A stretch of 64,000 bases of DNA from an uncultured Opitutia bacterium (lineage in GTDB: Bacteria; Verrucomicrobiota; Verrucomicrobiia; Opitutales; UBA953), in the NCBI GenBank assembly GCA_903840355.1, contig CAIMFJ010000005.1, positions 310,001 through 374,000 of the forward strand. Direction: 5' to 3'. Both the position numbers and the translations under genes were made by a program. This document shows positions 1-64,000 of this stretch, in pieces (the first letter of the stretch is position 1; every line of letters begins with the position of its first letter). The notes under the pieces are model-generated. The model was not told the origin of the DNA. It was given only the letters and a program-made list of their open reading frames with translations, and searched no databases.

Positions 1-1
1 G

Positions 2-985
2 ACCCGATTACTCCAGGCAGGAGTAGATTATTTGGCGGTGGCTAATGTCACCGAAGCCGTTCGCTTGCGTGAAGTCGGACACGATGGAGATATTCTTTTA
101 TTGAGTCCGACCTTGCCCAACGAATTAGCCCGAGCGGTACAATTGGATCTTAATATTACGGTATCTTCGGTGGAGGAATTGCAGTTGCTGGAGTCCCTCG
201 CCGTGGCGACGGGTAAGGTAGCCCAAGTACACATCAAGATTGATACGGGGATGGGGCGAGCGGGGGTGTGGTATGAAGAGGCCGAAGCCCTGTTGAAATT
301 ACTTGGTACTTTAACGAAAGTTCGTTGGCAGGGGCTTTACACGCATTTTTCGTCGGCCGATACGGATGCGGAATTTACCCGACTTCAGCGGCAGCGTTTC
401 TTAAACATTTTAGCTCAAGTTTCGCCCGAGCAACGGGCTAATCTTCTAGTGCATGCGGATAATAGCGCAGGCCTCGAAAGCTTTTCGCAAAATTCGCCCT
501 TTAATGCCGTGCGCATTGGTCTGATGCAATATGGCCTGCCACCTTCGGCGGGATCTTTTCTCGAAAGCTTGAAGCCGGAGCCGGTTTTATCGTTCCACGC
601 TCGCGTAGTTTTAGTCAAAAATTTACCTGCTGGCACGAGCATCAGTTATAATCGGACCAAGACGCTGAGCCGTCCTAGTCGTATTGCCATCGTGGCCGTG
701 GGCTATGGCGATGGGGTGCCGACCGCAGCCAGCAATCGCGGTTATTTCCTCATTCAAGGGAAGCGCTGTCCGATTTTAGGGCGTGTGACAATGGACCAGA
801 CAGTCGTCGATGTTTCGGACCTAGCTCACGTTCAGGTGGGGGATTTAGCCACCATCCTTGGTCGACAAGGAAATGATCAAATCACGGTACCTGAATTTTG
901 TGACTGGTCAGATTGCATTCCTTGGGAGGCGTTGTGTAGTTTAACGCAACGCGTCCAACGTCATTACCGCACCGATCGCACTTAG
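2..985 (+). CDS. alr: Alanine racemase, 5'-truncated by window edge
   Basis: PLP-dependent alanine racemase, which makes D-alanine for peptidoglycan in the cytoplasm. The window opens inside the gene, so the N-terminal segment with the PLP lysine is missing and about 327 codons remain. Visible landmarks are HIKIDTGMGRAG in the barrel, RIGLMQYG, the catalytic-tyrosine motif ISYNRT, and MDQTVVDVSD in the C-terminal beta domain, all in the usual order. The TAG stop overlaps the stop codon of the convergent lipoprotein gene by 4 bp. Family assignment is secure; the true start lies upstream of base 1. Confidence 0.95.
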   Translation, partial: TRLLQAGVDYLAVANVTEAVRLREVGHDGDILLLSPTLPNELARAVQLDLNITVSSVEELQLLESLAVATGKVAQVHIKIDTGMGRAGVWYEEAEALLKLLGTLTKVRWQGLYTHFSSADTDAEFTRLQRQRFLNILAQVSPEQRANLLVHADNSAGLESFSQNSPFNAVRIGLMQYGLPPSAGSFLESLKPEPVLSFHARVVLVKNLPAGTSISYNRTKTLSRPSRIAIVAVGYGDGVPTAASNRGYFLIQGKRCPILGRVTMDQTVVDVSDLAHVQVGDLATILGRQGNDQITVPEFCDWSDCIPWEALCSLTQRVQRHYRTDRT

Positions 986-1665
986 TTGCCGTTGTTTAAC
1001 TGTACGGTAGTTCGTGAAGTTTCGCCGAGACTGCCGGGGAAATTGCCGAGTTGAAATTTAATGAGTTCGGGAATGACGTGCCGTTGATTGGAGTCATTGC
1101 TGCTTCCAAAACTTACGGATTCGTAGAGCACTTTGCGTTTTTCCGCTGCTAAGGTGGCAGATAAACTATCTTGGCTCTCACTTAAGGGGAGGGGTTGGTA
1201 GAGTTTTAATTCTAATTCGCTATGATAAACGACGCCATTATCTGCCTGGTGGTTCGTGTTGGTATTACTGTTATTGTCGGAGTTCGAACCGAACCCGAAA
1301 AACTTACGAGAGCGCGACGAGGGGGCTTTAGCCCTGACGTTACTGTTGGAGATTGAATCGGCGTATTTATAAACAGCTTCGAAATCAGGACGCGTTGTCC
1401 GAGATTTCTCGATTTCACGCATCCCGGCCGCTACCAGGAAAGAACTGATTTGTTTCGCATACTCACGGTATTCTGAACTGTTGTTTAAAACCGATTCGGC
1501 GTTTTCGAGGGTAAAGGTCTTACCGCTCAAATCACGGCCTGCGAGCGTGGTGATGATATGGCGTTCGATGTAGAGGTCGTTTTTAGCTGGCTTGCTAGGA
1601 CTAGAACTCGAGCAGCCTAATAAAAACAGCCCGAGCACTAGGTAGGAATAAAAAGGAACTTTCAT
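982..1665 (-). CDS. Putative lipoprotein, DUF4136-like
   Basis: A 227-residue envelope protein. It begins with a lipoprotein signal peptide whose lipobox (FLLGC, Cys at about residue 18) is followed by a serine run. The middle has a low-complexity Ser/Asn-rich stretch (about residues 115-140). The C-terminus (IPELIKFQLGNFPG...) resembles the end of DUF4136-type lipoproteins, which is a tentative match from memory. It lies only 5 bp downstream of the uronate isomerase gene, so it is probably the last gene of that operon, although nothing in it points to sugar metabolism. No enzymatic motif is visible. Confidence 0.75.
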   Translation of the reverse strand: MKVPFYSYLVLGLFLLGCSSSSPSKPAKNDLYIERHIITTLAGRDLSGKTFTLENAESVLNNSSEYREYAKQISSFLVAAGMREIEKSRTTRPDFEAVYKYADSISNSNVRAKAPSSRSRKFFGFGSNSDNNSNTNTNHQADNGVVYHSELELKLYQPLPLSESQDSLSATLAAEKRKVLYESVSFGSSNDSNQRHVIPELIKFQLGNFPGSLGETSRTTVQLNNGN

Positions 1666-1670
1666 GAACC

Positions 1671-3077
1671 CTAAGCTTTAAACCCAAAGTAGTTACGGGC
1701 ATTTTGGTAGCACACGTCCGCTACTAAGCGTTCATTCCAATGTGGGTAGTCAGGAATTCGACCCGTTTCGACATCAGTACCGATGAGGTCACAGAGGATG
1801 CGGCGGAAGTATTCGTGACGAGGGTACGAAAGGAAGGAACGGGAGTCGGTAACCATGCCCACAAAGCGACTCAAGAGACCCAAGTCCGAGAGGGCGTTCA
1901 TTTGATCACGCATCCCACGTTCTTGGTCGAGGAACCACCAGCCCGAGCCGTATTGAATCTTGCCCGGCGTGACGCCGTCTTGGAACGAACCTGGCAAGCA
2001 GGCGAAGAGGGCGGTGTCGGCCGGATTAATATTATAAATAATCGTTTTCCCCAGCGCTTGCTCTTTGGAGAGCGTGCCAAACCAGCGAATCAGACCAGGG
2101 CCTTGGCGGAAGTCGCCGATGGTATCACAACCCGCATCCGAGCCGAGGCGTTGGAGTAAGCCAAGGTTCGGGTCGCGGACGGGGCCGAGGTGTAATTGTG
2201 TCGCCCAGCCCTTGGCGTGGTTGAGACGGCCGAGGTGGAGCATGATGAACGCCATGAATTTCTCCGTTTCATGGGCTGAGGCTGCTTGCCCGGCCATAGC
2301 GTTTTCCCAGATGGCTTTGGCTTCGGCTTCAGTGCACGTTGCGTCAGGCAAGTAGTCCAGACCATGGTCTGAAGCTCGGCAACCTGCGGCCGCAAAGTCA
2401 TCGTGGCGCTTTTGCAAGCCATCCATCAGACCTGCAAAGGTATCGGCACCCCGGCCGGTTTGTTGGCTGAGTCGCGTTGCCCAGGCTTTAACGCGTTCGG
2501 GGAGATGAACCTTCAGGCACGCATCGGGGCGGAAAGTGGGCACGATGCGGGTGGCGAAATTGGTTTTCGCAATGGCATGGTGATAATCCAAACTATCAGC
2601 GGGGTCATCGGTGGTACCAACGACTTCCACTTTCATCATCTTTAGAATACCACGGGCGGTCAGGTCGCCGTGCGTGAGTTGGCGATTTGCTTCGTCCCAA
2701 ACTTTTTGGGCATTGTTCCCATCTAGCACTTCTTGAATGCCGAAGTGTCGACGCAATTCAAGGTGGGTCCAGTGGAAGAGCGGATTCCGGAGGGTGTGCG
2801 GCACCGTTTCGGCCCACGCTTGGAATTTTTCGCGCGCCGTGGAACGACTGCCCGTGATGTAGTCTTCATTGACTCCATTGGCTCGCATGGCGCGCCACTT
2901 GTAGTGATCGCCCGCCAACCAAATGGCGGTTAAATCTTCGAAGCGGCGATTCTCGGCGATATCTTTGGGGCTCAGGTGGCAGTGGTAGTCGACGATGGGC
3001 TGGCTTTTCGCCGTCCCATGGTAGAGTTTCTGCGCCGTTGCCGTGCTGAGGATAAAATGGTCGTCCATGAAGGCCAT
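1671..3077 (-). CDS. uxaC: Uronate (glucuronate) isomerase
   Basis: Isomerises D-glucuronate to D-fructuronate (and D-galacturonate to D-tagaturonate), the first step of hexuronate breakdown. It closely follows the Escherichia coli UxaC pattern: the metal-binding DYHCHL near residues 30-35, GDHYKWRAMRANGV, FHWTHLELRR and VVGTTDDPADSLDYH, with about 468 residues overall, the family's usual length. I chose the ATG at 3077; a TTG at 3086 would add three residues. It is co-directional with, and 18 bp from, the SDR gene upstream, as expected for an enzyme acting just before the mannonate-forming reductase. Confidence 0.95.
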   Translation of the reverse strand: MAFMDDHFILSTATAQKLYHGTAKSQPIVDYHCHLSPKDIAENRRFEDLTAIWLAGDHYKWRAMRANGVNEDYITGSRSTAREKFQAWAETVPHTLRNPLFHWTHLELRRHFGIQEVLDGNNAQKVWDEANRQLTHGDLTARGILKMMKVEVVGTTDDPADSLDYHHAIAKTNFATRIVPTFRPDACLKVHLPERVKAWATRLSQQTGRGADTFAGLMDGLQKRHDDFAAAGCRASDHGLDYLPDATCTEAEAKAIWENAMAGQAASAHETEKFMAFIMLHLGRLNHAKGWATQLHLGPVRDPNLGLLQRLGSDAGCDTIGDFRQGPGLIRWFGTLSKEQALGKTIIYNINPADTALFACLPGSFQDGVTPGKIQYGSGWWFLDQERGMRDQMNALSDLGLLSRFVGMVTDSRSFLSYPRHEYFRRILCDLIGTDVETGRIPDYPHWNERLVADVCYQNARNYFGFKA

Positions 3078-3095
3078 TGGAGTCAAAGTGAGGCG

Positions 3096-3866
3096 TTAGA
3101 TAGACATCGCGGCAAAGCCACCATCCACGACGATTTCGGCGCCGGTGATGAAGCTGCCCGCTTCGGAGGCTAAGAGCAGGGAAGCACCGATGAGTTCTTT
3201 GGCTTCACCAAAACGATTCATCGGGGTCTTACCTAAAATCATCGCCACGCGCTCCGGGGTAAGCACTTTGCGGTTTTGTTCGGCGGGGAAGAAGCCCGGA
3301 ACTAGCGTGTTCACGCGGACGCCTTTAGCCGCCCATTCGCGAGCGAGGTTTTTGGATAGATTATGCACCGCGGCTTTCGAGGCCGAGTAGGTGAAGACGC
3401 GCGAAAGCGGGAGAATAGCTGATTCGGAGCCTAAGTTGATAATCGAACCTTTGCCTGCCTTGACCATTGCTTCGCCGAAGACTTGGCAACCGAAGATCAC
3501 ACCTTTGACGTTCACCGTGAGGATGCGGTCTAATTGGGCTTCATCGATTTCGAGGAAGGGCGTCGGTGAGTTAACGCCTGCACCGTTGACCAAGATGTCG
3601 ACTTTGCCGTGACGGGTGAGCACTTCATCGCGCAGTTTTACGAGCTCAGCCTTTTGAGTGGCTTCGCAAGGCAAGAACTCAGCCGAACCGCCGAGGGACT
3701 TGATTTTGGCGAGGCGCGTTTCGGCTTTCACCGGATCGCGTCCGACCAAGATGACGTGGGCCCCGGCCGAGGCAAAACCTTCGGCCATCGCACCACACAG
3801 TTCGCCTGTGCCGCCGATGATAACGGCGACTTTGCCTTGAAGAGAAAAGAGAGAGAGGGAAGACAT
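3096..3866 (-). CDS. SDR oxidoreductase, probable D-mannonate (fructuronate) oxidoreductase
   Basis: A classical short-chain dehydrogenase of 256 residues. The Rossmann motif near residues 17-25 reads GGTGELCGA, followed by NGAG and the catalytic Ser plus YSASK pair, and it ends DGGF as SDRs do. The [12 protein letters not shown] variant is typical of SDR-type D-mannonate oxidoreductases, which reduce fructuronate to mannonate in place of the unrelated long-chain UxuB. The position directly before uxaC and after a KDG kinase gene fits this. A KduD-like 2-keto-3-deoxygluconate role is the main alternative. No Shine-Dalgarno sequence precedes the ATG. Confidence 0.8.
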
Positions 3867-3875
3867 GGTCGTAAA

Positions 3876-4973
3876 TTAGCGAACAACGCGGGCCCCGCCG
3901 CCGGAGATTTGTTTTTCAACTTCCTTGCGGGTTACCATGGAAGTGTCGCCAGGAGTCGTCGAAGCTAACGCCCCGTGAGCCGCTCCATATTCAACCGCCT
4001 TTTGGGCGTCATTGTGCTCCAAGAAGCCGAAGACCAAACCACTGGCGAAGCTGTCGCCGCCGCCCACGCGGTCGAGGATTTCTAATTCAGGGTACTTGCG
4101 GCTGTCGTAGAATTTACCGTCGTGCCAGCAAATCGCGCTCCAGTCGTTCTTGGTAGCGGTGATCACGCGACGCAAGGTCGTGGCCGCAACTTTGAAGTTC
4201 GGGAATTCTTTCACGGCTGTGGCGATCATGTCTTTGAACGCTTGGGTTTCGATGTGAGACAAACTGTGGTCAGCCCCTTTGACTTCGAAGCCTAAGGAAG
4301 CGGTGAAATCCTCTTCGTTACCAATCATCACATCGACGTAACGCGCGATTTCGCGATTCACTTCTTGAGCTTTCTTTAAGCCCCCAATGCTCTTCCAAAG
4401 CGAAGGACGATAGTTCAAGTCATAGGAAACAATTGTGCCATGGCGCTTCGCAGCCTTAACGGCTTCGATGGTCACTTGGGCGGTGGATTCCGAGAGTGCG
4501 GCAAAAATACCGCCCGTGTGTAACCAGCGCACGCCCAGTTTACCGAACAAATGATCCCAGTCGAAATCGCCTGGCTTCAGTTGGCTGGCGGCGGTGTTAC
4601 CGCGGTCGGGGACGCCGACCGCACCCCGAATACCAAAACCACGCTCCGTGAAATTCAAGCCATTGCGTACCGAGCGGCCAATCCCGTCGTCTTCACGCCA
4701 AAGAATGTAGTCGGTATTCACGCCGCCTTGCATGACGAAATCTTCGAGTAAGCGACCCACTTCATTGTCGACGAAAGCGGTGCACACCGAGGTGCGTAAG
4801 CCGAAGCATTTGCGCAGACCACGGGCGACGTTGTATTCTCCGCCACCTTCCCAAACTTGGAATTGGCGCGTCGTGCGGACCCGGCCTTCACCGGGGTCAA
4901 GACGGAGCATGATTTCGCCTAACGATACTTGATCGAAGGCACATTCCTTTGCGGATTTAATTTGCAGAGCCAT
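3876..4973 (-). CDS. kdgK: PfkB-family sugar kinase, probable 2-keto-3-deoxygluconate kinase
   Basis: A ribokinase-fold kinase of 365 residues expected to phosphorylate 2-keto-3-deoxygluconate to KDPG. Landmarks are the N-terminal GEIMLRL, the sugar-binding GGGEYNVARGL, a YDLNYRPSLW segment characteristic of KDG kinases, and the anion-hole/catalytic DRVGGGDSFASG near the C-terminus. It is 9 bp upstream of the SDR gene in the same operon. The next genes needed for the pathway (mannonate dehydratase and KDPG aldolase) are not in this window. The start codon is preceded by a pyrimidine-rich CATCCT instead of a Shine-Dalgarno sequence. Confidence 0.85.
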   Translation of the reverse strand: MALQIKSAKECAFDQVSLGEIMLRLDPGEGRVRTTRQFQVWEGGGEYNVARGLRKCFGLRTSVCTAFVDNEVGRLLEDFVMQGGVNTDYILWREDDGIGRSVRNGLNFTERGFGIRGAVGVPDRGNTAASQLKPGDFDWDHLFGKLGVRWLHTGGIFAALSESTAQVTIEAVKAAKRHGTIVSYDLNYRPSLWKSIGGLKKAQEVNREIARYVDVMIGNEEDFTASLGFEVKGADHSLSHIETQAFKDMIATAVKEFPNFKVAATTLRRVITATKNDWSAICWHDGKFYDSRKYPELEILDRVGGGDSFASGLVFGFLEHNDAQKAVEYGAAHGALASTTPGDTSMVTRKEVEKQISGGGARVVR

Positions 4974-5003
4974 AGGATGAATAAAAGGAGGTTGGATAAA
5001 GAA

Positions 5004-6098
5004 TTAACCCGTGGGCAATTGCGAGAGGTCGAACGGTTTAACGCCCACGTGTTCGGCGATTTCATTGAACGCTTTGACTTCCGCTTCCGAGAAGAGCAAG
5101 CCGCCTGCTTTGCGGCTGCGGAGGGCGAAGTTGGCTTCCAGTTGGCCAGGGAGCATGCAATTTTCGTTACCGTGACCGAGCACATCAGCTAAGACCGCTT
5201 TCACGTTTTGCGATTGCGTGCGACCTTGGGCGAAGACGCCCGAGCTGATGGCTTCAGGGTGAATCACTTGGAAGAAGAACGCACAGGCTTGTTTTTCGCC
5301 TGGGACGTGGGTGCGACTGCGAATCGTGGGCAAGGAGCCACCGATAAAGCCCGCAACGATTTCGTTGATGAGAGACAGACCGTAGCCCTTGTGGGCACCG
5401 AACGGTAGTAAGGACACCGCTTGATTTGGATCGAGGGTGATTTTACCGTCCTTATCCACGGCGGCATCAGGAGGTAGCGGTTTACCTTCGCGCTTGAGCA
5501 CTTGCACGCGGCCCATGGCGATCACGGATGTGGCCCAATCGATGACGATGGGGTAGCCAAGCGCTTCAGTCGTCGGGAAGCCCCAAGAGTGAGGGTTGGT
5601 GCCAAGCGTCGGGAATTTACCTTGGAAGGGGACTACTTCCGCAAGGGTCGCCGTGCAGTTCGTGTAAGCGATGTAACCGCGTTTTGCGGCCTCCATCACG
5701 TAGCCACCGCCCCAGAGGTAGTGGAAGGCGTTATCAACCGAAACCGTCCCCACGCCGTATTGGTCGGCTAATTGGATACAACGCTCAATCGCGTCCACGG
5801 CCACGGCTTGACCTAATTTTTGTTGAGCATCCCACACTTCAGCCGCAGCGAAACGCGAAGGCTTCTTTTGGACGACCGCATTGGGTTTGCAACCCGGGAC
5901 TGGGGCACCGGAACCAAACAACTCATCCAAGTGCAACGCCTTGAGGGCATTGTGGGTCCGGATGCCGTGGTGCGTGGCCATGCTGGCCATTTGGGCCGCT
6001 TGGGCCGATTCCTTTTCACCAAAACCACGTTGGCGATAAGCGGCGATCACGAGCGCTTCGTGAGCGGCCTGAGGGACGACATAGAATGTTTCGGACAT
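5004..6098 (-). CDS. LDH2 / malate dehydrogenase-like oxidoreductase
   Basis: A 364-residue member of the LDH2_EcMDH (ureidoglycolate / sulfolactate / malate dehydrogenase) family, NAD(P)H-dependent reductases of 2-oxoacids unrelated to classical Rossmann dehydrogenases. Visible family features are ATHHGIRTHNA near the N-terminus, the TLGTNPHSWGFP nucleotide-binding segment, and LLPFGAHKGYGLSLINE. It is the second gene of the hexuronate operon, between a D-2-hydroxyacid dehydrogenase gene and kdgK, so a 2-keto sugar acid is a plausible substrate. That is inferred from context only. Confidence 0.85.
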   Translation of the reverse strand: MSETFYVVPQAAHEALVIAAYRQRGFGEKESAQAAQMASMATHHGIRTHNALKALHLDELFGSGAPVPGCKPNAVVQKKPSRFAAAEVWDAQQKLGQAVAVDAIERCIQLADQYGVGTVSVDNAFHYLWGGGYVMEAAKRGYIAYTNCTATLAEVVPFQGKFPTLGTNPHSWGFPTTEALGYPIVIDWATSVIAMGRVQVLKREGKPLPPDAAVDKDGKITLDPNQAVSLLPFGAHKGYGLSLINEIVAGFIGGSLPTIRSRTHVPGEKQACAFFFQVIHPEAISSGVFAQGRTQSQNVKAVLADVLGHGNENCMLPGQLEANFALRSRKAGGLLFSEAEVKAFNEIAEHVGVKPFDLSQLPTG

Positions 6099-6116
6099 GG
6101 GTGTAGGTGCAAAAAA

Positions 6117-7100
6117 TTAGATGACTTTTTTGACAGGAACTTCCGGATTGATTTGGGCGAGTGGTTTTTCGCCGTGCATCGCCAAGATCAGATTTTTCAC
6201 TGCAGCCATGGCTTGCCGCTGGACGCTTTCGGCCGTGCGCGAACCGATGTGAGGCGTAACAATACAATTGGGTAACTTGGTGAGCGGGTGGTCAGCACGC
6301 GGAGGCTCTTCGTCCAACACGTCTGTACCATAACCGCCGACTTGACCGGATTTGAGGGCCGCGGCCATGTCCTCGGTGTGCACGATTTCGCCTCGGGCAC
6401 AGTTGAGGATGAGCACGCCCTTCTTCATCTTCGCAATCGTTGAAGCACGGATTAAATCGCGGGTTTCAGGCGTTAAATTAGTATGCAACGACAGGTAATC
6501 GGCTACGGCAAAGACCTCATCCATGGTCTTAGCACGCGTTACTTGATACTGGTTCGCAAACGCTTCGTCCCAGTATAAATCATAACCCACGACCTTCATG
6601 CCAAAGGCACGAGCGCGGATGGCGACCTCTTTGCCGATGCGGCCCATGCCGATGATGCCAATCGTCTTATCGAGCAATTCGTGCCCCGTTTTACGCTTCC
6701 AGCCACCCGAACGCGTCGAATCGGTGTGGAAGTAGAAATTCTTTTCCAGTGCGAGGAGCAGCAAGAAGGTGTGTTCAGCCACCGTCGTGTGATTCACGCC
6801 TGGAGTGAAGAGCAGGGGAATCCCTTGGGCAGTGAGGGCCTTCACGTCGATCTTGTCGACCCCGATGCCATACTTACTGACTACTTTTAAGCGAGGCAGT
6901 GCCTTGGCGATGACTGATGCCGTGATCATGTCGTCCCCACAAATGTAACCATCAAACTCGCCCATGAGCGCTAAGGTGTCCGCTTCGTTGAGGGGGCCGC
7001 GAGCGGTGACCACTTCCCAACCCGTTTCTGCCAAAAGGCGGTGGTGTTCGCCCGGGGTGTCTTGAAATGAAGTCGTCGTGAGAAGAATCCGTGGTTTCAT
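6117..7100 (-). CDS. D-isomer-specific 2-hydroxyacid dehydrogenase (phosphoglycerate dehydrogenase-like)
   Basis: NAD-dependent D-2-hydroxyacid dehydrogenase of about 327 residues. It shows the NAD-binding GMGRIGKEVA, LNCARGEIV with the substrate arginine, DVLDEEPP with the acidic partner, and TPHIGSRT with the catalytic histidine. It lacks the C-terminal ACT domain of true serine-pathway SerA, so a catabolic or glyoxylate/hydroxypyruvate-type role is likely. It is the first gene of the hexuronate operon. I chose the ATG at 7100 (MKPRILLTT); an in-frame ATG at 7121 would add seven residues. Neither start has a Shine-Dalgarno sequence. Confidence 0.85.
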   Translation of the reverse strand: MKPRILLTTTSFQDTPGEHHRLLAETGWEVVTARGPLNEADTLALMGEFDGYICGDDMITASVIAKALPRLKVVSKYGIGVDKIDVKALTAQGIPLLFTPGVNHTTVAEHTFLLLLALEKNFYFHTDSTRSGGWKRKTGHELLDKTIGIIGMGRIGKEVAIRARAFGMKVVGYDLYWDEAFANQYQVTRAKTMDEVFAVADYLSLHTNLTPETRDLIRASTIAKMKKGVLILNCARGEIVHTEDMAAALKSGQVGGYGTDVLDEEPPRADHPLTKLPNCIVTPHIGSRTAESVQRQAMAAVKNLILAMHGEKPLAQINPEVPVKKVI

Positions 7101-7212
7101 TATGGGTATATTCCCGCTCATTAGTGACTTTAGGTGGGCTATCAGTCAATAGGACTTCCTCGGAGGGTGGCTAAATTTCGCGACGCTAACTGACTGACAG
7201 TAAAACAGTTCG

Positions 7213-7234
7213 GCGATTTAATGAAATATATCGC
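7213..7234. promoter_or_regulatory. Imperfect inverted repeat, candidate operator
   Basis: A 22-bp imperfect palindrome with outer arms GCGAT and ATCGC; 8 of 11 positions are symmetric and the centre is AT-rich. It lies in the intergenic region between the divergent hexuronate operon and the small secreted-protein/transporter genes. Its size suits a dimeric regulator of the LacI or GntR type, but no regulator gene is nearby. Confidence 0.3.
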
Positions 7235-7291
7235 TCTTTTGCAGTGGGGATTAGGACTTGATGGGGCAGGGGTGAAAGGTAAAAGCGAGGT

Positions 7292-7726
7292 ATGTTACCC
7301 CGACTTATCCTTATTTGTTTTTGCGCCTTGTCTGTCGTGCTGAGTGCTAAAAATACTTCGACGAGTACTACCAGCAAGTCGACGACTTCGACGAAGAAAA
7401 CGACCACGACGGCTGATCAGCCTCTCCCCACGGATCCATTCACGCGTTACGACATGGTGGTGACCGGCAAAGATGCGGATGATTTACGGGAAGCCTTAAC
7501 CACGGCCGCCAATGATGCCGCGGTGACCAAGGCGACGCAGGCTTACAAAGATGCTTTAACGAAAGCAGAAAACGCCACGGCGGGCACCAAGAGCTCGGCC
7601 GTTGATGCTTTAAAAATCACGCTTAAAAATCTTTTCAGCGCCGAGAAAGCAGCCGTTTTAAAGGCGAATCCCAAGTTGGCCGATGCGATTACGAAGATTG
7701 AAAACGCGGAAAAGACTGCCAAATAA
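7292..7726 (+). CDS. Small secreted Thr/Ser/Lys-rich protein of unknown function
   Basis: A 144-residue protein with an N-terminal signal peptide (MLPRLILICFCALSVVLSA) followed directly by a Thr/Ser/Lys low-complexity stretch (about residues 20-42). The rest is Ala/Lys/Asp-rich and probably helical. The low-complexity segment resembles a linker or a surface-exposed region. A GCGAGG sequence just before the ATG may serve as ribosome binding site, and a strong terminator follows. I do not recognise the family. It is divergent from the hexuronate operon and upstream of the transporter gene, but is separated from the latter by the terminator. Confidence 0.7.
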   Translation: MLPRLILICFCALSVVLSAKNTSTSTTSKSTTSTKKTTTTADQPLPTDPFTRYDMVVTGKDADDLREALTTAANDAAVTKATQAYKDALTKAENATAGTKSSAVDALKITLKNLFSAEKAAVLKANPKLADAITKIENAEKTAK

Positions 7727-7744
7727 GCTTATCTTTGCTTTCTA

Positions 7745-7781
7745 AAATAAGGGGTGTCGTCTGGCACCCTTTATTTATTTT
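7745..7781 (+). terminator. Rho-independent terminator
   Basis: A strong hairpin just after the small secreted-protein gene. AAATAAGGGGTG pairs with CACCCTTTATTT, with wobble pairs and a GTCT loop at the tip, and a T-rich tail follows (TTATTTATTTT). It separates that gene from the ExuT-like transporter gene. Confidence 0.85.
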
Positions 7782-7850
7782 AAGCACTGTGCGCCAAGAT
7801 ACAGGGTGGACTTGGCTCAAAAGGACTCTTTGGTGGGAGCACCCCTTTCT

Positions 7851-9143
7851 ATGAATCAACCTGTCGCTAAGCCTAACGTGTCGTCGCACCGCTGGATTAT
7901 CTTAGCCCTCTTATTTTTCGCCACGACAATCAATTATATCGATCGGTCTATCCTTTCACTGATTAAGCCAGACTACTTGGATAAAGAACTTGGGTGGACC
8001 AATACGCAGTATGGTTATGTGAATTCGACGTTTCAATTTGCGTATGCACTAGGCTTACTCGGCTTCGGTTGGTTCATTGATCGTTTCGGTACGAAAATTG
8101 GTTACACCGTTTCGATTCTTTTCTGGTCCTTGGCCGCCGCTGGTCACGCGGCCGTTGGTTCCGTGATGGGCTTTGCGTCGGCCCGGGTCTTCTTGGGCTT
8201 GGGTGAGGGCGGTAATTTCCCGGCGGCGATTAAGACCGTGGCGCAATGGTTCCCTCGGGCCGAGCGAGCTTTTGCCAACGCCTTATTTAATTCGGGTACA
8301 AATATCGGCAATGTTATCGCCCCAGTTATTGTGATTCCGATTGCGGCTAATTGGGGTTGGCGCGCCACCTTTGTCGTCGCGGGGGCGGCGGGTATTCTCT
8401 GGATTTTTTTATGGCTGCCACTGTTCCGGAATCCCCCTGCTCAAGACGATGAAACCTCGGCAGCAGTAGAAGAAAAGGTTTCCTGGACGAGTTTGTTTCG
8501 CACCCGTCAAGCGTGGGCTTACATGGTCTGTAAATTTCTAACCGATCCCGTGTGGTGGTTCTATTTAATTTGGTTGCCCGACTATTTTAAGAAAGAGCAG
8601 CATCTTGATTTAAAGGCCATGGGGGTAATGCCTAGTTTGTTAAACCCTGCCGCTTTCTTGAACTGGATGTTTAGTCAGCCTATCGTCGTGCTCTACTCGA
8701 TTGTCACCGTTGTCAGCATTTTGGCGGGTTGGTTGGTGAAACGTTTTGCGGATGGGGGTACCAACATCGTCACCGTGCGTAAGGTTTCGATGCTCATCTT
8801 CGCTCTGTGTTCCTTGCCAATTTTCTTCGTACGGGGCTTGGGCATGTGGCAGGCCGTGGCCTTAATTGCTTTTGCGGCGTCGGCACACCAAGCTTGGTCG
8901 GCGAGTCTTTACGCCACTATTTCGGACACCTTCCCCAAGAAGGCAGTGGCTTCGGTTTCAGGTCTGGGTGGTTTTTCCGGTTCCATTGGAGGTATGATTT
9001 TCCCGATTGTAGCAGGCATGGTGCTCGATGCTAATCCCACGGGTGGCTATGCCATCCTGTTTAGCTTCTGCGCGTTTGCCTACGTCTTGGCTTACGCCAT
9101 TCACCACGCCTTGGTACCCCGCTTAGAGATGGCCGAAGTGTAG
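7851..9143 (+). CDS. MFS transporter, ExuT-like hexuronate permease
   Basis: An inner-membrane major facilitator protein of about 430 residues with 12 predicted membrane segments. Features of the ACS/hexuronate (ExuT) group are NYIDRSILSL in helix 1, GWFIDRFGTKIGY between helices 2 and 3, and GLGEGGNFPAAIKTVAQWFP in helix 4. Import of glucuronate or galacturonate fits the divergent uxaC operon. I chose the ATG at 7851, preceded by GGGAG and CCCCTTTCT; a GTG at 7806 would give 15 extra residues before the helix. Substrate is inferred from family and context. Confidence 0.88.
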   Translation: MNQPVAKPNVSSHRWIILALLFFATTINYIDRSILSLIKPDYLDKELGWTNTQYGYVNSTFQFAYALGLLGFGWFIDRFGTKIGYTVSILFWSLAAAGHAAVGSVMGFASARVFLGLGEGGNFPAAIKTVAQWFPRAERAFANALFNSGTNIGNVIAPVIVIPIAANWGWRATFVVAGAAGILWIFLWLPLFRNPPAQDDETSAAVEEKVSWTSLFRTRQAWAYMVCKFLTDPVWWFYLIWLPDYFKKEQHLDLKAMGVMPSLLNPAAFLNWMFSQPIVVLYSIVTVVSILAGWLVKRFADGGTNIVTVRKVSMLIFALCSLPIFFVRGLGMWQAVALIAFAASAHQAWSASLYATISDTFPKKAVASVSGLGGFSGSIGGMIFPIVAGMVLDANPTGGYAILFSFCAFAYVLAYAIHHALVPRLEMAEV

Positions 9144-9150
9144 TCGGCCT

Positions 9151-9180
9151 TCGTGGTAGAGGCTTAGCCTGCTACCACGA
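9151..9180. terminator. Convergent hairpin at gene ends, no T-tract
   Basis: A perfect 9-bp stem (TCGTGGTAG with CTACCACGA) with a 12-nt loop. It lies in the gap between the convergent transporter and leuS genes and overlaps the last codons of leuS. Neither side carries a run of T, so intrinsic termination is uncertain; it may block convergent transcription or protect mRNA ends. Confidence 0.35.
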
Positions 9181-11872
9181 TATTAACCAAGCGACCGGGG
9201 ACGATGACCTCTTTAACGAGGGTCTTGCCTTCAAGGAATTTTTGCACGTCGGGGTGAGCCCGGGCGAGGGCGAGTAACGCCTCTTTGGAAGTTTCTTTGG
9301 CGACTTTGGCTGTGGCACGGACTTTGCCGTTCACCTGGAAGATGATTTCCACAGAAGATTCGACTAACTTGGCAGGATCAAACTTAGGCCAAGCTGCTTG
9401 CGTGATGGAACCAGTGTGACCTAAACGAGCCCAAATTTCTTCGCACACGTGAGGCGCGAAAGGGGCGGCGAGTTGCACAAAAGTTTCCACCGTGGAACGT
9501 TGAAGCGAGGGAGATTTTTCTGCCACGTTCATCAAAATCATCATCTGCGAAATCGCGGTGTTGAATTGCAAGGTCTCGATATCTTTTTCGACCTTTTGAA
9601 TCGTGCGGTGGAGCTCTCGTACTAAATCTTCGCTCTCCTGGGCTTGCGCCGAAATCTTCGTCGATACGCCACCAGTGTTTTCATCGACCGCGAGCCGCCA
9701 GAGCCGACGTAGGAACCGGGTGATACCCGAGATGCCTTCTGAACTCCATGGTTTAGAAGCCTCTAAGGGTCCGAGGAACATGAGGTACATGCGCAAGGCG
9801 TCTGCACCGTGTTCTTTAACAATCGTATCGGGGTTAACGACATTGCCACGGCTCTTGGACATCTTTTCACCGTCTTCACCGAGGATGAGGCCTTGGTGGA
9901 AAAGTTTTTGGAACGGCTCAGCCGTAGGTAGCACGCCAATGTCGTACAAGAAACGATGCCAGAAGCGGGCGTAGAGTAAGTGTAAGACTGCGTGTTCCGC
10001 ACCGCCAATGTAGAAATCGGGGCAGCCCCAATACTTGAGTGCTTCGGTGGAAGCTAACGCGTTTTGGTTGGTCGGATCGATGTAGCGTAAGTAATACCAG
10101 CATGAACCAGCCCATTGGGGCATCGTGTTGGTTTCGCGCGAGGCCTTGACCCAAAGCGGGCCAGGGGCGGGTTGCGTTTGCGAAACCGTTTGGCCCGTAG
10201 CAAGGTCATACCAGACTTCGGTCCATTCAGTGGCTTTCGATAAAGGCGAGTCACCTGTAGGCGAAGGTTGATAAGATTTAACCGCCGGCAAGGTAAGCGG
10301 TAATTGCTTCGATGTTAAGGGCACCGCGTAGAACTCTTGTCCCTCGATTGTACAAGGCACAGGTTGTGCAGGTAAAAATTCGCGGATGGCCGCATCGGCT
10401 GGAATGCACGCGTAGTCGGCAGGCTTAATCCAGAGAATCGGGAAGGGCTCGCCCCAGTAGCGTTGACGCGAGAACAGCCAATCGCGCAGTTTGAAGTTCA
10501 CCGCGGATTTTCCAAGGCCGCGAGCGGCGAGGTCGGCGGTGATTTTCTTTTTCGTTTCTAGAGAAGATAAGCCGTTAAAGGGACCTGAGTTCACCATCGG
10601 ACCATCTTCGGTCCAAGCGGCTTTCTGCACATCCACTTCGGCGTCCGCCCCCACGACTTGAATAATCGGTAACTTGAATTCTTTGGCGAATTCCCAGTCG
10701 CGTTCATCGTGCGCTGGGACTGCCATGATGGCACCCGTGCCGTAAGTCATCAGCACGTAATCCGCAATCCACACAGGGATTTTAGCCCCATTGACGGGAT
10801 TGATGGCGTAAGCTCCTGTAAAGACACCGGTCTTTTTCTTGTCGGCTAGATCAGTACGCTCGAGGTCGGACTTGTTTTTTACCACCTCGAGGTAAGATTC
10901 GACGGCGGATTTTTGAGCGGTGGTGGTGATTTTAGTGACGAGGGGGTGTTCGGGCGCGATCACCATGTAGGTCGCGCCAAAGAGCGTATCCGGACGCGTG
11001 GTGAAGACCGTCAGAGAGTCGGTGTGGCCTTCTAGTGCAAAGGTCACTTCCGCCCCTTCCGATTTTCCAATCCAATTCTTTTGTAAGCGCTTAGTCGAAT
11101 CTGGCCAGTCGAGCGCATCTAAGCCCTCAATCAGTTTTTCGGCGTAGGCTGTAATGCGGAGTACCCATTGGCGAATCGGGCGACGTTCCACCGGGTGGTG
11201 ACCGCGTTCAGAGCGCGGCTGTTTGCCGAGCGACGTGACGGGATGATTGCCGACTTTGCTCGTGGCACCGGTTTTGGTGACCACCACTTCGCTATCGAGC
11301 AGGTCTTTTTGGAGTGCAGGGCAGTGCCACACTTCCATTGAGAGCACTTCTTCATTGGCGAGCACGGTGCCGAGCGCAGGGCAGAACCATACTGGTTTAG
11401 CGGAGACGTAGGCCAGACCCTGACGAAAAAGTTGTAAGAAAATCCACTGCGTCCAGCGGAAGTAGCCTGGGTCGGTCGTCGCGAGTTCCCGTTGCCAATC
11501 GATGGCGAAACCCAGCATTTGCAACTGGCGACGAAAGTTATCGATGTTGCGTTGGGTTTGAATTGCGGGTGACTCGCCCGTGGCGATGGCGTGTTGTTCG
11601 GCCGGCAGACCAAACGCATCCCAGCCCATGGGGTGTAAGACATTGAACCCTTGGGCTAATTTATAACGCGCTAAAATATCGGAGGCCGTGTAACCCTCGG
11701 GGTGACCGATGTGCAAGCCGGCCCCAGAGGGGTAGGGAAACATATCGAGCACGTAGTATTTAGGGCGACCGCAGTTGAGGGGGGCCGTTTGGAAAGTAGC
11801 TTTTTCTTTCCAGAAGGACTGCCAGCGGTTTTCGAACGCTGTGAAATCGTAGGTGCCAGACGCGTTTTCCAT
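9164..11872 (-). CDS. leuS: Leucyl-tRNA synthetase with expanded ZN-1 region
   Basis: Class I leucyl-tRNA synthetase of about 902 residues. HIGH is at residues 54-57, an editing (CP1) domain is in the middle ([27 protein letters not shown]), and the signature [11 protein letters not shown] comes before the anticodon-binding domain. The start at 11872 is supported by GAGGG upstream; an in-frame ATG at 11959 would add 29 non-conserved residues. At about residues 177-220 there is an in-frame insertion relative to the LeuRS forms I remember, partly repeating the adjacent segment (CPAL twice, HPV twice). Essential housekeeping gene. Confidence 0.96.
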
Positions 11873-11978
11873 GAACCCTCGACATAGGACAGATGACCGA
11901 GGGCTGGCAAGAATTAGCCAAAACGGACTGCCAATGCCCTTGCTTCCCGAAAATTTCACTGATTATTGGAAGTAAACC

Positions 11979-12467
11979 ATGACCAGGCTCCACCCCTATT
12001 GGCGCATGCAGTATATAAAAGCTCCTAAGCCCCAGGGGGTCCACAGTCCGTTTCGAGCCTTGTGGAGTAGCTCCGATGATCGCCAAAACCTCATCGTCTA
12101 CCGGGGGACGCATGCTTTTGTCATACTTAATAATTCACCCTACAACGCTGGTCACTTGATGGTTTTACCGAATCGCGAGGTTGGGCAATTAGCGGATTTG
12201 CAGCCCGAGGAGCGGGTGGCTTTGCTGGATTTGCTAATCAAAGCCCAAGCGGTGCTCACGAAGGTCTTAAACCCGGCAGGCTTTAACATTGGCTTAAACT
12301 TGGGTAAGGTGGCGGGTGCTGGGATTCCTTCGCACCTCCATTTTCACATCGTACCCCGTTGGGAAGGGGATCAAAACTTCATGCCTGTAATCGCCGAGAC
12401 GCAGCTCCTGCCGCAGGCTTTAGATGAACTCTGGGTGCTTTTACACGAGGAGTTTATTAAAGGATAG
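11979..12467 (+). CDS. HIT-family nucleotide hydrolase/transferase
   Basis: A 162-residue histidine-triad protein. The signature HLHFHIVPRW is near residues 124-133, and the upstream AGHLMVLPNREV and a conserved asparagine (GFNIGLNLG) complete the nucleotide-binding fold. Such proteins split or transfer nucleoside phosphates; the exact substrate cannot be read from the sequence. GGAAG lies at a suitable distance before the ATG. It is divergent from leuS and followed after about 50 bp by phoH. Confidence 0.9.
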   Translation: MTRLHPYWRMQYIKAPKPQGVHSPFRALWSSSDDRQNLIVYRGTHAFVILNNSPYNAGHLMVLPNREVGQLADLQPEERVALLDLLIKAQAVLTKVLNPAGFNIGLNLGKVAGAGIPSHLHFHIVPRWEGDQNFMPVIAETQLLPQALDELWVLLHEEFIKG

Positions 12468-12516
12468 AACCGCTTGTCTTTAGTTCTACCTAGGTCATTA
12501 TTGCCCACTTTAAAGC

Positions 12517-13479
12517 ATGTCCGAACTCACCTTAACGTTTGCTGAAGGTCGCCAGCGGATGGCCCTGCATTGTGGTGCGGACTCTTTATTGGCAGAAACG
12601 GAAGCTGTCTTGCAAGTTAAGATTGTCGCCCGTGATGCCTGGATGGAATTGAAAGGGACGGCCTCGGCACTCGAGCAGACCAAGAAATTCTTTGGCTTAC
12701 TTGAACAGGCACGCGCGCAAGGGATGTTAATCCGTCCGGATGATTTTCGGAAAATTTTACAAGCGGCCGCCGCGGATGATTTAGGCCCTTGGCAAAAATT
12801 AGTCCAAGAGCCCTTAGTTTTACCGCTGCGGAAGATGAGTTTGGTGCCCCGTACGTTTGCCCAAAAGCATTACCTGCAAACCATTCTTCATTCCGATATT
12901 GTGTTTGGCGTTGGCCCTGCTGGTACCGGTAAAACTTATTTGGCCATGGCGGCGGCGATGCATGCGTTAGCGCAAGGCACTGTACGCCGGATTATTTTAA
13001 CTCGGCCGGCGGTTGAGGCCGGCGAAGCCTTGGGGTTTTTGCCGGGTGATTTGCGTGAAAAAATCCTGCCTTACTTGATTCCGCTCTACGACGCCCTCTA
13101 CGATATGATGGGGAAGGATGAGGTGAATCGCTTGATTGAACGTAATATCATCGAGGTTGCCCCATTGGCATACATGCGTGGGCGTACCTTGTCGGACTCC
13201 TTTGTGGTGCTAGATGAAGCCCAAAATGCGACGGCGGAACAGATGATGATGTTCCTAACCCGACTGGGCGAAAAGGGGAAGATGGTCGTCACGGGCGATC
13301 CCACTCAAGTCGACTTGCCACGTCACCGTTTGTCAGGGCTGCATGAAGCCTTGGAGGCTTTGGACGGCGTGCACGGGGTGGAACTATGTTACTTTGAAGA
13401 CACGGACGTGGTGCGCCATGTGCTGGTAGAACGAATCGTTAAAGCCTATGCTCGTCATCGTCGGGCTCAAGGAGCATGA
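12517..13479 (+). CDS. phoH: PhoH-like ATPase
   Basis: A 320-residue PhoH/YbeZ-type ATPase. It has an N-terminal KH-like segment (about 1-65), Walker A GPAGTGKT at 133-140, and Walker B VVLDEAQNAT near 228-237, then VTGDPTQVDLP. Proteins of this type are linked to RNA and ribosome metabolism and often lie beside ybeY, as here, where the ybeY start overlaps the phoH stop by 4 bp. The arrangement suggests translational coupling. Confidence 0.94.
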   Translation: MSELTLTFAEGRQRMALHCGADSLLAETEAVLQVKIVARDAWMELKGTASALEQTKKFFGLLEQARAQGMLIRPDDFRKILQAAAADDLGPWQKLVQEPLVLPLRKMSLVPRTFAQKHYLQTILHSDIVFGVGPAGTGKTYLAMAAAMHALAQGTVRRIILTRPAVEAGEALGFLPGDLREKILPYLIPLYDALYDMMGKDEVNRLIERNIIEVAPLAYMRGRTLSDSFVVLDEAQNATAEQMMMFLTRLGEKGKMVVTGDPTQVDLPRHRLSGLHEALEALDGVHGVELCYFEDTDVVRHVLVERIVKAYARHRRAQGA

Positions 13480-13937
13480 AGCGCGAGGTAGCCATTACGA
13501 ATCGCCACGCACGGGTGAAGGTTTCTTCGGCCTCGGTGAAGCGTATCTTGCAAGCGCTCGACCGTTTAAAGGGCTATGACTGCCCCGAGGGACAACTCTC
13601 GGTTGTCTTTGTGGATGACCAAGAAATCATTCGATTGCACCAAGAGTTCCTCGAAGATCCCAGCGTGACGGATGTCATTACGTTTATTGGCGAGCCTCAT
13701 CCAGTAGAACCTTTTGCGGGAGAAATCTGTATTAATATCGATCAAGCCAAGCGGGTCGCCAAACAACACCAGCATACGCTCGCTCAAGAACTCCGACTTT
13801 ATTTAGCGCATGGTTGGTTGCACTTGGCCGGGGAGAAGGACGAAACCAAGCCCCAGATTGCCTCGATGCGCGTGGCGGAATCGGTGGCTTTGGCTTATTT
13901 AGAGCAACTAAAATTGCGCTTACGGCTCACAGTTTAG
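13476..13937 (+). CDS. ybeY: Endoribonuclease YbeY (rRNA maturation factor)
   Basis: A 153-residue YbeY/UPF0054 metalloprotein involved in 16S rRNA 3'-end maturation and ribosome quality control. The N-terminal half ([32 protein letters not shown]) and the metal site are recognisable. The usual three-histidine motif HGxLHLxGxxH here reads [11 protein letters not shown], so the third zinc ligand is Asp. The start overlaps the end of phoH. Identification is firm despite this substitution. Confidence 0.93.
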
Positions 13938-13974
13938 TTGCTCCCTCGTGAAGTCTGCGTTGGAGTTTTGCCCG

Positions 13975-14634
13975 ATGAGTAAAACGGTCGTGATTCATTC
14001 TGGAGGCATCGACTCCACCGTCCTCTTGGCTAAATTAGTCGCCGAGGGTCGGGAAGTGCATGCTTTATCGGTGGATTACGGCCAACGGCACCGTCGCGAA
14101 CTCGTGGCCGCCGAAGCCATTTGTCGGTATTACCAAGTTCCTCATCAAGTGGCCGACTTGCGTGCCTTGGCGCCCATTTTTGGTGCGAATGCGTTGACGA
14201 ATCAAAAAGTTGCGGTGCCCGAAGGGCATTATGAAGAAGTCAGTATGAAGGCGACGGTGGTGCCGAATCGTAATATGCTCCTCATCGCCGTGGCGGGTTC
14301 TTTGGCGATGTCACTACAAGCCAGTTCCGTAGCCTATGGCGCACACAGCGGTGATCATGCGATTTACCCCGATTGTCGTCCGGAATTTGCGGATGCTTTA
14401 GATCGGGCGCTGCGCTTGGCTGATTGGCATGAAATTATTTTAGAACGTCCCTTTGTCGGCTGGAATAAAACGCTCATTGTGCAAGAAGGAGCCCGCTTGA
14501 AAGTGCCGCTGGAGTTAACCTGGTCCTGTTATGTAGGGGGCGATAAACATTGCGGACGCTGTGGGACGTGTGTCGAGCGGCGCGAAGCGTTTAAGTTGGC
14601 GGGTGTGGTGGATCCAACGGTCTACGCGAGTTGA
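13975..14634 (+). CDS. queC: 7-cyano-7-deazaguanine (preQ0) synthase QueC
   Basis: Converts 7-carboxy-7-deazaguanine to preQ0 with ATP and ammonia, in queuosine tRNA-modification biosynthesis. It has the PP-loop SGGIDS at residues 9-14, [29 protein letters not shown], and a C-terminal zinc site (C-x7-C-x2-C-x2-C, in CGRCGTC). I chose the ATG at 13975; a GTG at 13948 would add nine residues. QueD and QueE genes follow within 2.3 kb, separated by an outer-membrane protein gene. Confidence 0.95.
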
Positions 14635-14713
14635 TTTTTAGGTTATTTTTACGGGAAATAATTCCCCTTGAGAGTGGCTGGCCTGGCTTTAAAAATCAGG
14701 CAACCCATCCCCT

Positions 14714-15679
14714 ATGAAGCTGCCATCTACCTCGGCGTTAAAGCCTCTCGCCCTCGCTACTTTACTTGCCACGTTCGGTCCGCATTTATCAGCCGCTTCG
14801 GTGGCCAACAGTCCTTTGAGTTCAGATTGGGAGTCGCAGGCGCTCGCTACGAATGGTGGTTTTAAAGTCGATTTTCGTTATGACACGAATAACCAGACCC
14901 AAACGCGCTCTGGTACGAGTGCGGTGGCGACGTGGCCGGTGAGCGGGTATGAGCAAGAACTGCAAACTTTGAATCAAACTTACACGCTTGGTTTAGATTA
15001 CAGTGAGAACGCGCATTGGGGTTTGAATGTGCAGTTGCCTTACATTGCTCGGACGCACTCGACGAATGGTTATAATTTTGACGGCACGGATGCGGGGGCG
15101 ACGCAAAAGGAAGGTTTGGGGGATATGAAAGTCGTGGCGCGATTGCAGGGGGTGCTCGTCCAGCAGACCTTAGGCTTACAAGTCGGTCTTAAATTGCCCA
15201 CGGGTAGTACGACTCAAGTCTACGACACCGGGGCCATTGCAGGTCAGCCTTTAGCACGGAGTCTGCAGCTTGGCACCGGGACTACGGATACGATTTTGGG
15301 TCTGTATAGTTTTGGCAATTTACCTGGGAAGTTTGATTACTTTGCCCAAGCCCTTTACCAACGGGCTAATAGTGCTTCGCTGGGTTATCGTCCCGGCGAC
15401 GCGGTGAATGCGAACTTAGGTTTTCGGTACCTTGGTTTTGATTCCATCATTCCAATGTTCCAGTTCAATGCACAGTGGCTTGATCGCGATTCAGGGGTGA
15501 ATGCGGATGCCGCCAACACGGGTAGTCAAACGCTCTACTTAAGCCCAGGTTTCTCGGTGCCTATCGCCAGCTACTTTAACGCCTACTTGTTCTGGCAACT
15601 CCCCGTTTATCAAAATTACTACGGTTACCAACTGGCCCCACGTTCCATCGTGACGGTCGGTGGGCGTTTCAATTTTTAA
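14714..15679 (+). CDS. Outer-membrane beta-barrel protein
   Basis: A 321-residue protein with a signal peptide (cleavage probably after LSA, about residue 27) and alternating amphipathic strands throughout. It ends in GGRFNF, the terminal aromatic typical of outer-membrane barrels. It resembles the transporter-type barrels annotated as MetA-pathway/phenol-degradation OMPs, but that is only a general resemblance. It sits inside the queuosine cluster between queC and queD, so a role in uptake of a queuine-type precursor or simple co-location are both possible. The ATG follows CATCCCCT. Confidence 0.75.
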   Translation: MKLPSTSALKPLALATLLATFGPHLSAASVANSPLSSDWESQALATNGGFKVDFRYDTNNQTQTRSGTSAVATWPVSGYEQELQTLNQTYTLGLDYSENAHWGLNVQLPYIARTHSTNGYNFDGTDAGATQKEGLGDMKVVARLQGVLVQQTLGLQVGLKLPTGSTTQVYDTGAIAGQPLARSLQLGTGTTDTILGLYSFGNLPGKFDYFAQALYQRANSASLGYRPGDAVNANLGFRYLGFDSIIPMFQFNAQWLDRDSGVNADAANTGSQTLYLSPGFSVPIASYFNAYLFWQLPVYQNYYGYQLAPRSIVTVGGRFNF

Positions 15680-15694
15680 ACGCTTTTGGGGAGC

Positions 15695-15731
15695 CCTGCG
15701 AGTTTGCAGGCATTTTACTTAATAAAGTGCC
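15695..15731 (+). promoter_or_regulatory. Two overlapping hairpins upstream of queD
   Basis: Two mutually exclusive stems lie between the outer-membrane protein gene and queD: CCTGC/GCAGG (15695-15710, 6-nt loop) and GGCATTTT/AAAGTGCC (15709-15731, 7-nt loop, one wobble). They share the bases at 15709-15710. They could be a weak terminator of the upstream gene or an RNA switch before queD. I could not match them to a preQ1 riboswitch consensus. Confidence 0.3.
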
Positions 15732-15771
15732 TTGCGAGTATGGGCGGGATGACCTTACAGGTAGTAGGTTC

Positions 15772-16200
15772 ATGCACACCTGCAGTAAAACCTATCGCGA
15801 CATCCCGTTTGCCCACCGGCAACATCGGCATGCAGGGCATTGCTCGTTTATCCATGGTCACAATTGGTCGATTGAAATCGAGTTTGCCTGTCGCGAATTA
15901 GACGCCTGCGGTTTTGTCGTCGATTTTGGTGGGCTCGGTTTTCTTAAAGAATGGATTCAGCAGCACCTCGACCACGCTTGTTTATTGGCGAAGGACGACC
16001 CAGTGCGCGAAACGTTGTTACAACAACATCCTAAACTTTTTAAACCTTTGGTGGTCGATTCGGCTTCGACGGAAGGCATTGCGCAGTTCTTGTTCGAAAC
16101 CCTTAACCCATTGGTGAAGCAGCACACGGGCGGGCGGGCTTGGATTCATGCGCTGATCTTGCACGAAGATTATAAAAACAAGGCGCGCTACCAGCCGTAG
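15772..16200 (+). CDS. queD: 6-carboxytetrahydropterin synthase QueD
   Basis: A 142-residue QueD/PTPS-family enzyme that makes 6-carboxy-5,6,7,8-tetrahydropterin in queuosine synthesis. Zinc-binding histidines are visible in FAHRQ and IHGHNW, with the catalytic cysteine just before (GHCSFIHGH), and VVDFGGL and the closing ALILHED are family features. I chose the ATG at 15772; a GTG 45 bp upstream gives an unconserved extension. The stop is 8 bp before queE. Confidence 0.92.
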   Translation: MHTCSKTYRDIPFAHRQHRHAGHCSFIHGHNWSIEIEFACRELDACGFVVDFGGLGFLKEWIQQHLDHACLLAKDDPVRETLLQQHPKLFKPLVVDSASTEGIAQFLFETLNPLVKQHTGGRAWIHALILHEDYKNKARYQP

Positions 16201-16208
16201 TCTGAGTC

Positions 16209-16892
16209 ATGTCCCTTGTTTACCCGGTTAATGAAACATTCCTGAGTTGGCAAGGGGAGGGGGTGCATCTAGGTCGGAAAGCTTTCTTTATCCGTTTGCA
16301 GGGTTGTCCGATTAAATGCAGTTGGTGTGATTCGGCCTCGACTTGGCACCCGCAGTTTGTCCCCAAGGACTTGCGCAAGGCCTCGGCGGCAGAACTCGCT
16401 CAAGAAGCTCAGGCGGCCCGGCCAGAGTTTGTGGTCATCACGGGTGGCGAGCCCTGTGTGCATGATTTGACAGCCCTCCTGGCGGCACTCCGTGCGGTGG
16501 CTTTGCCGATTCACTTAGAAACCAGCGGGGCCTATCCCATCGCCGAGGGTTTCAATTGGGTTACGGTCAGCCCTAAGTGGGCTAAACTCCCCTTGGCAGA
16601 GTCGCTGGCCCGGGCTGATGAGGTTAAAGTCATCGTTGAGACCCCCGATAGCCCTGCGAAGTGGCTAGAAGCCGTAGGAGGTCGTTGGTTGGCTAAGCAC
16701 GTCTGGTTGCACCCCGAATGGTCCCAACGAGCCAATCCAGCGGTCTTAAAGGCCATTACAGACTTAGTGAAGACCGTCGGAGCACCGTACCGGGCGGGTT
16801 GGCAGGTGCATAAGCCTTACCAAGCCGACAGTTTGGACCCCCGGAGTCGGCCAGCGACCCCCCTGGGTGGCGACCGTGAGCGGGGTTTTTAA
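16209..16892 (+). CDS. queE: 7-carboxy-7-deazaguanine synthase QueE (radical SAM)
   Basis: Radical-SAM enzyme of 227 residues that contracts the pterin ring to 7-carboxy-7-deazaguanine. The [4Fe-4S] cysteines are C33, C37 and C40 (CPIKCSWC), preceded by the substrate-loop SWQGEGVHLGR. TGGEPC and the C-terminal LDPRSRPATPLGG are characteristic of the family. It completes the queC-queD-queE set for preQ0 synthesis. The 3' end of the reading frame doubles as a possible terminator hairpin. Confidence 0.95.
   Translation: MSLVYPVNETFLSWQGEGVHLGRKAFFIRLQGCPIKCSWCDSASTWHPQFVPKDLRKASAAELAQEAQAARPEFVVITGGEPCVHDLTALLAALRAVALPIHLETSGAYPIAEGFNWVTVSPKWAKLPLAESLARADEVKVIVETPDSPAKWLEAVGGRWLAKHVWLHPEWSQRANPAVLKAITDLVKTVGAPYRAGWQVHKPYQADSLDPRSRPATPLGGDRERGF
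16838..16890 (+). terminator. Candidate terminator within the queE 3' end
   Basis: CCCC near 16838-16842 can pair with GGGG at 16882-16885, enclosing an inner stem (GTCGGCCAG with CTGGGTGGC, one mismatch and wobbles). A run of five T follows and runs into the queE stop codon. The hairpin is inside coding sequence, so codon conservation also constrains it; moderate support only. Confidence 0.4.
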
Positions 16893-16958
16893 AATTATCT
16901 GCATCGGTTTTCTTTTTTTGCTTCACAATTCATCAGAACCCTCTTTCAAAACGGACTC

Positions 16959-18119
16959 ATGACCCGCCACGCTGTGCTCGCCTTAGAAGATGGAACCATC
17001 CTTCGAGGCAGGGCGTTTGGGGCCGCCGCCACCTTGTGCGGTGAGGCCGTCTTTAATACCAGCATGACGGGCTACCAAGAAATCCTCACGGATCCTTCGT
17101 ACTTTGGTCAAATCGTGACCATGACCGCCCCTCAAATCGGCAACTGCGGGGTGAATGAAGCAGACTTTGAATCCGCCCGCCCCCATGTAGCAGGTTTCGT
17201 GGTGCGCGAGTTGTCGCCGGTGGTTTCCAATTGGCGGGCGACGAGTGACCTGAGTTCTTGGTTAAAGAAATTTGGAATCCCTGGCATTGAAGGCATTGAT
17301 ACCCGTGCCCTCACGAAGAAATTACGGGTGGCCGGTGTGATGAAGGCTTGTCTGTCGACCGAAGGGATTAGCGATGCCGAAGCCGTTCAACGTGCTCGTG
17401 CTTGGTCGGGGACGGTGGGGGCTGACTTCGTCCAAGACGTCACCTGCGCTAAGCCTTATCATTTTAACAGCAAGTTTGGGGATACGGAATTGTTCACCGT
17501 TCCCGGTACGCATTTATACAAACCGCAAAATCGTCCCGTCCGCTACAAAGTTGCGGCTTATGATTTTGGGGCTAAGACCTCGATTTTCCGCCGCTTAGTG
17601 GCTGCAGGTTTTGACGTGCATGTTTTCCCCGCTCGGACGCCGGCTGCTGAAGTCCGGGCGATCAATCCTGATGCGGTCTTCCTGTCTAATGGCCCGGGTG
17701 ATCCTGCGGCCTTGAAGTATGCGCACGAAGCGGTTGCGGATTTAATTAAGACCTATCCTGTTTTTGGGATTTGCTTAGGCCACCAAATCATCACGCACGC
17801 GATTGGGGCTTCGACCTATAAATTAAAATTCGGCCACCGAGGTGGTAATCAGCCCGTGAAGAATCACGAAATTGATCGCGTCTCGATCACGGCCCAAAAC
17901 CATGGTTTTGCTTCGAAGCCTGAAGAATTAGAGAAGTGTGGAGCCATCGTCACCGAAGTGAATATGAACGACGGCACGGTGTCGGGTCTGCGTTTGAAAG
18001 ATAAGCCAGTCTTCTCGGTGCAATATCACCCCGAAGCGGGTCCAGGTCCGAATGATGCGGACGTGCTTTTCACGCGGTTTTACGATTTAGTCGCTAAGTC
18101 CAAGGGAGCGAAGGTTTAA
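16959..18119 (+). CDS. carA: Carbamoyl-phosphate synthase small subunit
   Basis: Glutaminase subunit that feeds ammonia to CarB for arginine and pyrimidine synthesis. It is 386 residues, the normal length. The N-terminal CPSase domain ([29 protein letters not shown]) is followed by a class I amidotransferase domain with nucleophile C272 (GICLGHQ) and H357/E359 ([10 protein letters not shown]). carB is not in the window. A small lipoprotein gene starts 1 bp after the stop. Confidence 0.96.
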
Positions 18120-18120
18120 A

Positions 18121-18639
18121 ATGGCACGGCGGCCTTGGGGTTTCCTAAGGGCCGTGATGGTGGGTTTGCTTTGTGTAGCGTGTGAAACCGTTCCGGCTAC
18201 TCCGGAGGATTTATTAATTCGCGTGATTGAAGACGCGGCGGCAGGCCGGTCTCAGACTGATGCTTATCAGATGGTATCGCCTTCTTCTCCAGAACGCGTC
18301 GACCAGTTTCAGTATTTAGAAGCTTGGTTAGATATTAATCGCGAAGCCGTGGAAGGGGTGCAGGCAATGCCCGTGGCACAAGAAGGGGCACTACGCTTTA
18401 CTCAATCCCGGGATGGTAAGAAGCGGTATTTGATTTCGTATGGTTGGCCTGGACCACAGGTGCGTACTAAAGTCTTACAAGCTCAAACTGGCATGACCGT
18501 CACGCTCTTGGGCTGGCCTGACCCCTTGCCGTGGGAGCAGGTTGGTAGCACCTTGGTGATTACCACGCCTAAGGAAATGGCCGATGAAGCCAATCACCCT
18601 TGCAAGCAGGCGTTCGTCTTCAGGCTCCAAACTCCTTAG
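18121..18639 (+). CDS. Lipoprotein resembling a stand-alone GH29 fucosidase C-terminal domain
   Basis: A 172-residue protein with a lipoprotein signal (lipobox LLCVAC, Cys near residue 20). The mature part reads like the C-terminal third of GH29 alpha-L-fucosidases: the helix end LEAWLDINREAVEG (compare WLxxNGEAIYG), RFTQSRDGKKRYLI, GWPG, VTLLGWPDPLPWEQ, and a closing AFVFRL strand. No catalytic barrel is present. It may be a carbohydrate-binding or structural remnant used as a separate lipoprotein. The resemblance is from memory and untested. It starts 1 bp after carA, and its stop overlaps that of the convergent kup gene. Confidence 0.7.
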   Translation: MARRPWGFLRAVMVGLLCVACETVPATPEDLLIRVIEDAAAGRSQTDAYQMVSPSSPERVDQFQYLEAWLDINREAVEGVQAMPVAQEGALRFTQSRDGKKRYLISYGWPGPQVRTKVLQAQTGMTVTLLGWPDPLPWEQVGSTLVITTPKEMADEANHPCKQAFVFRLQTP

Positions 18640-20702
18640 AGTTCAACTTGCATCCCAAGCTCAACTACGCGACCAGGAGGTAAGTTGAAGTAGGCCGTCG
18701 CCGACAGGGCATTGCGGTTAAGGACTTCGAAGACTTTTTCTTGGACGGCATTGAGGGAGAAATTACGGGAAATATCTCGCACAATCGTTTCGCGACTTAG
18801 GAAGTAAGTGGTCTCCATCTCATTGGGCGTGATACCTAATTCCGCGTAAGCGGCATTGAGCACGGGGAAGATATCTTGTTGTTCCCGGAAACCGAAAGTC
18901 CCAATCACGCGCAACACCAGGGGGAATTCAGTTTTTTGGGTTAAATTACAGAACTTTGGATGGCGCGGCTCAAAGCGCATGCGATCTTTCAAGGGCACGA
19001 TGGGACGCTCTTCGTCGACGTTAAGGGTGACCACGATGATATGATCGTGGAGTGATTTATTATGTTTGAGGTTGTGCGCTAAAGCCAGCGGGACGGCTCG
19101 GGTATTGCCCGCGAGGTAAATAGCCGTGCCACGCACGCGACTGAGTTTACCCGCTTGGTAGCGATCCTCGACGCTATCGATGAATTGACTGAATTCTGAA
19201 ACCGATTCGGCCGGCTCGTTTTGGGCGAGTTTGTCGCGCATGGCGATGCGACCCTTATTCCAGACCGACATAATATAATAAACGATGATACCGACGGCGA
19301 GGGGCATCCAACCATCGGGCCAAATCTTATGGGAGTTACCGATGACGAAGAACAGTTCCAGGGTGACGAAGCCGGACACCAAAGCATAGGCCGCGACTGT
19401 CGAAATCTTAATTTTCTTCGCTAAGTAGCGACCGTATAAAATTGTCGTAGCTAACATCGTCATACTCACGGCAATACCGTAGGAGCTCGCGAGCCGCTCG
19501 GAATTTTCGTAGTGAAGTACCAAGTAAATCGAACCAATCATCAGCAACCAGTTGATGATGGGGACGTAGATTTGGCCGGATTCCACATCCGACGTCCGCT
19601 CAATGCGCATGCGTGGCAGGTAGTTCAGCTGGATAGCCTGCATCGTGGTGGAGAACGCCCCGGAAATCAGGGCCTGCGACGCAATAATGGCGGCCAAGGT
19701 GGCAATCACCACTAATGGAATTTGGGTCCACGTTGGAGCCATGTTGAAGAACGGGTTGATGTCATCCGTCGTTTTGTGTTGGGCCCAAGAAGCGAGCTCG
19801 GAACTATGCGCGAGGGCCCAAGCTCCTTGTCCTAGGTAATTTAAAATTAGGGCAGGGAAGACGATGAAGTACCAACCTGCACGAATGGGCCGTTGACCGA
19901 AGTGCCCCATGTCGGCGTAAAGGGCTTCGGCTCCCGTAACGGCGAGGAAGACCGAGCCCAAAATGATGACGCCCAGTCCCGGTTTGGTGGCTACGAATAC
20001 CAAGGCCTCTAAGGGATTAATCGCACTCAGGATTTTGGTAAATACCGCGCTGTGCGTCCAAAGCGACCAAGCTCCAGTGGTACCAATCACGATGAACCAC
20101 ACCAAAGTAATCGGCCCGAAGTACATCCCCACTTTGCCCGAGCCGCGTTTTTGTAACCAGAAGATCCCGCCGAGGATGAGTACCGCTGCTAAGGGAATCA
20201 CGAGGGCGATCAAATTAGGGCTGATGGGGCCTTTCATGCTCTCATTGGCTTCTTTAATCCCTTCCAGGGCCGAGAGTACCGAGATGGCAGGTGTAATCAC
20301 GCCATCGCCGTAAAGCATGGCCGTACCGAAGACGCCTAAGAGCACTAAGGCACTCCGGTGTTTGCGCTTCCGGTTCTCTTCTGTGTGGGAGGAGGCGAGC
20401 GAGACCAGCGTCATGATACCGCCTTCGCCGTCATCGTTCGCTTCCATCATGAGCAGCACGTATTTGACCGTCACCACGCAAATCAATGACCAGATGATCA
20501 TGGAGAGGGCGGGTACAACTAATTGCTCGGGGGTGATGGCCGTGTTGCCCTGACTGACGCGCAGACATTCCCGGAAAGCGTAGAGCGGGCTGGTGCCAAT
20601 ATCACCGAAAACCACCCCTAACGCAGCGATGATAGACCCCAGTGTCAGGGGGGTGATAGGAGAGGGTGCGGCATCGCCGGGCCCGTGAGAGGTCTTACCC
20701 AT
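18636..20702 (-). CDS. kup: Kup-family potassium uptake protein
   Basis: Inner-membrane K+/H+ symporter of the KUP/HAK/KT family, 688 residues. The N-terminal signature GVVFGDIGTSPLYAFRE is near residues 29-45, with about 12 membrane helices to about residue 480 (including GAEALYADMGHFG and YLPRMRIERTS), then a soluble C-terminal domain. Length and motif order are normal. It is convergent with the fucosidase-like lipoprotein gene (4-bp overlap) and divergent from yajC. Confidence 0.95.
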   Translation of the reverse strand: MGKTSHGPGDAAPSPITPLTLGSIIAALGVVFGDIGTSPLYAFRECLRVSQGNTAITPEQLVVPALSMIIWSLICVVTVKYVLLMMEANDDGEGGIMTLVSLASSHTEENRKRKHRSALVLLGVFGTAMLYGDGVITPAISVLSALEGIKEANESMKGPISPNLIALVIPLAAVLILGGIFWLQKRGSGKVGMYFGPITLVWFIVIGTTGAWSLWTHSAVFTKILSAINPLEALVFVATKPGLGVIILGSVFLAVTGAEALYADMGHFGQRPIRAGWYFIVFPALILNYLGQGAWALAHSSELASWAQHKTTDDINPFFNMAPTWTQIPLVVIATLAAIIASQALISGAFSTTMQAIQLNYLPRMRIERTSDVESGQIYVPIINWLLMIGSIYLVLHYENSERLASSYGIAVSMTMLATTILYGRYLAKKIKISTVAAYALVSGFVTLELFFVIGNSHKIWPDGWMPLAVGIIVYYIMSVWNKGRIAMRDKLAQNEPAESVSEFSQFIDSVEDRYQAGKLSRVRGTAIYLAGNTRAVPLALAHNLKHNKSLHDHIIVVTLNVDEERPIVPLKDRMRFEPRHPKFCNLTQKTEFPLVLRVIGTFGFREQQDIFPVLNAAYAELGITPNEMETTYFLSRETIVRDISRNFSLNAVQEKVFEVLNRNALSATAYFNLPPGRVVELGMQVEL

Positions 20703-20763
20703 ATAAAGAAAGAGTTAATCAATCTGTCAGGGTTTCGGTTTTTAAGCAAAAACAATTGGAAAC

Positions 20764-20782
20764 AGGCAGGGCTTGCCTTTTT
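20764..20782 (+). terminator. Small hairpin with T-tract upstream of yajC
   Basis: AGGCA (20764-20768) and TGCCT (20774-20778) form a 5-bp stem with a GGGCT loop, followed by TTTTT. It lies in the kup-yajC intergenic region on the yajC strand. It could be a short attenuator ahead of yajC-secDF, but the stem is short. Confidence 0.25.
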
Positions 20783-20840
20783 GTCTCGGTCTTGCATTTG
20801 AAGGGGGGTAGGACTCACCAATTTCTAAACAATAAACATC

Positions 20841-21191
20841 ATGAAAACACTACAAACTCTTGAACTGCATACACTAGCGGAAGCTACGCCTGCAGCTTCT
20901 GGCGCCAATGATAACGGAGGTGGAGGCCTAGTTATGCTGGGTATGTACGCCTTATTCTTCGCCGGGATCTACTTTTTAATGATTGCTCCCCAGCGTAAAC
21001 GTCAAAAAGAGGTCGAAAAACTCCAAGCCGGTCTCTCCGTGGGCGACGAAGTGCTCATTTTTAATGGTATCTACGCCCGAGTCGTTTCGATTGATGGATC
21101 TAAGTTGATGGTCGAGGTTGAGAGCGGTCGGATGCAAGTCGATCGTTCGGTGATCACGGCCAAAGCAGCAGCGGTCATCGAGGCTAAATAA
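20841..21191 (+). CDS. yajC: Preprotein translocase subunit YajC
   Basis: A 116-residue single-span membrane protein associated with SecDF in the Sec holotranslocon. After an N-terminal extracytoplasmic piece rich in Ala/Asn/Gly, a helix (about 30-50, MLGMYALFFAGIYFLMIAP) leads into the signature PQRKRQKEVEKLQ and a small cytoplasmic domain (GDEVLIFNGIYARVVSI). Followed 36 bp later by secDF, the common arrangement. No Shine-Dalgarno sequence is evident. Confidence 0.94.
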   Translation: MKTLQTLELHTLAEATPAASGANDNGGGGLVMLGMYALFFAGIYFLMIAPQRKRQKEVEKLQAGLSVGDEVLIFNGIYARVVSIDGSKLMVEVESGRMQVDRSVITAKAAAVIEAK

Positions 21192-21227
21192 TCCACTCGC
21201 AGCCTTAACCCCGTAAATTTTCTCCCA

Positions 21228-23942
21228 ATGTCATCCAGGACTTGGTTCTGGAAGCTGGCGGTCTCCCTCATTGCCCTCGCTGTAGCTTGGGTTGAGTTCT
21301 ACCCCATCGCTCCCACCCCCCTCGAAGAGTTTGTCCCTACGCAAGTCATCGCTAACGCCGCGGACTTTGCGAAGTTGCATCAAGAAGCCAAAGAGCGCGT
21401 GCGTCTCTACAAGGATGCCTCGGCTCCAAATGATAAGAAGTCGGTCTCCTATTTCCAAGCGTTACGCGACATCGGTGAAGGTCGCGGCCGGGCGAACCCC
21501 GTCGACCTCCGTCCTTTCTTCTACAAAGAAGCGGAGTTTGTGCGTGAGCCCGATATGACCAAGCGCAATGGGATTGTGCTTAAACAGTTACTGTTAAGTT
21601 CGCAGGGTAAGTTGAAGTTAGGTTTAGATTTACAAGGCGGCGTTTCGTTCACGCTCAAAGTCGATCCCACTGGGGCCGAGTCGGGTGCCCAAACTAATAA
21701 CGATAAGGCTGCCGTTTCACATCAGCAAATGGTGAACCAAGCTTTGCAAGTGATGGAACAGCGCGTGAATTCTTTTGGTGTCGCAGAGCCTGTCTTGCGC
21801 CCCGTAGGTGATTTGGCGCTCGAAATTCAACTTCCAGGTGAAGATGCCGCCAATAATCCCGACGTCATCGATGCTTTGAAGAAGCCAGCTAAGCTGGAGT
21901 TTCGTCAAGTACACCGTACCGCTCGTCCTTCCGAAAATGAGCGTGATTACTCGCTTAAAGCTTTACCTGAAGACGTGAACGCGGGGGCTTCGTCGGCCAT
22001 CGCGACTTACGAAGTATTGTCCCTTCGCGAAGTTGATCCCGTGAAAGGTGAAACGAAGATTCACCGCTACTACGTACGCAAGCGTGCGGATGCTACGGGG
22101 GCGATTATCAGTGCGGCTAAAGCTAATTCAACGGACGGCTTGGCCTTCTACGTTGAGATGAAGTTTACGTCGGAAGGTTCGAAGAAATTCGGTGACCTCA
22201 CGGCCAAAATTGCCGAAGGCAATGTTTCCTCGGTGGGTCAATTGGCCATCGTCTTAGATGGTAAATTACAATCCGCTCCGACGGTTCGCGAAGCGATTCG
22301 TAGCACGGGCGCGACCATCACCGGTAACTTCACGCGCGAAGAAGCCATCAATTTGGCCAACGTCTTAAATAATCCCTTAGAGTTTCCGTTGATCACGCAG
22401 GACGTCACCTCGGTGGGTCCGACGCTGGCGAAGGACGCCCAAGGGAAGTCGGTGGTCGCTTCGGCGGTTGCCGTCGCTTTGGTCATCTTCTTCATGATTG
22501 GTTTTTACCTCTGGGGCGGTTTTATCTCCGTCTTGGGCATGGTGCTGAACTTACTCTTGATGTTAGGTGCGATGGCTTACTTCGGTGCCACGATTACCTT
22601 ACCAGGCGTTGCGGCCTTGGTCTTGACGTTGGGGATGGCCGTGGACGCCAATATTCTGATCTTCGAACGCGTGCGCGAAGAAACCCGCTTGGGTAAGGAC
22701 CGCGCGATGTCGCTGCGTGAGGGTTATAATCGTGCTACCTGGACGATTATTGACGCCAACTTAACCCACTTACTCGTGGCGTTGATTCTAGCCTTCATGG
22801 GCACCGGTCCCGTGCGTGGTTTCGGGGTGACATTAATCATTGGTATTTTCACCACGCTATTCACCACCTTGGTGACTTGCCGTGGTTTACAGGAAATCTC
22901 CCTCAAGGGCGGGGTCATGACGCGCATCTTCGGGTTACCGGTCTTCCGTCATAACTTAAATATCCAATTCCTGAACTACGCCCGCATGGCGTTCGTGGTC
23001 TCGTGGTGCATTGTAGCCATTGGTCTCGGCGTGCTGTTGGTGAAGGGCAAGGAAGCCTTTGGTAAAGACTTCCGCGGTGGTGAATCGACGCAGCTAGCCA
23101 TTAACGCCACGGCGAAAGTTGATACGGGTCGAGTACTTAAGTTAGCGAGCGGTCTCGGCCTTGGAGATACGACGGTGGCGTTGCAAACCCCGGTGGGCGG
23201 GGGCGATACGATGCTCCGCATCGAAACCGAATTAACGAAAGATAAGTCGAAGGGTGACTTCGCTAACTTGGCGAAGATTGTCGCTGCCATTAAGGAGAAG
23301 TATCCTGAAATTCTTAAAGACGCCACGCAACCGGTGGATAAGTTGATGCTTTCACGAGAAGCGATTGGTGGCTCTGTGAGCGGTGATTTGCGTCAGAACG
23401 CGATCATCTCGGTCATCCTGGCCTTGGTGGGCATTGGTATTTACGTCTCGTTACGCTTTGAAACTGGCTTCGGGATTGCGGCCATGGTGGCCACCTTGCA
23501 CGACGTTCTGATGACCATTGCGCTGTTCGTCTTCTTTGGCGGTCAGTTCAATGCAGCCCTCATTGCGGCCATCTTGCTCATCATCGGTTATTCGGTGAAT
23601 GACACCATCGTGGTGTTCGATCGGATTCGGGAAGAACTGTCGAACAACCCCTCGCGTTCGTTGATGGAAGTCATCCACTTCGCCATCAATCGCACCTTGT
23701 CGCGTACCATATTGACCTCGTCGACCGTGTTCCTTTGTGCCGTGGCTCTCTGGGCCTTTGGTGCTGGGGACGTGCGTCTTTACGGCGAAGTCTTCATTTA
23801 CGGTGTACTCACCGGAACTTTCTCCTCCATCTTTATCGCGAGCCCCATTTTCTATTGGTGGCACCGCGGTGATCGCAAGGGTGTCGATGCAGCCGAGCTG
23901 CCTCGGACTTACTCTTGGGAGGCGGGTTCCGATAAGGTTTAA
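21228..23942 (+). CDS. secDF: SecD-SecF fusion protein-export membrane protein
   Basis: A 904-residue fusion of SecD and SecF, the proton-driven auxiliary of SecYEG export. The SecD half has LGLDLQGGVSFTLKV near residues 131-145, a large periplasmic region (VEQRVNSFGV, QLPGE), and the six-helix block with LGMAVDANILIFERVREE. The SecF half starts near residue 575 and has FRGGESTQL, GYSVNDTIVVFDRIREE and LSRTILTSSTV. Fused SecDF occurs in several phyla, including this one. It forms an operon with yajC upstream and recJ 12 bp downstream. Confidence 0.96.
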   Translation: MSSRTWFWKLAVSLIALAVAWVEFYPIAPTPLEEFVPTQVIANAADFAKLHQEAKERVRLYKDASAPNDKKSVSYFQALRDIGEGRGRANPVDLRPFFYKEAEFVREPDMTKRNGIVLKQLLLSSQGKLKLGLDLQGGVSFTLKVDPTGAESGAQTNNDKAAVSHQQMVNQALQVMEQRVNSFGVAEPVLRPVGDLALEIQLPGEDAANNPDVIDALKKPAKLEFRQVHRTARPSENERDYSLKALPEDVNAGASSAIATYEVLSLREVDPVKGETKIHRYYVRKRADATGAIISAAKANSTDGLAFYVEMKFTSEGSKKFGDLTAKIAEGNVSSVGQLAIVLDGKLQSAPTVREAIRSTGATITGNFTREEAINLANVLNNPLEFPLITQDVTSVGPTLAKDAQGKSVVASAVAVALVIFFMIGFYLWGGFISVLGMVLNLLLMLGAMAYFGATITLPGVAALVLTLGMAVDANILIFERVREETRLGKDRAMSLREGYNRATWTIIDANLTHLLVALILAFMGTGPVRGFGVTLIIGIFTTLFTTLVTCRGLQEISLKGGVMTRIFGLPVFRHNLNIQFLNYARMAFVVSWCIVAIGLGVLLVKGKEAFGKDFRGGESTQLAINATAKVDTGRVLKLASGLGLGDTTVALQTPVGGGDTMLRIETELTKDKSKGDFANLAKIVAAIKEKYPEILKDATQPVDKLMLSREAIGGSVSGDLRQNAIISVILALVGIGIYVSLRFETGFGIAAMVATLHDVLMTIALFVFFGGQFNAALIAAILLIIGYSVNDTIVVFDRIREELSNNPSRSLMEVIHFAINRTLSRTILTSSTVFLCAVALWAFGAGDVRLYGEVFIYGVLTGTFSSIFIASPIFYWWHRGDRKGVDAAELPRTYSWEAGSDKV

Positions 23943-23954
23943 AGCCTTCGGCGT

Positions 23955-25667
23955 ATGGCAGCATGGTCCCACCGGGTCACTGACGTGGCCCTCGTTCAGC
24001 GTCTCGTCGTTTCTTTAGGAATCAGCGAGCCGGTGGCCGTTTTTTTAGCCCGGCACTTTGCTGATGAAGCCGAGGCGGAGCGACACCTTCGTCCTCAGTT
24101 AGCGCATGTTTCCGACCCGTTTGCGGTCGGGGGTCTACGCAAAGTGGCAGAGCGTTTAGTCCGCGCCGCGCAAGCGGGGGAACGCATTGCGATCTTGGGG
24201 GATTACGATGTCGATGGCGTTTCGAGTACGGCGATGTTGGTGCATTTCTTACGTCGTCTGGGAGCCCAACCTTCGAGTTTTGTCCCGCGTCGCCTTGAAG
24301 AAGGCTATGGTCTCTCGATGGCGGCGATTGAACGCGTTTTGGCGGAAACCAAGCCTCAATTATTTATCGCTCTCGATTGCGGAACGAACTCTAAGGCAGA
24401 AGTAACCTTCCTTCAAGGGGCAGGGGTCGAAGTGATTGTTGTCGACCACCACGTTGCCAAAGCGGATTGCGTGGAATGCCTCCTCGTGAATCCCAGGGTT
24501 AATGATGCCGCCGATGCCCCGTGGCAATCGCTCTGCACGGCAGGGTTAGTCTTTAAGCTGATTCATGGCGTCCTGAAAGTCCTCCGTTTAGCCGGCGATG
24601 AACGCGGCACCTCGATTTCGGTCAAAGACTATCTCGATTTGGCCGCTCTCGGTACGATTGCCGACCTAGTCCCGCTACGCGCTGAAAACCGCATTCTGGC
24701 TTCGCATGGCTTGAAGGCTTTGAGCGAAACGCAGCGTCCGGGAGTACGAGCTTTGATTGAAGTCAGCGGCATGGAGCCGGGCAGCGTACTGACTTCCGTA
24801 GATGTTTCTTACCGCATCGGTCCCCGCATCAATGCCAGCGGTCGCTTGGCGGATGCCTCGTTGCCTTTAAAATTACTTTTATCTGATTCCTTGGAGGATT
24901 GTGCCCGTGATGCCGCCCAATTGGATCAGATCAACCGCGAGCGCCAAGAGATTGATAAGAAAGTTACCGAGGAAGCGGCGGCCCAAGCGGCCACGATGGG
25001 CGATGCCCCTGCTTACATTGTTTTTGGCGATTGGCATCCCGGCGTCGTCGGGATTGCCGCCGGCAAACTGTCCCGTTCGCTAGATCGACCGGTGATTGTC
25101 TTAGGACGTGAAGGTGACATCGCCAAGGGCTCAGGACGAAGTGTACCGGGGGGTAACCTGGTCGAGGCTTTGATGTCTTGTTCGGATTTATTGCTCACGC
25201 ACGGAGGGCATCCCATGGCCGTGGGGATTTCGATTAAAGTTTCCGCCATTGACGAGTTTCGTCAGAAATTTGCTGAAGCCATTGCGGTGCAGAAAGCTCA
25301 AGGTCAGGCCCAACCCGATGGTCGCGACTTAGAAATTATCCATTGGTTAAAAGTCACGGACGTGAGCGAACGCCTTCTGGACGACTTGGAATTATTGCAG
25401 CCCTTCGGGGAGGGTAATCAAGAACCGCTCTTCGGGCTGAAGAAATTCGTCTTTGAACGCGCCCCAACGGTTTTTGGCGAAAGCAATTTCCGGTACCAAC
25501 ATAACATCAATGCCTCGCGTCGCTTGAACTTTGTCGCTTGGCGCTTGGCGGATCGTTTACCCGAGTTGGGTCGACCCGTTGACTTAGCCGTTAAGTTCCA
25601 ATGGAATCGCTGGCAGGGAAGAAAACTCCTCCAAGCCGAGATTCTCGATTGGCGCTACAGCGCTTAG
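23955..25667 (+). CDS. recJ: Single-stranded-DNA-specific exonuclease RecJ
   Basis: 5'-3' ssDNA exonuclease of 570 residues used in recombination and mismatch repair. Motifs are LGDYDVDGVSSTA (residues 81-93), the ALDCGT motif, VVDHHVAK, the DHHA1 region with GPRINASGRL and HPGVVGIAAGKL, and GHPMAVG. The start is the ATG 12 bp after secDF; it is the last gene of the yajC-secDF-recJ run. Its stop abuts the stop of the next, convergent gene with no spacer. Confidence 0.95.
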   Translation: MAAWSHRVTDVALVQRLVVSLGISEPVAVFLARHFADEAEAERHLRPQLAHVSDPFAVGGLRKVAERLVRAAQAGERIAILGDYDVDGVSSTAMLVHFLRRLGAQPSSFVPRRLEEGYGLSMAAIERVLAETKPQLFIALDCGTNSKAEVTFLQGAGVEVIVVDHHVAKADCVECLLVNPRVNDAADAPWQSLCTAGLVFKLIHGVLKVLRLAGDERGTSISVKDYLDLAALGTIADLVPLRAENRILASHGLKALSETQRPGVRALIEVSGMEPGSVLTSVDVSYRIGPRINASGRLADASLPLKLLLSDSLEDCARDAAQLDQINRERQEIDKKVTEEAAAQAATMGDAPAYIVFGDWHPGVVGIAAGKLSRSLDRPVIVLGREGDIAKGSGRSVPGGNLVEALMSCSDLLLTHGGHPMAVGISIKVSAIDEFRQKFAEAIAVQKAQGQAQPDGRDLEIIHWLKVTDVSERLLDDLELLQPFGEGNQEPLFGLKKFVFERAPTVFGESNFRYQHNINASRRLNFVAWRLADRLPELGRPVDLAVKFQWNRWQGRKLLQAEILDWRYSA

Positions 25668-26846
25668 TTACTTAGCGGCCGGCTTAGCTGGAGCGGCCCC
25701 AGGCTTGCCGTTGGTGCCCTTAGCATTGGGGTCGGGGGCGGCATCGGGCATCTTGCGTTCTTCAATGCCCTTGAGCCGTACGGCATGACCACCATTGGGC
25801 GAGGGGAGAATAAAGAAGAGCGTCCGAACCTCGGCTTGTTGGTAGGTGCGAACGACGTTGCCGATTTGCATCCCATCATCGCCGGCGGTGTATAAATCCG
25901 CTTGGGCGTAGGATCCGATGGGGGCAGGCGAGGTGACAATGGCTTTCTCGTTAGGTGACAGCGTGGTAGTTTTACCAGGGTAGCGAATTTCCAGCTTAGT
26001 GCCTGAAAGGTTCATGAATTGAATTCCGCCGAAGGGGAAAGCTTCTTCATGGTCTTCCATGATAACGATGCGTCGCTCATTATTAGCTTTCGCAAAGAGG
26101 AGGATGTAGCGCCCGCTTTTTTCGAAGGTGCAACTCGCAAAGGGTGGGGCGACTTCACGATTCTTATCTTTATTAGGATCGTTCGCGGGAGCCTTATTAG
26201 GATCTGGCTTGCTGGGGTCAGGCTTCGCGGGAGTCGCGGGGTCGGCGGCCTTGCCATTTTTACCATCCGCTTTGCCAGGGGTCTTCTTGGGATCAGTCTT
26301 GGGTTGGGCTTGGTTGAAGTAAGCCCCGCGAATGATGTTTTCGGACTTGGTAATTTCCGCTTCGATGGCTTCGAGGCGCTTGGCGATTTCATTTATCTTA
26401 GACTGCAACTCGGCCATTTGCTGTTGGTCGTAAGAGGAAATCTTCGAAGTGCTTTTTTCGCTATTTTTATTTTTGAAGGATTGGAACTGGGTGAGGAGGG
26501 TTTGCAGTTCGGCGTTCTCCGCCGCTTCCCGGGTACGTAACTCTCGAATGTGCGAATTGGCGGCCGCAATTTCGGGATGCTGCTCTGTCGTGTTGTCCTT
26601 AATTTCGGCTGCCATGAAGAAATTAAGTTGAGGTGGCCCCATGTAGGTTTGCTCCGTGGTGAAGAAGTCGGGCGAGATATCCAGACGGGTCACCGTCTTC
26701 CCTTGCATGAAGCCCGCCCCAATAATCGCTTCATCAAACGAAAGGGCGCGAAACTGAATTCGCACCGCTTTTTTGCTCGCATCTTCAGATTGAGCGGAGA
26801 GGACGACTGCTAAAGCAGTCATCCAGCCTAAGAGAGAGAGTCGCAT
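25668..26846 (-). CDS. Secreted partner protein, copy 1 (coiled coil plus KPDP-type linker)
   Basis: A 392-residue predicted periplasmic or secreted protein with a signal peptide (MRLSLLGWMTALAVVLSA). It is a paralog of the gene at 30955-31734. Both contain PDFFTxExTYxGP near the N-terminus, then FPxGxxxFMNL, a beta-rich domain, RTLFF/RTLYF and a final VxLKxxExRK. This copy additionally holds a heptad-rich coiled-coil segment (about residues 88-170) and a Pro/Lys/Asp/Ala low-complexity linker (about 175-225), and ends in a Pro/Ala/Lys tail. Its ATG overlaps the stop of the giant upstream gene (TAATG), indicating coupled translation. Function unknown. Confidence 0.8.
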   Translation of the reverse strand: MRLSLLGWMTALAVVLSAQSEDASKKAVRIQFRALSFDEAIIGAGFMQGKTVTRLDISPDFFTTEQTYMGPPQLNFFMAAEIKDNTTEQHPEIAAANSHIRELRTREAAENAELQTLLTQFQSFKNKNSEKSTSKISSYDQQQMAELQSKINEIAKRLEAIEAEITKSENIIRGAYFNQAQPKTDPKKTPGKADGKNGKAADPATPAKPDPSKPDPNKAPANDPNKDKNREVAPPFASCTFEKSGRYILLFAKANNERRIVIMEDHEEAFPFGGIQFMNLSGTKLEIRYPGKTTTLSPNEKAIVTSPAPIGSYAQADLYTAGDDGMQIGNVVRTYQQAEVRTLFFILPSPNGGHAVRLKGIEERKMPDAAPDPNAKGTNGKPGAAPAKPAAK

Positions 26847-29800
26847 TAAAGGTCTTTTTGAGAGAGGAAGCGGACGGCTACAATTTGAAAACGACGACCG
26901 AGCGCGATATTCGGGTAGTGGAGGCGACCCACGTTATTCGCTTGACCGATACTAGGTTGCGGAGCCGAAACTTCGGTTTCGGGCGTTTGGCTCGGATCAA
27001 TAAATTCCGGGATGCGCTGTACCACAGCTTCAACCCACGAGGAGGCGTAGGTTTGGGTCGAGCCAGGGGTGGCTACGACATCGCCATAGGCTCGGATAAT
27101 AAAGGTATCCGAACGCGAGGCGAGAGCGGGTCCAATGGCTTCTAAAATGTCCGATTGAATGAGTGAACCCGGAGCACCTTGTAGCATGTGGGCTTTAATG
27201 CCTGAACCAGACATGCCCAGTCTTGGGTCTTCAAGGTTGAGGAGCGCCGATTGGCCATCTGCTTCAAAAGTAGAATACATCACTTGGAAGGGGACTGATC
27301 CGATGCCTGCACCTAAATGTGGGTCTTGTTGAGCTCCGGAAGAAACGGGGGCAGGGGTACTGCGGTTCGAAAGTTGGGCACCATCATCATCTGCCCGAAC
27401 GATGGCAACTTGGAGTACGCCGCCTAAGGCAGAACATTCATAGGGGGCACAGGTAAAACGATTCACAAATTCCGAAAGTCGACGTAACGGGATGTCGACG
27501 CCTTTGCCTTTGAACGTTGGGAGGGTGTGACCATCGATAGAAGAACTGTCTCCCCAGAAGTTGTGGCCGGTGCGGTGTAAGTCCTTCACGCGCCAGCGGA
27601 TTTCATCCACGATGGATTTAGCCAAGAGTTGGATTTGGGCGTCATCTAAATTAGATAACCCAGTCCAAGCGGTCGCAGTGTTGTAGGGCGTTTTATAATT
27701 GTAGCCTACTTGATCGGGGCGCATCGCCCGCGGGTAGCGCGTATTCGCCGTGGTGCTCGGCTGGGTTTCGGTGGCATTACCCATCGAATTGCGTTTAGCA
27801 TTGGAGAGCATAATGGTCCAAGCGCCGACGGAAGTAGAGTTCACATTGAACTGACCTTCATTCAGGACTGAACCCGCAATCAGACGGTGATTCTGTAAGC
27901 GATTTAAGGTGGTCGTCGAGTCTCGCTTGGAGAAGAGCGAGATGCGTGGATTGGCTAAGCCATTAACGTTATTGGCAAAGTCCGTGATGACCTGTTGCTG
28001 GCTACGCACCACGGTGCCTTGGTGACGTTCGGCCACCGCTCCCGAGAAGAAGTAGCGGTCAAAGAGGGCCATGTTGTGGAATAAGGTTCGATCCGCCCAA
28101 GTGATGGCGCTACTGGTGCCTGGGAAAGTATAACTATTCCAGTAAGTGTTCACGCCAACCATTGGAGAGGGGAAACTGTTACCAATCGCAAACAAGGGGT
28201 CTTGGTCGGCGATGGTAAAGTTCGCGTGCGTGAACTGCGCTAAGGAAATCGGAGCGGAGAGTGGAACTTCCGTGTAAACGGCGGAAGTTTGTCCAGAGGC
28301 GGTGTTCGAGGTGCCACCAAAAGCTAGAGTTCCGCCAGGACCAGGTTGGAAAACTTCGGCCCAACTATTCACAGGATAAATCGTTGCTTTAAAACTATTG
28401 GAGGTCGTGGCGTATACCACAGGAGGGGTGGTCAGCATTGGAGCAGCCGGAGGTATGCCCGTTGATTCGGGGCGGCAAGCCGTAGCCATCGGATTGGAGT
28501 GAACAAATAACGGATAGGGCATCGGGTCGTTAGGCCAGCGAATGCCAAAATCAATCACTGCGAGTAAATTAGGAGGCTGACCTGGGGCAGAGAGTGCCGT
28601 GCCTGGAGGAATGATTTTGGGGGGAGCTGAACCTGCCCTTGGCGCGTCCATGGAGTTAGACGTTAATTCAGTGACTTCACTGCAACCATTATACAGCACG
28701 GCATCACCTGCATTGCTGGTGCCCATGATGATGTCACCGGGCCAAGAACTGAGCAGGTGGCGAATGTAAATCGGGGAGCTGGCGGAACTGACTAAGCCAA
28801 CACTAATGGTATCCGTAGTGCTGGGTGCTAAAGGCGAGCGATCTTGATTTAAGCAAGGCAACATAAAGCCGCCCATGAAATTATAGTTATTGGTAGAGGT
28901 CGTGAAACGCGAAATGGGTAAGGGGGTGGTGTTGCTAGGCGTGAAAACGCGAAACTCGCCCGGCCCGAGAGTGATGGGGGGGATGTAGGTCCGGAATTCT
29001 TCATTCCAGTTGGCTTGTCCATTCGAAGCATCACCCGCTGCGCCGGCAGAGGCTAACGCTAAGGTTTGCATATCCCACTGCCAAGAACTGGTCGCAGCTC
29101 CTGAAGTTGGGGTCTTGGAGAATTGGAAAAACCAAGAGGACCAAGCCCGGTAGGACAAACGCATTGCGGCTGCTTCGTTGGCGACTGATCCCACTTTAAC
29201 CGCGATGTTATAAGGATTATGCAATACCGTGATGGGGGTGAAAGTGAGGTTAATGACGCCGTTGTTATTTACTAAACCGAGCACCATTTGTTGGCGTGCC
29301 ACATAGGGGAAGACGCCAACGCGGGTGATCCGCATCGCAGGGGCACCTCCTGGATCATTATCATTGGCCCAATAGTTCGTGGCATTATCCATTCGGTTGA
29401 ACTTGTGGCTGTAGTAAGCCGTGCCACCGTAACCAGACTGAGAGTAAGCGACGGTATTAGGATAAACGGCGCGGGCGGTGATGGTGGGCGTCGTGGGCGT
29501 CGGCCAGGAGACGCCAGCGACCGTGCCATTGCCGTAATAGCCAGTATCCCCAGCGGCCCCTTTATAGAGTAAATAATAACTCCGCAGTGATTCCCAAGTG
29601 GGGCCTACTTGAGTGCTCGGAGGATTGCCCATGCGCCAAAGCGGGCTGGTTTGATAGGAAGTGCCCGCTGCGTTAATCGTAACCTTGAAGTCTTGATAAG
29701 CCCCGGGTTCATGCACACCACTATCATTCGGATTAATCGTGAAGGTCACGCCGTTTAACGGAAATGGTGGGCTATTGCTGTCATTGGGGGGAACTCCGCT

Positions 29801-30901
29801 GACGAATTCCGTGTTATTGAAGTCGGCATCCGATTTTTCAAAAGCGAGAGACAGGTCGATTTTTAAGCCGCCCATAAAGGAATCACAGAGGACGCCTTTA
29901 GAGTAGAAACTACAATCGGTCGAGAGACACTGCGTTAAGGTGGGTGGGGTGGTTTCCGGGAAGACGGTTGGGTCTAAGTTGAGGAGTTGGGAAATGTAAT
30001 TAACCCGGGAATCAATGCCCGAAGAGGGCATGTTAATAAAAGGACTGACGCCACTCGGGTTGGAGGGAGGGTAAACCATGATGGTTTCGATGCCAGGGCG
30101 AGCGGCCCCGCGGAGGCCCTGCATTTGGAAGTCGCTCCGGGTGGTTCCCGTCACAGAGGTAGGAGGTGAAATGCGCGGGTCTTGGAAATTGATGCGAGCT
30201 TTGATGCCTTCGTCGCCCACCCAATAAGCGTAGGAACCTGCAACCCCATCATCGGGGAGCGGAACTTTGGGGAGCTTCACGCGCCCATCGGGTTTGCCAG
30301 GGTTAGTTCCATTCGCGAGGACGTAAGTGCTTGCGCTCGCATCGCCCACTAAGGTCACCATCATCGGACCCGTGGTAGGATTGTAATCCGTCTGCCAAGG
30401 CGCCCATTGATTGATTCCGTAGTCGGTCTGTTTGTATAAGTTGACCGTCTGCGAATTGGCGGGTCGATCATGTCGACCGCTGATTAACCATGCAGGGGGT
30501 TGCAAGGGGTAGTCGCTGCGCCACACGCCCGTCCACATGGGGTTGGGTAAGTTGCTCCAATTCCAAGCTGCTTGGTTGGTCGGAGAGGTTGCTTTGCTAT
30601 CGTTGGGCGGAGGGTAGATACTGTCGGCGGTGATATCTGCTCGGGCCGTCATGCGACGGTCAGGCCCTGCCTCTTGTTGTAAATGACCTAACGCTAAGCG
30701 TAACGAGACGACGGCTTGGAGTCGACTTTGGGCCCGGTAAGCGGCCGATTTGGCTAAACGAGATTCGACGGTCAAGAAGGCCGAGAGGCTGATGACCATC
30801 AACAACATCGCTGCCATAATTGTTAAAGAAAGTATAAGACTGAAACCCTTGCGGGTAGCCTTAGCGGGGACCTTGTTAGGAAAGTCAGGGGTAGGGGACA
30901 T
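26846..30901 (-). CDS. Giant pseudopilin-like protein, Verru_Chthon cassette A type, copy 1
   Basis: A 1351-residue exported protein. A short positively charged leader ends in RKGFSLILSL (about residues 17-26), a prepilin-peptidase-like site followed by a hydrophobic helix. The position-5 Glu of normal pilins is Leu, as in GspK-type tip pseudopilins. Next comes LRLALGHLQQEAGPD, the hallmark I associate with Verru_Chthon cassette protein A. Later, WVGDEGIKARINFQD and FNVNSTSVGAWTIML recall the NVNTA region of GspK. The rest is Ser/Thr/Asn/Pro-rich and probably beta-structured. It is paralogous to 31724-35617 along its length. Role inferred as a surface or pilus-tip component. Confidence 0.82.
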   Translation of the reverse strand: MSPTPDFPNKVPAKATRKGFSLILSLTIMAAMLLMVISLSAFLTVESRLAKSAAYRAQSRLQAVVSLRLALGHLQQEAGPDRRMTARADITADSIYPPPNDSKATSPTNQAAWNWSNLPNPMWTGVWRSDYPLQPPAWLISGRHDRPANSQTVNLYKQTDYGINQWAPWQTDYNPTTGPMMVTLVGDASASTYVLANGTNPGKPDGRVKLPKVPLPDDGVAGSYAYWVGDEGIKARINFQDPRISPPTSVTGTTRSDFQMQGLRGAARPGIETIMVYPPSNPSGVSPFINMPSSGIDSRVNYISQLLNLDPTVFPETTPPTLTQCLSTDCSFYSKGVLCDSFMGGLKIDLSLAFEKSDADFNNTEFVSGVPPNDSNSPPFPLNGVTFTINPNDSGVHEPGAYQDFKVTINAAGTSYQTSPLWRMGNPPSTQVGPTWESLRSYYLLYKGAAGDTGYYGNGTVAGVSWPTPTTPTITARAVYPNTVAYSQSGYGGTAYYSHKFNRMDNATNYWANDNDPGGAPAMRITRVGVFPYVARQQMVLGLVNNNGVINLTFTPITVLHNPYNIAVKVGSVANEAAAMRLSYRAWSSWFFQFSKTPTSGAATSSWQWDMQTLALASAGAAGDASNGQANWNEEFRTYIPPITLGPGEFRVFTPSNTTPLPISRFTTSTNNYNFMGGFMLPCLNQDRSPLAPSTTDTISVGLVSSASSPIYIRHLLSSWPGDIIMGTSNAGDAVLYNGCSEVTELTSNSMDAPRAGSAPPKIIPPGTALSAPGQPPNLLAVIDFGIRWPNDPMPYPLFVHSNPMATACRPESTGIPPAAPMLTTPPVVYATTSNSFKATIYPVNSWAEVFQPGPGGTLAFGGTSNTASGQTSAVYTEVPLSAPISLAQFTHANFTIADQDPLFAIGNSFPSPMVGVNTYWNSYTFPGTSSAITWADRTLFHNMALFDRYFFSGAVAERHQGTVVRSQQQVITDFANNVNGLANPRISLFSKRDSTTTLNRLQNHRLIAGSVLNEGQFNVNSTSVGAWTIMLSNAKRNSMGNATETQPSTTANTRYPRAMRPDQVGYNYKTPYNTATAWTGLSNLDDAQIQLLAKSIVDEIRWRVKDLHRTGHNFWGDSSSIDGHTLPTFKGKGVDIPLRRLSEFVNRFTCAPYECSALGGVLQVAIVRADDDGAQLSNRSTPAPVSSGAQQDPHLGAGIGSVPFQVMYSTFEADGQSALLNLEDPRLGMSGSGIKAHMLQGAPGSLIQSDILEAIGPALASRSDTFIIRAYGDVVATPGSTQTYASSWVEAVVQRIPEFIDPSQTPETEVSAPQPSIGQANNVGRLHYPNIALGRRFQIVAVRFLSQKDL

Positions 30902-30910
30902 GACGTAAAA

Positions 30911-30939
30911 ATATTAAAATATGAAAACGACTTTTACAA
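30911..30939 (-). promoter_or_regulatory. Sigma70-type promoter, nearly leaderless, for the copy-1 pseudopilin
   Basis: On the minus strand, TTGTAA (30934-30939) and TAATAT (30911-30916) are separated by exactly 17 bp. The ATG is at 30901, so transcription would start about 2-4 bases before it. This suggests that the second module can be expressed separately from the first, even though the genes are in series. Confidence 0.5.
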
Positions 30940-30954
30940 GTCAGCACTACGTCC

Positions 30955-31734
30955 TCAGCGACCTTTGAAAAGCGGGGCATCTCCTGCTTTCCGATCTTCC
31001 ACGGCCTTGAGGGCCACTTGGGGCGATTGCGGGGCGGCTGGGGTCACAAAATAGAGCGTTCTAAAGTCATTTTGCTGAAAAATCCTTAAATTATAAGCGA
31101 TGGTGCTTTGCCCATCAATAAGGCTGTAAATGGCTCCCTCGTAATAATGTCCTTCGCTGGCCTTGGAAAGAATCACCGCGGTACCCCGGGCTGGGATGGG
31201 CGTCTTTTGACCATGGAGGCGGATTTCGATGGGGAAGGGGCAAAGGTTCATAAACCTTAATGACCCGTAAGGGAAGGAACCAGGGGCGTCAGGCAGGGCG
31301 AAAATTCCTCCTTCGCTCCCGTGACTGGGGTCGACGAGTAAAATTAAATGTTGGGGGCTGGGGCTGACGGGTAAATCCAACCAAGCGAGGGGTTTTGTTT
31401 TAGTTATCGCTTCAGGGTTAGGCGGCTTGACTGGTTCGGTTGGCTTGGACGGTCCCGTTTCACTTGGCTTGCTGGCCTCAGTTTCGCTTCCACGTTCTGC
31501 CTGGTAGGGCAGCAACTCAAAATGAGCTGGGCCATGATACGTAATTTCTGGGGTGAAAAAATCTGGTGCGATGACCAGTGGTTCCATCTTCTTCCCGATT
31601 TTATAGCCGTACCCCATGATGGGCTGTTGCATCGCAATGAGTCGCAGATGCGCCTCGACGGTGGGAGGTTCTTGATCTTCGGCGGCCAAACCGACCGCAA
31701 TAAGACTTAGCAGGAGTGCCGTTTTAAATTTCAT
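30955..31734 (-). CDS. Secreted partner protein, copy 2 (short form)
   Basis: A 259-residue protein with a signal peptide (cleavage near residues 17-18, GLAAE). It is a paralog of the gene at 25668-26846 and shares PDFFTPEITYHGP, FPYGSLRFMNL, a beta-rich core and DFRTLYFV. It lacks the coiled coil of the longer copy and has instead a short Ser/Glu/Lys/Pro-rich linker (about 82-112). Its start lies 11 bp inside the end of the giant upstream gene, so the pair is translationally coupled as in the other module. Function unknown; the conserved pairing suggests it works with the pseudopilin. Confidence 0.8.
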   Translation of the reverse strand: MKFKTALLLSLIAVGLAAEDQEPPTVEAHLRLIAMQQPIMGYGYKIGKKMEPLVIAPDFFTPEITYHGPAHFELLPYQAERGSETEASKPSETGPSKPTEPVKPPNPEAITKTKPLAWLDLPVSPSPQHLILLVDPSHGSEGGIFALPDAPGSFPYGSLRFMNLCPFPIEIRLHGQKTPIPARGTAVILSKASEGHYYEGAIYSLIDGQSTIAYNLRIFQQNDFRTLYFVTPAAPQSPQVALKAVEDRKAGDAPLFKGR

Positions 31735-34700
31735 CGGGGGTAAGCCAGCGGGTGCTGATGATTTTAAAGCGGCGTCCGAGTAGCTGGTTCACGGGCGTCA
31801 AGGTAGTCGTGACGGTAGGGTCGCTGGCGTTGCTCTGTTTCGGCGTGTTGTGATTGAGGCGCACCGCACTGCTGGAAGTTTCCGCGACATTATTATTGTC
31901 GAGGTAATCTGGGACGCGTTGAGCGATGGCTTCAATCCAGCGGCGGGCACTATTGCCATCCGCCATGTCGGCTTCGCCATAAACTCGGATAGTAAACGTA
32001 TCGGAGCGGGTCGTGAGGGCACTGCCCATCACTTGGAGTAAATCGGATTGGAGAAGATTACCAGCGGCTCCCATGGCAGCATGGGTTTTATTCGTCCCAC
32101 TGGCGGTGACTGCTTCGATGTTGGTCGGGCTAGCGGTCCAACCTGCGGTGTTGGCACTCAATGTGGCCGCAGACACGGCTCCGATACTTCCTTTGTTAGA
32201 AAGTCGATCGCTCAGGCCCGCATTATAAACCTCGTCCGCTCGGAGGATGGCGGACTGCAACGCACCCGTGCGACTAGCCCAAGGGGTGGTATTTAAAAAA
32301 CGGTTTATAAATTCAGTTAGTCCGAGGTAAGGGGTCGCTGCGGTCGTGAGTCCGCGAAAGAGGCGCGAGCTTGGGGGATTGAGGAGATCTTGTTCCGTCC
32401 GGGGCAGCACCGTGAAGCGAGCTTTGTTTTCTTTTACAATCGCTTGAGCTAAGGCCAGAATCTGGGCGTCGGTCAGGTTGATGATGCCTTGCCAATTAGA
32501 GTGCGTCACTTCGGCCATGTTTCCCGTCGCATTCAAGGTGTTACCCGACGGCGTTGTGCGCGGGTATCGGGCATTCTGTTGGGTCGCAGGTAGAGTGCTG
32601 GTGTATTGGGCGAGGGCGGTCTTTTTGGCCGCACTTAAGAAAGTCGTCCAAGCTTCAACCGACGTCGAGTTTACATTAAAGGCCCCTTGATTGAGTAAGA
32701 CACTCGCACTGGTTTGGTGCTTACCCAAGGCCGTCCTTAAATCGCTACTCGTTTTTGATGAGCGGTATAAACTCATCCGAGGATTGGCTAACGGGGCGAT
32801 GTCATTCGCAAAGTCATCCAGTACTTGATTGAGAGAACGATTCTCTTGAAACGTCGACGTCGGCGAGCCGGCCGAGGCGGTCGGCTGCGTGGGTAGAGGG
32901 TCTGCCGGGTTGGTAACTCGAGTCATCTCGGGTGCCGCCCCCGAAAGAAAATAGCCGTCCCATAAAGCTTGATTGAGTAAATAGCTCGCATCAAATTCCG
33001 TCCAGTTAGGGCCGTTGACTTGGTAGCTGGCGTTGGAAGCAACGAGCGTGCTGGCAAAACTATTACCGATAGCAAAAAGCGGTTGTTGATCGCGTAGCCC
33101 AAAGTTCGCGTGGGTGTATTGAGCTAAACTTAGCGGTGCGACTAAGGGAATCTCCGTTAACTGAGAATTGCTGCTGCCAGCACCGGTGAGTGCGTATCCT
33201 CCAAACGCTAAGCCGTTGTTGGTCTGAATCACTTCCGTCCAACTACTTGGGCGATATAAACGCATGCGGAAACTTGGCGGGGCACCGAGGTAGCCATTGC
33301 CGTCTCCTAAGGCTGTTCGACCGGCCCCATCGGCCCGTTGCGTTGCGGCCATAGGGTTAGAGTGCGAGAAGAGGGGGAAGGGCGAGAGTGCTGGTCCCGT
33401 GCCGCCTGGAGGGGATTCGGTGACAGGTTTCATCGCCAAATCCATCACGGTGATGATGGAAGGAGGCTGCGGAATGCCCCGAATGTACTTAGGAGCGATT
33501 TGGCTGTAGTTCGCAAAAAACTTTTCCCCTGCGACCCCGACTTTGGCTGGATTGAGACTCCGGTAATATAATTCGGTGTGTTCACTGGTGTGTTGGTACA
33601 GTGTAGCTGTATCCATCGTGCTATTGATGGTGTCGCCTGGCCAGCAGGCTAAACCATAGCGCACCCGGAAATCACCCGCCGGGAGAACTTCGAAACCAAA
33701 GGCGTCCGAGGTTGACCATTCAGAGCTTGGCCCGAAGCCCCAATCATCCAAGGTGTCATTAAAACCTCCGGATTGATTAAACGCATTAGTCAAGGCAACA
33801 ACCCGATGCCAATCTACTGTGTTGGGGTCGCTACAAGAGAAAACTCGATATTCGCCTGGTTGTAAAACGAAGTTCGGAATATTAATCCGAAACATGTCGC
33901 TATCGTTCGAGCGTTGGTCGTCTTGCAGGCCAAAAAAGAGACTTAAGGGAATCTCAAATGACATCGTCGGACCGAGTCCGTAATTGGTGTAACGTTTAAA
34001 GCGGAAAACCCATTGGGACCAATTAGTAAAGGTAAGTACGGCAGCGGCATTACCAGTCTGCCCGTTGACATTACCGTTGAGTGAGAGGGCGACGTTGTAC
34101 GGGTTGTGGAGCACCACAATCGGGGTCATGTTAAACCAAATCCCGCCATAGAAATAGCCGCCGCTGAAGAAGGTTTCTTGATTGATACTAAACACCATTT
34201 GCACGCGGCTGAGGTAAGGGGTGGCTGCGACATTTAAGGGACGCGGGAGTGGTTGTTGCGTTTGACCGTAAAAATTGCCTTGGTCGCTGACATTAGGGTT
34301 TAAGCTCCCAATATCGCCGTTATAGATTTCGGGATAACTGTAGAGACGCTGCCGAATGGTCGCAGGATCGCCGCTGTCCGGTGTGGGATGGAGGACGTTG
34401 GCATTCGGGTAAAAGGTACGAGCGGTGAGCATCGGTTGACCTGACCCAGACCAACCGAGTTGTTTGTAAAGTCGGTGGTAATCGCGCAAGACTGACCAAG
34501 CAGGCCCCCGCAAATTGCCGTTTGCGGTGTTGCGATTGAAAATCGGAGCCAGGGGAATCGTGCTGCCATTAAACGGTACGGACATGCTGATGGTCTCGAT
34601 GCCATTTTCGGTCGTCGTGGCCGCTGCATTGGTCCGTCCTGATCCAAACTCGCTCGCTGCAAAGTCGGCGTCCGATAATTCAAAGGCCAGCGAGAGGTCC

Positions 34701-35617
34701 CGCTTTAATCCGCCATGATAACTGTCGGCTAAAACGCCCGAAGCATAGCCGGTGAGGTCGTGGTAAAGTCGGCGCGAATTGAGCGGAGTACTCGTGCCGT
34801 CGTTGAAAGTGCTGAGTTGATTTAACTGTCGTACGCTTTCCGATTTAGGTAAATCGGGGTAACTACTAAAATTTTCAAAACCTTGGATAAGGTTGAGGCT
34901 TGGGATGACAGGACTGTGTAGCGCGGCTAAGGCACCATTCGAATTAGCCGTATTCAAGGTGCGTGTGTCTTGAAGATTAATGCGGGCCTTAATGCCTTCA
35001 TCGCCAATCCAGTAGGCATAAGAGCCATTAGCTCCGTCATCGGGTAAATTGATTTTTGGCAACGAAACGAAGCCACTTGGTTTGTCGGTTTCAGCACCAG
35101 AAGCACTACCGGGTCCCACTAATGGGACTAACGTGTTGGCAGTTGGAAGGTAGTTGGTTTGCCATGGGGTCCAAGTAGCGTCGGGGTAGTCTGCTTGGCC
35201 AAAAAGCGAAACCGACTGTGAGCCAGCAGGTTGATCCGCTCGTCCGCTGACTAGCCATTGAGGCGGCTCATTCGGATAGTCTGAACGCCACACCCCAGTC
35301 CAAACGGGGTTGAGCAAACTAGCTCCACTGACATTTGGCTGCGTGATGTCGGCCCGTGCGGTCGCTCGTCGATCGGGCCCAGCTTCTTGTTGCAAGTGGC
35401 CTAGGGCTAAACGCAGGGCAGCGATGCTGTTCAGCCTAGCACGTTGATTCAGTTGTTGCTGCCAGGCTAACCGCGCCTCGATGGATAAAAATGAAGCGAT
35501 GATAATCACCGACAACACCAACATCGACATCACCGTTAGCGACAGAATCAGACTGAAGCCGTGACGGGAAACCCTTGGGGCGGAAGGGGGTGGAGGTGCG
35601 GGCGACACTGACGTCAT
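31724..35617 (-). CDS. Giant pseudopilin-like protein, Verru_Chthon cassette A type, copy 2
   Basis: A 1297-residue paralog of the protein encoded at 26846-30901. The N-terminus has a Pro/Ser-rich leader, then RHGFSLILSL (about residues 18-27) and a hydrophobic helix, then LRLALGHLQQEAGPDRRATARADI, the same block as the other copy. Further shared segments are the Trp-rich TGVWRSDYP, WIGDEGIKARINLQD, VLHNPYNVAL, LANPRMSLY and FNVNSTSVEAW. It is the first gene of the four-gene block, with a promoter-like region at about 35653. The missing Glu5 and the NVN motif suggest a GspK-like tip role (inference). Confidence 0.82.
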   Translation of the reverse strand: MTSVSPAPPPPSAPRVSRHGFSLILSLTVMSMLVLSVIIIASFLSIEARLAWQQQLNQRARLNSIAALRLALGHLQQEAGPDRRATARADITQPNVSGASLLNPVWTGVWRSDYPNEPPQWLVSGRADQPAGSQSVSLFGQADYPDATWTPWQTNYLPTANTLVPLVGPGSASGAETDKPSGFVSLPKINLPDDGANGSYAYWIGDEGIKARINLQDTRTLNTANSNGALAALHSPVIPSLNLIQGFENFSSYPDLPKSESVRQLNQLSTFNDGTSTPLNSRRLYHDLTGYASGVLADSYHGGLKRDLSLAFELSDADFAASEFGSGRTNAAATTTENGIETISMSVPFNGSTIPLAPIFNRNTANGNLRGPAWSVLRDYHRLYKQLGWSGSGQPMLTARTFYPNANVLHPTPDSGDPATIRQRLYSYPEIYNGDIGSLNPNVSDQGNFYGQTQQPLPRPLNVAATPYLSRVQMVFSINQETFFSGGYFYGGIWFNMTPIVVLHNPYNVALSLNGNVNGQTGNAAAVLTFTNWSQWVFRFKRYTNYGLGPTMSFEIPLSLFFGLQDDQRSNDSDMFRINIPNFVLQPGEYRVFSCSDPNTVDWHRVVALTNAFNQSGGFNDTLDDWGFGPSSEWSTSDAFGFEVLPAGDFRVRYGLACWPGDTINSTMDTATLYQHTSEHTELYYRSLNPAKVGVAGEKFFANYSQIAPKYIRGIPQPPSIITVMDLAMKPVTESPPGGTGPALSPFPLFSHSNPMAATQRADGAGRTALGDGNGYLGAPPSFRMRLYRPSSWTEVIQTNNGLAFGGYALTGAGSSNSQLTEIPLVAPLSLAQYTHANFGLRDQQPLFAIGNSFASTLVASNASYQVNGPNWTEFDASYLLNQALWDGYFLSGAAPEMTRVTNPADPLPTQPTASAGSPTSTFQENRSLNQVLDDFANDIAPLANPRMSLYRSSKTSSDLRTALGKHQTSASVLLNQGAFNVNSTSVEAWTTFLSAAKKTALAQYTSTLPATQQNARYPRTTPSGNTLNATGNMAEVTHSNWQGIINLTDAQILALAQAIVKENKARFTVLPRTEQDLLNPPSSRLFRGLTTAATPYLGLTEFINRFLNTTPWASRTGALQSAILRADEVYNAGLSDRLSNKGSIGAVSAATLSANTAGWTASPTNIEAVTASGTNKTHAAMGAAGNLLQSDLLQVMGSALTTRSDTFTIRVYGEADMADGNSARRWIEAIAQRVPDYLDNNNVAETSSSAVRLNHNTPKQSNASDPTVTTTLTPVNQLLGRRFKIISTRWLTPDEI

Positions 35618-35652
35618 AGTTTCGTCACCAGAGTGAGTCGCAATAGCATAAA

Positions 35653-35679
35653 ATTATACCCCGATGGCAAATCTCGGGG
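35653..35679 (-). promoter_or_regulatory. TATAAT -10 box with adjacent inverted repeat upstream of the pseudopilin block
   Basis: On the minus strand a perfect TATAAT (35653-35658) is directly preceded by an inverted repeat, CCCCGA and TCGGGG (35659-35664 and 35674-35679), with a 9-nt spacer. Start of transcription would be near 35646, about 29 bases before the ATG. The repeat covers the spacer and -35 region and could be an operator; no good -35 hexamer is visible, as expected for an activated or regulated promoter. Confidence 0.45.
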
Positions 35680-35753
35680 AAAAAATTATTTAAGATAAAA
35701 ACCGCATTTTTTAAGGTTTACCCCGCGGCCTAGCTGGACGTTATCCCAAGGGT

Positions 35754-36950
35754 ATGTGGCAACGCTTTGCGATGGGTTTTTGGGTGAAACTGGGCTTAAC
35801 CTCGGTGGGAGGCCCGGCGGCCCAGATTGCCGCCCTGGAGCAAGAGGCCGTGGAGCGCCGGGGTTGGCTTAGTGGCGAACAATTTTCGAAAGCTCTCGGG
35901 CTCTGCCTGTTCTTACCCGGCCCCGAAGCGCAACAATTAGTTGCGTGGATTGCGTGGCGCCAGGCCGGTTGGGTCGCGGCGGCCTTAGCGAGTTTTTTAT
36001 TTATCTTACCTGGGCTCTTGCTGACCGGCGGGGCGGCGTGGCTGTATCACTTAGGCCAACACGTGGTTGGGGTGGAAGATTTCCTTCTCGGTGCACGAGC
36101 GGCGATTGCTGGAATTATTCTCATTCTTTCATCACGATTACTGAAAGCCACGACGCCCGACAACGTCCGCCGAGGAGCGGCGGCGATTTCGCTCGTGGCG
36201 GTTTTGTTTTCTGTACCTTTTGTATTTATTGCGGTGGTCGCGGGCTGTTACGCGTGGTTTATTCGTCCAGAAGATGAAGCGGAGGTGGAAGTGATTTCTG
36301 CTCCATTGCGCACGGCCTTGCAAAATACCGGACGCTTTTTACTGCCCGTCTTCATTATCTTTTTATTACTCTGGGCGATCTTGGGGCATGCCCATGGAAT
36401 TGTGCAGTTAACCGAAGTTTCTTTACTGGCGGTGCTGACTTCGTTTGGCGGTGCTTACGCGGCCTTAAATTTATGGCGTGTCCGAGCCGAGGGCTATCAC
36501 TGGTTGCCTGAAGGTAACTTTGGCGATGCGCTCGTGGCCGGTGAAATCACCCCTGGTCCTCTGTTATTGGCAGGCAGCTTTGTCGGGGGCGTCGCAGGCT
36601 TAGGCGGCTTTCTCATTGAGGGTCACCCTTACGCGGGGGCCGTTATTGGAGTGCTCATTCCGGCTATTTTTACTTTTGTGCCTTCGACTTTGGTTATCCT
36701 AGGTTTTGCCCACATGGCCGACGAAGGCATTGTGGATCGGCGCTTTCATGATGTTATCGGCATGATGGCGGCTGTTGCCGCGGGGGCTATTATGGCCTTG
36801 GGGCTTACGCTGCTGACAGGCGGACATAATGCCCTCTGGTTGAACCTCGTCATTGCCACTGTGATTGCGGTGTTGAAACTAAAAACCAAAATCAGCGTGC
36901 CTTGGTTGGTTGGTCTCGGAGCCCTAATGGGTTGGCTTGCCCATCGTTAA
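35754..36950 (+). CDS. chrA: Chromate transporter (CHR family, ChrA-like)
   Basis: An inner-membrane protein of 398 residues with about 10-12 hydrophobic segments arranged as two related CHR halves. The first half has TSVGGPAAQI and FLPGPEAQQL; the second has TSFGGAYAAL and GEITPGPLLLAGSFVG. The family exports chromate; whether chromate is the physiological substrate here is unknown. Divergent from the pseudopilin block, and its stop overlaps that of the convergent exonuclease gene by 4 bp. Confidence 0.9.
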   Translation: MWQRFAMGFWVKLGLTSVGGPAAQIAALEQEAVERRGWLSGEQFSKALGLCLFLPGPEAQQLVAWIAWRQAGWVAAALASFLFILPGLLLTGGAAWLYHLGQHVVGVEDFLLGARAAIAGIILILSSRLLKATTPDNVRRGAAAISLVAVLFSVPFVFIAVVAGCYAWFIRPEDEAEVEVISAPLRTALQNTGRFLLPVFIIFLLLWAILGHAHGIVQLTEVSLLAVLTSFGGAYAALNLWRVRAEGYHWLPEGNFGDALVAGEITPGPLLLAGSFVGGVAGLGGFLIEGHPYAGAVIGVLIPAIFTFVPSTLVILGFAHMADEGIVDRRFHDVIGMMAAVAAGAIMALGLTLLTGGHNALWLNLVIATVIAVLKLKTKISVPWLVGLGALMGWLAHR

Positions 36951-37573
36951 ATCGTCCGAAAAACTTTCGCTGCTTTGAGGAGTTTAAGGGCTTTGCTTCG
37001 ATCGAGACTAGCCAGTTGATGCACGGCCTTAAACTCATCCCACGGACTTTCACGGAGTCGTGGACCAATGACTTGATGCATTAATTGAGCGGTGGCTAAG
37101 GCATCGTTTAAGGCGTGGTGCGCGCGCTGATTTTTAATCCCGTAACGTTCTAACAAATAATCTAAACCATGGTATTTAACTTCGGGAAGCACTCGACGGG
37201 CCAACTTCACCGTGCAGAAGCCGGCTGAAGCACTGGCTTTTAACTTTAAACGTTCCCATTCGGGGAGCAGGGCGCGATTTAAATCAAAGTTTAAATTATG
37301 GGCACAAAGGGGAGCGCCCCGGACAAATTTAAAGAATTGTTTGTAAGCCTCCTGTGGGGCGAGGCCTTGTTGAGCGAGAAAGGTTTCCGTATAACCGTGA
37401 ATGGCGGTGGCGGCCCGAGGGATGGCCACTTGGTGGTTGATAAAGACCTGGAATGTTTCGCCTGTAGGCTGCCAGCCTCGCATACGTACGGCAGCGAGAT
37501 CCACGACGTGAATCGGCGCAAAAAGCCCGGTGGTTTCGGTATCAATAAGGATCCATTCGGTGCCACAGCGCAT
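36947..37573 (-). CDS. DnaQ-like DEDDh 3'-5' exonuclease
   Basis: A 208-residue exonuclease domain protein. ExoI motif IDTETTG (D11, E13), ExoII AHNLNFDLN and ExoIII HHALNDALAT give the full DEDDh set. It is similar to the proofreading subunit of DNA polymerase III and to stand-alone exonucleases; without the polymerase-binding tail the specific role cannot be decided. The end overlaps the convergent chrA stop by 4 bp. Confidence 0.88.
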   Translation of the reverse strand: MRCGTEWILIDTETTGLFAPIHVVDLAAVRMRGWQPTGETFQVFINHQVAIPRAATAIHGYTETFLAQQGLAPQEAYKQFFKFVRGAPLCAHNLNFDLNRALLPEWERLKLKASASAGFCTVKLARRVLPEVKYHGLDYLLERYGIKNQRAHHALNDALATAQLMHQVIGPRLRESPWDEFKAVHQLASLDRSKALKLLKAAKVFRTI

Positions 37574-37635
37574 TATTCTTTCCTAGGGTTGCGGGTTAGA
37601 AAGCCAAGGCGAAGTCAGCGAGTCTTGCGTCCGTG

Positions 37636-38388
37636 ATGGTAAAGGTTATGCCTAATGGAGTGATGCGTCGCTTTACCCAACTTCTAAACCCTACTTGGGT
37701 CGGACTTTTATTCATGGCGAGTGTGCAGGCGGATACATCCCCCGCCGAGGCTTCAGTCTACCAAACTTGCACCCCTTCTGCCGATGGGATTGGAAAAGTT
37801 TATCAGGGGCGTGAAATTGCCCAAGTGATGGGGCATCCTGGGATTGGCTGGTTGGAGCGTGATGACCGAGAAAAAGAAGAGGCCCCTTCGAAAGCCCTAG
37901 CACTTTTAGACCTAGCACCCAATGCGGTCATTGCCGACGTGGGGGCGGGCTCAGGTTATTATACCTTCCGGTTGGCTTCCAAGGTCCCGCAGGGCAAGGT
38001 TCTCGCGATTGATATTCAGCCCGAGATGCTCGATTACTTACGCACCGAGGCCGCCCAACGGAAAATTACTAATGTGGTACCCCACTTAGGTTCTACTAAA
38101 AGTTTAAAATTACCTGAGGGCACCTTGGACGCGGTACTGATGGTCGATGCTTACCATGAATTCGACTATCCCGTAGAAATGCTGGCCTCGATGTTTTCAG
38201 CCCTGAAGCCTAAGGGTAAAATCTACCTTTTAGAATATCGTGCCGAAGATTCTAAGGTGCCCATTAAACCTCACCATAAGATGACGGAAGCCCAAGCCCG
38301 TAAAGAATTCACGGCCGCGGGGTTTAAATTTGTGGTCAACAAGCCCGACCTACCTTGGCAGCATTTTCTGGTGTTTGAACGTCCGTAA
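37636..38388 (+). CDS. Class I SAM-dependent methyltransferase, apparently exported
   Basis: About 250 residues. The methyltransferase fold shows motif I DVGAGSGYYTFRLA, an acidic DIQPEML, LMVDAYHEFDYP (motif IV region) and LLEYR. The N-terminus carries a hydrophobic segment (VGLLFMASVQA) that looks like a signal peptide, which is unusual because S-adenosylmethionine is cytoplasmic. Related proteins with this layout occur in Planctomycetes and Verrucomicrobia (memory, untested). Start is uncertain: GTG 37633, ATG 37636, 37648 and 37663 are all in frame, and the last has GGAG just before it. Confidence 0.82.
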   Translation: MVKVMPNGVMRRFTQLLNPTWVGLLFMASVQADTSPAEASVYQTCTPSADGIGKVYQGREIAQVMGHPGIGWLERDDREKEEAPSKALALLDLAPNAVIADVGAGSGYYTFRLASKVPQGKVLAIDIQPEMLDYLRTEAAQRKITNVVPHLGSTKSLKLPEGTLDAVLMVDAYHEFDYPVEMLASMFSALKPKGKIYLLEYRAEDSKVPIKPHHKMTEAQARKEFTAAGFKFVVNKPDLPWQHFLVFERP

Positions 38389-38391
38389 GGT

Positions 38392-39879
38392 TTACCCGCC
38401 GACGCGCTTCTTGATTTCCTTTAACTGCTGGAACTCGGGTTTATTCGTGTAGAATTTATCCAAGGGGTAACAGCCTGAGATTAGCCCATTGCGAGGCGCC
38501 GTCGTACAATCGCTAAAGGTGCGACAGATAAACTTAGTTTCTAAAGCGCCCTTGGCTACGGCATCAGCTAACATCGTGGGGTAGCTGAGTACGGCGCGGC
38601 CGACGCCAATCAAATCGCTCCCGCCGTGTCGTAAGATACCTTGAGCGAGGTGGGGGAGGTATTCTTGAACATAACTAAGTCCGGAGCTGACAATGATGAG
38701 GTTTTCCGGGGCTTGGGCACGGACTTGGCGCACCACTTCAACCTGACGAGCCACATCGATCAGTGGATCATGCGCAGGCTGATAGCCATCGCTGGGCGGG
38801 TAGGCTGCCGGGCGTTGAATGTGAGGATTGTAATAAGGTGAACCAGCCGAAGTGTTGAGAATTTTGACGCCTAATTCCCCGAGCAGTTTTACAAACTGGA
38901 ATGTTTCCGTGAGGTCATATTGCAAAGGGTTCTGCGCATTGACGCCAAAGGCATAACGATAAGGTAAGTGGGCCGTGTAATCGACGGGAATGCCTGGTCC
39001 TAACTTCCCGGGGGCGGACAAAGCAGGGTCAGGGTAGAAGGGGACGAAGTCGAATAGGCTCAGGCGTACGCCGATATCAATGGGGTTTTGGTCGGCCCGA
39101 ATGCCTTGAATAATGTCGCGTAATATCCGGGTGCGATTCTCGAAAGAGCCGCCGAACTTACCCGGACGAGTATGGGCACCTAAAAACTCATGGAGTAAGT
39201 AGCCGTGGCAGTGCTTGATATCGACAAAGTCCGCGTCGCATTCATGCGCAATCCGTGCCGCCCGAATGTAATCCTGAATCAAGACTTCGACTTCGGCGTC
39301 GGTTAAAACTTGGCTATCACTCGTGACGTTAAACTTCTGATCCAGCAGCGGGTGACGGAAAGCGACGCGGGCTTCCCAGCGGCTCTTGTCGTGAGGACGA
39401 CAGAAACGCCCGGAGTGCGTTAATTGAAAACCGATGACTAAATCATCAACCTTGCCCCAGCGTTGCAGGTGCTCGGCTTTTAAAATCTCTACTAATTCAC
39501 GAATGCCTGCTTGGTTTTCGCGATTAATGATGAGTTGCTGGGAGTTAGCTCGGCCATCGGGACGCACCGCCATCGCTTCGCCACCGCAAATCAACTTGGC
39601 TCCACTTGCTCCAAAACGTTGCCAGCGGCGTTTCATTTCTTCCGAGGTTCCGCCTGTTGTCGTTCCATCCCAGCCTTCCATCGGGTGAATCGCAATCCGG
39701 TTACCAATGGTTTTGCCGTTGATTTGGGTGCGGCGACAGGGGCTAGCCAAAGGGTTGTTCGCTCCCGTCGCAATCTGGTCTTCCAGCGGTAAATTTAAGC
39801 CGAGGTTTTGAAGGTGTTGCTTAAATTCGGTGCTGGTTTTTAACGACGCCACGCGAGTTAATTTAAAAGGCTGAGACAT
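38392..39879 (-). CDS. Old Yellow Enzyme-type NADH:flavin oxidoreductase
   Basis: An FMN-dependent oxidoreductase of about 495 residues in the OYE/2,4-dienoyl-CoA reductase group. It has IAIHPMEGWDG, the barrel segments QLTHSGRFCRP and DIKHCHGYLLHEFL, RPGKFGGSFENRTR (signature), and the C-terminal IGVGRAVLSYP. It has no C-terminal Fe-S/FAD domain of the dienoyl-CoA reductase type, but is longer than simple OYEs through extra loops. I chose ATG 39879; the upstream ATG at 39912 overlaps the previous gene. It lies 4 bp after a DapA-like gene, in one transcription unit. Confidence 0.88.
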   Translation of the reverse strand: MSQPFKLTRVASLKTSTEFKQHLQNLGLNLPLEDQIATGANNPLASPCRRTQINGKTIGNRIAIHPMEGWDGTTTGGTSEEMKRRWQRFGASGAKLICGGEAMAVRPDGRANSQQLIINRENQAGIRELVEILKAEHLQRWGKVDDLVIGFQLTHSGRFCRPHDKSRWEARVAFRHPLLDQKFNVTSDSQVLTDAEVEVLIQDYIRAARIAHECDADFVDIKHCHGYLLHEFLGAHTRPGKFGGSFENRTRILRDIIQGIRADQNPIDIGVRLSLFDFVPFYPDPALSAPGKLGPGIPVDYTAHLPYRYAFGVNAQNPLQYDLTETFQFVKLLGELGVKILNTSAGSPYYNPHIQRPAAYPPSDGYQPAHDPLIDVARQVEVVRQVRAQAPENLIIVSSGLSYVQEYLPHLAQGILRHGGSDLIGVGRAVLSYPTMLADAVAKGALETKFICRTFSDCTTAPRNGLISGCYPLDKFYTNKPEFQQLKEIKKRVGG

Positions 39880-39883
39880 GAGA

Positions 39884-40843
39884 TTAACGTAAGGCGGCAA
39901 TGCGTTGGGCAAGGTCGGCTAAGATTTCGCGATCACTATCTGGGCGAGTAGGGGAACGTGGGTGGGTCCGGTCGCAGCCGAGCCAACCGCGGAGTTTCAG
40001 GAATTGGGCAGCCGAATGCTTGTAAGCTGGAACAGGTGGGCGGAAGGCGAGGAAGCCTAAGTACTGCAGCAGGTCGTTAATTTCGTAGAAGGAGGCATCG
40101 CCTTTTTCCCAGGCCGCATCTCGCAAGGCAAACGCTTCAGGGGCAAACGTGCTTAAGCCTAACAAGTAATCGCTGCCATACATCACCATGTCGATGGCGA
40201 GGTCATTGCCCGTGTACACGCGGAAGTCGGTGCGCACGCGGTCGCGTAAGGTAAGGCGTTCCCATTCTAATTCGCGGCGGAGCGAGGAATGTTTAGCTCC
40301 AATACACGCTTTGATGCCTAAAAGACCCTCGTACACTTCGAGCGAGTAAATCTTACCGAAAGGTGCGAACATATTGCCTAATTCAAAACCGATAAACCGG
40401 GGAGCGATTTGGCCAATGCGTTCATAGGCTCGGACGATTTCGACATCACCTTGTTGCGTCAGGCCATAACTTTGGAAAATGACCGGCGTGCCGCCATGCT
40501 TTTGAATGAGATCGATTTGGCGGGCATAGGCGGTGAAATCAAACGCTGCTTGGGGTTGATCTAAGACAAAGGCCCCCGCGACGTAAGGGCGCCCCGCGGC
40601 TTCGGCTTGGGTGATGGTCAAAGCCTGACTGCGGATGGAATCGTCGATGAGATTACCAAAGCCGGTGTCCATATTGACGGCTGGAATCAGTCCCGCCGCC
40701 AGAGTGCGTTGGACGTGCTGCGTGAATCCCGCCCAATCAATCGCACCATTCTCCTGAAAAGGTAGTAGAATAGCGGAGCTTCCTTCAATTTTTCGCCGAG
40801 GGCGAAGCATCGACAAAGGATTCGGATGGCGCGTGGCACTCAT
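39884..40843 (-). CDS. DapA/N-acetylneuraminate lyase-superfamily protein
   Basis: A 319-residue TIM-barrel aldolase/lyase of the dihydrodipicolinate synthase family. It has the early NMDTGFGNL (in place of GTTGE), the catalytic tyrosine in FQSYGLT (Y126), and a Schiff-base lysine in GIKAC (K178). The divergent substrate loops argue against true DapA; a keto-sugar-acid aldolase or dehydratase is more likely. It is first in a two-gene unit with the OYE protein and divergent from an MFS permease and an enolase-superfamily gene, consistent with a sugar-acid pathway (inference). Confidence 0.82.
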
Positions 40844-40969
40844 GGTGAGTAAAGTGACCTTGATACCTCAGTTATTTTAGGGTCTGAAACAAGCCCGAAG
40901 CGTCTAGCCCATCTTAATAAAATGACGCCTTGAAGCCTCGGCTGAATCGTTTCTGATGGCAGGGCTGTT

Positions 40970-42229
40970 ATGTCTTCGAGCCCCGTAACCCCACCCGCCA
41001 CGACCATCACGCGTGGTATGCAACTGACTTTACTGGCTGGTTTTTTGGGTTGGATGATGGATGGTTACGAACAAGCGATCTTTCCGCTCCTAGCTAGTCC
41101 AGCACTGAAAAGCATGGTGCCAGATACGGAAGTCGGTTTGTGGATGGGGCGCATCACGGCGACTTTTCTCGTCGGCGCTGCTTTTGGTGGAGCAGGGTTT
41201 GGGTGGTTGGGCGATCGCATCGGCCGCGTGCGAGCCATGGGCTTAAGTATTTTGTTCTACTCGCTGTTTAGCGGACTTTGTTACTTCGCAACGACGCCTT
41301 TCCACCTCGCGGTCTCCCGGTTTTTCTCCGCTTTAGGAATGGGAGGCGAATGGGCTTTGGGCGTCGCTTTAGTGATGGAATCTTGGCCCGAGATTCATCG
41401 ACCCAAGATGGCGGCGGCGATTGGGCTCGCGGCCAATTTCGGGATGGTCTTGGTCGGTGCCGTAGCCTTGGCTTATCCGGCTTCCAGCGAATCGTGGCGG
41501 ATTCATTTTCTCATCGGAGCGTCCCCCGCAGTCATCACTTTATTAATTCGGCTGTTTGTCCCCGAATCTGAAAAATGGAAAAAGGCCTCCGCACAACCCG
41601 AGGTGGCTAGAGGTTGGTGGGCGAAAATCATCGAAGTCTTTCAAGCCCCGTATCGCACCGCAACCATCGGCGGAATTTTATTAGTCTCGGTGGTTTTAAT
41701 TGGCACCTGGGGTGCCGTGCAGTGGATTCCACTGTGGGTCACGGAATTAGCGGGGCCGGCTAACACGCGTGCCAAGGCCTACGCGATGGTTTTAGTTTCG
41801 CTGGGGGCGTGCGTCGGCACGGTGGTGGCTCCGTTGTTCTTAGCCAAATTCACGCGCCGCCGTGGCTACCAAATCTTGTGTGGCTGTGCGTTATTGATGA
41901 GTGCCTGGATCTTTCGAACCCCCGCAACGTGGGGCCCTCTGCTGTGGCTTAAAATTTTCTTATTAGGTTGCACGGCGACCGCTTTCTTCGGGTTCTTCCC
42001 ACTGTACTTGCCGGAATTATTCCCCACCAAAATTCGAGCTACTGGTCAGGGCATCTGCTACAACACGGGTCGCTTGGTCGCGGTGCCATTTGTTTTACTG
42101 AGTGGCGAATTAGTTAAATGGCTCGGAGGCTATCAACAAGCCGCGGCCGTGATTACGTTGATTTACTTTGCAGGTTTAGGCTTTGCCTTCTTTGCCCGCG
42201 AAACCTCGGGGCAAACTTTAGCGGAATAA
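40970..42229 (+). CDS. MFS permease of the acid:H+ symporter type
   Basis: An inner-membrane transporter of 419 residues with 12 hydrophobic helices. LAGFLGWMMDGYEQAIFPLL in helix 1, GWLGDRIGRVRAM after helix 2 and GMGGEWALGVALVMESWP in helix 4 match MFS sugar-acid/sialic-acid/aromatic-acid permeases. It starts the plus-strand half of the divergent catabolic cluster and is followed 4 bp later by the enolase-superfamily gene, so it probably imports that enzyme's substrate. It is related to the MFS encoded at 44699-45964 (same DGxE/GGEWA layout). Confidence 0.85.
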   Translation: MSSSPVTPPATTITRGMQLTLLAGFLGWMMDGYEQAIFPLLASPALKSMVPDTEVGLWMGRITATFLVGAAFGGAGFGWLGDRIGRVRAMGLSILFYSLFSGLCYFATTPFHLAVSRFFSALGMGGEWALGVALVMESWPEIHRPKMAAAIGLAANFGMVLVGAVALAYPASSESWRIHFLIGASPAVITLLIRLFVPESEKWKKASAQPEVARGWWAKIIEVFQAPYRTATIGGILLVSVVLIGTWGAVQWIPLWVTELAGPANTRAKAYAMVLVSLGACVGTVVAPLFLAKFTRRRGYQILCGCALLMSAWIFRTPATWGPLLWLKIFLLGCTATAFFGFFPLYLPELFPTKIRATGQGICYNTGRLVAVPFVLLSGELVKWLGGYQQAAAVITLIYFAGLGFAFFARETSGQTLAE

Positions 42230-42233
42230 GTCG

Positions 42234-43643
42234 ATGCCTAATCCCTTAGACATTCAGGTTCGCGGTGCACGGTGGTATGCCTTGCCCGTTAAAACCCGCC
42301 TGCCTCTTAAATTTGGGCGCGATACGTTAACAGAAGTAGTTTGTGCCCGCGTTTGCTTAACCGTCTCCCGCGCCTCGGATGGTCAGCGAGCCGAAGGGTG
42401 GGGCGAAACTCCGCTCAGTGTGCAATGGGTCTGGCCTTCGAGCCTGAGTTACGAACTGCGACTGCAAGTCCTCAAAGATTTCTGCCAAGTCTTAGCGCAG
42501 GCCTACGCTCAATTTCCCGCCCGGGGACATGCTTTGGAAATTGGGGCGGTCTTCCTGCATACGGCCTTACCCAAGTTGTTAGCAGCTTTTAATCAGAGTC
42601 TCCCGCCCCACGTGGTCCTCCCCCACCTCGCCGCCTTAGTTTGTGCCTCGGCTTTCGACCTCGCCTTGCACGATGCTTATGGCGTGGTCCATGAAGTACC
42701 GACGTATCAGACTTATACGACCCCGTGGCTGAATCACGATTTGAGTGCCTATTTAACGCCTGCCAACGATTGTCCCGAGGTCTCTTTCACAGGTCGCTAC
42801 CCAGTTCATTATTTTCGTCCTACGATTCCTGCCGAGTTGCTCGCTTGGCATTTGGTGGGTGGGTTGGATTATCTTACAATAGCAGAAGCAGGCCAAAATC
42901 GGTTGAACGATGGTCATCCGAGTTCACTTGATGAATGGATTGCGCGCGATGGCCTAAAGGCGCTTAAAATTAAATTACGCGGTAATGATGCGGCATGGGA
43001 TTACCAACGTTTAGTTGCCGTAGCCCGTTTAGCATTACCGTTAGGCGTAGAACTTTTTACGGCGGACTTTAACTGTACGGTCACTGATCCTGCCTACGTC
43101 AACGAAATCTTGGATCGCGTTAAAATAGAACTTCCAGAGTTGTGGCAAAAGTTGCGTTACGTTGAGCAACCTTTTCCCTATGAATTAGCGGATTACCCAA
43201 TTGATGTACATTCTGTGAGCCAGCGTTGTCCGCTGTTTCTCGACGAAAGTGCTCATGATTGGCATTGGGTCCGTCGCGGTCGCGAGTTAGGTTGGACTGG
43301 AGTGGCACTGAAAACCTGTAAGACCCAAACGGGTGCCTTATTGAGCCTTTGCTGGGCCCAAGCTCATGGCATGGAGTTGATGGTGCAGGATTTGACCAAT
43401 CCCATGCTTGCACAGGTAACGCACCTTTTGTTGGCGGCCCATGCTCCGACGATTGCGGGTGTCGAAACCAATGGCATGCAGTTTTACCCAGAAGCCTCGG
43501 CGGTAGAAGCGAAAGTTCATCCTGAGCTCTATCAACGTCGGGAGGGTAAGGTCCGTTTAAACAGCCTCCATGGTCCAGGGTTTGGCTACCGACTTTCGGA
43601 AATCGAGCAATCGTTGCCTCAGCCCCAGTCGATTTGGCCGTAA
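42234..43643 (+). CDS. Enolase-superfamily enzyme (mandelate racemase / muconate lactonizing type)
   Basis: A 469-residue protein, long for the family (about 370-420). A capping domain is followed by the barrel, with catalytic KIK (K245, K247), metal ligands D278 (TADFN), E311 (YVEQPFP) and E338 or D337 (LFLDESAHD), and a second-side lysine in LKTCKTQTG (K360 or K363). These fit an MLE-type dehydratase, racemase or cycloisomerase; substrate is not readable. The extra length is in the N-terminal half. The gene neighbourhood suggests sugar-acid dehydration. Confidence 0.82.
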   Translation: MPNPLDIQVRGARWYALPVKTRLPLKFGRDTLTEVVCARVCLTVSRASDGQRAEGWGETPLSVQWVWPSSLSYELRLQVLKDFCQVLAQAYAQFPARGHALEIGAVFLHTALPKLLAAFNQSLPPHVVLPHLAALVCASAFDLALHDAYGVVHEVPTYQTYTTPWLNHDLSAYLTPANDCPEVSFTGRYPVHYFRPTIPAELLAWHLVGGLDYLTIAEAGQNRLNDGHPSSLDEWIARDGLKALKIKLRGNDAAWDYQRLVAVARLALPLGVELFTADFNCTVTDPAYVNEILDRVKIELPELWQKLRYVEQPFPYELADYPIDVHSVSQRCPLFLDESAHDWHWVRRGRELGWTGVALKTCKTQTGALLSLCWAQAHGMELMVQDLTNPMLAQVTHLLLAAHAPTIAGVETNGMQFYPEASAVEAKVHPELYQRREGKVRLNSLHGPGFGYRLSEIEQSLPQPQSIWP

Positions 43644-43707
43644 AGTGTCGCCATAGGGCTTGATTGGGGGAGCAAAGTCCTGCTACTTTCATTCTATACA
43701 CACCCCT

Positions 43708-44646
43708 ATGTTGTCCCGACTCTGTTTACTCTTGGCCGGTTGGTGCACGCTCCAAGCGGCGGAAGCACCCGTGCGCAAAATCCTCTTCTTCACGAAGTCT
43801 TCGGCTTATGAGCACGAAGTGATTTCGTGGAAGAAAGGTCAGCCCAGCTTTGCGGAAAAACAATTGCTCGAGCTCGCCAAAGACAATCATTGGGAATTCG
43901 TGTTCTCCAAGGATGGCTCGAAGTTTAACCCGGAGTACTTGAAGCAATTCGACGCCTTATTCTTCTACACTACTGGCGACCTCTGCAGCGAAGGTACCGA
44001 CAAGAATCCAGCGATGTCACCTGCGGGTAAACAGGCGATCTTTGATTACGTACGCTCCGGTAAAGGTTTTATCGGTACGCACTCCGCGAGCGACACTTTC
44101 CATACTGACAATGAATCCCAAAAAGGCCCAGAGCGCTTCGTTAATCACGGCGACAAGGCCGATGACTACGTAAAATTCTTGGGCTCGGAATTCATCAAGC
44201 ATGGTGCCCAACAAGTGGCGAAGAACACGGTCATTGATCACCAATTCCCTGGCTTTGAAAAGGTTCCTGATACCTATAGCTTCCAAGAAGAGTGGTATTC
44301 TTTAAAAGAGTTCCGTTCCGACATTCACGTTTTGACCGTGATTGACGCCCCTGCAATGAAAGGTGACGAGTATAAGCGCCCGGCTTATCCCAACACCTGG
44401 GCTCGCATGGAAGGCAAAGGTCGCGTTTGGTACACCGCCATGGGTCACCGCGAAGACGTCTGGACCAATCCAATCTTCCGCCAAATCTTAATCGGCGGTA
44501 TCAAGTGGGCTTGTGGCGATGCTCCTGCCAATGACCTGACGCCTAACCTTTCGCAGGTTGCCCCGGGTGCGATGACGAATCCTCCCTACGTGGCTCCCAA
44601 GCCTGCGGTTAAGACCGTGAAGAAGACGACGGAAGCCTCGAAATAA
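43708..44646 (+). CDS. Secreted ThuA-like protein
   Basis: A 312-residue protein with a signal peptide (about 17 residues, ending TLQAAEA) and a ThuA-like amidotransferase-fold domain: KILFFTKSSAYEHE, FDALFFYTTGD, GFIGTHSASDTFH, a DHQFPGF strand, and the typical ending RVWYTAMGHREDVWTNP with IKWACGD. Such domains are frequent in Planctomycetes and Verrucomicrobia and linked to sugar utilisation, but their chemistry is not settled. A Lys/Pro/Thr-rich tail closes the protein. I chose the ATG at 43708 that directly follows CACCCCT. A hairpin follows the gene. Confidence 0.85.
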   Translation: MLSRLCLLLAGWCTLQAAEAPVRKILFFTKSSAYEHEVISWKKGQPSFAEKQLLELAKDNHWEFVFSKDGSKFNPEYLKQFDALFFYTTGDLCSEGTDKNPAMSPAGKQAIFDYVRSGKGFIGTHSASDTFHTDNESQKGPERFVNHGDKADDYVKFLGSEFIKHGAQQVAKNTVIDHQFPGFEKVPDTYSFQEEWYSLKEFRSDIHVLTVIDAPAMKGDEYKRPAYPNTWARMEGKGRVWYTAMGHREDVWTNPIFRQILIGGIKWACGDAPANDLTPNLSQVAPGAMTNPPYVAPKPAVKTVKKTTEASK

Positions 44647-44652
44647 TTAATC

Positions 44653-44687
44653 ATGAGGGCGTGTTGCGACCTGCGACGCGCCCTCAT
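44653..44687 (+). terminator. Hairpin terminator after the ThuA-like gene
   Basis: ATGAGGGCGTG pairs with CGCGCCCTCAT (11-bp stem, one wobble, 13-nt loop). The downstream tract is short (TTGTT), so termination may be partial, allowing some read-through into the MFS gene. Confidence 0.55.
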
Positions 44688-44698
44688 TGTTAAACGCT

Positions 44699-45964
44699 AT
44701 GAATCCTCCTCCATCGGCCGTGCCTCGGGAGGCTTCACATTGGTGTGAATTATCGGTTGAACAAAAAACCTCTGGCTTCGCGGCTTGGCTGGGTTGGTTT
44801 TTTGATGGCTTAGATTTACACCTCTACACCCTGGTCGCGACGGTCTTTGTGGCCAGTTTGCTACAACAAGATACGCAATCGCCGAGCGTTGCCCGCTACG
44901 CCTCCATCATTCAAGCGGCGTTTCTTTTAGGGTGGGCTCTGGGCGGCGCTTTTTTTGGTTTCATCGGGGATCGCTTGGGACGGAGTCGCACCTTGGTGCT
45001 TACGATTCTAACTTACGCAATTTTCACTGGCTTATCTTTCTTCGCACAGAATTGGTGGCACCTTATGATTTTCCGCTTCTTAGCCGCCTTAGGCATTGGC
45101 GGAGAATGGGCGGTCGGAGCCTCTTTACTCTCGGAAACTTGGCCCAAAACCTGGCGGCCTTGGATTGCGGCTACACTCCAATGTGCCGTGAACTGTGGAA
45201 TCCTCGCCGCAATTTTTGCGGTCCATTTACTGCAATCTGCAAGTTGGTACCAACCTCGCACCGTGTTCTTAGTCGGTGTGTTGCCCGCGCTGGTGACCCT
45301 TTGGATTCGCAAAGCCGTACCTGAGACCGAGGAATGGACGGCGGCGCAAGCCGACAAAAAGATCCCTTCGAGTTTACAATTATTTGGACCTAAAATTCGT
45401 CGCACTACCTGGATTGCGATGACCCTCTGTGCGATTTCGCTCACGGGACATTGGACGTTCATGTTCTGGCAACAGGGCTTCATCCTGCAACACTCGGAAG
45501 TGCGCAACCTGCCGGAAACTTTAAAACAGGCGATTCCGCTCAAAGCTTTGTTTTGGATGATGATGGGTTCGTTGTTGGGGAATTTTGGGGCAGGGTGGTT
45601 AGCCAAGAAATTCGGTTATAACCGCGCCCTGTCCTCGATGTTTTTTGTGTACTTCATCTTGATGTTTATGGCGTTCATCACGCCTTGGAGTTTACCCGTG
45701 ACGTATGCTTTTTATGCCGCCATTGGGTTTGTCCAAGGGGTCTTTGCCTTGTTCACTATGTGTCTGCCACCCTTATTCCCGACACTCTTACGCACGACGG
45801 GAGCAGGGTTCTGCTATAACTTTGGAAGAATTTTCGCGGCGGTGGGTACCGTCTTCTTTGGCATCTTTGCGAAGGTAGGCGATTTTAGCCAATGCCTCTG
45901 GTATGCTTCCTTCTTATTCGTGCCTGCCGCGGTCCTAGCTTGGTGGTTACCGCGTGAGGAATGA
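44699..45964 (+). CDS. MFS permease, second copy in the catabolic cluster
   Basis: A 421-residue, 12-helix inner-membrane transporter resembling the permease encoded at 40970. It has WLGWFFDGLDLHLYTLVA in helix 1, GFIGDRLGRSRTL, GIGGEWAVGASLLSETWP in helix 4, and FPTLLRTTGAGFCYNFGRI late in the protein. The DGxD and RTTGxGxCYNxGR motifs place it with acid:H+ symporters. I chose the ATG at 44699 over a TTG at 44687 that lies in the hairpin. Its last 18 bp overlap the convergent gene. Confidence 0.85.
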   Translation: MNPPPSAVPREASHWCELSVEQKTSGFAAWLGWFFDGLDLHLYTLVATVFVASLLQQDTQSPSVARYASIIQAAFLLGWALGGAFFGFIGDRLGRSRTLVLTILTYAIFTGLSFFAQNWWHLMIFRFLAALGIGGEWAVGASLLSETWPKTWRPWIAATLQCAVNCGILAAIFAVHLLQSASWYQPRTVFLVGVLPALVTLWIRKAVPETEEWTAAQADKKIPSSLQLFGPKIRRTTWIAMTLCAISLTGHWTFMFWQQGFILQHSEVRNLPETLKQAIPLKALFWMMMGSLLGNFGAGWLAKKFGYNRALSSMFFVYFILMFMAFITPWSLPVTYAFYAAIGFVQGVFALFTMCLPPLFPTLLRTTGAGFCYNFGRIFAAVGTVFFGIFAKVGDFSQCLWYASFLFVPAAVLAWWLPREE

Positions 45965-46456
45965 AATCTTAGGATCAACCTTAGTTTGGAGTGCTTTTGC
46001 TTCTTCGGGCGTAAGCAGGGTTAAATGCGTAATCGGACGAGCAGGGTAACTACCGTGATCGTTAACAAGGTATTGGTGTTCCCATTCGAGTTTAACCCAT
46101 TGCCCGGGCTGCAAACCTTTTAACTGGTTTTGGATTTTTTCGTCCGTAGCTTCGTTGGTTTTAGCGGGGCTTACTTTATAATAAAAAGTTCCCTGGGGAT
46201 CTTCGCCATACTTACTGAATTTCTCCCAAGCGAAGTAGCCTACGGTCTTTAAAACGGCGACATCGCACGCGTGGCCACAGCGATCAGGGCAAAGCGAGGT
46301 TTTGAAGAGGCATGGCTGATGGCGGATTTCTACGAATTGAGCCAATAATTCATGGCGAGAGAGGGTATTGACTCCTTGATGATACTGGGGCTCTGCCTCT
46401 TCAGCATTTGCCGTTAAAAAAGCCGCACCGATTAACCACAAGAATGATTTGAACAT
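45947..46456 (-). CDS. Secreted Cys-rich protein of unknown function
   Basis: A 169-residue protein with a signal peptide (MFKSFLWLIGAAFLTANA). A compact cysteine/histidine cluster (C49, C56, C60, H62 and C64, within CLFKTSLCPDRCGHAC) looks like a metal or redox site. The C-terminal half (GDxxKLEW-like QWVKLEWEHQYL and RPITHLTLL) is probably a small beta domain. I recall similar SLCPDRCGH proteins in Planctomycetes and Verrucomicrobia, without a known role. It is divergent from the His-tailed membrane protein gene, 47 bp away, and overlaps the end of the MFS gene. Confidence 0.75.
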   Translation of the reverse strand: MFKSFLWLIGAAFLTANAEEAEPQYHQGVNTLSRHELLAQFVEIRHQPCLFKTSLCPDRCGHACDVAVLKTVGYFAWEKFSKYGEDPQGTFYYKVSPAKTNEATDEKIQNQLKGLQPGQWVKLEWEHQYLVNDHGSYPARPITHLTLLTPEEAKALQTKVDPKISFLTR

Positions 46457-46503
46457 AACGGTAAGCTATTTTCCACTAGGCTAAAGTCAACGTACTTGGG
46501 CTT

Positions 46504-47070
46504 TTGAGTGTTGAGGTTTACACCTTAGGCACTTTAATCATCCTCGTGACTTCTTTTAAAAGAAAAGCTCAACTTTTTGGGAAAATCCAAGTCATTACTT
46601 TTGTACTCGGAATCGCCTTTATAGTTCGTAGTCACACCGAACACGGCACTCCATTTGAAATCGTCCTCGAGAGCACCAAGGAGTCGCTCTTTGGACCTGA
46701 TGGCTGGTTTTACCGACTTTGTCTTTATGGAACGTGCTTGTTTTTCATTCGGACCGACAAAAAGCCCCGCCACTTAAAACAAGTGTTTATTAAATGGAGC
46801 CTGCTTTTCTTGGTCATGGAATTTATCACCGACTGGACCAAGTATGGCTGGAACCAAGCGTCGCTTGATTTCCCCGTGATGTTGATGCGCTACGCTGCGG
46901 GTGGTGCCATGGCCGCCGCGACTTGGTGGTTGATTGAGCGTTCCCCCCGCAGCCATCCCCATGATACGCATGTGCATCATCATGGTCATGGGCCCCACAG
47001 TCATTCCAGCCATCCCCGTCATCCGAAAGCTGGGGGCGAGAAAGCGGAAACGAAGGCTACTTTCGACTAG
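46504..47070 (+). CDS. Small membrane protein with histidine-rich tail
   Basis: A 188-residue protein with about four or five hydrophobic helices and a C-terminal cytoplasmic or periplasmic tail (about 150-172) with some ten histidines (HPHDTHVHHHGHGPHSH). Such tails bind zinc, nickel, copper or cobalt. The reading frame has no early ATG; the TTG at 46504 is the best start and no upstream in-frame alternative exists before a stop. I do not recognise the family. Its end overlaps the convergent EVE gene by 14 bp. Confidence 0.65.
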   Translation: MSVEVYTLGTLIILVTSFKRKAQLFGKIQVITFVLGIAFIVRSHTEHGTPFEIVLESTKESLFGPDGWFYRLCLYGTCLFFIRTDKKPRHLKQVFIKWSLLFLVMEFITDWTKYGWNQASLDFPVMLMRYAAGGAMAAATWWLIERSPRSHPHDTHVHHHGHGPHSHSSHPRHPKAGGEKAETKATFD

Positions 47071-47521
47071 TCGAACCGAGTTTAACGATTAGTTTAAAGT
47101 GGGCGGGGCTAACAGGGGTGACCGAGAGACGGTTGCCGGGACGCAAAATCAGTAAGTCTTCTAAGCCTTTGGTTTCTCGTAAAAGGGGCAGGGTGACATT
47201 TTGCTTAAAGCCAAAGTCGTAGCCGACTTTCACCGCACTCCAGCGAGGATTTTCAGGCGTGGATTTAGGATCGTAATAATCCGACTTGGGCAAAAATTGC
47301 GTAGGGTCGGGCGTGGCGGTTTCGACAATCTTAGCGACGCCTACAATCCCGGGTGCATCGCAATTCGAATGGTAGAAGAGCACTTGATCGCCGACGGCAC
47401 ATTGACGTAAAAAATTGCGTGCCTGGTAATTGCGAACCCCCGTCCAAGGTTCGGTGCCGCGCTGTTTGAGCTCGGTGAAAGAGAATTCGTCAGGCTCTGA
47501 CTTCATCAACCAGTACTGCAT
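47057..47521 (-). CDS. EVE-domain protein
   Basis: A 154-residue single EVE domain (PUA-like, related to YTH readers). Characteristic segments are YWLMKSEPDEFSF at the start, WTGVRNYQARNFLR, GDQVLFYHSN, and GIVGVAKIV, with DPKSTPENPRW later. EVE domains recognise modified bases in DNA or RNA; as a stand-alone housekeeping copy its target is not evident. It is separated from the tatD gene by a short divergent spacer. Confidence 0.93.
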   Translation of the reverse strand: MQYWLMKSEPDEFSFTELKQRGTEPWTGVRNYQARNFLRQCAVGDQVLFYHSNCDAPGIVGVAKIVETATPDPTQFLPKSDYYDPKSTPENPRWSAVKVGYDFGFKQNVTLPLLRETKGLEDLLILRPGNRLSVTPVSPAHFKLIVKLGSTSRK

Positions 47522-47604
47522 ATTGGTATCAGATACGGATGAGGGGATTTATCAAGTCGTGGCTGCAGACTTGCCCTGACTGGGGTAAACCTCCAAATAA
47601 ACCT

Positions 47605-48399
47605 ATGCGACTGATTGATTCTCATGCTCACCCGTTCCGGGCGTGGAAGGAAGGTCGCTTACTACCCTGGATCCAGACTTCGCAGGCAGCCGGTGTCGAG
47701 GGGGTCATTGCCATTGGTACGCATTTGGAAGATTGGTCGGTCTACCGTGATTTAACCCGTCAATACTCGGATTTCTTTAGGCATACGATTGGGCTACATC
47801 CGTGTTATGTGGAGGCGGACTGGGAAGATACGGTGCAGGCCTTGGCACCATACTTTGCCGAAAGTCCTGGACCCGTTGCCTTGGGAGAGATCGGCTTAGA
47901 TTATTTTAGATTGCCCGCTGACACCCAGGAAGCCGAGACCCTGAAGGGCTGGCAACGCGAGGCTTTTCAGCGCCAGTTGGCTTTGGCTTATCAATTTGAC
48001 GTCCCCGTGGTCGTGCATTCTCGCCATGCTTTTTCCGACTGTGTAAGCTTAATTGATACGAGTGGGGTCGATTGGAAAAAAGTCGTCTTCCATTGTTTCG
48101 TCGAAGGACCTGCGGAAATGAAAGTACTACTCGAACGCGGGGCCCGCGGTTCGTTTACGGGAATTATCACTTACCCTAAATCGGAGAATGTGCGCCAAGC
48201 TTTACAGGTCCAAGGGCTGGATCGATTGATGTTAGAAACCGATTCGCCTTATTTGCCACCTCAATCGGTGCGAAGCCAAGAGAACCACCCCGGCTATTTG
48301 CCCGAAATCGCCCAACGTGCGGCCGCTCTCTTAGAAGTCTCGCCCGAACGCTTGTGTGAGCGCACCACGGCCAATGTGCGCGAATTCTTTAAGTGGTAA
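47605..48399 (+). CDS. TatD-family metal-dependent hydrolase
   Basis: A 264-residue TIM-barrel hydrolase of the TatD DNase/deoxyribonuclease group. DSHAHP starts the domain, followed by ALGEIGLDYFR, VVHSRHA, VVFHCFVEG and LETDSPYLPP, the standard metal-ligand order. I chose the ATG at 47605 directly before the DSHAH motif; an upstream in-frame ATG at 47539 adds 22 unconserved residues. The start codon follows AAATAAACCT without a Shine-Dalgarno sequence. Confidence 0.92.
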   Translation: MRLIDSHAHPFRAWKEGRLLPWIQTSQAAGVEGVIAIGTHLEDWSVYRDLTRQYSDFFRHTIGLHPCYVEADWEDTVQALAPYFAESPGPVALGEIGLDYFRLPADTQEAETLKGWQREAFQRQLALAYQFDVPVVVHSRHAFSDCVSLIDTSGVDWKKVVFHCFVEGPAEMKVLLERGARGSFTGIITYPKSENVRQALQVQGLDRLMLETDSPYLPPQSVRSQENHPGYLPEIAQRAAALLEVSPERLCERTTANVREFFKW

Positions 48400-48465
48400 C
48401 GATTGCGTCTGAATTGTCACACGGCTGGCACTTTAGTTACATAATGTGTCGTTACAGTGGGGGCG

Positions 48466-50262
48466 ATGATTCCACCCGAGTTTACTTCAAATCAGTTAGA
48501 ATTTCGTAAAAAACTTGGGGCATTTAGTTGGCTCGAGCCTGTCTTAGATTTGTTTCTTAAAATTAAAGCCTTCGACGAGTTTCTCGATAAGCTTCGCACG
48601 AAGGGCCGGCCTGACTTCTTCACCTCGTCCTTGGAACACGCCCAAATCAGTAGCACTTGGTCGGATACGGCTTTAGCCCGCGTTCCCCGGCAAGGTCCCT
48701 TAGTCGTCGTAGCCAATCACCCCCATGGACTCGCGGATGGGATGGTCGCAATGGACTTTCTGTTGCGCGTGCGTCCAGACACCTTGGTCGTAGGCAACGA
48801 ATGGTTGGAAAAGGTTCCTGGCATCGCTCCTTGGCTCATTTCGGTGGATCCCTTCTCGAGTGAGGAGAATAGCTCCGTGAATGTTAAAGGCATTCGCCGG
48901 ATTTTAGCCCATTTAAAGGCGGGGGGCTGTGTTTTCACGTTTCCCGCTGGGGAGGTTTCAAGTTGGCACTTACGTCATGGTCGTGTGGAAGATCCGACGT
49001 GGTCTTCCTCCATTATCCGCCTAGCACGCCGGACACAAGCGGCGGTCTTGCCGTTACATATTGTGGGTCGCAATTCGGCTACCTTCCAAACGTTGGGTTG
49101 GTTTTGTCCGCCGTTTCGAACGTTAATGTTGCTCCGGGAATTTTATTTGCTGCGCGATAAAGTCATTCACTTGCGGGCAGCTAATGCGGTGACGCCAGCT
49201 CAGTTAAAAGAACATGCCAATGATGACGATGCTACGAGCTTCATCCGGCTGCGTTGTGAGATTCTCGCCAATAAAAAAACCGAGAATAAAGTGAAAGAAG
49301 TTAAAAGCACCCCGGCTCTGACACCGATTATCCAGCCGGTTAATCCTAAGTTAATCCGCGCCGAGTTGGATTGTTTGCCCCCTGAGGACTTATTGCTCAC
49401 CAGCGGCGATTTTCAGGTATTTCGTTTTCGAGGCCAAGACTTGCACCATACTTTAAAAGAGATTGGTCGCCTCCGCGAGGTGACTTTCCGCGCCGTCTCC
49501 GAAGGGACTGGGCTCGAGTGTGACCTTGATGCCTTTGATGCTTGGTATGACCAAATCATTCTTTGGGATACTAAAAATCAGTGCATCGTGGGCGGCTACC
49601 GTCTCGGTCCTACGGATCAAATCTTACCCCTCAAGGGCAAGCATGGCCTCTACACTTCGACCTTGTTTGATTTCAAAGGGGAGTTCTTTCAGCGACTTAA
49701 TCCCGCCTTGGAAATGGGCCGTTCGTTTATTCGCCAAGAGTATCAACGTCGTCCGACCAGTCTGCCCCTACTTTGGCGAGGTATTGGCCGTTACATCTTG
49801 CGTTTTCCGCATTACCACCTGCTTTTTGGGCCAGTTAGCATTAACCCCGAGTATGGTCAGGCCTCGCAGGAGCTTATTTTGTCTTACCTCAAGCATAACC
49901 GTTCGGCCGAAGATCTGGTGTCTTTAGTACGCGCTAAGAACCCGCCGCGCACGATGAGTTTGCATGATGCTGATTTGGATGTGTTGCAACGCTGCGCGTT
50001 TGACCTCGAACACATCTCGGGGTTGGTGAGTGACTTGGAACCGGATGCCAAAACCATCCCCGTACTCCTCAAACATTACCTCAAACTAAACGGCCGACTC
50101 ATCGCTTTCAATGTCGACCCCAGTTTCGGGAGCTGTCTGGATGGCCTCATCTTAGTCGATCTGACTAAAACCGACCCCAAGCTCTTAGCCGCCTATATGG
50201 GAGAAGAGGGGGCGCAGACTTTTCTCGAGTACCACGATTTTGATATAAAAAATAAGGCCTGA
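48466..50262 (+). CDS. Fused PlsC-like acyltransferase and OlsB-like N-acyltransferase (OlsF-type ornithine lipid synthase)
   Basis: A 598-residue two-domain protein. The N-terminal half (about 85-250) is a lysophospholipid-type acyltransferase with HX4D in VVVANHPHGLADG and a FTFPAGEVSS substrate motif. The C-terminal half (about 300-480) is GNAT/hemolysin-like (REVTFRAVSEGTG, DAWYDQIILWD, VGGYRLG, ELGR-like LEMGRSFI and LLFGPVSIN), as in OlsB. The arrangement matches bifunctional OlsF, which makes ornithine lipids in one polypeptide (family knowledge). A tail of about 120 residues follows. I chose the ATG at 48466; a GTG at 48457 is also in frame. Membrane associated. Confidence 0.85.
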   Translation: MIPPEFTSNQLEFRKKLGAFSWLEPVLDLFLKIKAFDEFLDKLRTKGRPDFFTSSLEHAQISSTWSDTALARVPRQGPLVVVANHPHGLADGMVAMDFLLRVRPDTLVVGNEWLEKVPGIAPWLISVDPFSSEENSSVNVKGIRRILAHLKAGGCVFTFPAGEVSSWHLRHGRVEDPTWSSSIIRLARRTQAAVLPLHIVGRNSATFQTLGWFCPPFRTLMLLREFYLLRDKVIHLRAANAVTPAQLKEHANDDDATSFIRLRCEILANKKTENKVKEVKSTPALTPIIQPVNPKLIRAELDCLPPEDLLLTSGDFQVFRFRGQDLHHTLKEIGRLREVTFRAVSEGTGLECDLDAFDAWYDQIILWDTKNQCIVGGYRLGPTDQILPLKGKHGLYTSTLFDFKGEFFQRLNPALEMGRSFIRQEYQRRPTSLPLLWRGIGRYILRFPHYHLLFGPVSINPEYGQASQELILSYLKHNRSAEDLVSLVRAKNPPRTMSLHDADLDVLQRCAFDLEHISGLVSDLEPDAKTIPVLLKHYLKLNGRLIAFNVDPSFGSCLDGLILVDLTKTDPKLLAAYMGEEGAQTFLEYHDFDIKNKA

Positions 50263-50287
50263 AGTCGACAAGGTCGCTCCAGGCCTT
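50254..50287 (-). terminator. Terminator after metY, overlapping the end of the acyltransferase gene
   Basis: AAGGCCTG and CAGGCCTT form a perfect 8-bp stem. On the minus strand it is followed by ATTTTTTATAT, giving a convincing rho-independent terminator for metY. The stop codon of the convergent acyltransferase gene lies in the stem, so the hairpin may also act as its 3' end, though without a T-tract on that strand. Confidence 0.65.
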
Positions 50288-50306
50288 GGTTGAGAACTGT
50301 GAACGC

Positions 50307-51617
50307 TTAAGCTTTCGCCAGCGCTTGCTCTAAGTCGGCGATGATGTCTTCCACATCTTCGATGCCGACGGATAAGCGCACGTAATCATCGGTCACGCCA
50401 GCGCTTTGACGCTCTTCGGCCGAGAGTTGGGAGTGCGTGGTGGTCGCGGGGTGAATTGCGAGCGAACGAGCATCGCCGATGTTGGCGACGTGGCTGTGCA
50501 ATTGCAGGTTATCAATGAACTTACGGCCCCCTTCGAGACCTGACTTTAGACCAAAACCAACGAGTGCCCCGTAACCATTGGTCAGGTATTTCTTCGCTAA
50601 GTCGTGGTACTTCGACGACTTCAAGCCGGGGTAATTCGTCCACTTAACCTTCGGGTGGCTTTCGAGGAATTGGGCGACCTTCATGGCGTTCGCGCAATGA
50701 CGCTCCATGCGGAGGTGTAAGGTCTCTAAGCCTTGGAGGAGCAAGAAGGCATTGAAAGGCGACAAGCAGCTGCCGACATCGCGCAGGAACTGCAGGCGCA
50801 TCTTCATGATGAAGGCGATATTGGCATTACCTGCGGGAGGGAAGGCCTTGAAAGCTTCCCAGTGCGGTAAGCCATGGTAGGACATGTCGGGCTCCGTGAA
50901 ACCAGGGAACTTACCATTGCCCCAGTTAAAGTTACCGCCATCGACGACAATACCGCCGATCGAAGTACCGTGACCGCCGATGTGTTTTGTGGCGGAGTGC
51001 ACCACGATGTTGGCCCCGTGTTCAAATGGACGATTCAAGTAAGGGGAGAGAGCCGTGTTATCGATGATGAGTGGCACGCCGGCTTCTTTGGCAATCTTGG
51101 CCACTTCGGCGAAGGGGAAGATATTCAGACGAGGGTTGCCGAGGCCTTCCCCGTAAAACGCCTTCGTGTTCGACTTGAGTGCCTTGCGGAAATTCTCGGG
51201 ATCATCGCCATCGACGAACGACACTTCGATGCCCAGTTTAGGCAGGGTGTAGTGGAAGAGGTTGTAGGTACCACCGTAGAGTTGAGCGACGGAAACAATG
51301 TGATCACCGGTACCGGCAATATTTAAAATCGCGGCCGTGATGGCGGCTTGACCCGAGGCATGAGCGAGGGCCCCCGTACCACCTTCCAAAGCCGCCAGAC
51401 GTTGTTCGAGCACGTCTGTGGTAGGATTCATGATGCGGGTGTAAATATTGCCCAGTTCCTTTAAGCCGAAGAGGTTGGCCGCGTGTTCCGTATCGCGGAA
51501 TTGATAGCTAGTCGTTTGATAGATGGGGACGGCGCGGGAGCCAGTGGCGGGGTCAGGCTTTTGGCCTGCGTGGAGGGACTTGGTGCCGAGACCTTGGGGG
51601 CGTGGAGGATTACTCAT
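50307..51617 (-). CDS. metY: O-acetylhomoserine aminocarboxypropyltransferase / cysteine synthase
   Basis: PLP enzyme of 436 residues that makes homocysteine from O-acetylhomoserine and sulfide. Features are [20 protein letters not shown] at the N-terminus (typical of MetY and not MetB/MetC), [23 protein letters not shown]-like AHASGQAA, and the PLP lysine K211 in HSATKHIGG. The C-terminal [13 protein letters not shown] is standard. Length is normal. Divergent from cysS with an intergenic region carrying a repeated motif. Confidence 0.94.
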
Positions 51618-51662
51618 ATTTTTGGGATGAAGAGGGCTTTATGTAGGGCTGGAGGGTCTAGG

Positions 51663-51702
51663 ATAACAAGCCCTTTGTCTTGGCTAGATTGTCATAACAA
51701 GC
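51663..51702. promoter_or_regulatory. Two 9-bp direct repeats between metY and cysS
   Basis: ATAACAAGC occurs at 51663-51671 and again at 51694-51702, 31 bp apart (about three helical turns), in the divergent metY-cysS spacer. The spacing places both on the same face of the helix, as for a cooperatively bound regulator. Might control sulfur genes; unsupported by any known consensus. Confidence 0.3.
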
Positions 51703-51752
51703 TGAAGTTCCGACTCGCCCGACTTCCGGATTATTCTCATTTTAACCCTTAC

Positions 51753-53183
51753 ATGCCCATTTTCTTGCACGATACCATGAGTCGGGAGTTGCGCCCGCTC
51801 TTGCTCAAACCCTCTCGCGACGTCTTCGGGATGTATTGCTGTGGTCCCACGGTTTATGGTCCTGCCCACATTGGGAATTTTCGGACTTTTATTCTTCAAG
51901 ACGTCCTGCGCCGCACCCTCGAAGTCGGCGGCATGCAGGTGAAGCATGTCCGTAATATCACGGATGTAGATGATAAGACCATCCGGGGCTCCCAAGCCGC
52001 GGGACAGACCTTGGCGACTTTCACGGCGAGTTGGACCAAGAAATTTCACGAGGATTGCCAAGCCCTTGGGCTTTTAGCGCCCCATGTGGAACCGTCGGCG
52101 GTTGCCCATATCCCGCAACAAATTGCGATGATTGAAGCCTTGGTGAAACGCGGCCATGCCTACGTGGCGAAGGATGGCTCGGTTTATTTCAAAGTCTGCT
52201 CGTGTGCAGATTACGGCAAGCTCTCGCACCTCGACCGCTCCAAACTCGCAACGCAAACAACGAATAGTGCAGGTGAAGCCAATGATGCGGATGAGTATGA
52301 CCGGGAATCGGCGGCGGACTTTGCGCTGTGGAAATCCTGGAAACCAGAAGATGGCGAAAACCGTTGGGCCAGTCCTTGGGGTGACGGCCGACCAGGTTGG
52401 CACATCGAATGCTCTGCGATGTCACTCCAACACCTAGGGGCGACCTTTGATCTCCATGGTGGGGGCGTCGACTTGTGCTTCCCGCACCACGAAAATGAAA
52501 TCGCCCAAACCGAGTGCTCGACGGGCGTTAAAGGTTTTGCCGCGCATTGGTTTCACAGTGCCCACCTTTTGGTCGACGGCGATAAGATGTCTAAAAGCAA
52601 AGGCAACTTGTACACGCTGGAGCAACTCACCAGCAAAGGCTTCACGCCCATGGAAGTGCGCTACGCTTTAATCAGTGGACACTACCGTACGCCGTTGAAC
52701 TTCACTTTACATGGCGTCGAAAATGCTCGCTCCGCACTGACCAAACTCGAGCGCTGGACGGAACGGCTTTTAGCCACCGCTGGATTCAGCCAAGCCGAAT
52801 TTGCGGCTCCACTGGTCCATGAAACGCAGACCGCTTGGGGGCGCTTTGCCCCCGCCTGGGAGACCCTTCAGTCTGACCTGAATATCCCTGGCTGCCTGGG
52901 TCAAATCTTCACGGTGGTAGGCGAGAAGGACAGCTTAACACCCGAGCAAGCTCGGCAAGATGTGGTCGGGCTGGCTAAGCTCCTACATGCGCTCGGCTTG
53001 CAGCTTTTCACCGCCAAGGCGACCACAAGCATTCCCCCGGAGGTTGCGGAACTCGCTGCGCAGCGCTGGGCTGCCAAACAGACCAAGAATTTCGCCCAAG
53101 CCGACCAACTCCGCCAAGCACTTACCCAAGCAGGTTGGACAATGCTTGATCGTAAAGATGGCTATGATTTAAAACCCAATTAG
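51753..53183 (+). CDS. cysS: Cysteinyl-tRNA synthetase
   Basis: Class I synthetase of 476 residues. [13 protein letters not shown] holds the HIGN motif and first zinc ligand; further ligands are in WHIECSAMS and CFPHHENE, and KMSKSKGN is present. The C-terminal anticodon domain ends in [15 protein letters not shown] chose the ATG at 51753 ([13 protein letters not shown]); an in-frame extension back to 51483 would lie over metY and is not conserved. The gene after it starts 36 bp downstream. Confidence 0.95.
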
Positions 53184-53219
53184 GCTTTAAGATTAGCAGG
53201 CCTTCTTTAATAAAATCCT

Positions 53220-53999
53220 ATGTCGCAAAGTTCTCCTATCGGCACACGGTTAGGTTTTTTACTCCTCGGTGTGACCTTGGCTTTTGGCTTTATCATCGGA
53301 GCTGAGAAAATCAGCAAAGGTTTATCCCAAGTGAATCACCGACGGGCCGAGGTGAGCGTTAAAGGGGTCGCCACGCAAAAAATGCGGGCGGATTTAGGTG
53401 AAATGTTTGGCGAACTTATCTGGCGGGGAGAAAAACAAGAAGAGGGAATACAGTTTTTAACGACGCGTAAAGATGTCCTCTTAAAACTCATGACCGATTC
53501 GGGGCTCGCACCCACTGACATCACGTTTTACCCTTTAAATGTTAACCGACTTGAACCCTCGGCGGCTCATGATGGTAAAGTTGATTTCGAAAAGTATGCG
53601 CGCGGTACTAAACCCGAATACCGTCTTGCCGCATCTTTCCAAATTAAGACTAAACAAGTCGACGCCCTTCATAAGTTTAACTTTCAGGAATTTGCCGTCG
53701 TCAACGAAGTCTACCTCTACCGCAATCCAGCAAGTTACCTTGTTTCGCACGTCGACGATTCTAAGAAAGAACTACTACAACAAGCTTCTGCCGATGCACT
53801 CAGCCGGGCCAAGACCCTGGTGGCAGGTTCGGGTAGTAAAATCGGGGCTCTTTTGGAGGCCTATCAAGGGGTCTTTGAAATCTTACCCGCAGACCGTAAT
53901 GGCAATGACCGCGGGGATTATAACTCGGTTGATACCTCCTCGATCGAAAAGAAACTCCGCTTGGTCGTAACGATGCGTTTCGAGATTGTGCAGGAATAG
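53220..53999 (+). CDS. SIMPL-domain envelope protein
   Basis: A 259-residue protein with an N-terminal membrane anchor or signal (about 10-28, LGFLLLGVTLAFGFIIGAE) and a SIMPL/DUF541 domain: VSVKGVATQKMRADLGE, FEK-like strands, SADALSRAKTLVAGSGSKIGAL, and a final RLVVTMRFEI strand. SIMPL proteins form oligomeric periplasmic assemblies of unclear role. It lies between cysS and thrS on the same strand. The ATG follows AATAAAATCCT with no Shine-Dalgarno sequence. Confidence 0.85.
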   Translation: MSQSSPIGTRLGFLLLGVTLAFGFIIGAEKISKGLSQVNHRRAEVSVKGVATQKMRADLGEMFGELIWRGEKQEEGIQFLTTRKDVLLKLMTDSGLAPTDITFYPLNVNRLEPSAAHDGKVDFEKYARGTKPEYRLAASFQIKTKQVDALHKFNFQEFAVVNEVYLYRNPASYLVSHVDDSKKELLQQASADALSRAKTLVAGSGSKIGALLEAYQGVFEILPADRNGNDRGDYNSVDTSSIEKKLRLVVTMRFEIVQE

Positions 54000-54067
54000 C
54001 CCCCTTTCAGCCAAAAAGTCTGCCTCCATCCTTGCACTTCCTCGGGAGAATCCCTAGCGAAGAGGGG
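54000..54067 (+). promoter_or_regulatory. Possible structured thrS leader hiding the ribosome binding site
   Basis: CCCCCTTTC (54000-54008) is complementary in 8 of 9 positions to GAAGAGGGG (54059-54067), the likely Shine-Dalgarno sequence of thrS (9 bases before the ATG). An internal GGGA/TCCC hairpin lies between. It could be a translational control element; threonyl-tRNA synthetase is autoregulated through its leader in Escherichia coli, but the elements are not similar. Confidence 0.25.
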
Positions 54068-54075
54068 TATTTGCT

Positions 54076-55944
54076 ATGTCGTCTCGACCCTCCATGACTC
54101 CCCTCGAAGAGCTCCGCCACTCGGCTGCCCACATGTTAGGTGCAGCGGTGTTGCGACTTTTCCCCGAAGCTCAATTAGACATCGGCCCACCCACCGAGCA
54201 GGGGTTCTATTACGATTTCGACCTGCCTCATGCCTTTACGGCCGATGATCTTCTCAAAATTGAAGAGGAGATGCGGAAGATTTCGAAAGAGAACCAAAAG
54301 TTTGAACGCTTCGAGTGCACGCGCGAAGAGGCCGAAAAGTTGCTGCGTGAACGCGGACAAACGGGCTACAAGTTGGGCCGTCTGACGGACATCCCCGCTG
54401 GCGAAGCGATTTCGTTCTACAAGAACGGCGAGTTCGTGGATCTGTGTGCCGGGACCCACGTGCGTTATTCGTCTCAAGTTAAAGCGTTTAAATTACTTCA
54501 TATCGCGGGGGCTTACCATCGCGGTGATGAGAAGAATAAACAACTCCAGCGCATTTATGGTACCGCTTTTGCAACTAAGGATGAATTGGAGAAACACCTC
54601 CAACGCCAAGAAGAAGCTAAAAAGCGCGACCACCGCAAACTCGGCAAAGAGCTACGCTTGTTCCACATTGATGAAAAAGTAGGGCAGGGCTTAATCCTTT
54701 GGACGCCTAATGGGGCCGTCGTGCGTCAAGAATTACAGAACTTTATCTCGGAGCAGTTATTCCAAACCGGCTATAAGCAAGTCTTCACGCCCCACATCGG
54801 CAACTTGGATTTATACCGTACGTCAGGACACTTCCCTTACTACCAAGACGCTCAGTTTCCGCCGCTCGTCGAGCGTGAGGCGATGGAATTATTAGCGAAA
54901 GAAGGCTGTGGTTGTGGCGAATTAACTAACCGACTTTCCGATGGCACGGTACAGGGCTTCTTACTGAAGCCCATGAATTGCCCGCATCACATTCGAATCT
55001 TTGATTCGCAGCCACACTCGTATCGCGACTTGCCTGTACGCTTGGCTGAATTTGGTACGGTGTATCGCTGGGAACAATCGGGTGAATTAAACGGCATGAC
55101 CCGCGTACGTGGCTTTACTCAGGATGATGCCCACTTGTTCTGTACCGAAGATCAAGTTGGCGATGAAGTTTTAGGCTGTCTTGAACTCGTTAAAGTCGTC
55201 CTGAAGACCTTAGGTCTACATGACTATCGCGTTCGCGTCGGCTTACGGAATCCCGACTCCAATAAGTTCACGGGCGACAGCGCCAACTGGGATAAAGCCG
55301 AGGCAGCTTGTCGCAAGGCCGCTTCGACCTTGGGCGTGCCCTTTACCGAAGAAGCCGGGGAAGCCGCTTTCTACGGACCAAAAATCGATTTCGTGGTGCG
55401 CGATGTCATCGGTCGCGAGTGGCAGTTAGGCACAGTGCAAGTCGACTTCAACTTGCCCATCCGCTTTGACCTGTCCTACACGGGCCCAGATAATAAACCA
55501 CACCGTCCGGTGATGATTCACCGTGCACCGTTTGGTTCGATGGAACGTTTCGTCGGGATTCTGATTGAACACTTTGCGGGAGATTTCCCCACCTGGTTGT
55601 CACCCGAGCAAGTTCGCGTCATCCCGCTCAATGACGACCTAAATGCCGATGCTGAAGCCATCGTTAACACTCTGAAAGCTGCCAAGATTCGCTGCAGCGT
55701 AGACACTTCCTCGAATAAGTTGGGGGCCAAAATCCGTTTGGCTGAATTAGCCAAAGTGCCCCACATGCTCATCCTCGGGGCCAAGGAAAAAGAAGCCGGC
55801 TTAGTCAACGTCCGCTCGCGCGCCGACAAGAGTTTTGAGGGCAATCGCACCTTGGCAGAGTTTATCCAATTAGTGACTGCCGAAATCAGTGAACGTCGCC
55901 TTAAGGCTCACGTCCCCCAAGCCAACCCGGCACCTGCCGCCTAA
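54076..55944 (+). CDS. thrS: Threonyl-tRNA synthetase, without TGS domain
   Basis: Class II synthetase of 622 residues. It starts directly with the editing domain (HSAAHML at 15-21, VDLCAGTHV at 121-129), so the usual N-terminal TGS domain of about 60 residues is absent; the 76-bp upstream spacer leaves no room for it. The catalytic core has zinc ligands C302 (LKPMNCPHH), H353 (DDAHLF) and a later His in MIHRAPFGS, then an anticodon-binding domain. A segment at about 264-294, including CGCGE, is longer than usual before the NCPxH motif. Confidence 0.95.
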   Translation: MSSRPSMTPLEELRHSAAHMLGAAVLRLFPEAQLDIGPPTEQGFYYDFDLPHAFTADDLLKIEEEMRKISKENQKFERFECTREEAEKLLRERGQTGYKLGRLTDIPAGEAISFYKNGEFVDLCAGTHVRYSSQVKAFKLLHIAGAYHRGDEKNKQLQRIYGTAFATKDELEKHLQRQEEAKKRDHRKLGKELRLFHIDEKVGQGLILWTPNGAVVRQELQNFISEQLFQTGYKQVFTPHIGNLDLYRTSGHFPYYQDAQFPPLVEREAMELLAKEGCGCGELTNRLSDGTVQGFLLKPMNCPHHIRIFDSQPHSYRDLPVRLAEFGTVYRWEQSGELNGMTRVRGFTQDDAHLFCTEDQVGDEVLGCLELVKVVLKTLGLHDYRVRVGLRNPDSNKFTGDSANWDKAEAACRKAASTLGVPFTEEAGEAAFYGPKIDFVVRDVIGREWQLGTVQVDFNLPIRFDLSYTGPDNKPHRPVMIHRAPFGSMERFVGILIEHFAGDFPTWLSPEQVRVIPLNDDLNADAEAIVNTLKAAKIRCSVDTSSNKLGAKIRLAELAKVPHMLILGAKEKEAGLVNVRSRADKSFEGNRTLAEFIQLVTAEISERRLKAHVPQANPAPAA

Positions 55945-55950
55945 ACTTTT

Positions 55951-57339
55951 ATGACCCAACCTCGCAGTACCAGTCGTCGAGACTTTTTAAAATTTGCGGG
56001 GTTAGGGAGTCTAGCCTGGGGCGCGGCGGCCACGCCTGCGTTGGGGCAGACTCATCGCGACAGCCAAGATAATAGCACTCAGAAGTTGGCCAAAAACGTT
56101 ATCTTCATGGTGGCCGATGGTATGAACATTGCCACTTGGTCACTTGCAGATGCTTATTTGCAGCGGACCACCGGTGGAGCTACGCATTGGCGTAAACTTT
56201 ATTATGAACGTCCCGTTGTGCGGGCGCTTTGTGAAACTCATTCTGCGAGCAGTTTGGTCACCGATTCTGCGGCGGCCGCTTCTTGTTGGGGGATTGGTCA
56301 TCGCATTGTAAATGGGGTGATTAACATCATGCCTGACGGGAGTAAGCCCACGAATCTTTTCCAAAAGATGCGACTCCAAGGGCATAAGCGCACCGGTCTT
56401 GTAACTACCGCCACCGCCACCCATGCCACCCCCGCTGGGTTTGTGGCCGCAGTGCAGAATCGCAAAAGCCAGGGCGAAATTGCCTTTCAATATTTAGAAA
56501 ATGGCGTCGATGTTATCATGGGCGGTGGTGCCGAATACTTTGGTGACTCCCTCTTGAGCGCCTACCAAACGTCGGGTTATCAAGTGGTCACGAAGCGTGC
56601 CGAATTGCTCAAGGCTGACCCCACCCGGAAATTATTAGGTCTCTTTAGTAAGCGCTACATTCCCTACGAGGTCGATCGACTCCATGACCCATTGCTAAAA
56701 GCCAATGTGCCGACCCTAGCGGAAATGACGCAAAGTGCCTTGGACGCTTTGCAGGATTCACCGAACGGTTTCATGCTTATGGTGGAAGGTGGCCGCGTGG
56801 ATCATGCCGCTCATGCCAATGACGCCCCGGCGATTATTCATGACATGCTCGCGTTTGATAAAACGATTCAAACGGTTTTAAATTTCGTGGATCAGCATCC
56901 TGATACCTTATTGATTATCACGACCGACCACGGCACAGGAGGCATTCAGCTCAACGGTCTCGGGGATGAAGATTTTGATACCACCAAGCCGGCCTACAGT
57001 GCCAGTACGCCAGCCTTTTTAACGCTGACGAAGATGTACCAATCGCAAGAGGTCGCCGTCGCGCTTAATAAAGCCCAACCCAAAGCGAAGCTGGTTGAAA
57101 TGCTGGTGCAAAACTCGGGACTCAATTTCAAGGCCGCCGATTTAGCTAAAATCACTGACCTGAAGACCTTCCAAGAGGTCTTGCCTGCGTATACTGGCAT
57201 CAATTGGACCAGTCATGCCCACACGGCGGATCTCGTTGAATTCTGTGCAATCGGACCTGGGGCTCGGCAATTCTTGCCCTTTATTCGCAATGACGAAGTG
57301 CACGGTAAGATTCTTAAAGCCACCGGGTTGGCGGTTTAA
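55951..57339 (+). CDS. Tat-exported alkaline phosphatase
   Basis: A PhoA-type phosphomonoesterase of 462 residues. The N-terminus is a twin-arginine signal with an SRRDFLKF motif, so it is exported folded. Metal and catalytic sites are VADGMN (D56), the nucleophile S106 in VTDSAAAAS, MVEGGRVDHAAHANDA, TTDHGTGG and the late SHAHTADL. Length is typical. It lies 6 bp after thrS. No phosphate-control box was recognised. Confidence 0.93.
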   Translation: MTQPRSTSRRDFLKFAGLGSLAWGAAATPALGQTHRDSQDNSTQKLAKNVIFMVADGMNIATWSLADAYLQRTTGGATHWRKLYYERPVVRALCETHSASSLVTDSAAAASCWGIGHRIVNGVINIMPDGSKPTNLFQKMRLQGHKRTGLVTTATATHATPAGFVAAVQNRKSQGEIAFQYLENGVDVIMGGGAEYFGDSLLSAYQTSGYQVVTKRAELLKADPTRKLLGLFSKRYIPYEVDRLHDPLLKANVPTLAEMTQSALDALQDSPNGFMLMVEGGRVDHAAHANDAPAIIHDMLAFDKTIQTVLNFVDQHPDTLLIITTDHGTGGIQLNGLGDEDFDTTKPAYSASTPAFLTLTKMYQSQEVAVALNKAQPKAKLVEMLVQNSGLNFKAADLAKITDLKTFQEVLPAYTGINWTSHAHTADLVEFCAIGPGARQFLPFIRNDEVHGKILKATGLAV

Positions 57340-57348
57340 ACTGGGCAC

Positions 57349-57374
57349 AAAAAAGGGCGTCCCGTAGACGCCCT
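57349..57374 (-). terminator. Terminator of the redoxin gene
   Basis: AGGGCGTC and GACGCCCT form an 8-bp perfect stem with a 5-nt loop. On the minus strand TTTTTT follows, giving a typical rho-independent terminator for the redoxin gene. It lies in the spacer to the convergent alkaline phosphatase gene and could stop transcription from both sides. Confidence 0.8.
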
Positions 57375-57394
57375 CATGGTTAAGGTAGCGAAGA

Positions 57395-57958
57395 TTAGTA
57401 TTTCACACCGCAGCCGTAGGACTTCGTCGAAGTCACTTCAGGCGTCTTACCTTCTTTGACCGCTTTGACGGCAGCGAGAACGTAGTTCGTGGCCTTCTCG
57501 ATGTCTTCTTTCTTGGTCGAAGCGATGCTATCAATCGCACCTTTGTAAGCTAAGATACCTTTTTCATCGATCACGAAGCAGTGAGGGGTGCTCTTCGCTT
57601 CATAAGCACGAGCGACGGCGCCATCTGCGTCATCAATCACCGCGGTCGAAGGGTAGTAGGTACGTTGGGCGAGGTCTTTAACTTTACCTCCCGTATTGAT
57701 GGTGAGCCAGATGCCACCTTGAGCGATGACGGACTTTTGGAATTCTTGCATCTTACCGGGCTCGTAGAACTTTTGGACGTAAGGGCAGCCAGGGTTGTAC
57801 CACTCGAGGACAACAATCTTGCCCTTGTAGTCCGAGAGCTTGATGGGCTGACCGCTGGCACTCTTGGCGGTAAACTCAGGAGCAGGCTTGCCGATTTCAG
57901 GAGCGGCATGAGAAGCCACAGCAATGAGCAAGGCAGCGAGGGTGGAGAGGAGACGCAT
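57395..57958 (-). CDS. Secreted redoxin (AhpC/TSA-thioredoxin fold)
   Basis: A 187-residue protein with a signal peptide (cleavage near ASHAA, residue 18). The AhpC/TSA-like fold shows GKPAPEF, IKLSDYKGKIVVLEWYNPGCP, with one peroxidatic-type Cys (WYNPGCP), and a thioredoxin-like TPHCFVID. A second cysteine lies near the end (YGCGVKY), so a disulfide between the two is possible. Related thioredoxin-family proteins with PGCPYV are frequent in this phylum. Role in periplasmic peroxide or thiol metabolism is inferred. Confidence 0.85.
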   Translation of the reverse strand: MRLLSTLAALLIAVASHAAPEIGKPAPEFTAKSASGQPIKLSDYKGKIVVLEWYNPGCPYVQKFYEPGKMQEFQKSVIAQGGIWLTINTGGKVKDLAQRTYYPSTAVIDDADGAVARAYEAKSTPHCFVIDEKGILAYKGAIDSIASTKKEDIEKATNYVLAAVKAVKEGKTPEVTSTKSYGCGVKY

Positions 57959-58118
57959 AGTTGTAGGGGATGTGAATTAAGGGTTTAGGGTAAAACTGAG
58001 ACTTTTCAATCAAGACCATCGATTCAGACAGCCTAAAATATCGCAAAAAACGTCATTTTTAGCGTAATTTTACTCGTGGGTTGCCAAATTAGATAAAAAC
58101 AGGGATTTAACCTACTTT

Positions 58119-58925
58119 ATGGCAGATGCCCGTTCTATCGCCTTAGTTTGCGCCAACGAAGCCTCGTTGTGGGCGGAGTTACGTGCTCGTGCAGAAGTCA
58201 TTGCGAAAGCCGAGCCCACCCTAGCCCCCTTGATCGAGCGCTGGGTTTTAAGTCAAAAGAACTTTGCGGACAGTTTTGTGCAGCGCTTAAGCGAGCGGCT
58301 TAATCCCACTGGGCAAGACCTAGGTATTATTCAACAAGGCCTCCGGGCCGCCTTGGCACTCGATTCGGAAATCATCCCCAAGATGCGTGCTGATATTCGA
58401 GCCATCTTAGAGCGCGATCCGGCGACGGAACACGCCCTGATTCCGTTTCTTTGGTATAAAGGTTTTCATGCCATTTCGGCCCATCGCTTTGCCCACGCCT
58501 TGTGGAAAAATAAACGCCCCGACTTAGCCCTCTACTTGCAATCGTTGAGCTCAGAACACCTCGCCGTCGATATTCACCCCGCGGCGAGTTTTGGCGTCGG
58601 AATTCTTTTAGACCACGCCACTGGTTTCGTAGCCGGCGAAACCGCAGTCGTCGAAGATAATGTTTCCTTCTTACATGAGGTCACGCTTGGCGGCACGGGC
58701 AAAGCGCGCGGAGATCGCCACCCCAAAATCCGCTCGGGCGTTTTAATCGGAGCGGGTGCCAAAATTCTGGGTAATATTAATGTGGGTGAAGGGGCGAAAA
58801 TCGGTGCCGGTTCCGTGGTCCTCAAGGATGTGGCCGCGCACACCAGTGTGGCGGGAGTGCCTGCAGTCTTAATTGGCAAAGCCTCCGTCGATGCTCCAGC
58901 ACTCGACATGGACCATTCGCTCTGA
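58119..58925 (+). CDS. cysE: Serine O-acetyltransferase
   Basis: CysE of 268 residues, the first enzyme of cysteine synthesis. An N-terminal helical domain (LWAELRARAE) leads to the left-handed beta-helix of hexapeptide repeats (DIHPAASFGVGILLDHATG, GARILG-like GAKILGNINVGEGAKIGAGSVVLKDV) with the catalytic D/H pair in this region, and VAGVPAVLIG at the end. It lies 6 bp ahead of the histidine kinase gene. metY and cysS are within 8 kb. Confidence 0.94.
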   Translation: MADARSIALVCANEASLWAELRARAEVIAKAEPTLAPLIERWVLSQKNFADSFVQRLSERLNPTGQDLGIIQQGLRAALALDSEIIPKMRADIRAILERDPATEHALIPFLWYKGFHAISAHRFAHALWKNKRPDLALYLQSLSSEHLAVDIHPAASFGVGILLDHATGFVAGETAVVEDNVSFLHEVTLGGTGKARGDRHPKIRSGVLIGAGAKILGNINVGEGAKIGAGSVVLKDVAAHTSVAGVPAVLIGKASVDAPALDMDHSL

Positions 58926-58931
58926 CCCTTT

Positions 58932-60647
58932 ATGCCCCACACTACGTCGCAAGACCGTCCCAGTGATAATCGTGTCTTGGACTGCCTCTATCGTGTGGGG
59001 GCATTCGTGAACACCACGGAGGATCCTCGCGAAGCCCTAGATTTTATTCTCGCTGAAATTGTGCGCACCTTAGGGGCCTCGAGTGCTTCGATTGCGCTCG
59101 TGGAACCTGCCACCGGTGATTTGCGCATCGAAGTCTCCAATGGACTCGATACCGATTCGGCCAAACGGGTGATTCAACAAGGACAGGGGATTACGGGTTG
59201 GGTGGCTTTATACGCCAGACCGCTGCGGGTACCTGACGTCTCGAAGGATGGGCGTTACGTTGAAATCCGAAAGGGGATTCGTTCCGAACTAGCTGTGCCG
59301 ATGGAACTGATGGGGAATGTGATTGGGGTGGTGAATTGCGACTCCGATCGCTTGGACGCCTTTACGGAAGAAGATGTGGGCTTCTTAGCGCTACTCACCA
59401 ATGAGGCTTCGAAGGCCGTCGGTCGCATCTGGCTACTCCGCCAATTACGTTCCAAGGCCGCCCAATTACAGTCGCTGGTTTCAGCGGCACAAGGGTTGGC
59501 ACGCGAACGCGATGAAGCTGGCACCATTGTAGATCTTACGAGTGCGACGCGTCACTTACTCGGCGTCCGGGCCAGTGCCTTCTATTTGTTAACCGGCCAT
59601 GAACTCACCCTGCAACAAATCGATGGTGATTTGGCGGGAAGTCAGTTGATTCCCAAGATTCATATTCAAGAAACCGCGCTGGGTACGGTGGTTTCACGCC
59701 ATCGTCCGCTCGTAATCCCTTTGGCGGGTAAGACCGAAGAAAACCTCTTCTCAGTTTTGAAAGAGCCCGTGGCCATTTCTTCTTTGCTCGCGGTACCCGT
59801 ACGCTACGAAGACGAAACCTTTGGCGTGTTGCTTTGCGTCGCCATGGGAGCGTATCGATTCTCCGATGACGACAAGCACCTCGTCACGGCGTTGTCTTCT
59901 TTCGGGGCGTCCTCGATTCAAAACTCCCGGCTTTATAACAAAGTATTTAAGGTCGAAGAAGGGCTGCGGCGCAGCGAACGACTCACGGCCCTCGGTTTAC
60001 TTTCTGCCGAAGTCGCCCATGAGATTCGTAATCCGCTCACGGTGATGAAACTGCTTTCGGACACCTTGGCACAAGGGATTGAGCCCTCCGACCCTCGACT
60101 TGAAGACATTGGAGTGATGCGCGAAAAGATTGCACACATGGAAGGGGTTGTCTCGCGGGTCTTGGGGATGAGCAAAGCCCAATCTGGTGCGTTTAAATCG
60201 ATAAACTTAATTCAGTCTGCGGAAAATTCAATTTTGCTCCTCCGCCTAAAACTCCAGCAGCTTGGGGTCAAAGTTACCTTTGACGCTCCCTCGGAATTGC
60301 CGCATGTCGAAGGCAACCCTGGGCAAATTCAACAAGTGTTCCTTAACCTAATGCTCAACGCAGTACAGGCGATGGGCACGGGTGGACAATTAAACCTTAA
60401 GGTAAATGTCGAAGATGGACAGAAGGGGAAAGTCGTCGTGGTCCGGATTGCCGATACAGGCCCTGGTATTCCTCAAGCCATCCTGCCCAAAATTTTCGAT
60501 TCGTTCTTCACGAGCCGCGAAGATGGCACCGGACTTGGTCTCGCCATTGTGAAACGCATTCTACGCGATCACCGGGGCGATATCAGCGTTGAAGCTACCA
60601 GTAGTAGCGGCACCACGTTTAAGTTTTGGATTCCGTGCCAGCAGTAA
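58932..60647 (+). CDS. GAF-domain sensor histidine kinase
   Basis: A 571-residue cytoplasmic histidine kinase without membrane segments. Two GAF domains (about 20-165 and 190-335) precede a dimerisation/phosphorylation helix with H363 (SAEVAHEIRNPLTVMK) and a HATPase domain: N box LNLMLNAVQAM, G1 DTGPGIP, and G2 GTGLGLAI. The lack of a PAS or periplasmic sensor suggests an intracellular signal through GAF. No response-regulator gene lies in the window, so it is an orphan locally. Its end overlaps the convergent DedA gene by 29 bp. Confidence 0.92.
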   Translation: MPHTTSQDRPSDNRVLDCLYRVGAFVNTTEDPREALDFILAEIVRTLGASSASIALVEPATGDLRIEVSNGLDTDSAKRVIQQGQGITGWVALYARPLRVPDVSKDGRYVEIRKGIRSELAVPMELMGNVIGVVNCDSDRLDAFTEEDVGFLALLTNEASKAVGRIWLLRQLRSKAAQLQSLVSAAQGLARERDEAGTIVDLTSATRHLLGVRASAFYLLTGHELTLQQIDGDLAGSQLIPKIHIQETALGTVVSRHRPLVIPLAGKTEENLFSVLKEPVAISSLLAVPVRYEDETFGVLLCVAMGAYRFSDDDKHLVTALSSFGASSIQNSRLYNKVFKVEEGLRRSERLTALGLLSAEVAHEIRNPLTVMKLLSDTLAQGIEPSDPRLEDIGVMREKIAHMEGVVSRVLGMSKAQSGAFKSINLIQSAENSILLLRLKLQQLGVKVTFDAPSELPHVEGNPGQIQQVFLNLMLNAVQAMGTGGQLNLKVNVEDGQKGKVVVVRIADTGPGIPQAILPKIFDSFFTSREDGTGLGLAIVKRILRDHRGDISVEATSSSGTTFKFWIPCQQ

Positions 60648-61278
60648 AATAAGTCCGGGCAGCTTGCCAAATTACGGGGATAAAGGAGACCGCTACCACG
60701 ATAATAATGACCTTGTGGAGGCTATCGGCTAAACTCGTACCGCCGATTACATGCCCAATGCCAATCAGGCTGCTAATCCATAAGACCGCTCCGAGTACGT
60801 TCCAAAAGAAGAAGGCCTTTGATGGCATATTACCCATGCCCGCAACAAAGGGCACGAAGGTGCGTAAAATGGGAGCAAAACGGGCTAAGAGTAGTGCCAC
60901 CCCACCTTTAGACTGAAAGTAATTTCGAGCCGCGACTAAGTAGCGACGTTTATACAAGAAGCCATCCGGACGATGCTCAACCCGACTGCCAAACTTACGA
61001 CCGAGCCAATGACCGGTTTGATTTCCGATAATCGCGGCCAAGATAAGGACTATGGTCGTCGGCCAAGCTTCAAAATAAGCGGGGCGATCGCCATTAGCGA
61101 CCGTGAGTACACCTGCAGTCACGAGCAAGGAATCACCAGGCAAGAAGAAGCCCGCCAGTAGGCCCGTTTCGGCAAAAATCATGAAGGCCATCAACCCTAG
61201 GCCACCCGTCTGAATCGTCTGACGTAGCCCGTCGGCGGTATGCAGGTGTGCCCAAGCATCAACAATCCACGTGTCCAT
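60619..61278 (-). CDS. DedA-family membrane protein
   Basis: A 219-residue inner-membrane protein of the DedA/SNARE-associated family (VTT-fold, linked to lipid flipping and envelope stress). Characteristic are FAETGLLAGFFLPGDSLLVTAG, GNQTGHWLGRKFG, and the F/R segment LLARFAPILRTFVPFVAGMGNM with conserved arginines, followed by NVLGAVLWISSLIGIGH. Length is normal. Its stop region overlaps the convergent histidine kinase gene; glnD is divergent from it. Confidence 0.94.
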   Translation of the reverse strand: MDTWIVDAWAHLHTADGLRQTIQTGGLGLMAFMIFAETGLLAGFFLPGDSLLVTAGVLTVANGDRPAYFEAWPTTIVLILAAIIGNQTGHWLGRKFGSRVEHRPDGFLYKRRYLVAARNYFQSKGGVALLLARFAPILRTFVPFVAGMGNMPSKAFFFWNVLGAVLWISSLIGIGHVIGGTSLADSLHKVIIIVVAVSFIPVIWQAARTYFTAGTESKT

Positions 61279-61360
61279 AAGGTTTCATGATGCATTCTTT
61301 AGAATTAAGCAATGACCTTGAAGCAGGCAAGGTTACTGCTAACGGTGATGCCTAGGTCCT

Positions 61361-64000
61361 ATGTCGCCTGAATTCGCCTCATCTACTGATAAATTACGTC
61401 GTGCCGCCCTCCAGCACGCACTCGCCGGGGAGGCTGCTTTGCAGGGTGAAATCATACCACGGGCTAAATTGTTCCTCGAAGAGGCTCGGCAAATTCAACT
61501 CGCCGCCCATCGAGTTGGCGCCCCTAGCACCGAAGTCGTCAAACTCCGTTCCGACGCCATCGATATTTTAATGGAGGCTCTTTACCTTCGGGCTGGACCT
61601 GGGGCTAAGGCGCTAACCTTGGTTGCTACGGGTGGCTACGGACGAGCCGAACTTTGCCCGCTGAGTGATATCGACCTCTTGGTTCTAGTCCCCAAGCACA
61701 CCCAAGCGACCAAGGCCACGACCGAATCGATTTTATACCCCTTGTGGGACATTGGGCTCAAGGTAGGGCAATCAGTGCGTACGGTGAACGAGTCGGTTAA
61801 TTTTGCCCAAGATGACCTCCACCTTCGCGTGGCTTTACTAGAAAATCGTTTATTAGCAGGGGACCCGCATTTACTCGAACAACTCCAAGCGAAACTCACA
61901 CAGATGTTGCGCGGGGATGCCTGGAAGCCACTGGCTAAAACGATTGTCGAATCACAACGCAAGCGGCGGGAAAAAGCGGGAGGTAGTGCTTACCTTCAAG
62001 AACCCGATTTAAAAAATGGGGTGGGTGCTTTGCGGGATGTTCAGGGCTGTATTTGGCTGGCCCGCATTGCCCGTGGCGGGGTCGGCGTCGAAGCCCTCGG
62101 CAGTTCAGGCTTTTTGCCTACGAATGATTTTCAAAAGTTCGTGCAAGCCCGGCAGTGTCTCTTGCGCCTGCGATGTGAATTACACTTTCAAGTCACGCGC
62201 CCCACGGAACAGCTTTCGCTGGAACGCCAAGATACGATTTCCGAAGCCTTGGGATACACCGGTTCGCTGACCGCGCGTATTGGTGGATTGATGCGGGAGT
62301 ATTTTGATGCCGCCGATCACGTGCGCCGTTGCGTCGAAATTGTGGAAGGTGGAGTCATGGGTGAGCCCGAGCCTAAAGGGTGGGGCGACCCCATTCTGGT
62401 AGATGGTTTCCGCGTGGTCGCGGGCGGTATCGTTTCGGCCACCCACCGTTTTATTTTTGAAGAAGACCCGGGGCGCTTGATTCGGCTTTTCCGCCTCTGC
62501 CAACTCCACGAAGCCCAACCTGACCGGGCGCTCTCACTCTTAGTACGCGAACGGGCACATTTGCTGACCTCGGAAATTGCCCAAACCGAGGACTGTCGCA
62601 GTGCGATGCGTGCCTTGCTGACCGAAGGGGGCAAGGTCTATCAAGCGATTCATGGACTGCGGGAACACGACCTGCTCTACCGCATCATCCCTGAATTCGC
62701 AGGGTTGCACTGCTTGGTGCAATTCGAGTTTTACCACCGATGGACTGCCGATGTGCACACCTTGCGTTGCCTTTATGAATTGGACCAAATTTACGCCGGG
62801 GCTACGACGATTGATCAGCGTTACCGCGATGTCGTGATTAGCAGCGAAGCTCCTTCGTTACTCTACGCTATTTTATTTTTACACGATATCGCCAAGTCGG
62901 GTGGGATTGAAGGCCATGCGGAACGAGGTGTTCCGATTGCGGATGCCGTACTCGAACGTTTAGGGTTCGACCACCGGGAGCGTGCCATTGCCAGTGGGGT
63001 GATTCGAAACCACTTAATCATGGGACTCTACTGGCAACGTCACGACATCGACGACCCTGCCAATATCGAACGCTTTGCCCAACTCGTCGGCGACGAGCAA
63101 GTACTCCACGCCTTGCATGTGCACACGCGGTGCGATGCCCGTGCGACCTCGCCTGATTTATGGACGGACTTTAAAGATGGCCAACATTGGCTCCTCTACC
63201 GTCGCACACTGGCTAAACTGGCGGGTGAAACGGAAACGGATCATCATACAGCCGCCGATAAACTCCACGAAGCCACGGCCAAAATTCTGGGAGACCGCCT
63301 ACCGCAGGATGAAGTGGAAGCCCATTTCAGTTTAATGCCCCGTGGCTATTTCTCACACGCCTCGGCGGAAGATGCTGCCTATCACTTGGAGCTTATTCAC
63401 CAACTCATCACCTCTGTCTTTTCGGATGATGGTGAAAATTCCCTTCGCCCGATTGTCGATTGGCATGACGACCTAGGCTCGGCTCAGTCCTTGGTAACCG
63501 TAGTTACGTGGGATCGTCCAGGGTTGTTTAGTCGCATGGCAGGCGCGTTTGCGGTGGCCGGGATTAATATTATTTCTTGTCGGGCGTTTTCGCGTGAAGA
63601 CGACGTCGCCATCGACTTTTTCAAAGTCGCCTTGCCCATTGGCAATGAAAAAGCCAGTAAAGCCAAGTTTACGGATTACCTCGCGAAATCTCTACTCGAG
63701 GGGTCAGACTTGACGGAAGAAGTCAGTGCCGAGGAAAAGAAAGCGGCCCAAACTTGGCCGCGCCGTCGTCCGTATGTCCCCTTAGCTTCCAAGGTAGAAG
63801 TCTACTACGAAGCTGACCTGCACCGCACGGTGGTGGAATTACAATGCAATGACCGTCTAGGCCTGCTTTTCCACGTAGGCCGGGTGATTCGGGAGTCGGG
63901 CTATACCATCACCTTTGCCAACGTAGCGACCGAGCAAGGCTTTGCTCTAGATACCTTCTACTTGGCCCCAGAACGCGATTTAGTGACCGCCCCGGAGCCT
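61361..64000 (+). CDS. glnD: [Protein-PII] uridylyltransferase, 3'-truncated by window edge
   Basis: GlnD controls nitrogen metabolism by adding or removing UMP on PII proteins. The open frame begins at ATG 61361 and runs for 880 codons without stop to base 64000, so only the last part is missing. The nucleotidyltransferase motif GGYGRAELCPLSDIDLL is at about 91-107, an HD domain (LHDIAKSGG) near 505, and two ACT domains near 710 (TWDRPGLFSRMAGAF) and 822 (LQCNDRLGLLFHVGR). The ATG follows GTCCT; no Shine-Dalgarno sequence is seen. Confidence 0.94.
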   Translation, partial: MSPEFASSTDKLRRAALQHALAGEAALQGEIIPRAKLFLEEARQIQLAAHRVGAPSTEVVKLRSDAIDILMEALYLRAGPGAKALTLVATGGYGRAELCPLSDIDLLVLVPKHTQATKATTESILYPLWDIGLKVGQSVRTVNESVNFAQDDLHLRVALLENRLLAGDPHLLEQLQAKLTQMLRGDAWKPLAKTIVESQRKRREKAGGSAYLQEPDLKNGVGALRDVQGCIWLARIARGGVGVEALGSSGFLPTNDFQKFVQARQCLLRLRCELHFQVTRPTEQLSLERQDTISEALGYTGSLTARIGGLMREYFDAADHVRRCVEIVEGGVMGEPEPKGWGDPILVDGFRVVAGGIVSATHRFIFEEDPGRLIRLFRLCQLHEAQPDRALSLLVRERAHLLTSEIAQTEDCRSAMRALLTEGGKVYQAIHGLREHDLLYRIIPEFAGLHCLVQFEFYHRWTADVHTLRCLYELDQIYAGATTIDQRYRDVVISSEAPSLLYAILFLHDIAKSGGIEGHAERGVPIADAVLERLGFDHRERAIASGVIRNHLIMGLYWQRHDIDDPANIERFAQLVGDEQVLHALHVHTRCDARATSPDLWTDFKDGQHWLLYRRTLAKLAGETETDHHTAADKLHEATAKILGDRLPQDEVEAHFSLMPRGYFSHASAEDAAYHLELIHQLITSVFSDDGENSLRPIVDWHDDLGSAQSLVTVVTWDRPGLFSRMAGAFAVAGINIISCRAFSREDDVAIDFFKVALPIGNEKASKAKFTDYLAKSLLEGSDLTEEVSAEEKKAAQTWPRRRPYVPLASKVEVYYEADLHRTVVELQCNDRLGLLFHVGRVIRESGYTITFANVATEQGFALDTFYLAPERDLVTAPEP

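Follow-up and report, generated by a model that had tools for sequence, protein, structure and literature searches.

The four consecutive minus-strand genes at positions 25668–35617 of the analysed window (64,000 nucleotides of DNA from an uncultured Opitutia bacterium) form two paralogous pairs, each consisting of a giant pilin-like protein and a predicted secreted partner. On balance, we consider it probable that the giants are alternative tip subunits which, with cognate secreted partners, are used by one shared pilus machine. Many further pairs in related bacteria suggest that such putative fibre tips, each with a partner matched to it, are widespread and have gone unstudied. An earlier note on this DNA had proposed a duplicated surface fibre-tip or secretion device, and that interpretation as a whole is partly supported.

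Two gene pairs in the window

The first pair consists of giant 1 (P0002, 1297 aa, 31724..35617), for which the ORF, an AlphaFold2 model and VIA matches are available, and partner 1 (P0004, 259 aa, 30955..31734), with a signal peptide recognized by eye and two predicted beta-sandwich domains. The second comprises their paralogues, giant 2 (P0001, 1351 aa, 26846..30901) and partner 2 (P0003, 392 aa, 25668..26846); all four are encoded on the minus strand. The layout described in the earlier note was recovered exactly in the ORFs, and both giants and partners align pairwise: P0001 and P0002 share 35% identity (659 bits) over almost their full length, and P0003 matches P0004 at both ends, in two pieces (E 9e-21 and 6e-11). 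Partner 2 additionally carries a coiled-coil-like insert, at about residues 80–175, and a Pro/Lys-rich linker; SMC-like matches of P0003 in the family profile search are, in our reading, due to this insert. The coupling of genes was found in the sequence of both junctions, as P0004 starts inside giant 1 (11-bp overlap, 31724–31734) and giant 2 is joined to P0003 by TAATG at 26846. A promoter and terminator scan gave the same counts as shuffled sequence. The duplication proposed by the earlier note holds with respect to the paralogous pairs, but not as a purely local event, since the genome encodes at least seven giants and this locus accounts for two of them.

Both giants contain GFSLILSL and FNVNSTSV, with Leu at residue +5, which confirms the prepilin-like start without Glu5 that had been noted before. 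In giant 1, this start (G/FSLIL) and the N-terminal helix, of putative extent, occupy residues 20–75 (35393..35560, minus strand), and in giant 2, as read from sequence, residues 19–75 (30677..30847, minus strand). Further along giant 1, also on the minus strand, the giant alignment reveals the GDEGIKARIN motif (residues 205–214, 34976..35005), whose columns are mostly invariant, FNVNSTSV (residues 980–987, 32657..32680), with invariant or near-invariant columns, and the C-terminal RSDTFTIR stretch (residues 1204–1211, 31985..32008). The prepilin-like motif is present in 124 of 126 distinct giants examined, and Glu at +5 in none of the 124, in a tally in which up to 16 motifs may be placed one residue off. 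FN[VI]NSTS also occurs in giants of other families.

Predicted fold and family of the giants

The AlphaFold2 model of P0002 (pLDDT 81.9, pTM 0.88) covers residues 98–1297, so that residues 1–97, including the N-terminal helix, lie outside it. When it was compared with 999 chains using VIA, GspK ranked first (3ci0_K, 203 of 280 residues aligned) with a modest Z of 5.4, to be read with the caution that Z below 8 can mean merely a common arrangement. XcpX came second (5vtm_X, Z 5.1, 195 of 259 residues aligned), and these were the only two of the 999 chains with Z ≥5; Foldseek alone returned nothing for the model at E 0.001. With the reserve that such a Z imposes, the top structural matches assign a GspK fold to the giant and suggest that each giant is a modular pilin built on this fold and enlarged by a very large insert. 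This insert probably sits inside the GspK core, because the alignment to GspK is split. The inserted module (residues 326–688 of the model) also matches Ig-like folds, at Z below 5, an observation that was not counted as evidence.

Profile searches for the two families named in the earlier note gave scores below the curated cut-off of either family. Against GspK (NF037980, cut-off 130 bits), P0001 scored 13 bits over residues 18–92 only, P0002 had no match at E 1, and the paralogous giants reached at most 18.1 bits. Against Verru_Chthon cassette protein A (TIGR02600, cut-off 332.3 bits), neither P0001 nor P0002 matched at E 1, three paralogous giants scored about 10–13 bits, and a search of this genome gave no match at E 0.001. 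The giants were thus rejected as TIGR02600 members, with scores far below the cut-off or no match. The GspK likeness that had been suggested therefore stands by fold and motif and fails by profile score, while the likeness to Verru_Chthon A is retained as a common GspK-type framework and lost at the level of family.

Secreted partners and their association with the giants

The partners carry a Sec-type signal and no anchor, as judged by eye, and are predicted to be secreted. In the VIA comparison, the partner model, with its two beta-sandwich domains, resembled the extracellular domain of PepT2 (Z 11.6, 178 residues aligned) and two AlgF domains (Z 9.7 and 8.7). The likeness to AlgF and to the PepT1/PepT2 extracellular domain lies in the two beta-sandwich domains, whereas identity is 10–16%, there is no family match, and the fold is silent on function. 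P0004 matched nothing in Pfam and NCBIfam at E 1, AlgF included. None of 41 partners matched a Pfam family at E 0.01, hence no PilY1 domain, and a PilY1-like partner was rejected at the level of sequence.

A contig search with P0002 alone found no relative, and an alignment-based contig scan found 535 stretches, from which 62 loci were kept. The partner adjoins the giant in 64 of 70 giants, a set taken from the related-locus search and the window that is biased to near relatives and includes near-duplicate genomes. Beforehand, this set had been restricted to giants with an intact 3' end, a length of at least 600 aa, a match no weaker than E 1e-50 and at least 700 bp of sequence downstream. In one of the 64 pairs, the partner is upstream of the giant. 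In two of the six unpaired cases (L182 and L196), the reading frame of the giant is broken and the partner comes after the remnant, and in another (L174) a second giant comes next.

The genome-wide search was made from the partner side. It placed 86 of 90 partner genes (98 matches, less 8 that were merged as second pieces of a gene already counted) beside a same-strand giant, with a profile that was built from giant-adjacent partners and may miss divergent lone ones. For at least 57 of the 90, the distance to a listed giant piece is no more than 900 bp; of the remainder, 24 of the 28 that fall in retrieved regions are at most 800 bp from a giant, four more are adjacent (L065–L068), and there is one further case. 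The four partners without a same-strand giant are two tandem copies (L232) that point away from an opposite-strand giant at a distance of about 270 bp, one that follows a 139-aa giant remnant (L238), and one with no giant within 12 kb (L251). The largest repertoire, of 15 partner genes, was found in one relative (G072). Of the 52 genomes in the order, at least 38 encode giants, and in 15 of the 38 listed genomes with giants the partner profile finds nothing. This absence is in part a matter of sensitivity, because a local search does recover a partner (L070) in one of these genomes, G020, and in part may be real.

Giant and partner also vary together. In a mirror tree of 18 two-pair loci, the correlation within pairs was r 0.96 and 0.95, and between pairs 0.585–0.639; the partial correlations were 0.94 and 0.92 within pairs versus 0.14 and 0.18 between them. 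Partner ORFs were trimmed to the profile envelope, as several were over-long upstream by the first-start rule; the untrimmed tree gave a similar result. The between-pair values are lower even though partner 1 lies at most 125 bp from giant 2 in 15 of the 18 loci. In these tight loci, giant 1 and partner 2 showed a partial correlation of 0.30 (permutation 0.014), which is not zero. Joint inheritance of the gene pair without contact could be the source of the high within-pair correlation. Together with the linkage seen from both sides, this co-variation upholds the dedicated partner of the earlier note.

The strict pairing, the overlap and the matched evolution would fit equally well if the partner was a periplasmic chaperone or assembly factor of the giant that stays in the cell. 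AlgF, described as a mediator of protein–protein interaction in an excerpt of PMC10641220, is among the nearest partner folds, which also favors this explanation. However, a partner is present for five of the seven giants of this genome and two are without one, and the lone copy at L251 has no giant nearby; we consider a chaperone unlikely. One of the two partnerless giants (L046) has a degenerate cleavage motif.

Pilus and secretion genes of this genome and its relatives

Whole-genome searches with PF00437 (type II ATPase, E 0.01) and PF07963 (N-methyl pilin, E 1) gave no match inside the window, which bears out the conclusion of the earlier note that the assembly machinery is encoded elsewhere. 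The rest of the genome contains a T2SS-like cluster with a GspK separate from the giants, one prepilin peptidase and an orphan four-pilin cassette. In the T2SS-like cluster, GspG is over its cut-off (108 bits) and GspD, GspE, GspF and GspK are best matches under theirs; its GspK is a separate 471-aa protein (NF037980, 64.7 bits, under the cut-off). As the cluster carries its own GspK, the giants were rejected as its missing K subunit.

With this cluster present, the giants could still serve as alternative GspK subunits of a T2SS, and the partner as a dedicated substrate or docking adaptor that is released to the medium and does not stay at a fibre tip. GspK has been proposed to contact substrates (PMC7541494, in excerpt), inspection of the partner by eye shows a Sec-type signal but no anchor, and TcpF is tip-bound as well as secreted (PMC9565799, likewise in excerpt). 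This arrangement is rather unlikely: the cluster already owns a GspK, and the pilin cassette akin to giant-bearing operons is separate from it. T2SS substrates are often enzymes, and the partner fold, unlike many of them, points to no enzyme.

Beside none of the seven giants of this genome was a pilin ORF recognizable by eye; the giants stand alone or with a partner, neither adjacent to Verru_Chthon B, C or D nor directly after H, I and J pseudopilin genes. The orphan cassette (L092) in turn has no giant or K gene adjoining, and 23 of the 25 genomes from the same genus contain its last protein. B- and C-like pilins of this genome are located at C5:105.9–109.5 kb (23 and 31 bits, under the cut-off). 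In one relative (G118, L144), an operon contains GspG-, GspH-, Verru_Chthon B- and Verru_Chthon C-like pilins followed by a giant and a partner, and in another (G025, L066) a giant and its partner likewise follow pilins. The B-like pilin of L144 also scores with GspI (17 bits). The orphan cassette and L144 share the order of their four pilins, with matches at E 3e-20, 2e-5, 2e-7 and 3e-10 against a small ORF set; this collinearity refers to the best match within L144, as two of the cassette pilins (cas2 and cas4) had slightly better matches in other loci (L131 and L066), and all cassette pilin assignments are below curated cut-offs.

The lack of a recognizable pilin ORF beside the giants here would also be expected of pilin-like membrane proteins that function outside any filament, such as large envelope proteins with a borrowed pilin start. 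The giant profile, like the partner profile, found no relative in a sequence search of solved structures at E 10, which fits such proteins as well. Against them stand the GspK fold of the model, the position of giants after pilins in operons of relatives and the lack of Glu5, a trait that tip subunits share, so that this origin of the giants appears very improbable.

Proposed working of giant and partner

It is proposed that each giant represents a minor pilin of the GspK type (PilX/PilK-type) carrying an inserted module of several hundred residues. Prepilin peptidase would cut it before the Phe of G/FSLIL, and the giant, devoid of Glu5, would cap the H–I–J minor pilin complex that initiates a type II/type IV filament, which would leave its large module exposed at the tip. 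The partner, a putative non-pilin tip protein specific to its giant, would be exported through Sec, bind that giant in the periplasm, and be shown or released via the tip, comparably to TcpF/TcpB or PilY1/PilX. Several giant–partner pairs may use one H–I–J cassette and one machine, resulting in alternative tips. In this best reading, cleavage, tip position, binding, tip contact and machine sharing are all predicted parts.

A broader version, possible but doubtful, is a tip-exchange system in Verrucomicrobiota, in which one H–I–J set and one motor would be combined with caps chosen from a repertoire of giant GspK-type proteins with differing modules and their own partners. The Verru_Chthon cassette would then be the linked version of this system, in which A would correspond to K and D to H, with less certain equivalences of B to I and C to J. 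If true, Verrucomicrobiota have diversified their filament tips into repertoires, receptor-like or cargo-carrying, that are served by one common machine. The scale would be larger than that of Myxococcus, whose three PilY1 clusters were suggested to use one common machine (PMC7541494, in excerpt).

Comparison with known systems

The giants resemble GspK and XcpX in fold, in the absence of Glu5, in their place after pilins in relatives and in the NVN-type motif pointed out in the earlier note, which has a counterpart in GspK. They differ in being about four times larger, through insertions, in scoring below the NF037980 cut-off, and in being multi-copy, accompanied by a secreted partner and, here, unlinked to pilins. 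GspK was itself named as a pilin with an inserted domain in an excerpt of PMC8179133, where PilB and PilC of Streptococcus sanguinis are presented as pilins bearing a large functional module thought to be tip-exposed. The module of PilB is grafted through a short loop, whereas in the giants the insertion probably lies within the GspK core, judging from the split alignment.

Among type IVb systems, TcpB–TcpF (PMC9565799) and CofB–CofJ (PMC10191384) are described, in both cases in excerpts of the papers, as a minor pilin at the tip combined with its cognate secreted protein, which is soluble. In contrast, the pairs presented here occur many per genome and use a GspK-type scaffold, and their binding is a prediction. 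In the type IVa pair PilX–PilY1, a Glu5-lacking minor pilin is combined with a non-pilin tip protein (PMC7541494, in excerpt), whereas in the pairs described here the bulk is in the pilin rather than in the partner, which has no Pfam match.

In the literature library searched, no paper on the Verru_Chthon cassette was found under that name or its TIGR numbers, and the reading given here offers a testable identity both for it and for a common class of giant uncharacterised Verrucomicrobiota proteins. Verru_Chthon A and the giants have about equal length, a homologous N-terminal helix (probability 92–97%), and a DE-K-IN motif and a C-terminal stretch in equal order. GDEGIKARIN of giant 1 aligns with TDDESCKVNIN (slice probability 12.5%, weak alone), and RSDTFTIR with KSNTFTVH (last 150 residues, probability 83%), whereas the central region is unalignable. 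Real Verru_Chthon cassettes have other pilins beside A, as at L128, where B, C and D exceed their cut-offs, and a partner match was found beside none of the eight TIGR02600 proteins checked. A pilin-like start of the TIGR02600 type is present in 78 of 145 genomes.

Giants and putative secreted partners occur as gene pairs

The pair locus consists of four ORFs on the minus strand, placed as the earlier note had described and forming two paralogous pairs, P0002 (giant 1, 1297 aa) with P0004 (partner 1) and P0001 (giant 2) with P0003 (partner 2). The sequence contains the 11-bp overlap as well as the TAATG junction, and within the window no match to an N-methyl pilin or a type II ATPase was found, in agreement with the reported lack of other assembly genes nearby. 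The locus is adjoined (window 21228-25667) by SecDF-like (904 aa) and RecJ-like (570 aa) ORFs, which from their sequence read as fused SecDF and RecJ; the 570-aa ORF is also a neighbour in the related loci L048, L049, L051 and L053-L057.

The claim that the partner accompanies the giant was borne out from both sides. Of 70 giants, drawn from the related loci and the window and followed by no less than 700 bp of sequence, 64 have the partner, most commonly with overlaps of 11 bp (22), 4 bp (10) or 1 bp (10), and a same-strand giant lies beside 86 of 90 partner genes. Two of the remaining four partner genes face an opposite-strand giant, a third comes after the remnant of a giant and the fourth is solitary. 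The sequence types of giant and partner largely agree, with 35 pairs of type 1, 26 of type 2 and 3 mixed (n = 64). Of 52 genomes of the order, 23 gave partner matches in a profile search (up to 15 per genome) and 38 have giants, including all 23 partner-bearing genomes. The partner profile had no match in the other 15 giant-bearing genomes, at least one of which (G020) was wrongly missed, as a local search showed a partner adjoining the giant in locus L070. In the source genome, five of seven giants have a partner, in one case upstream of its giant. One paralogous giant there (L046:7940-12208) lacks a partner and begins with a degenerate motif (SAFALVV vs GFSLILS); it is possibly decaying or reassigned.

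Matched evolution and the partner fold

Evolutionary distances were correlated across 18 distinct loci with two pairs each, after trimming of overlapping ends and signal peptides. Within pairs, r reached 0.96 (giant 1/partner 1) and 0.95 (giant 2/partner 2), and between pairs only 0.585-0.639; the partial correlations were 0.94 and 0.92 within pairs and 0.14 and 0.18 between them, and 0 of 2000 permutations reached the within-pair partial value for either pair. For the 15 tight tandem loci, r was 0.97 and 0.95 within pairs (partial 0.92 and 0.88) and 0.75-0.81 between them (partial 0.30 and 0.19), which leaves some signal between pairs. Because partner 1 lies within 125 bp of giant 2 in these 15 loci, the difference is not explained by linkage alone; whole pairs that were transferred or converted together could account for it.

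The partner has a signal peptide, recognized by eye, and two beta-sandwich domains in a model built from 41 sequences (pLDDT 88.3, pTM 0.77). No Pfam match at E 0.01 was obtained for any of 41 partners. The closest solved fold over both domains is the PepT1/PepT2 extracellular domain, and the second domain is closest to HGSNAT and AlgF. AlgF has been described as a mediator of protein–protein interactions for which neither acetylesterase activity nor polymannuronate binding was seen (PMC10641220); as a pointer to the partner's role this likeness is suggestive only. Partner 2 contains a coiled-coil-like stretch (window 26322-26609, P0003 residues about 80-175) and, after it, a low-complexity Pro/Lys/Asp stretch; partner 1 is without the coiled-coil-like part.

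Giants as candidate GspK-type pseudopilins

Earlier, the giants had been likened to GspK and to Verru_Chthon cassette protein A (TIGR02600). At the level of family models neither likeness was recovered: no Pfam or NCBIfam model passes its cut-off in P0001 or P0002, nor any NCBIfam model in the five paralogous giants of the genome, and TIGR02600 has no match in the source genome at E 0.001. Among 145 genomes of the phylum, TIGR02600 picks up proteins in 78, mostly through about its first 60 positions, and its cut-off is passed in only 2. When profiles are compared, the N-terminal helix of 21 giants aligns with that of 8 true TIGR02600 proteins with high probability (92%; 97% with a second giant set and 97% for an N-terminal slice). 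Profile slices point to a shared C-terminal stretch (83%) and, quite doubtfully (12.5%), to a shared DE-K-IN motif; their order is the same in both families.

The GspK likeness gained structural support. Residues 98-1297 of P0002 were modelled with AlphaFold2 from 48 sequences (pLDDT 81.9, pTM 0.88). Foldseek alone gave no match at E 0.001; VIA ranked first GspK of enterotoxigenic E. coli (3ci0_K, Z 5.4, 203/280 residues, 3.6 Å) and second XcpX (5vtm_X, Z 5.1, 195/259 residues, 3.5 Å), the only 2 of 999 chains with Z of at least 5. In both alignments the matched regions reach close to either end of the model, an arrangement that may be read as a GspK core interrupted by large insertions. Since Z is modest and the model large, this match is insufficient alone; the GspK assignment is supported independently by the start motif, recognized in 124 of 126 distinct giants and never with Glu5, and by operon position in relatives.

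Assembly genes and the Verru_Chthon letters

The source genome has a T2SS-like cluster (L093), in which GspG passes its cut-off and the best matches under cut-off are GspD, GspE, GspF and a 471-aa GspK, as well as a PilB/PilT/PilC-like cluster (L094, assigned by eye and by PF00437 matches) and one prepilin peptidase match. Prepilin peptidase is present in 48 of 52 order genomes, which makes it non-discriminating; of the four genomes without it, G183, G203 and G204 are giant-free and G206 (86% complete) has a giant.

A four-pilin cassette of the source genome (L092, C5:105.9-109.5 kb) has no giant or K gene beside it, and its last protein occurs, mostly as a single copy, in 23 of 25 genomes of the same genus. 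In G118 (L144), five pilin ORFs are directly followed by a giant of 962 aa and a partner of 229 aa. Below cut-off throughout, the best matches of the last four pilins are GspG, GspH, Verru_Chthon B and Verru_Chthon C, and those of the giant are Verru_Chthon A (27 bits) followed by GspK (17 bits). The four L092 pilins match these last four in the same order, and in G025 (L066) the sole match to the last L092 pilin directly precedes a giant with its partner. This arrangement suggests what the Verru_Chthon letters mean as pseudopilins. The scores support a probable A = K and D = H; D of a true cassette also matches GspH (43 bits). Less surely, B may be I, from one 17-bit GspI match, and C may be J, from its position and from the pilin preceding GspK in L093, whose best match is Verru_Chthon C (32 bits); GspJ gave no match at E 0.01 to the C protein of a true cassette. 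By eye, a true TIGR02600 protein (L129:7458-13682) is continuous, within an open frame of 2074 aa, with an upstream stretch resembling a secreted protein, and the L128 cassette has on either side ORFs that look secreted and carry hydrophobic-Arg tails; both appear to be cargo-like genes beside cassettes.

A possible tip device and its repertoires

According to one source, the tip of type IV filaments consists of H-I-J-K minor pilins with a cap subunit lacking Glu5, and often carries a non-pilin protein as well (PMC10191384). One Myxococcus machine is suggested to serve three PilY1/minor pilin clusters (PMC7541494), and pilus-dependent secretion has been proposed from the binding of TcpF to the minor pilin TcpB (PMC9565799). 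By analogy, the giants would be alternative K subunits carrying inserted modules, the partners tip proteins matched to them, and the orphan cassette L092 the source of H, I and J. The analysis itself shows the fold, the pairing, the matched evolution and the collinearity; cleavage and assembly of the giants, giant–partner binding, sharing of a machine and a target would follow from the analogy. The paper library searched has nothing under the Verru_Chthon cassette name or its TIGR numbers, and among the papers listed for Verrucomicrobia/Opitutae pseudopilins, prepilins and GspK no title or abstract opening describes such proteins. The pairs would thus be modular pilins of GspK type, each with a matched secreted protein, that have multiplied into large sets of paralogues.

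Between 10 and 15 partner genes occur in each of five relatives (G072, G075, G200, G066 and G155), where they are dispersed across numerous contigs or widely spaced, not clustered. Giants of another subtype (1465-2015 aa) occur in L059, L060 and L063, those of L059 and L060 also as tandem pairs with partners. In a single instance (L232:5895-7324 and 1842-5624), a tandem of two partner genes lies back to back with an opposite-strand giant across a gap of ~270 bp.
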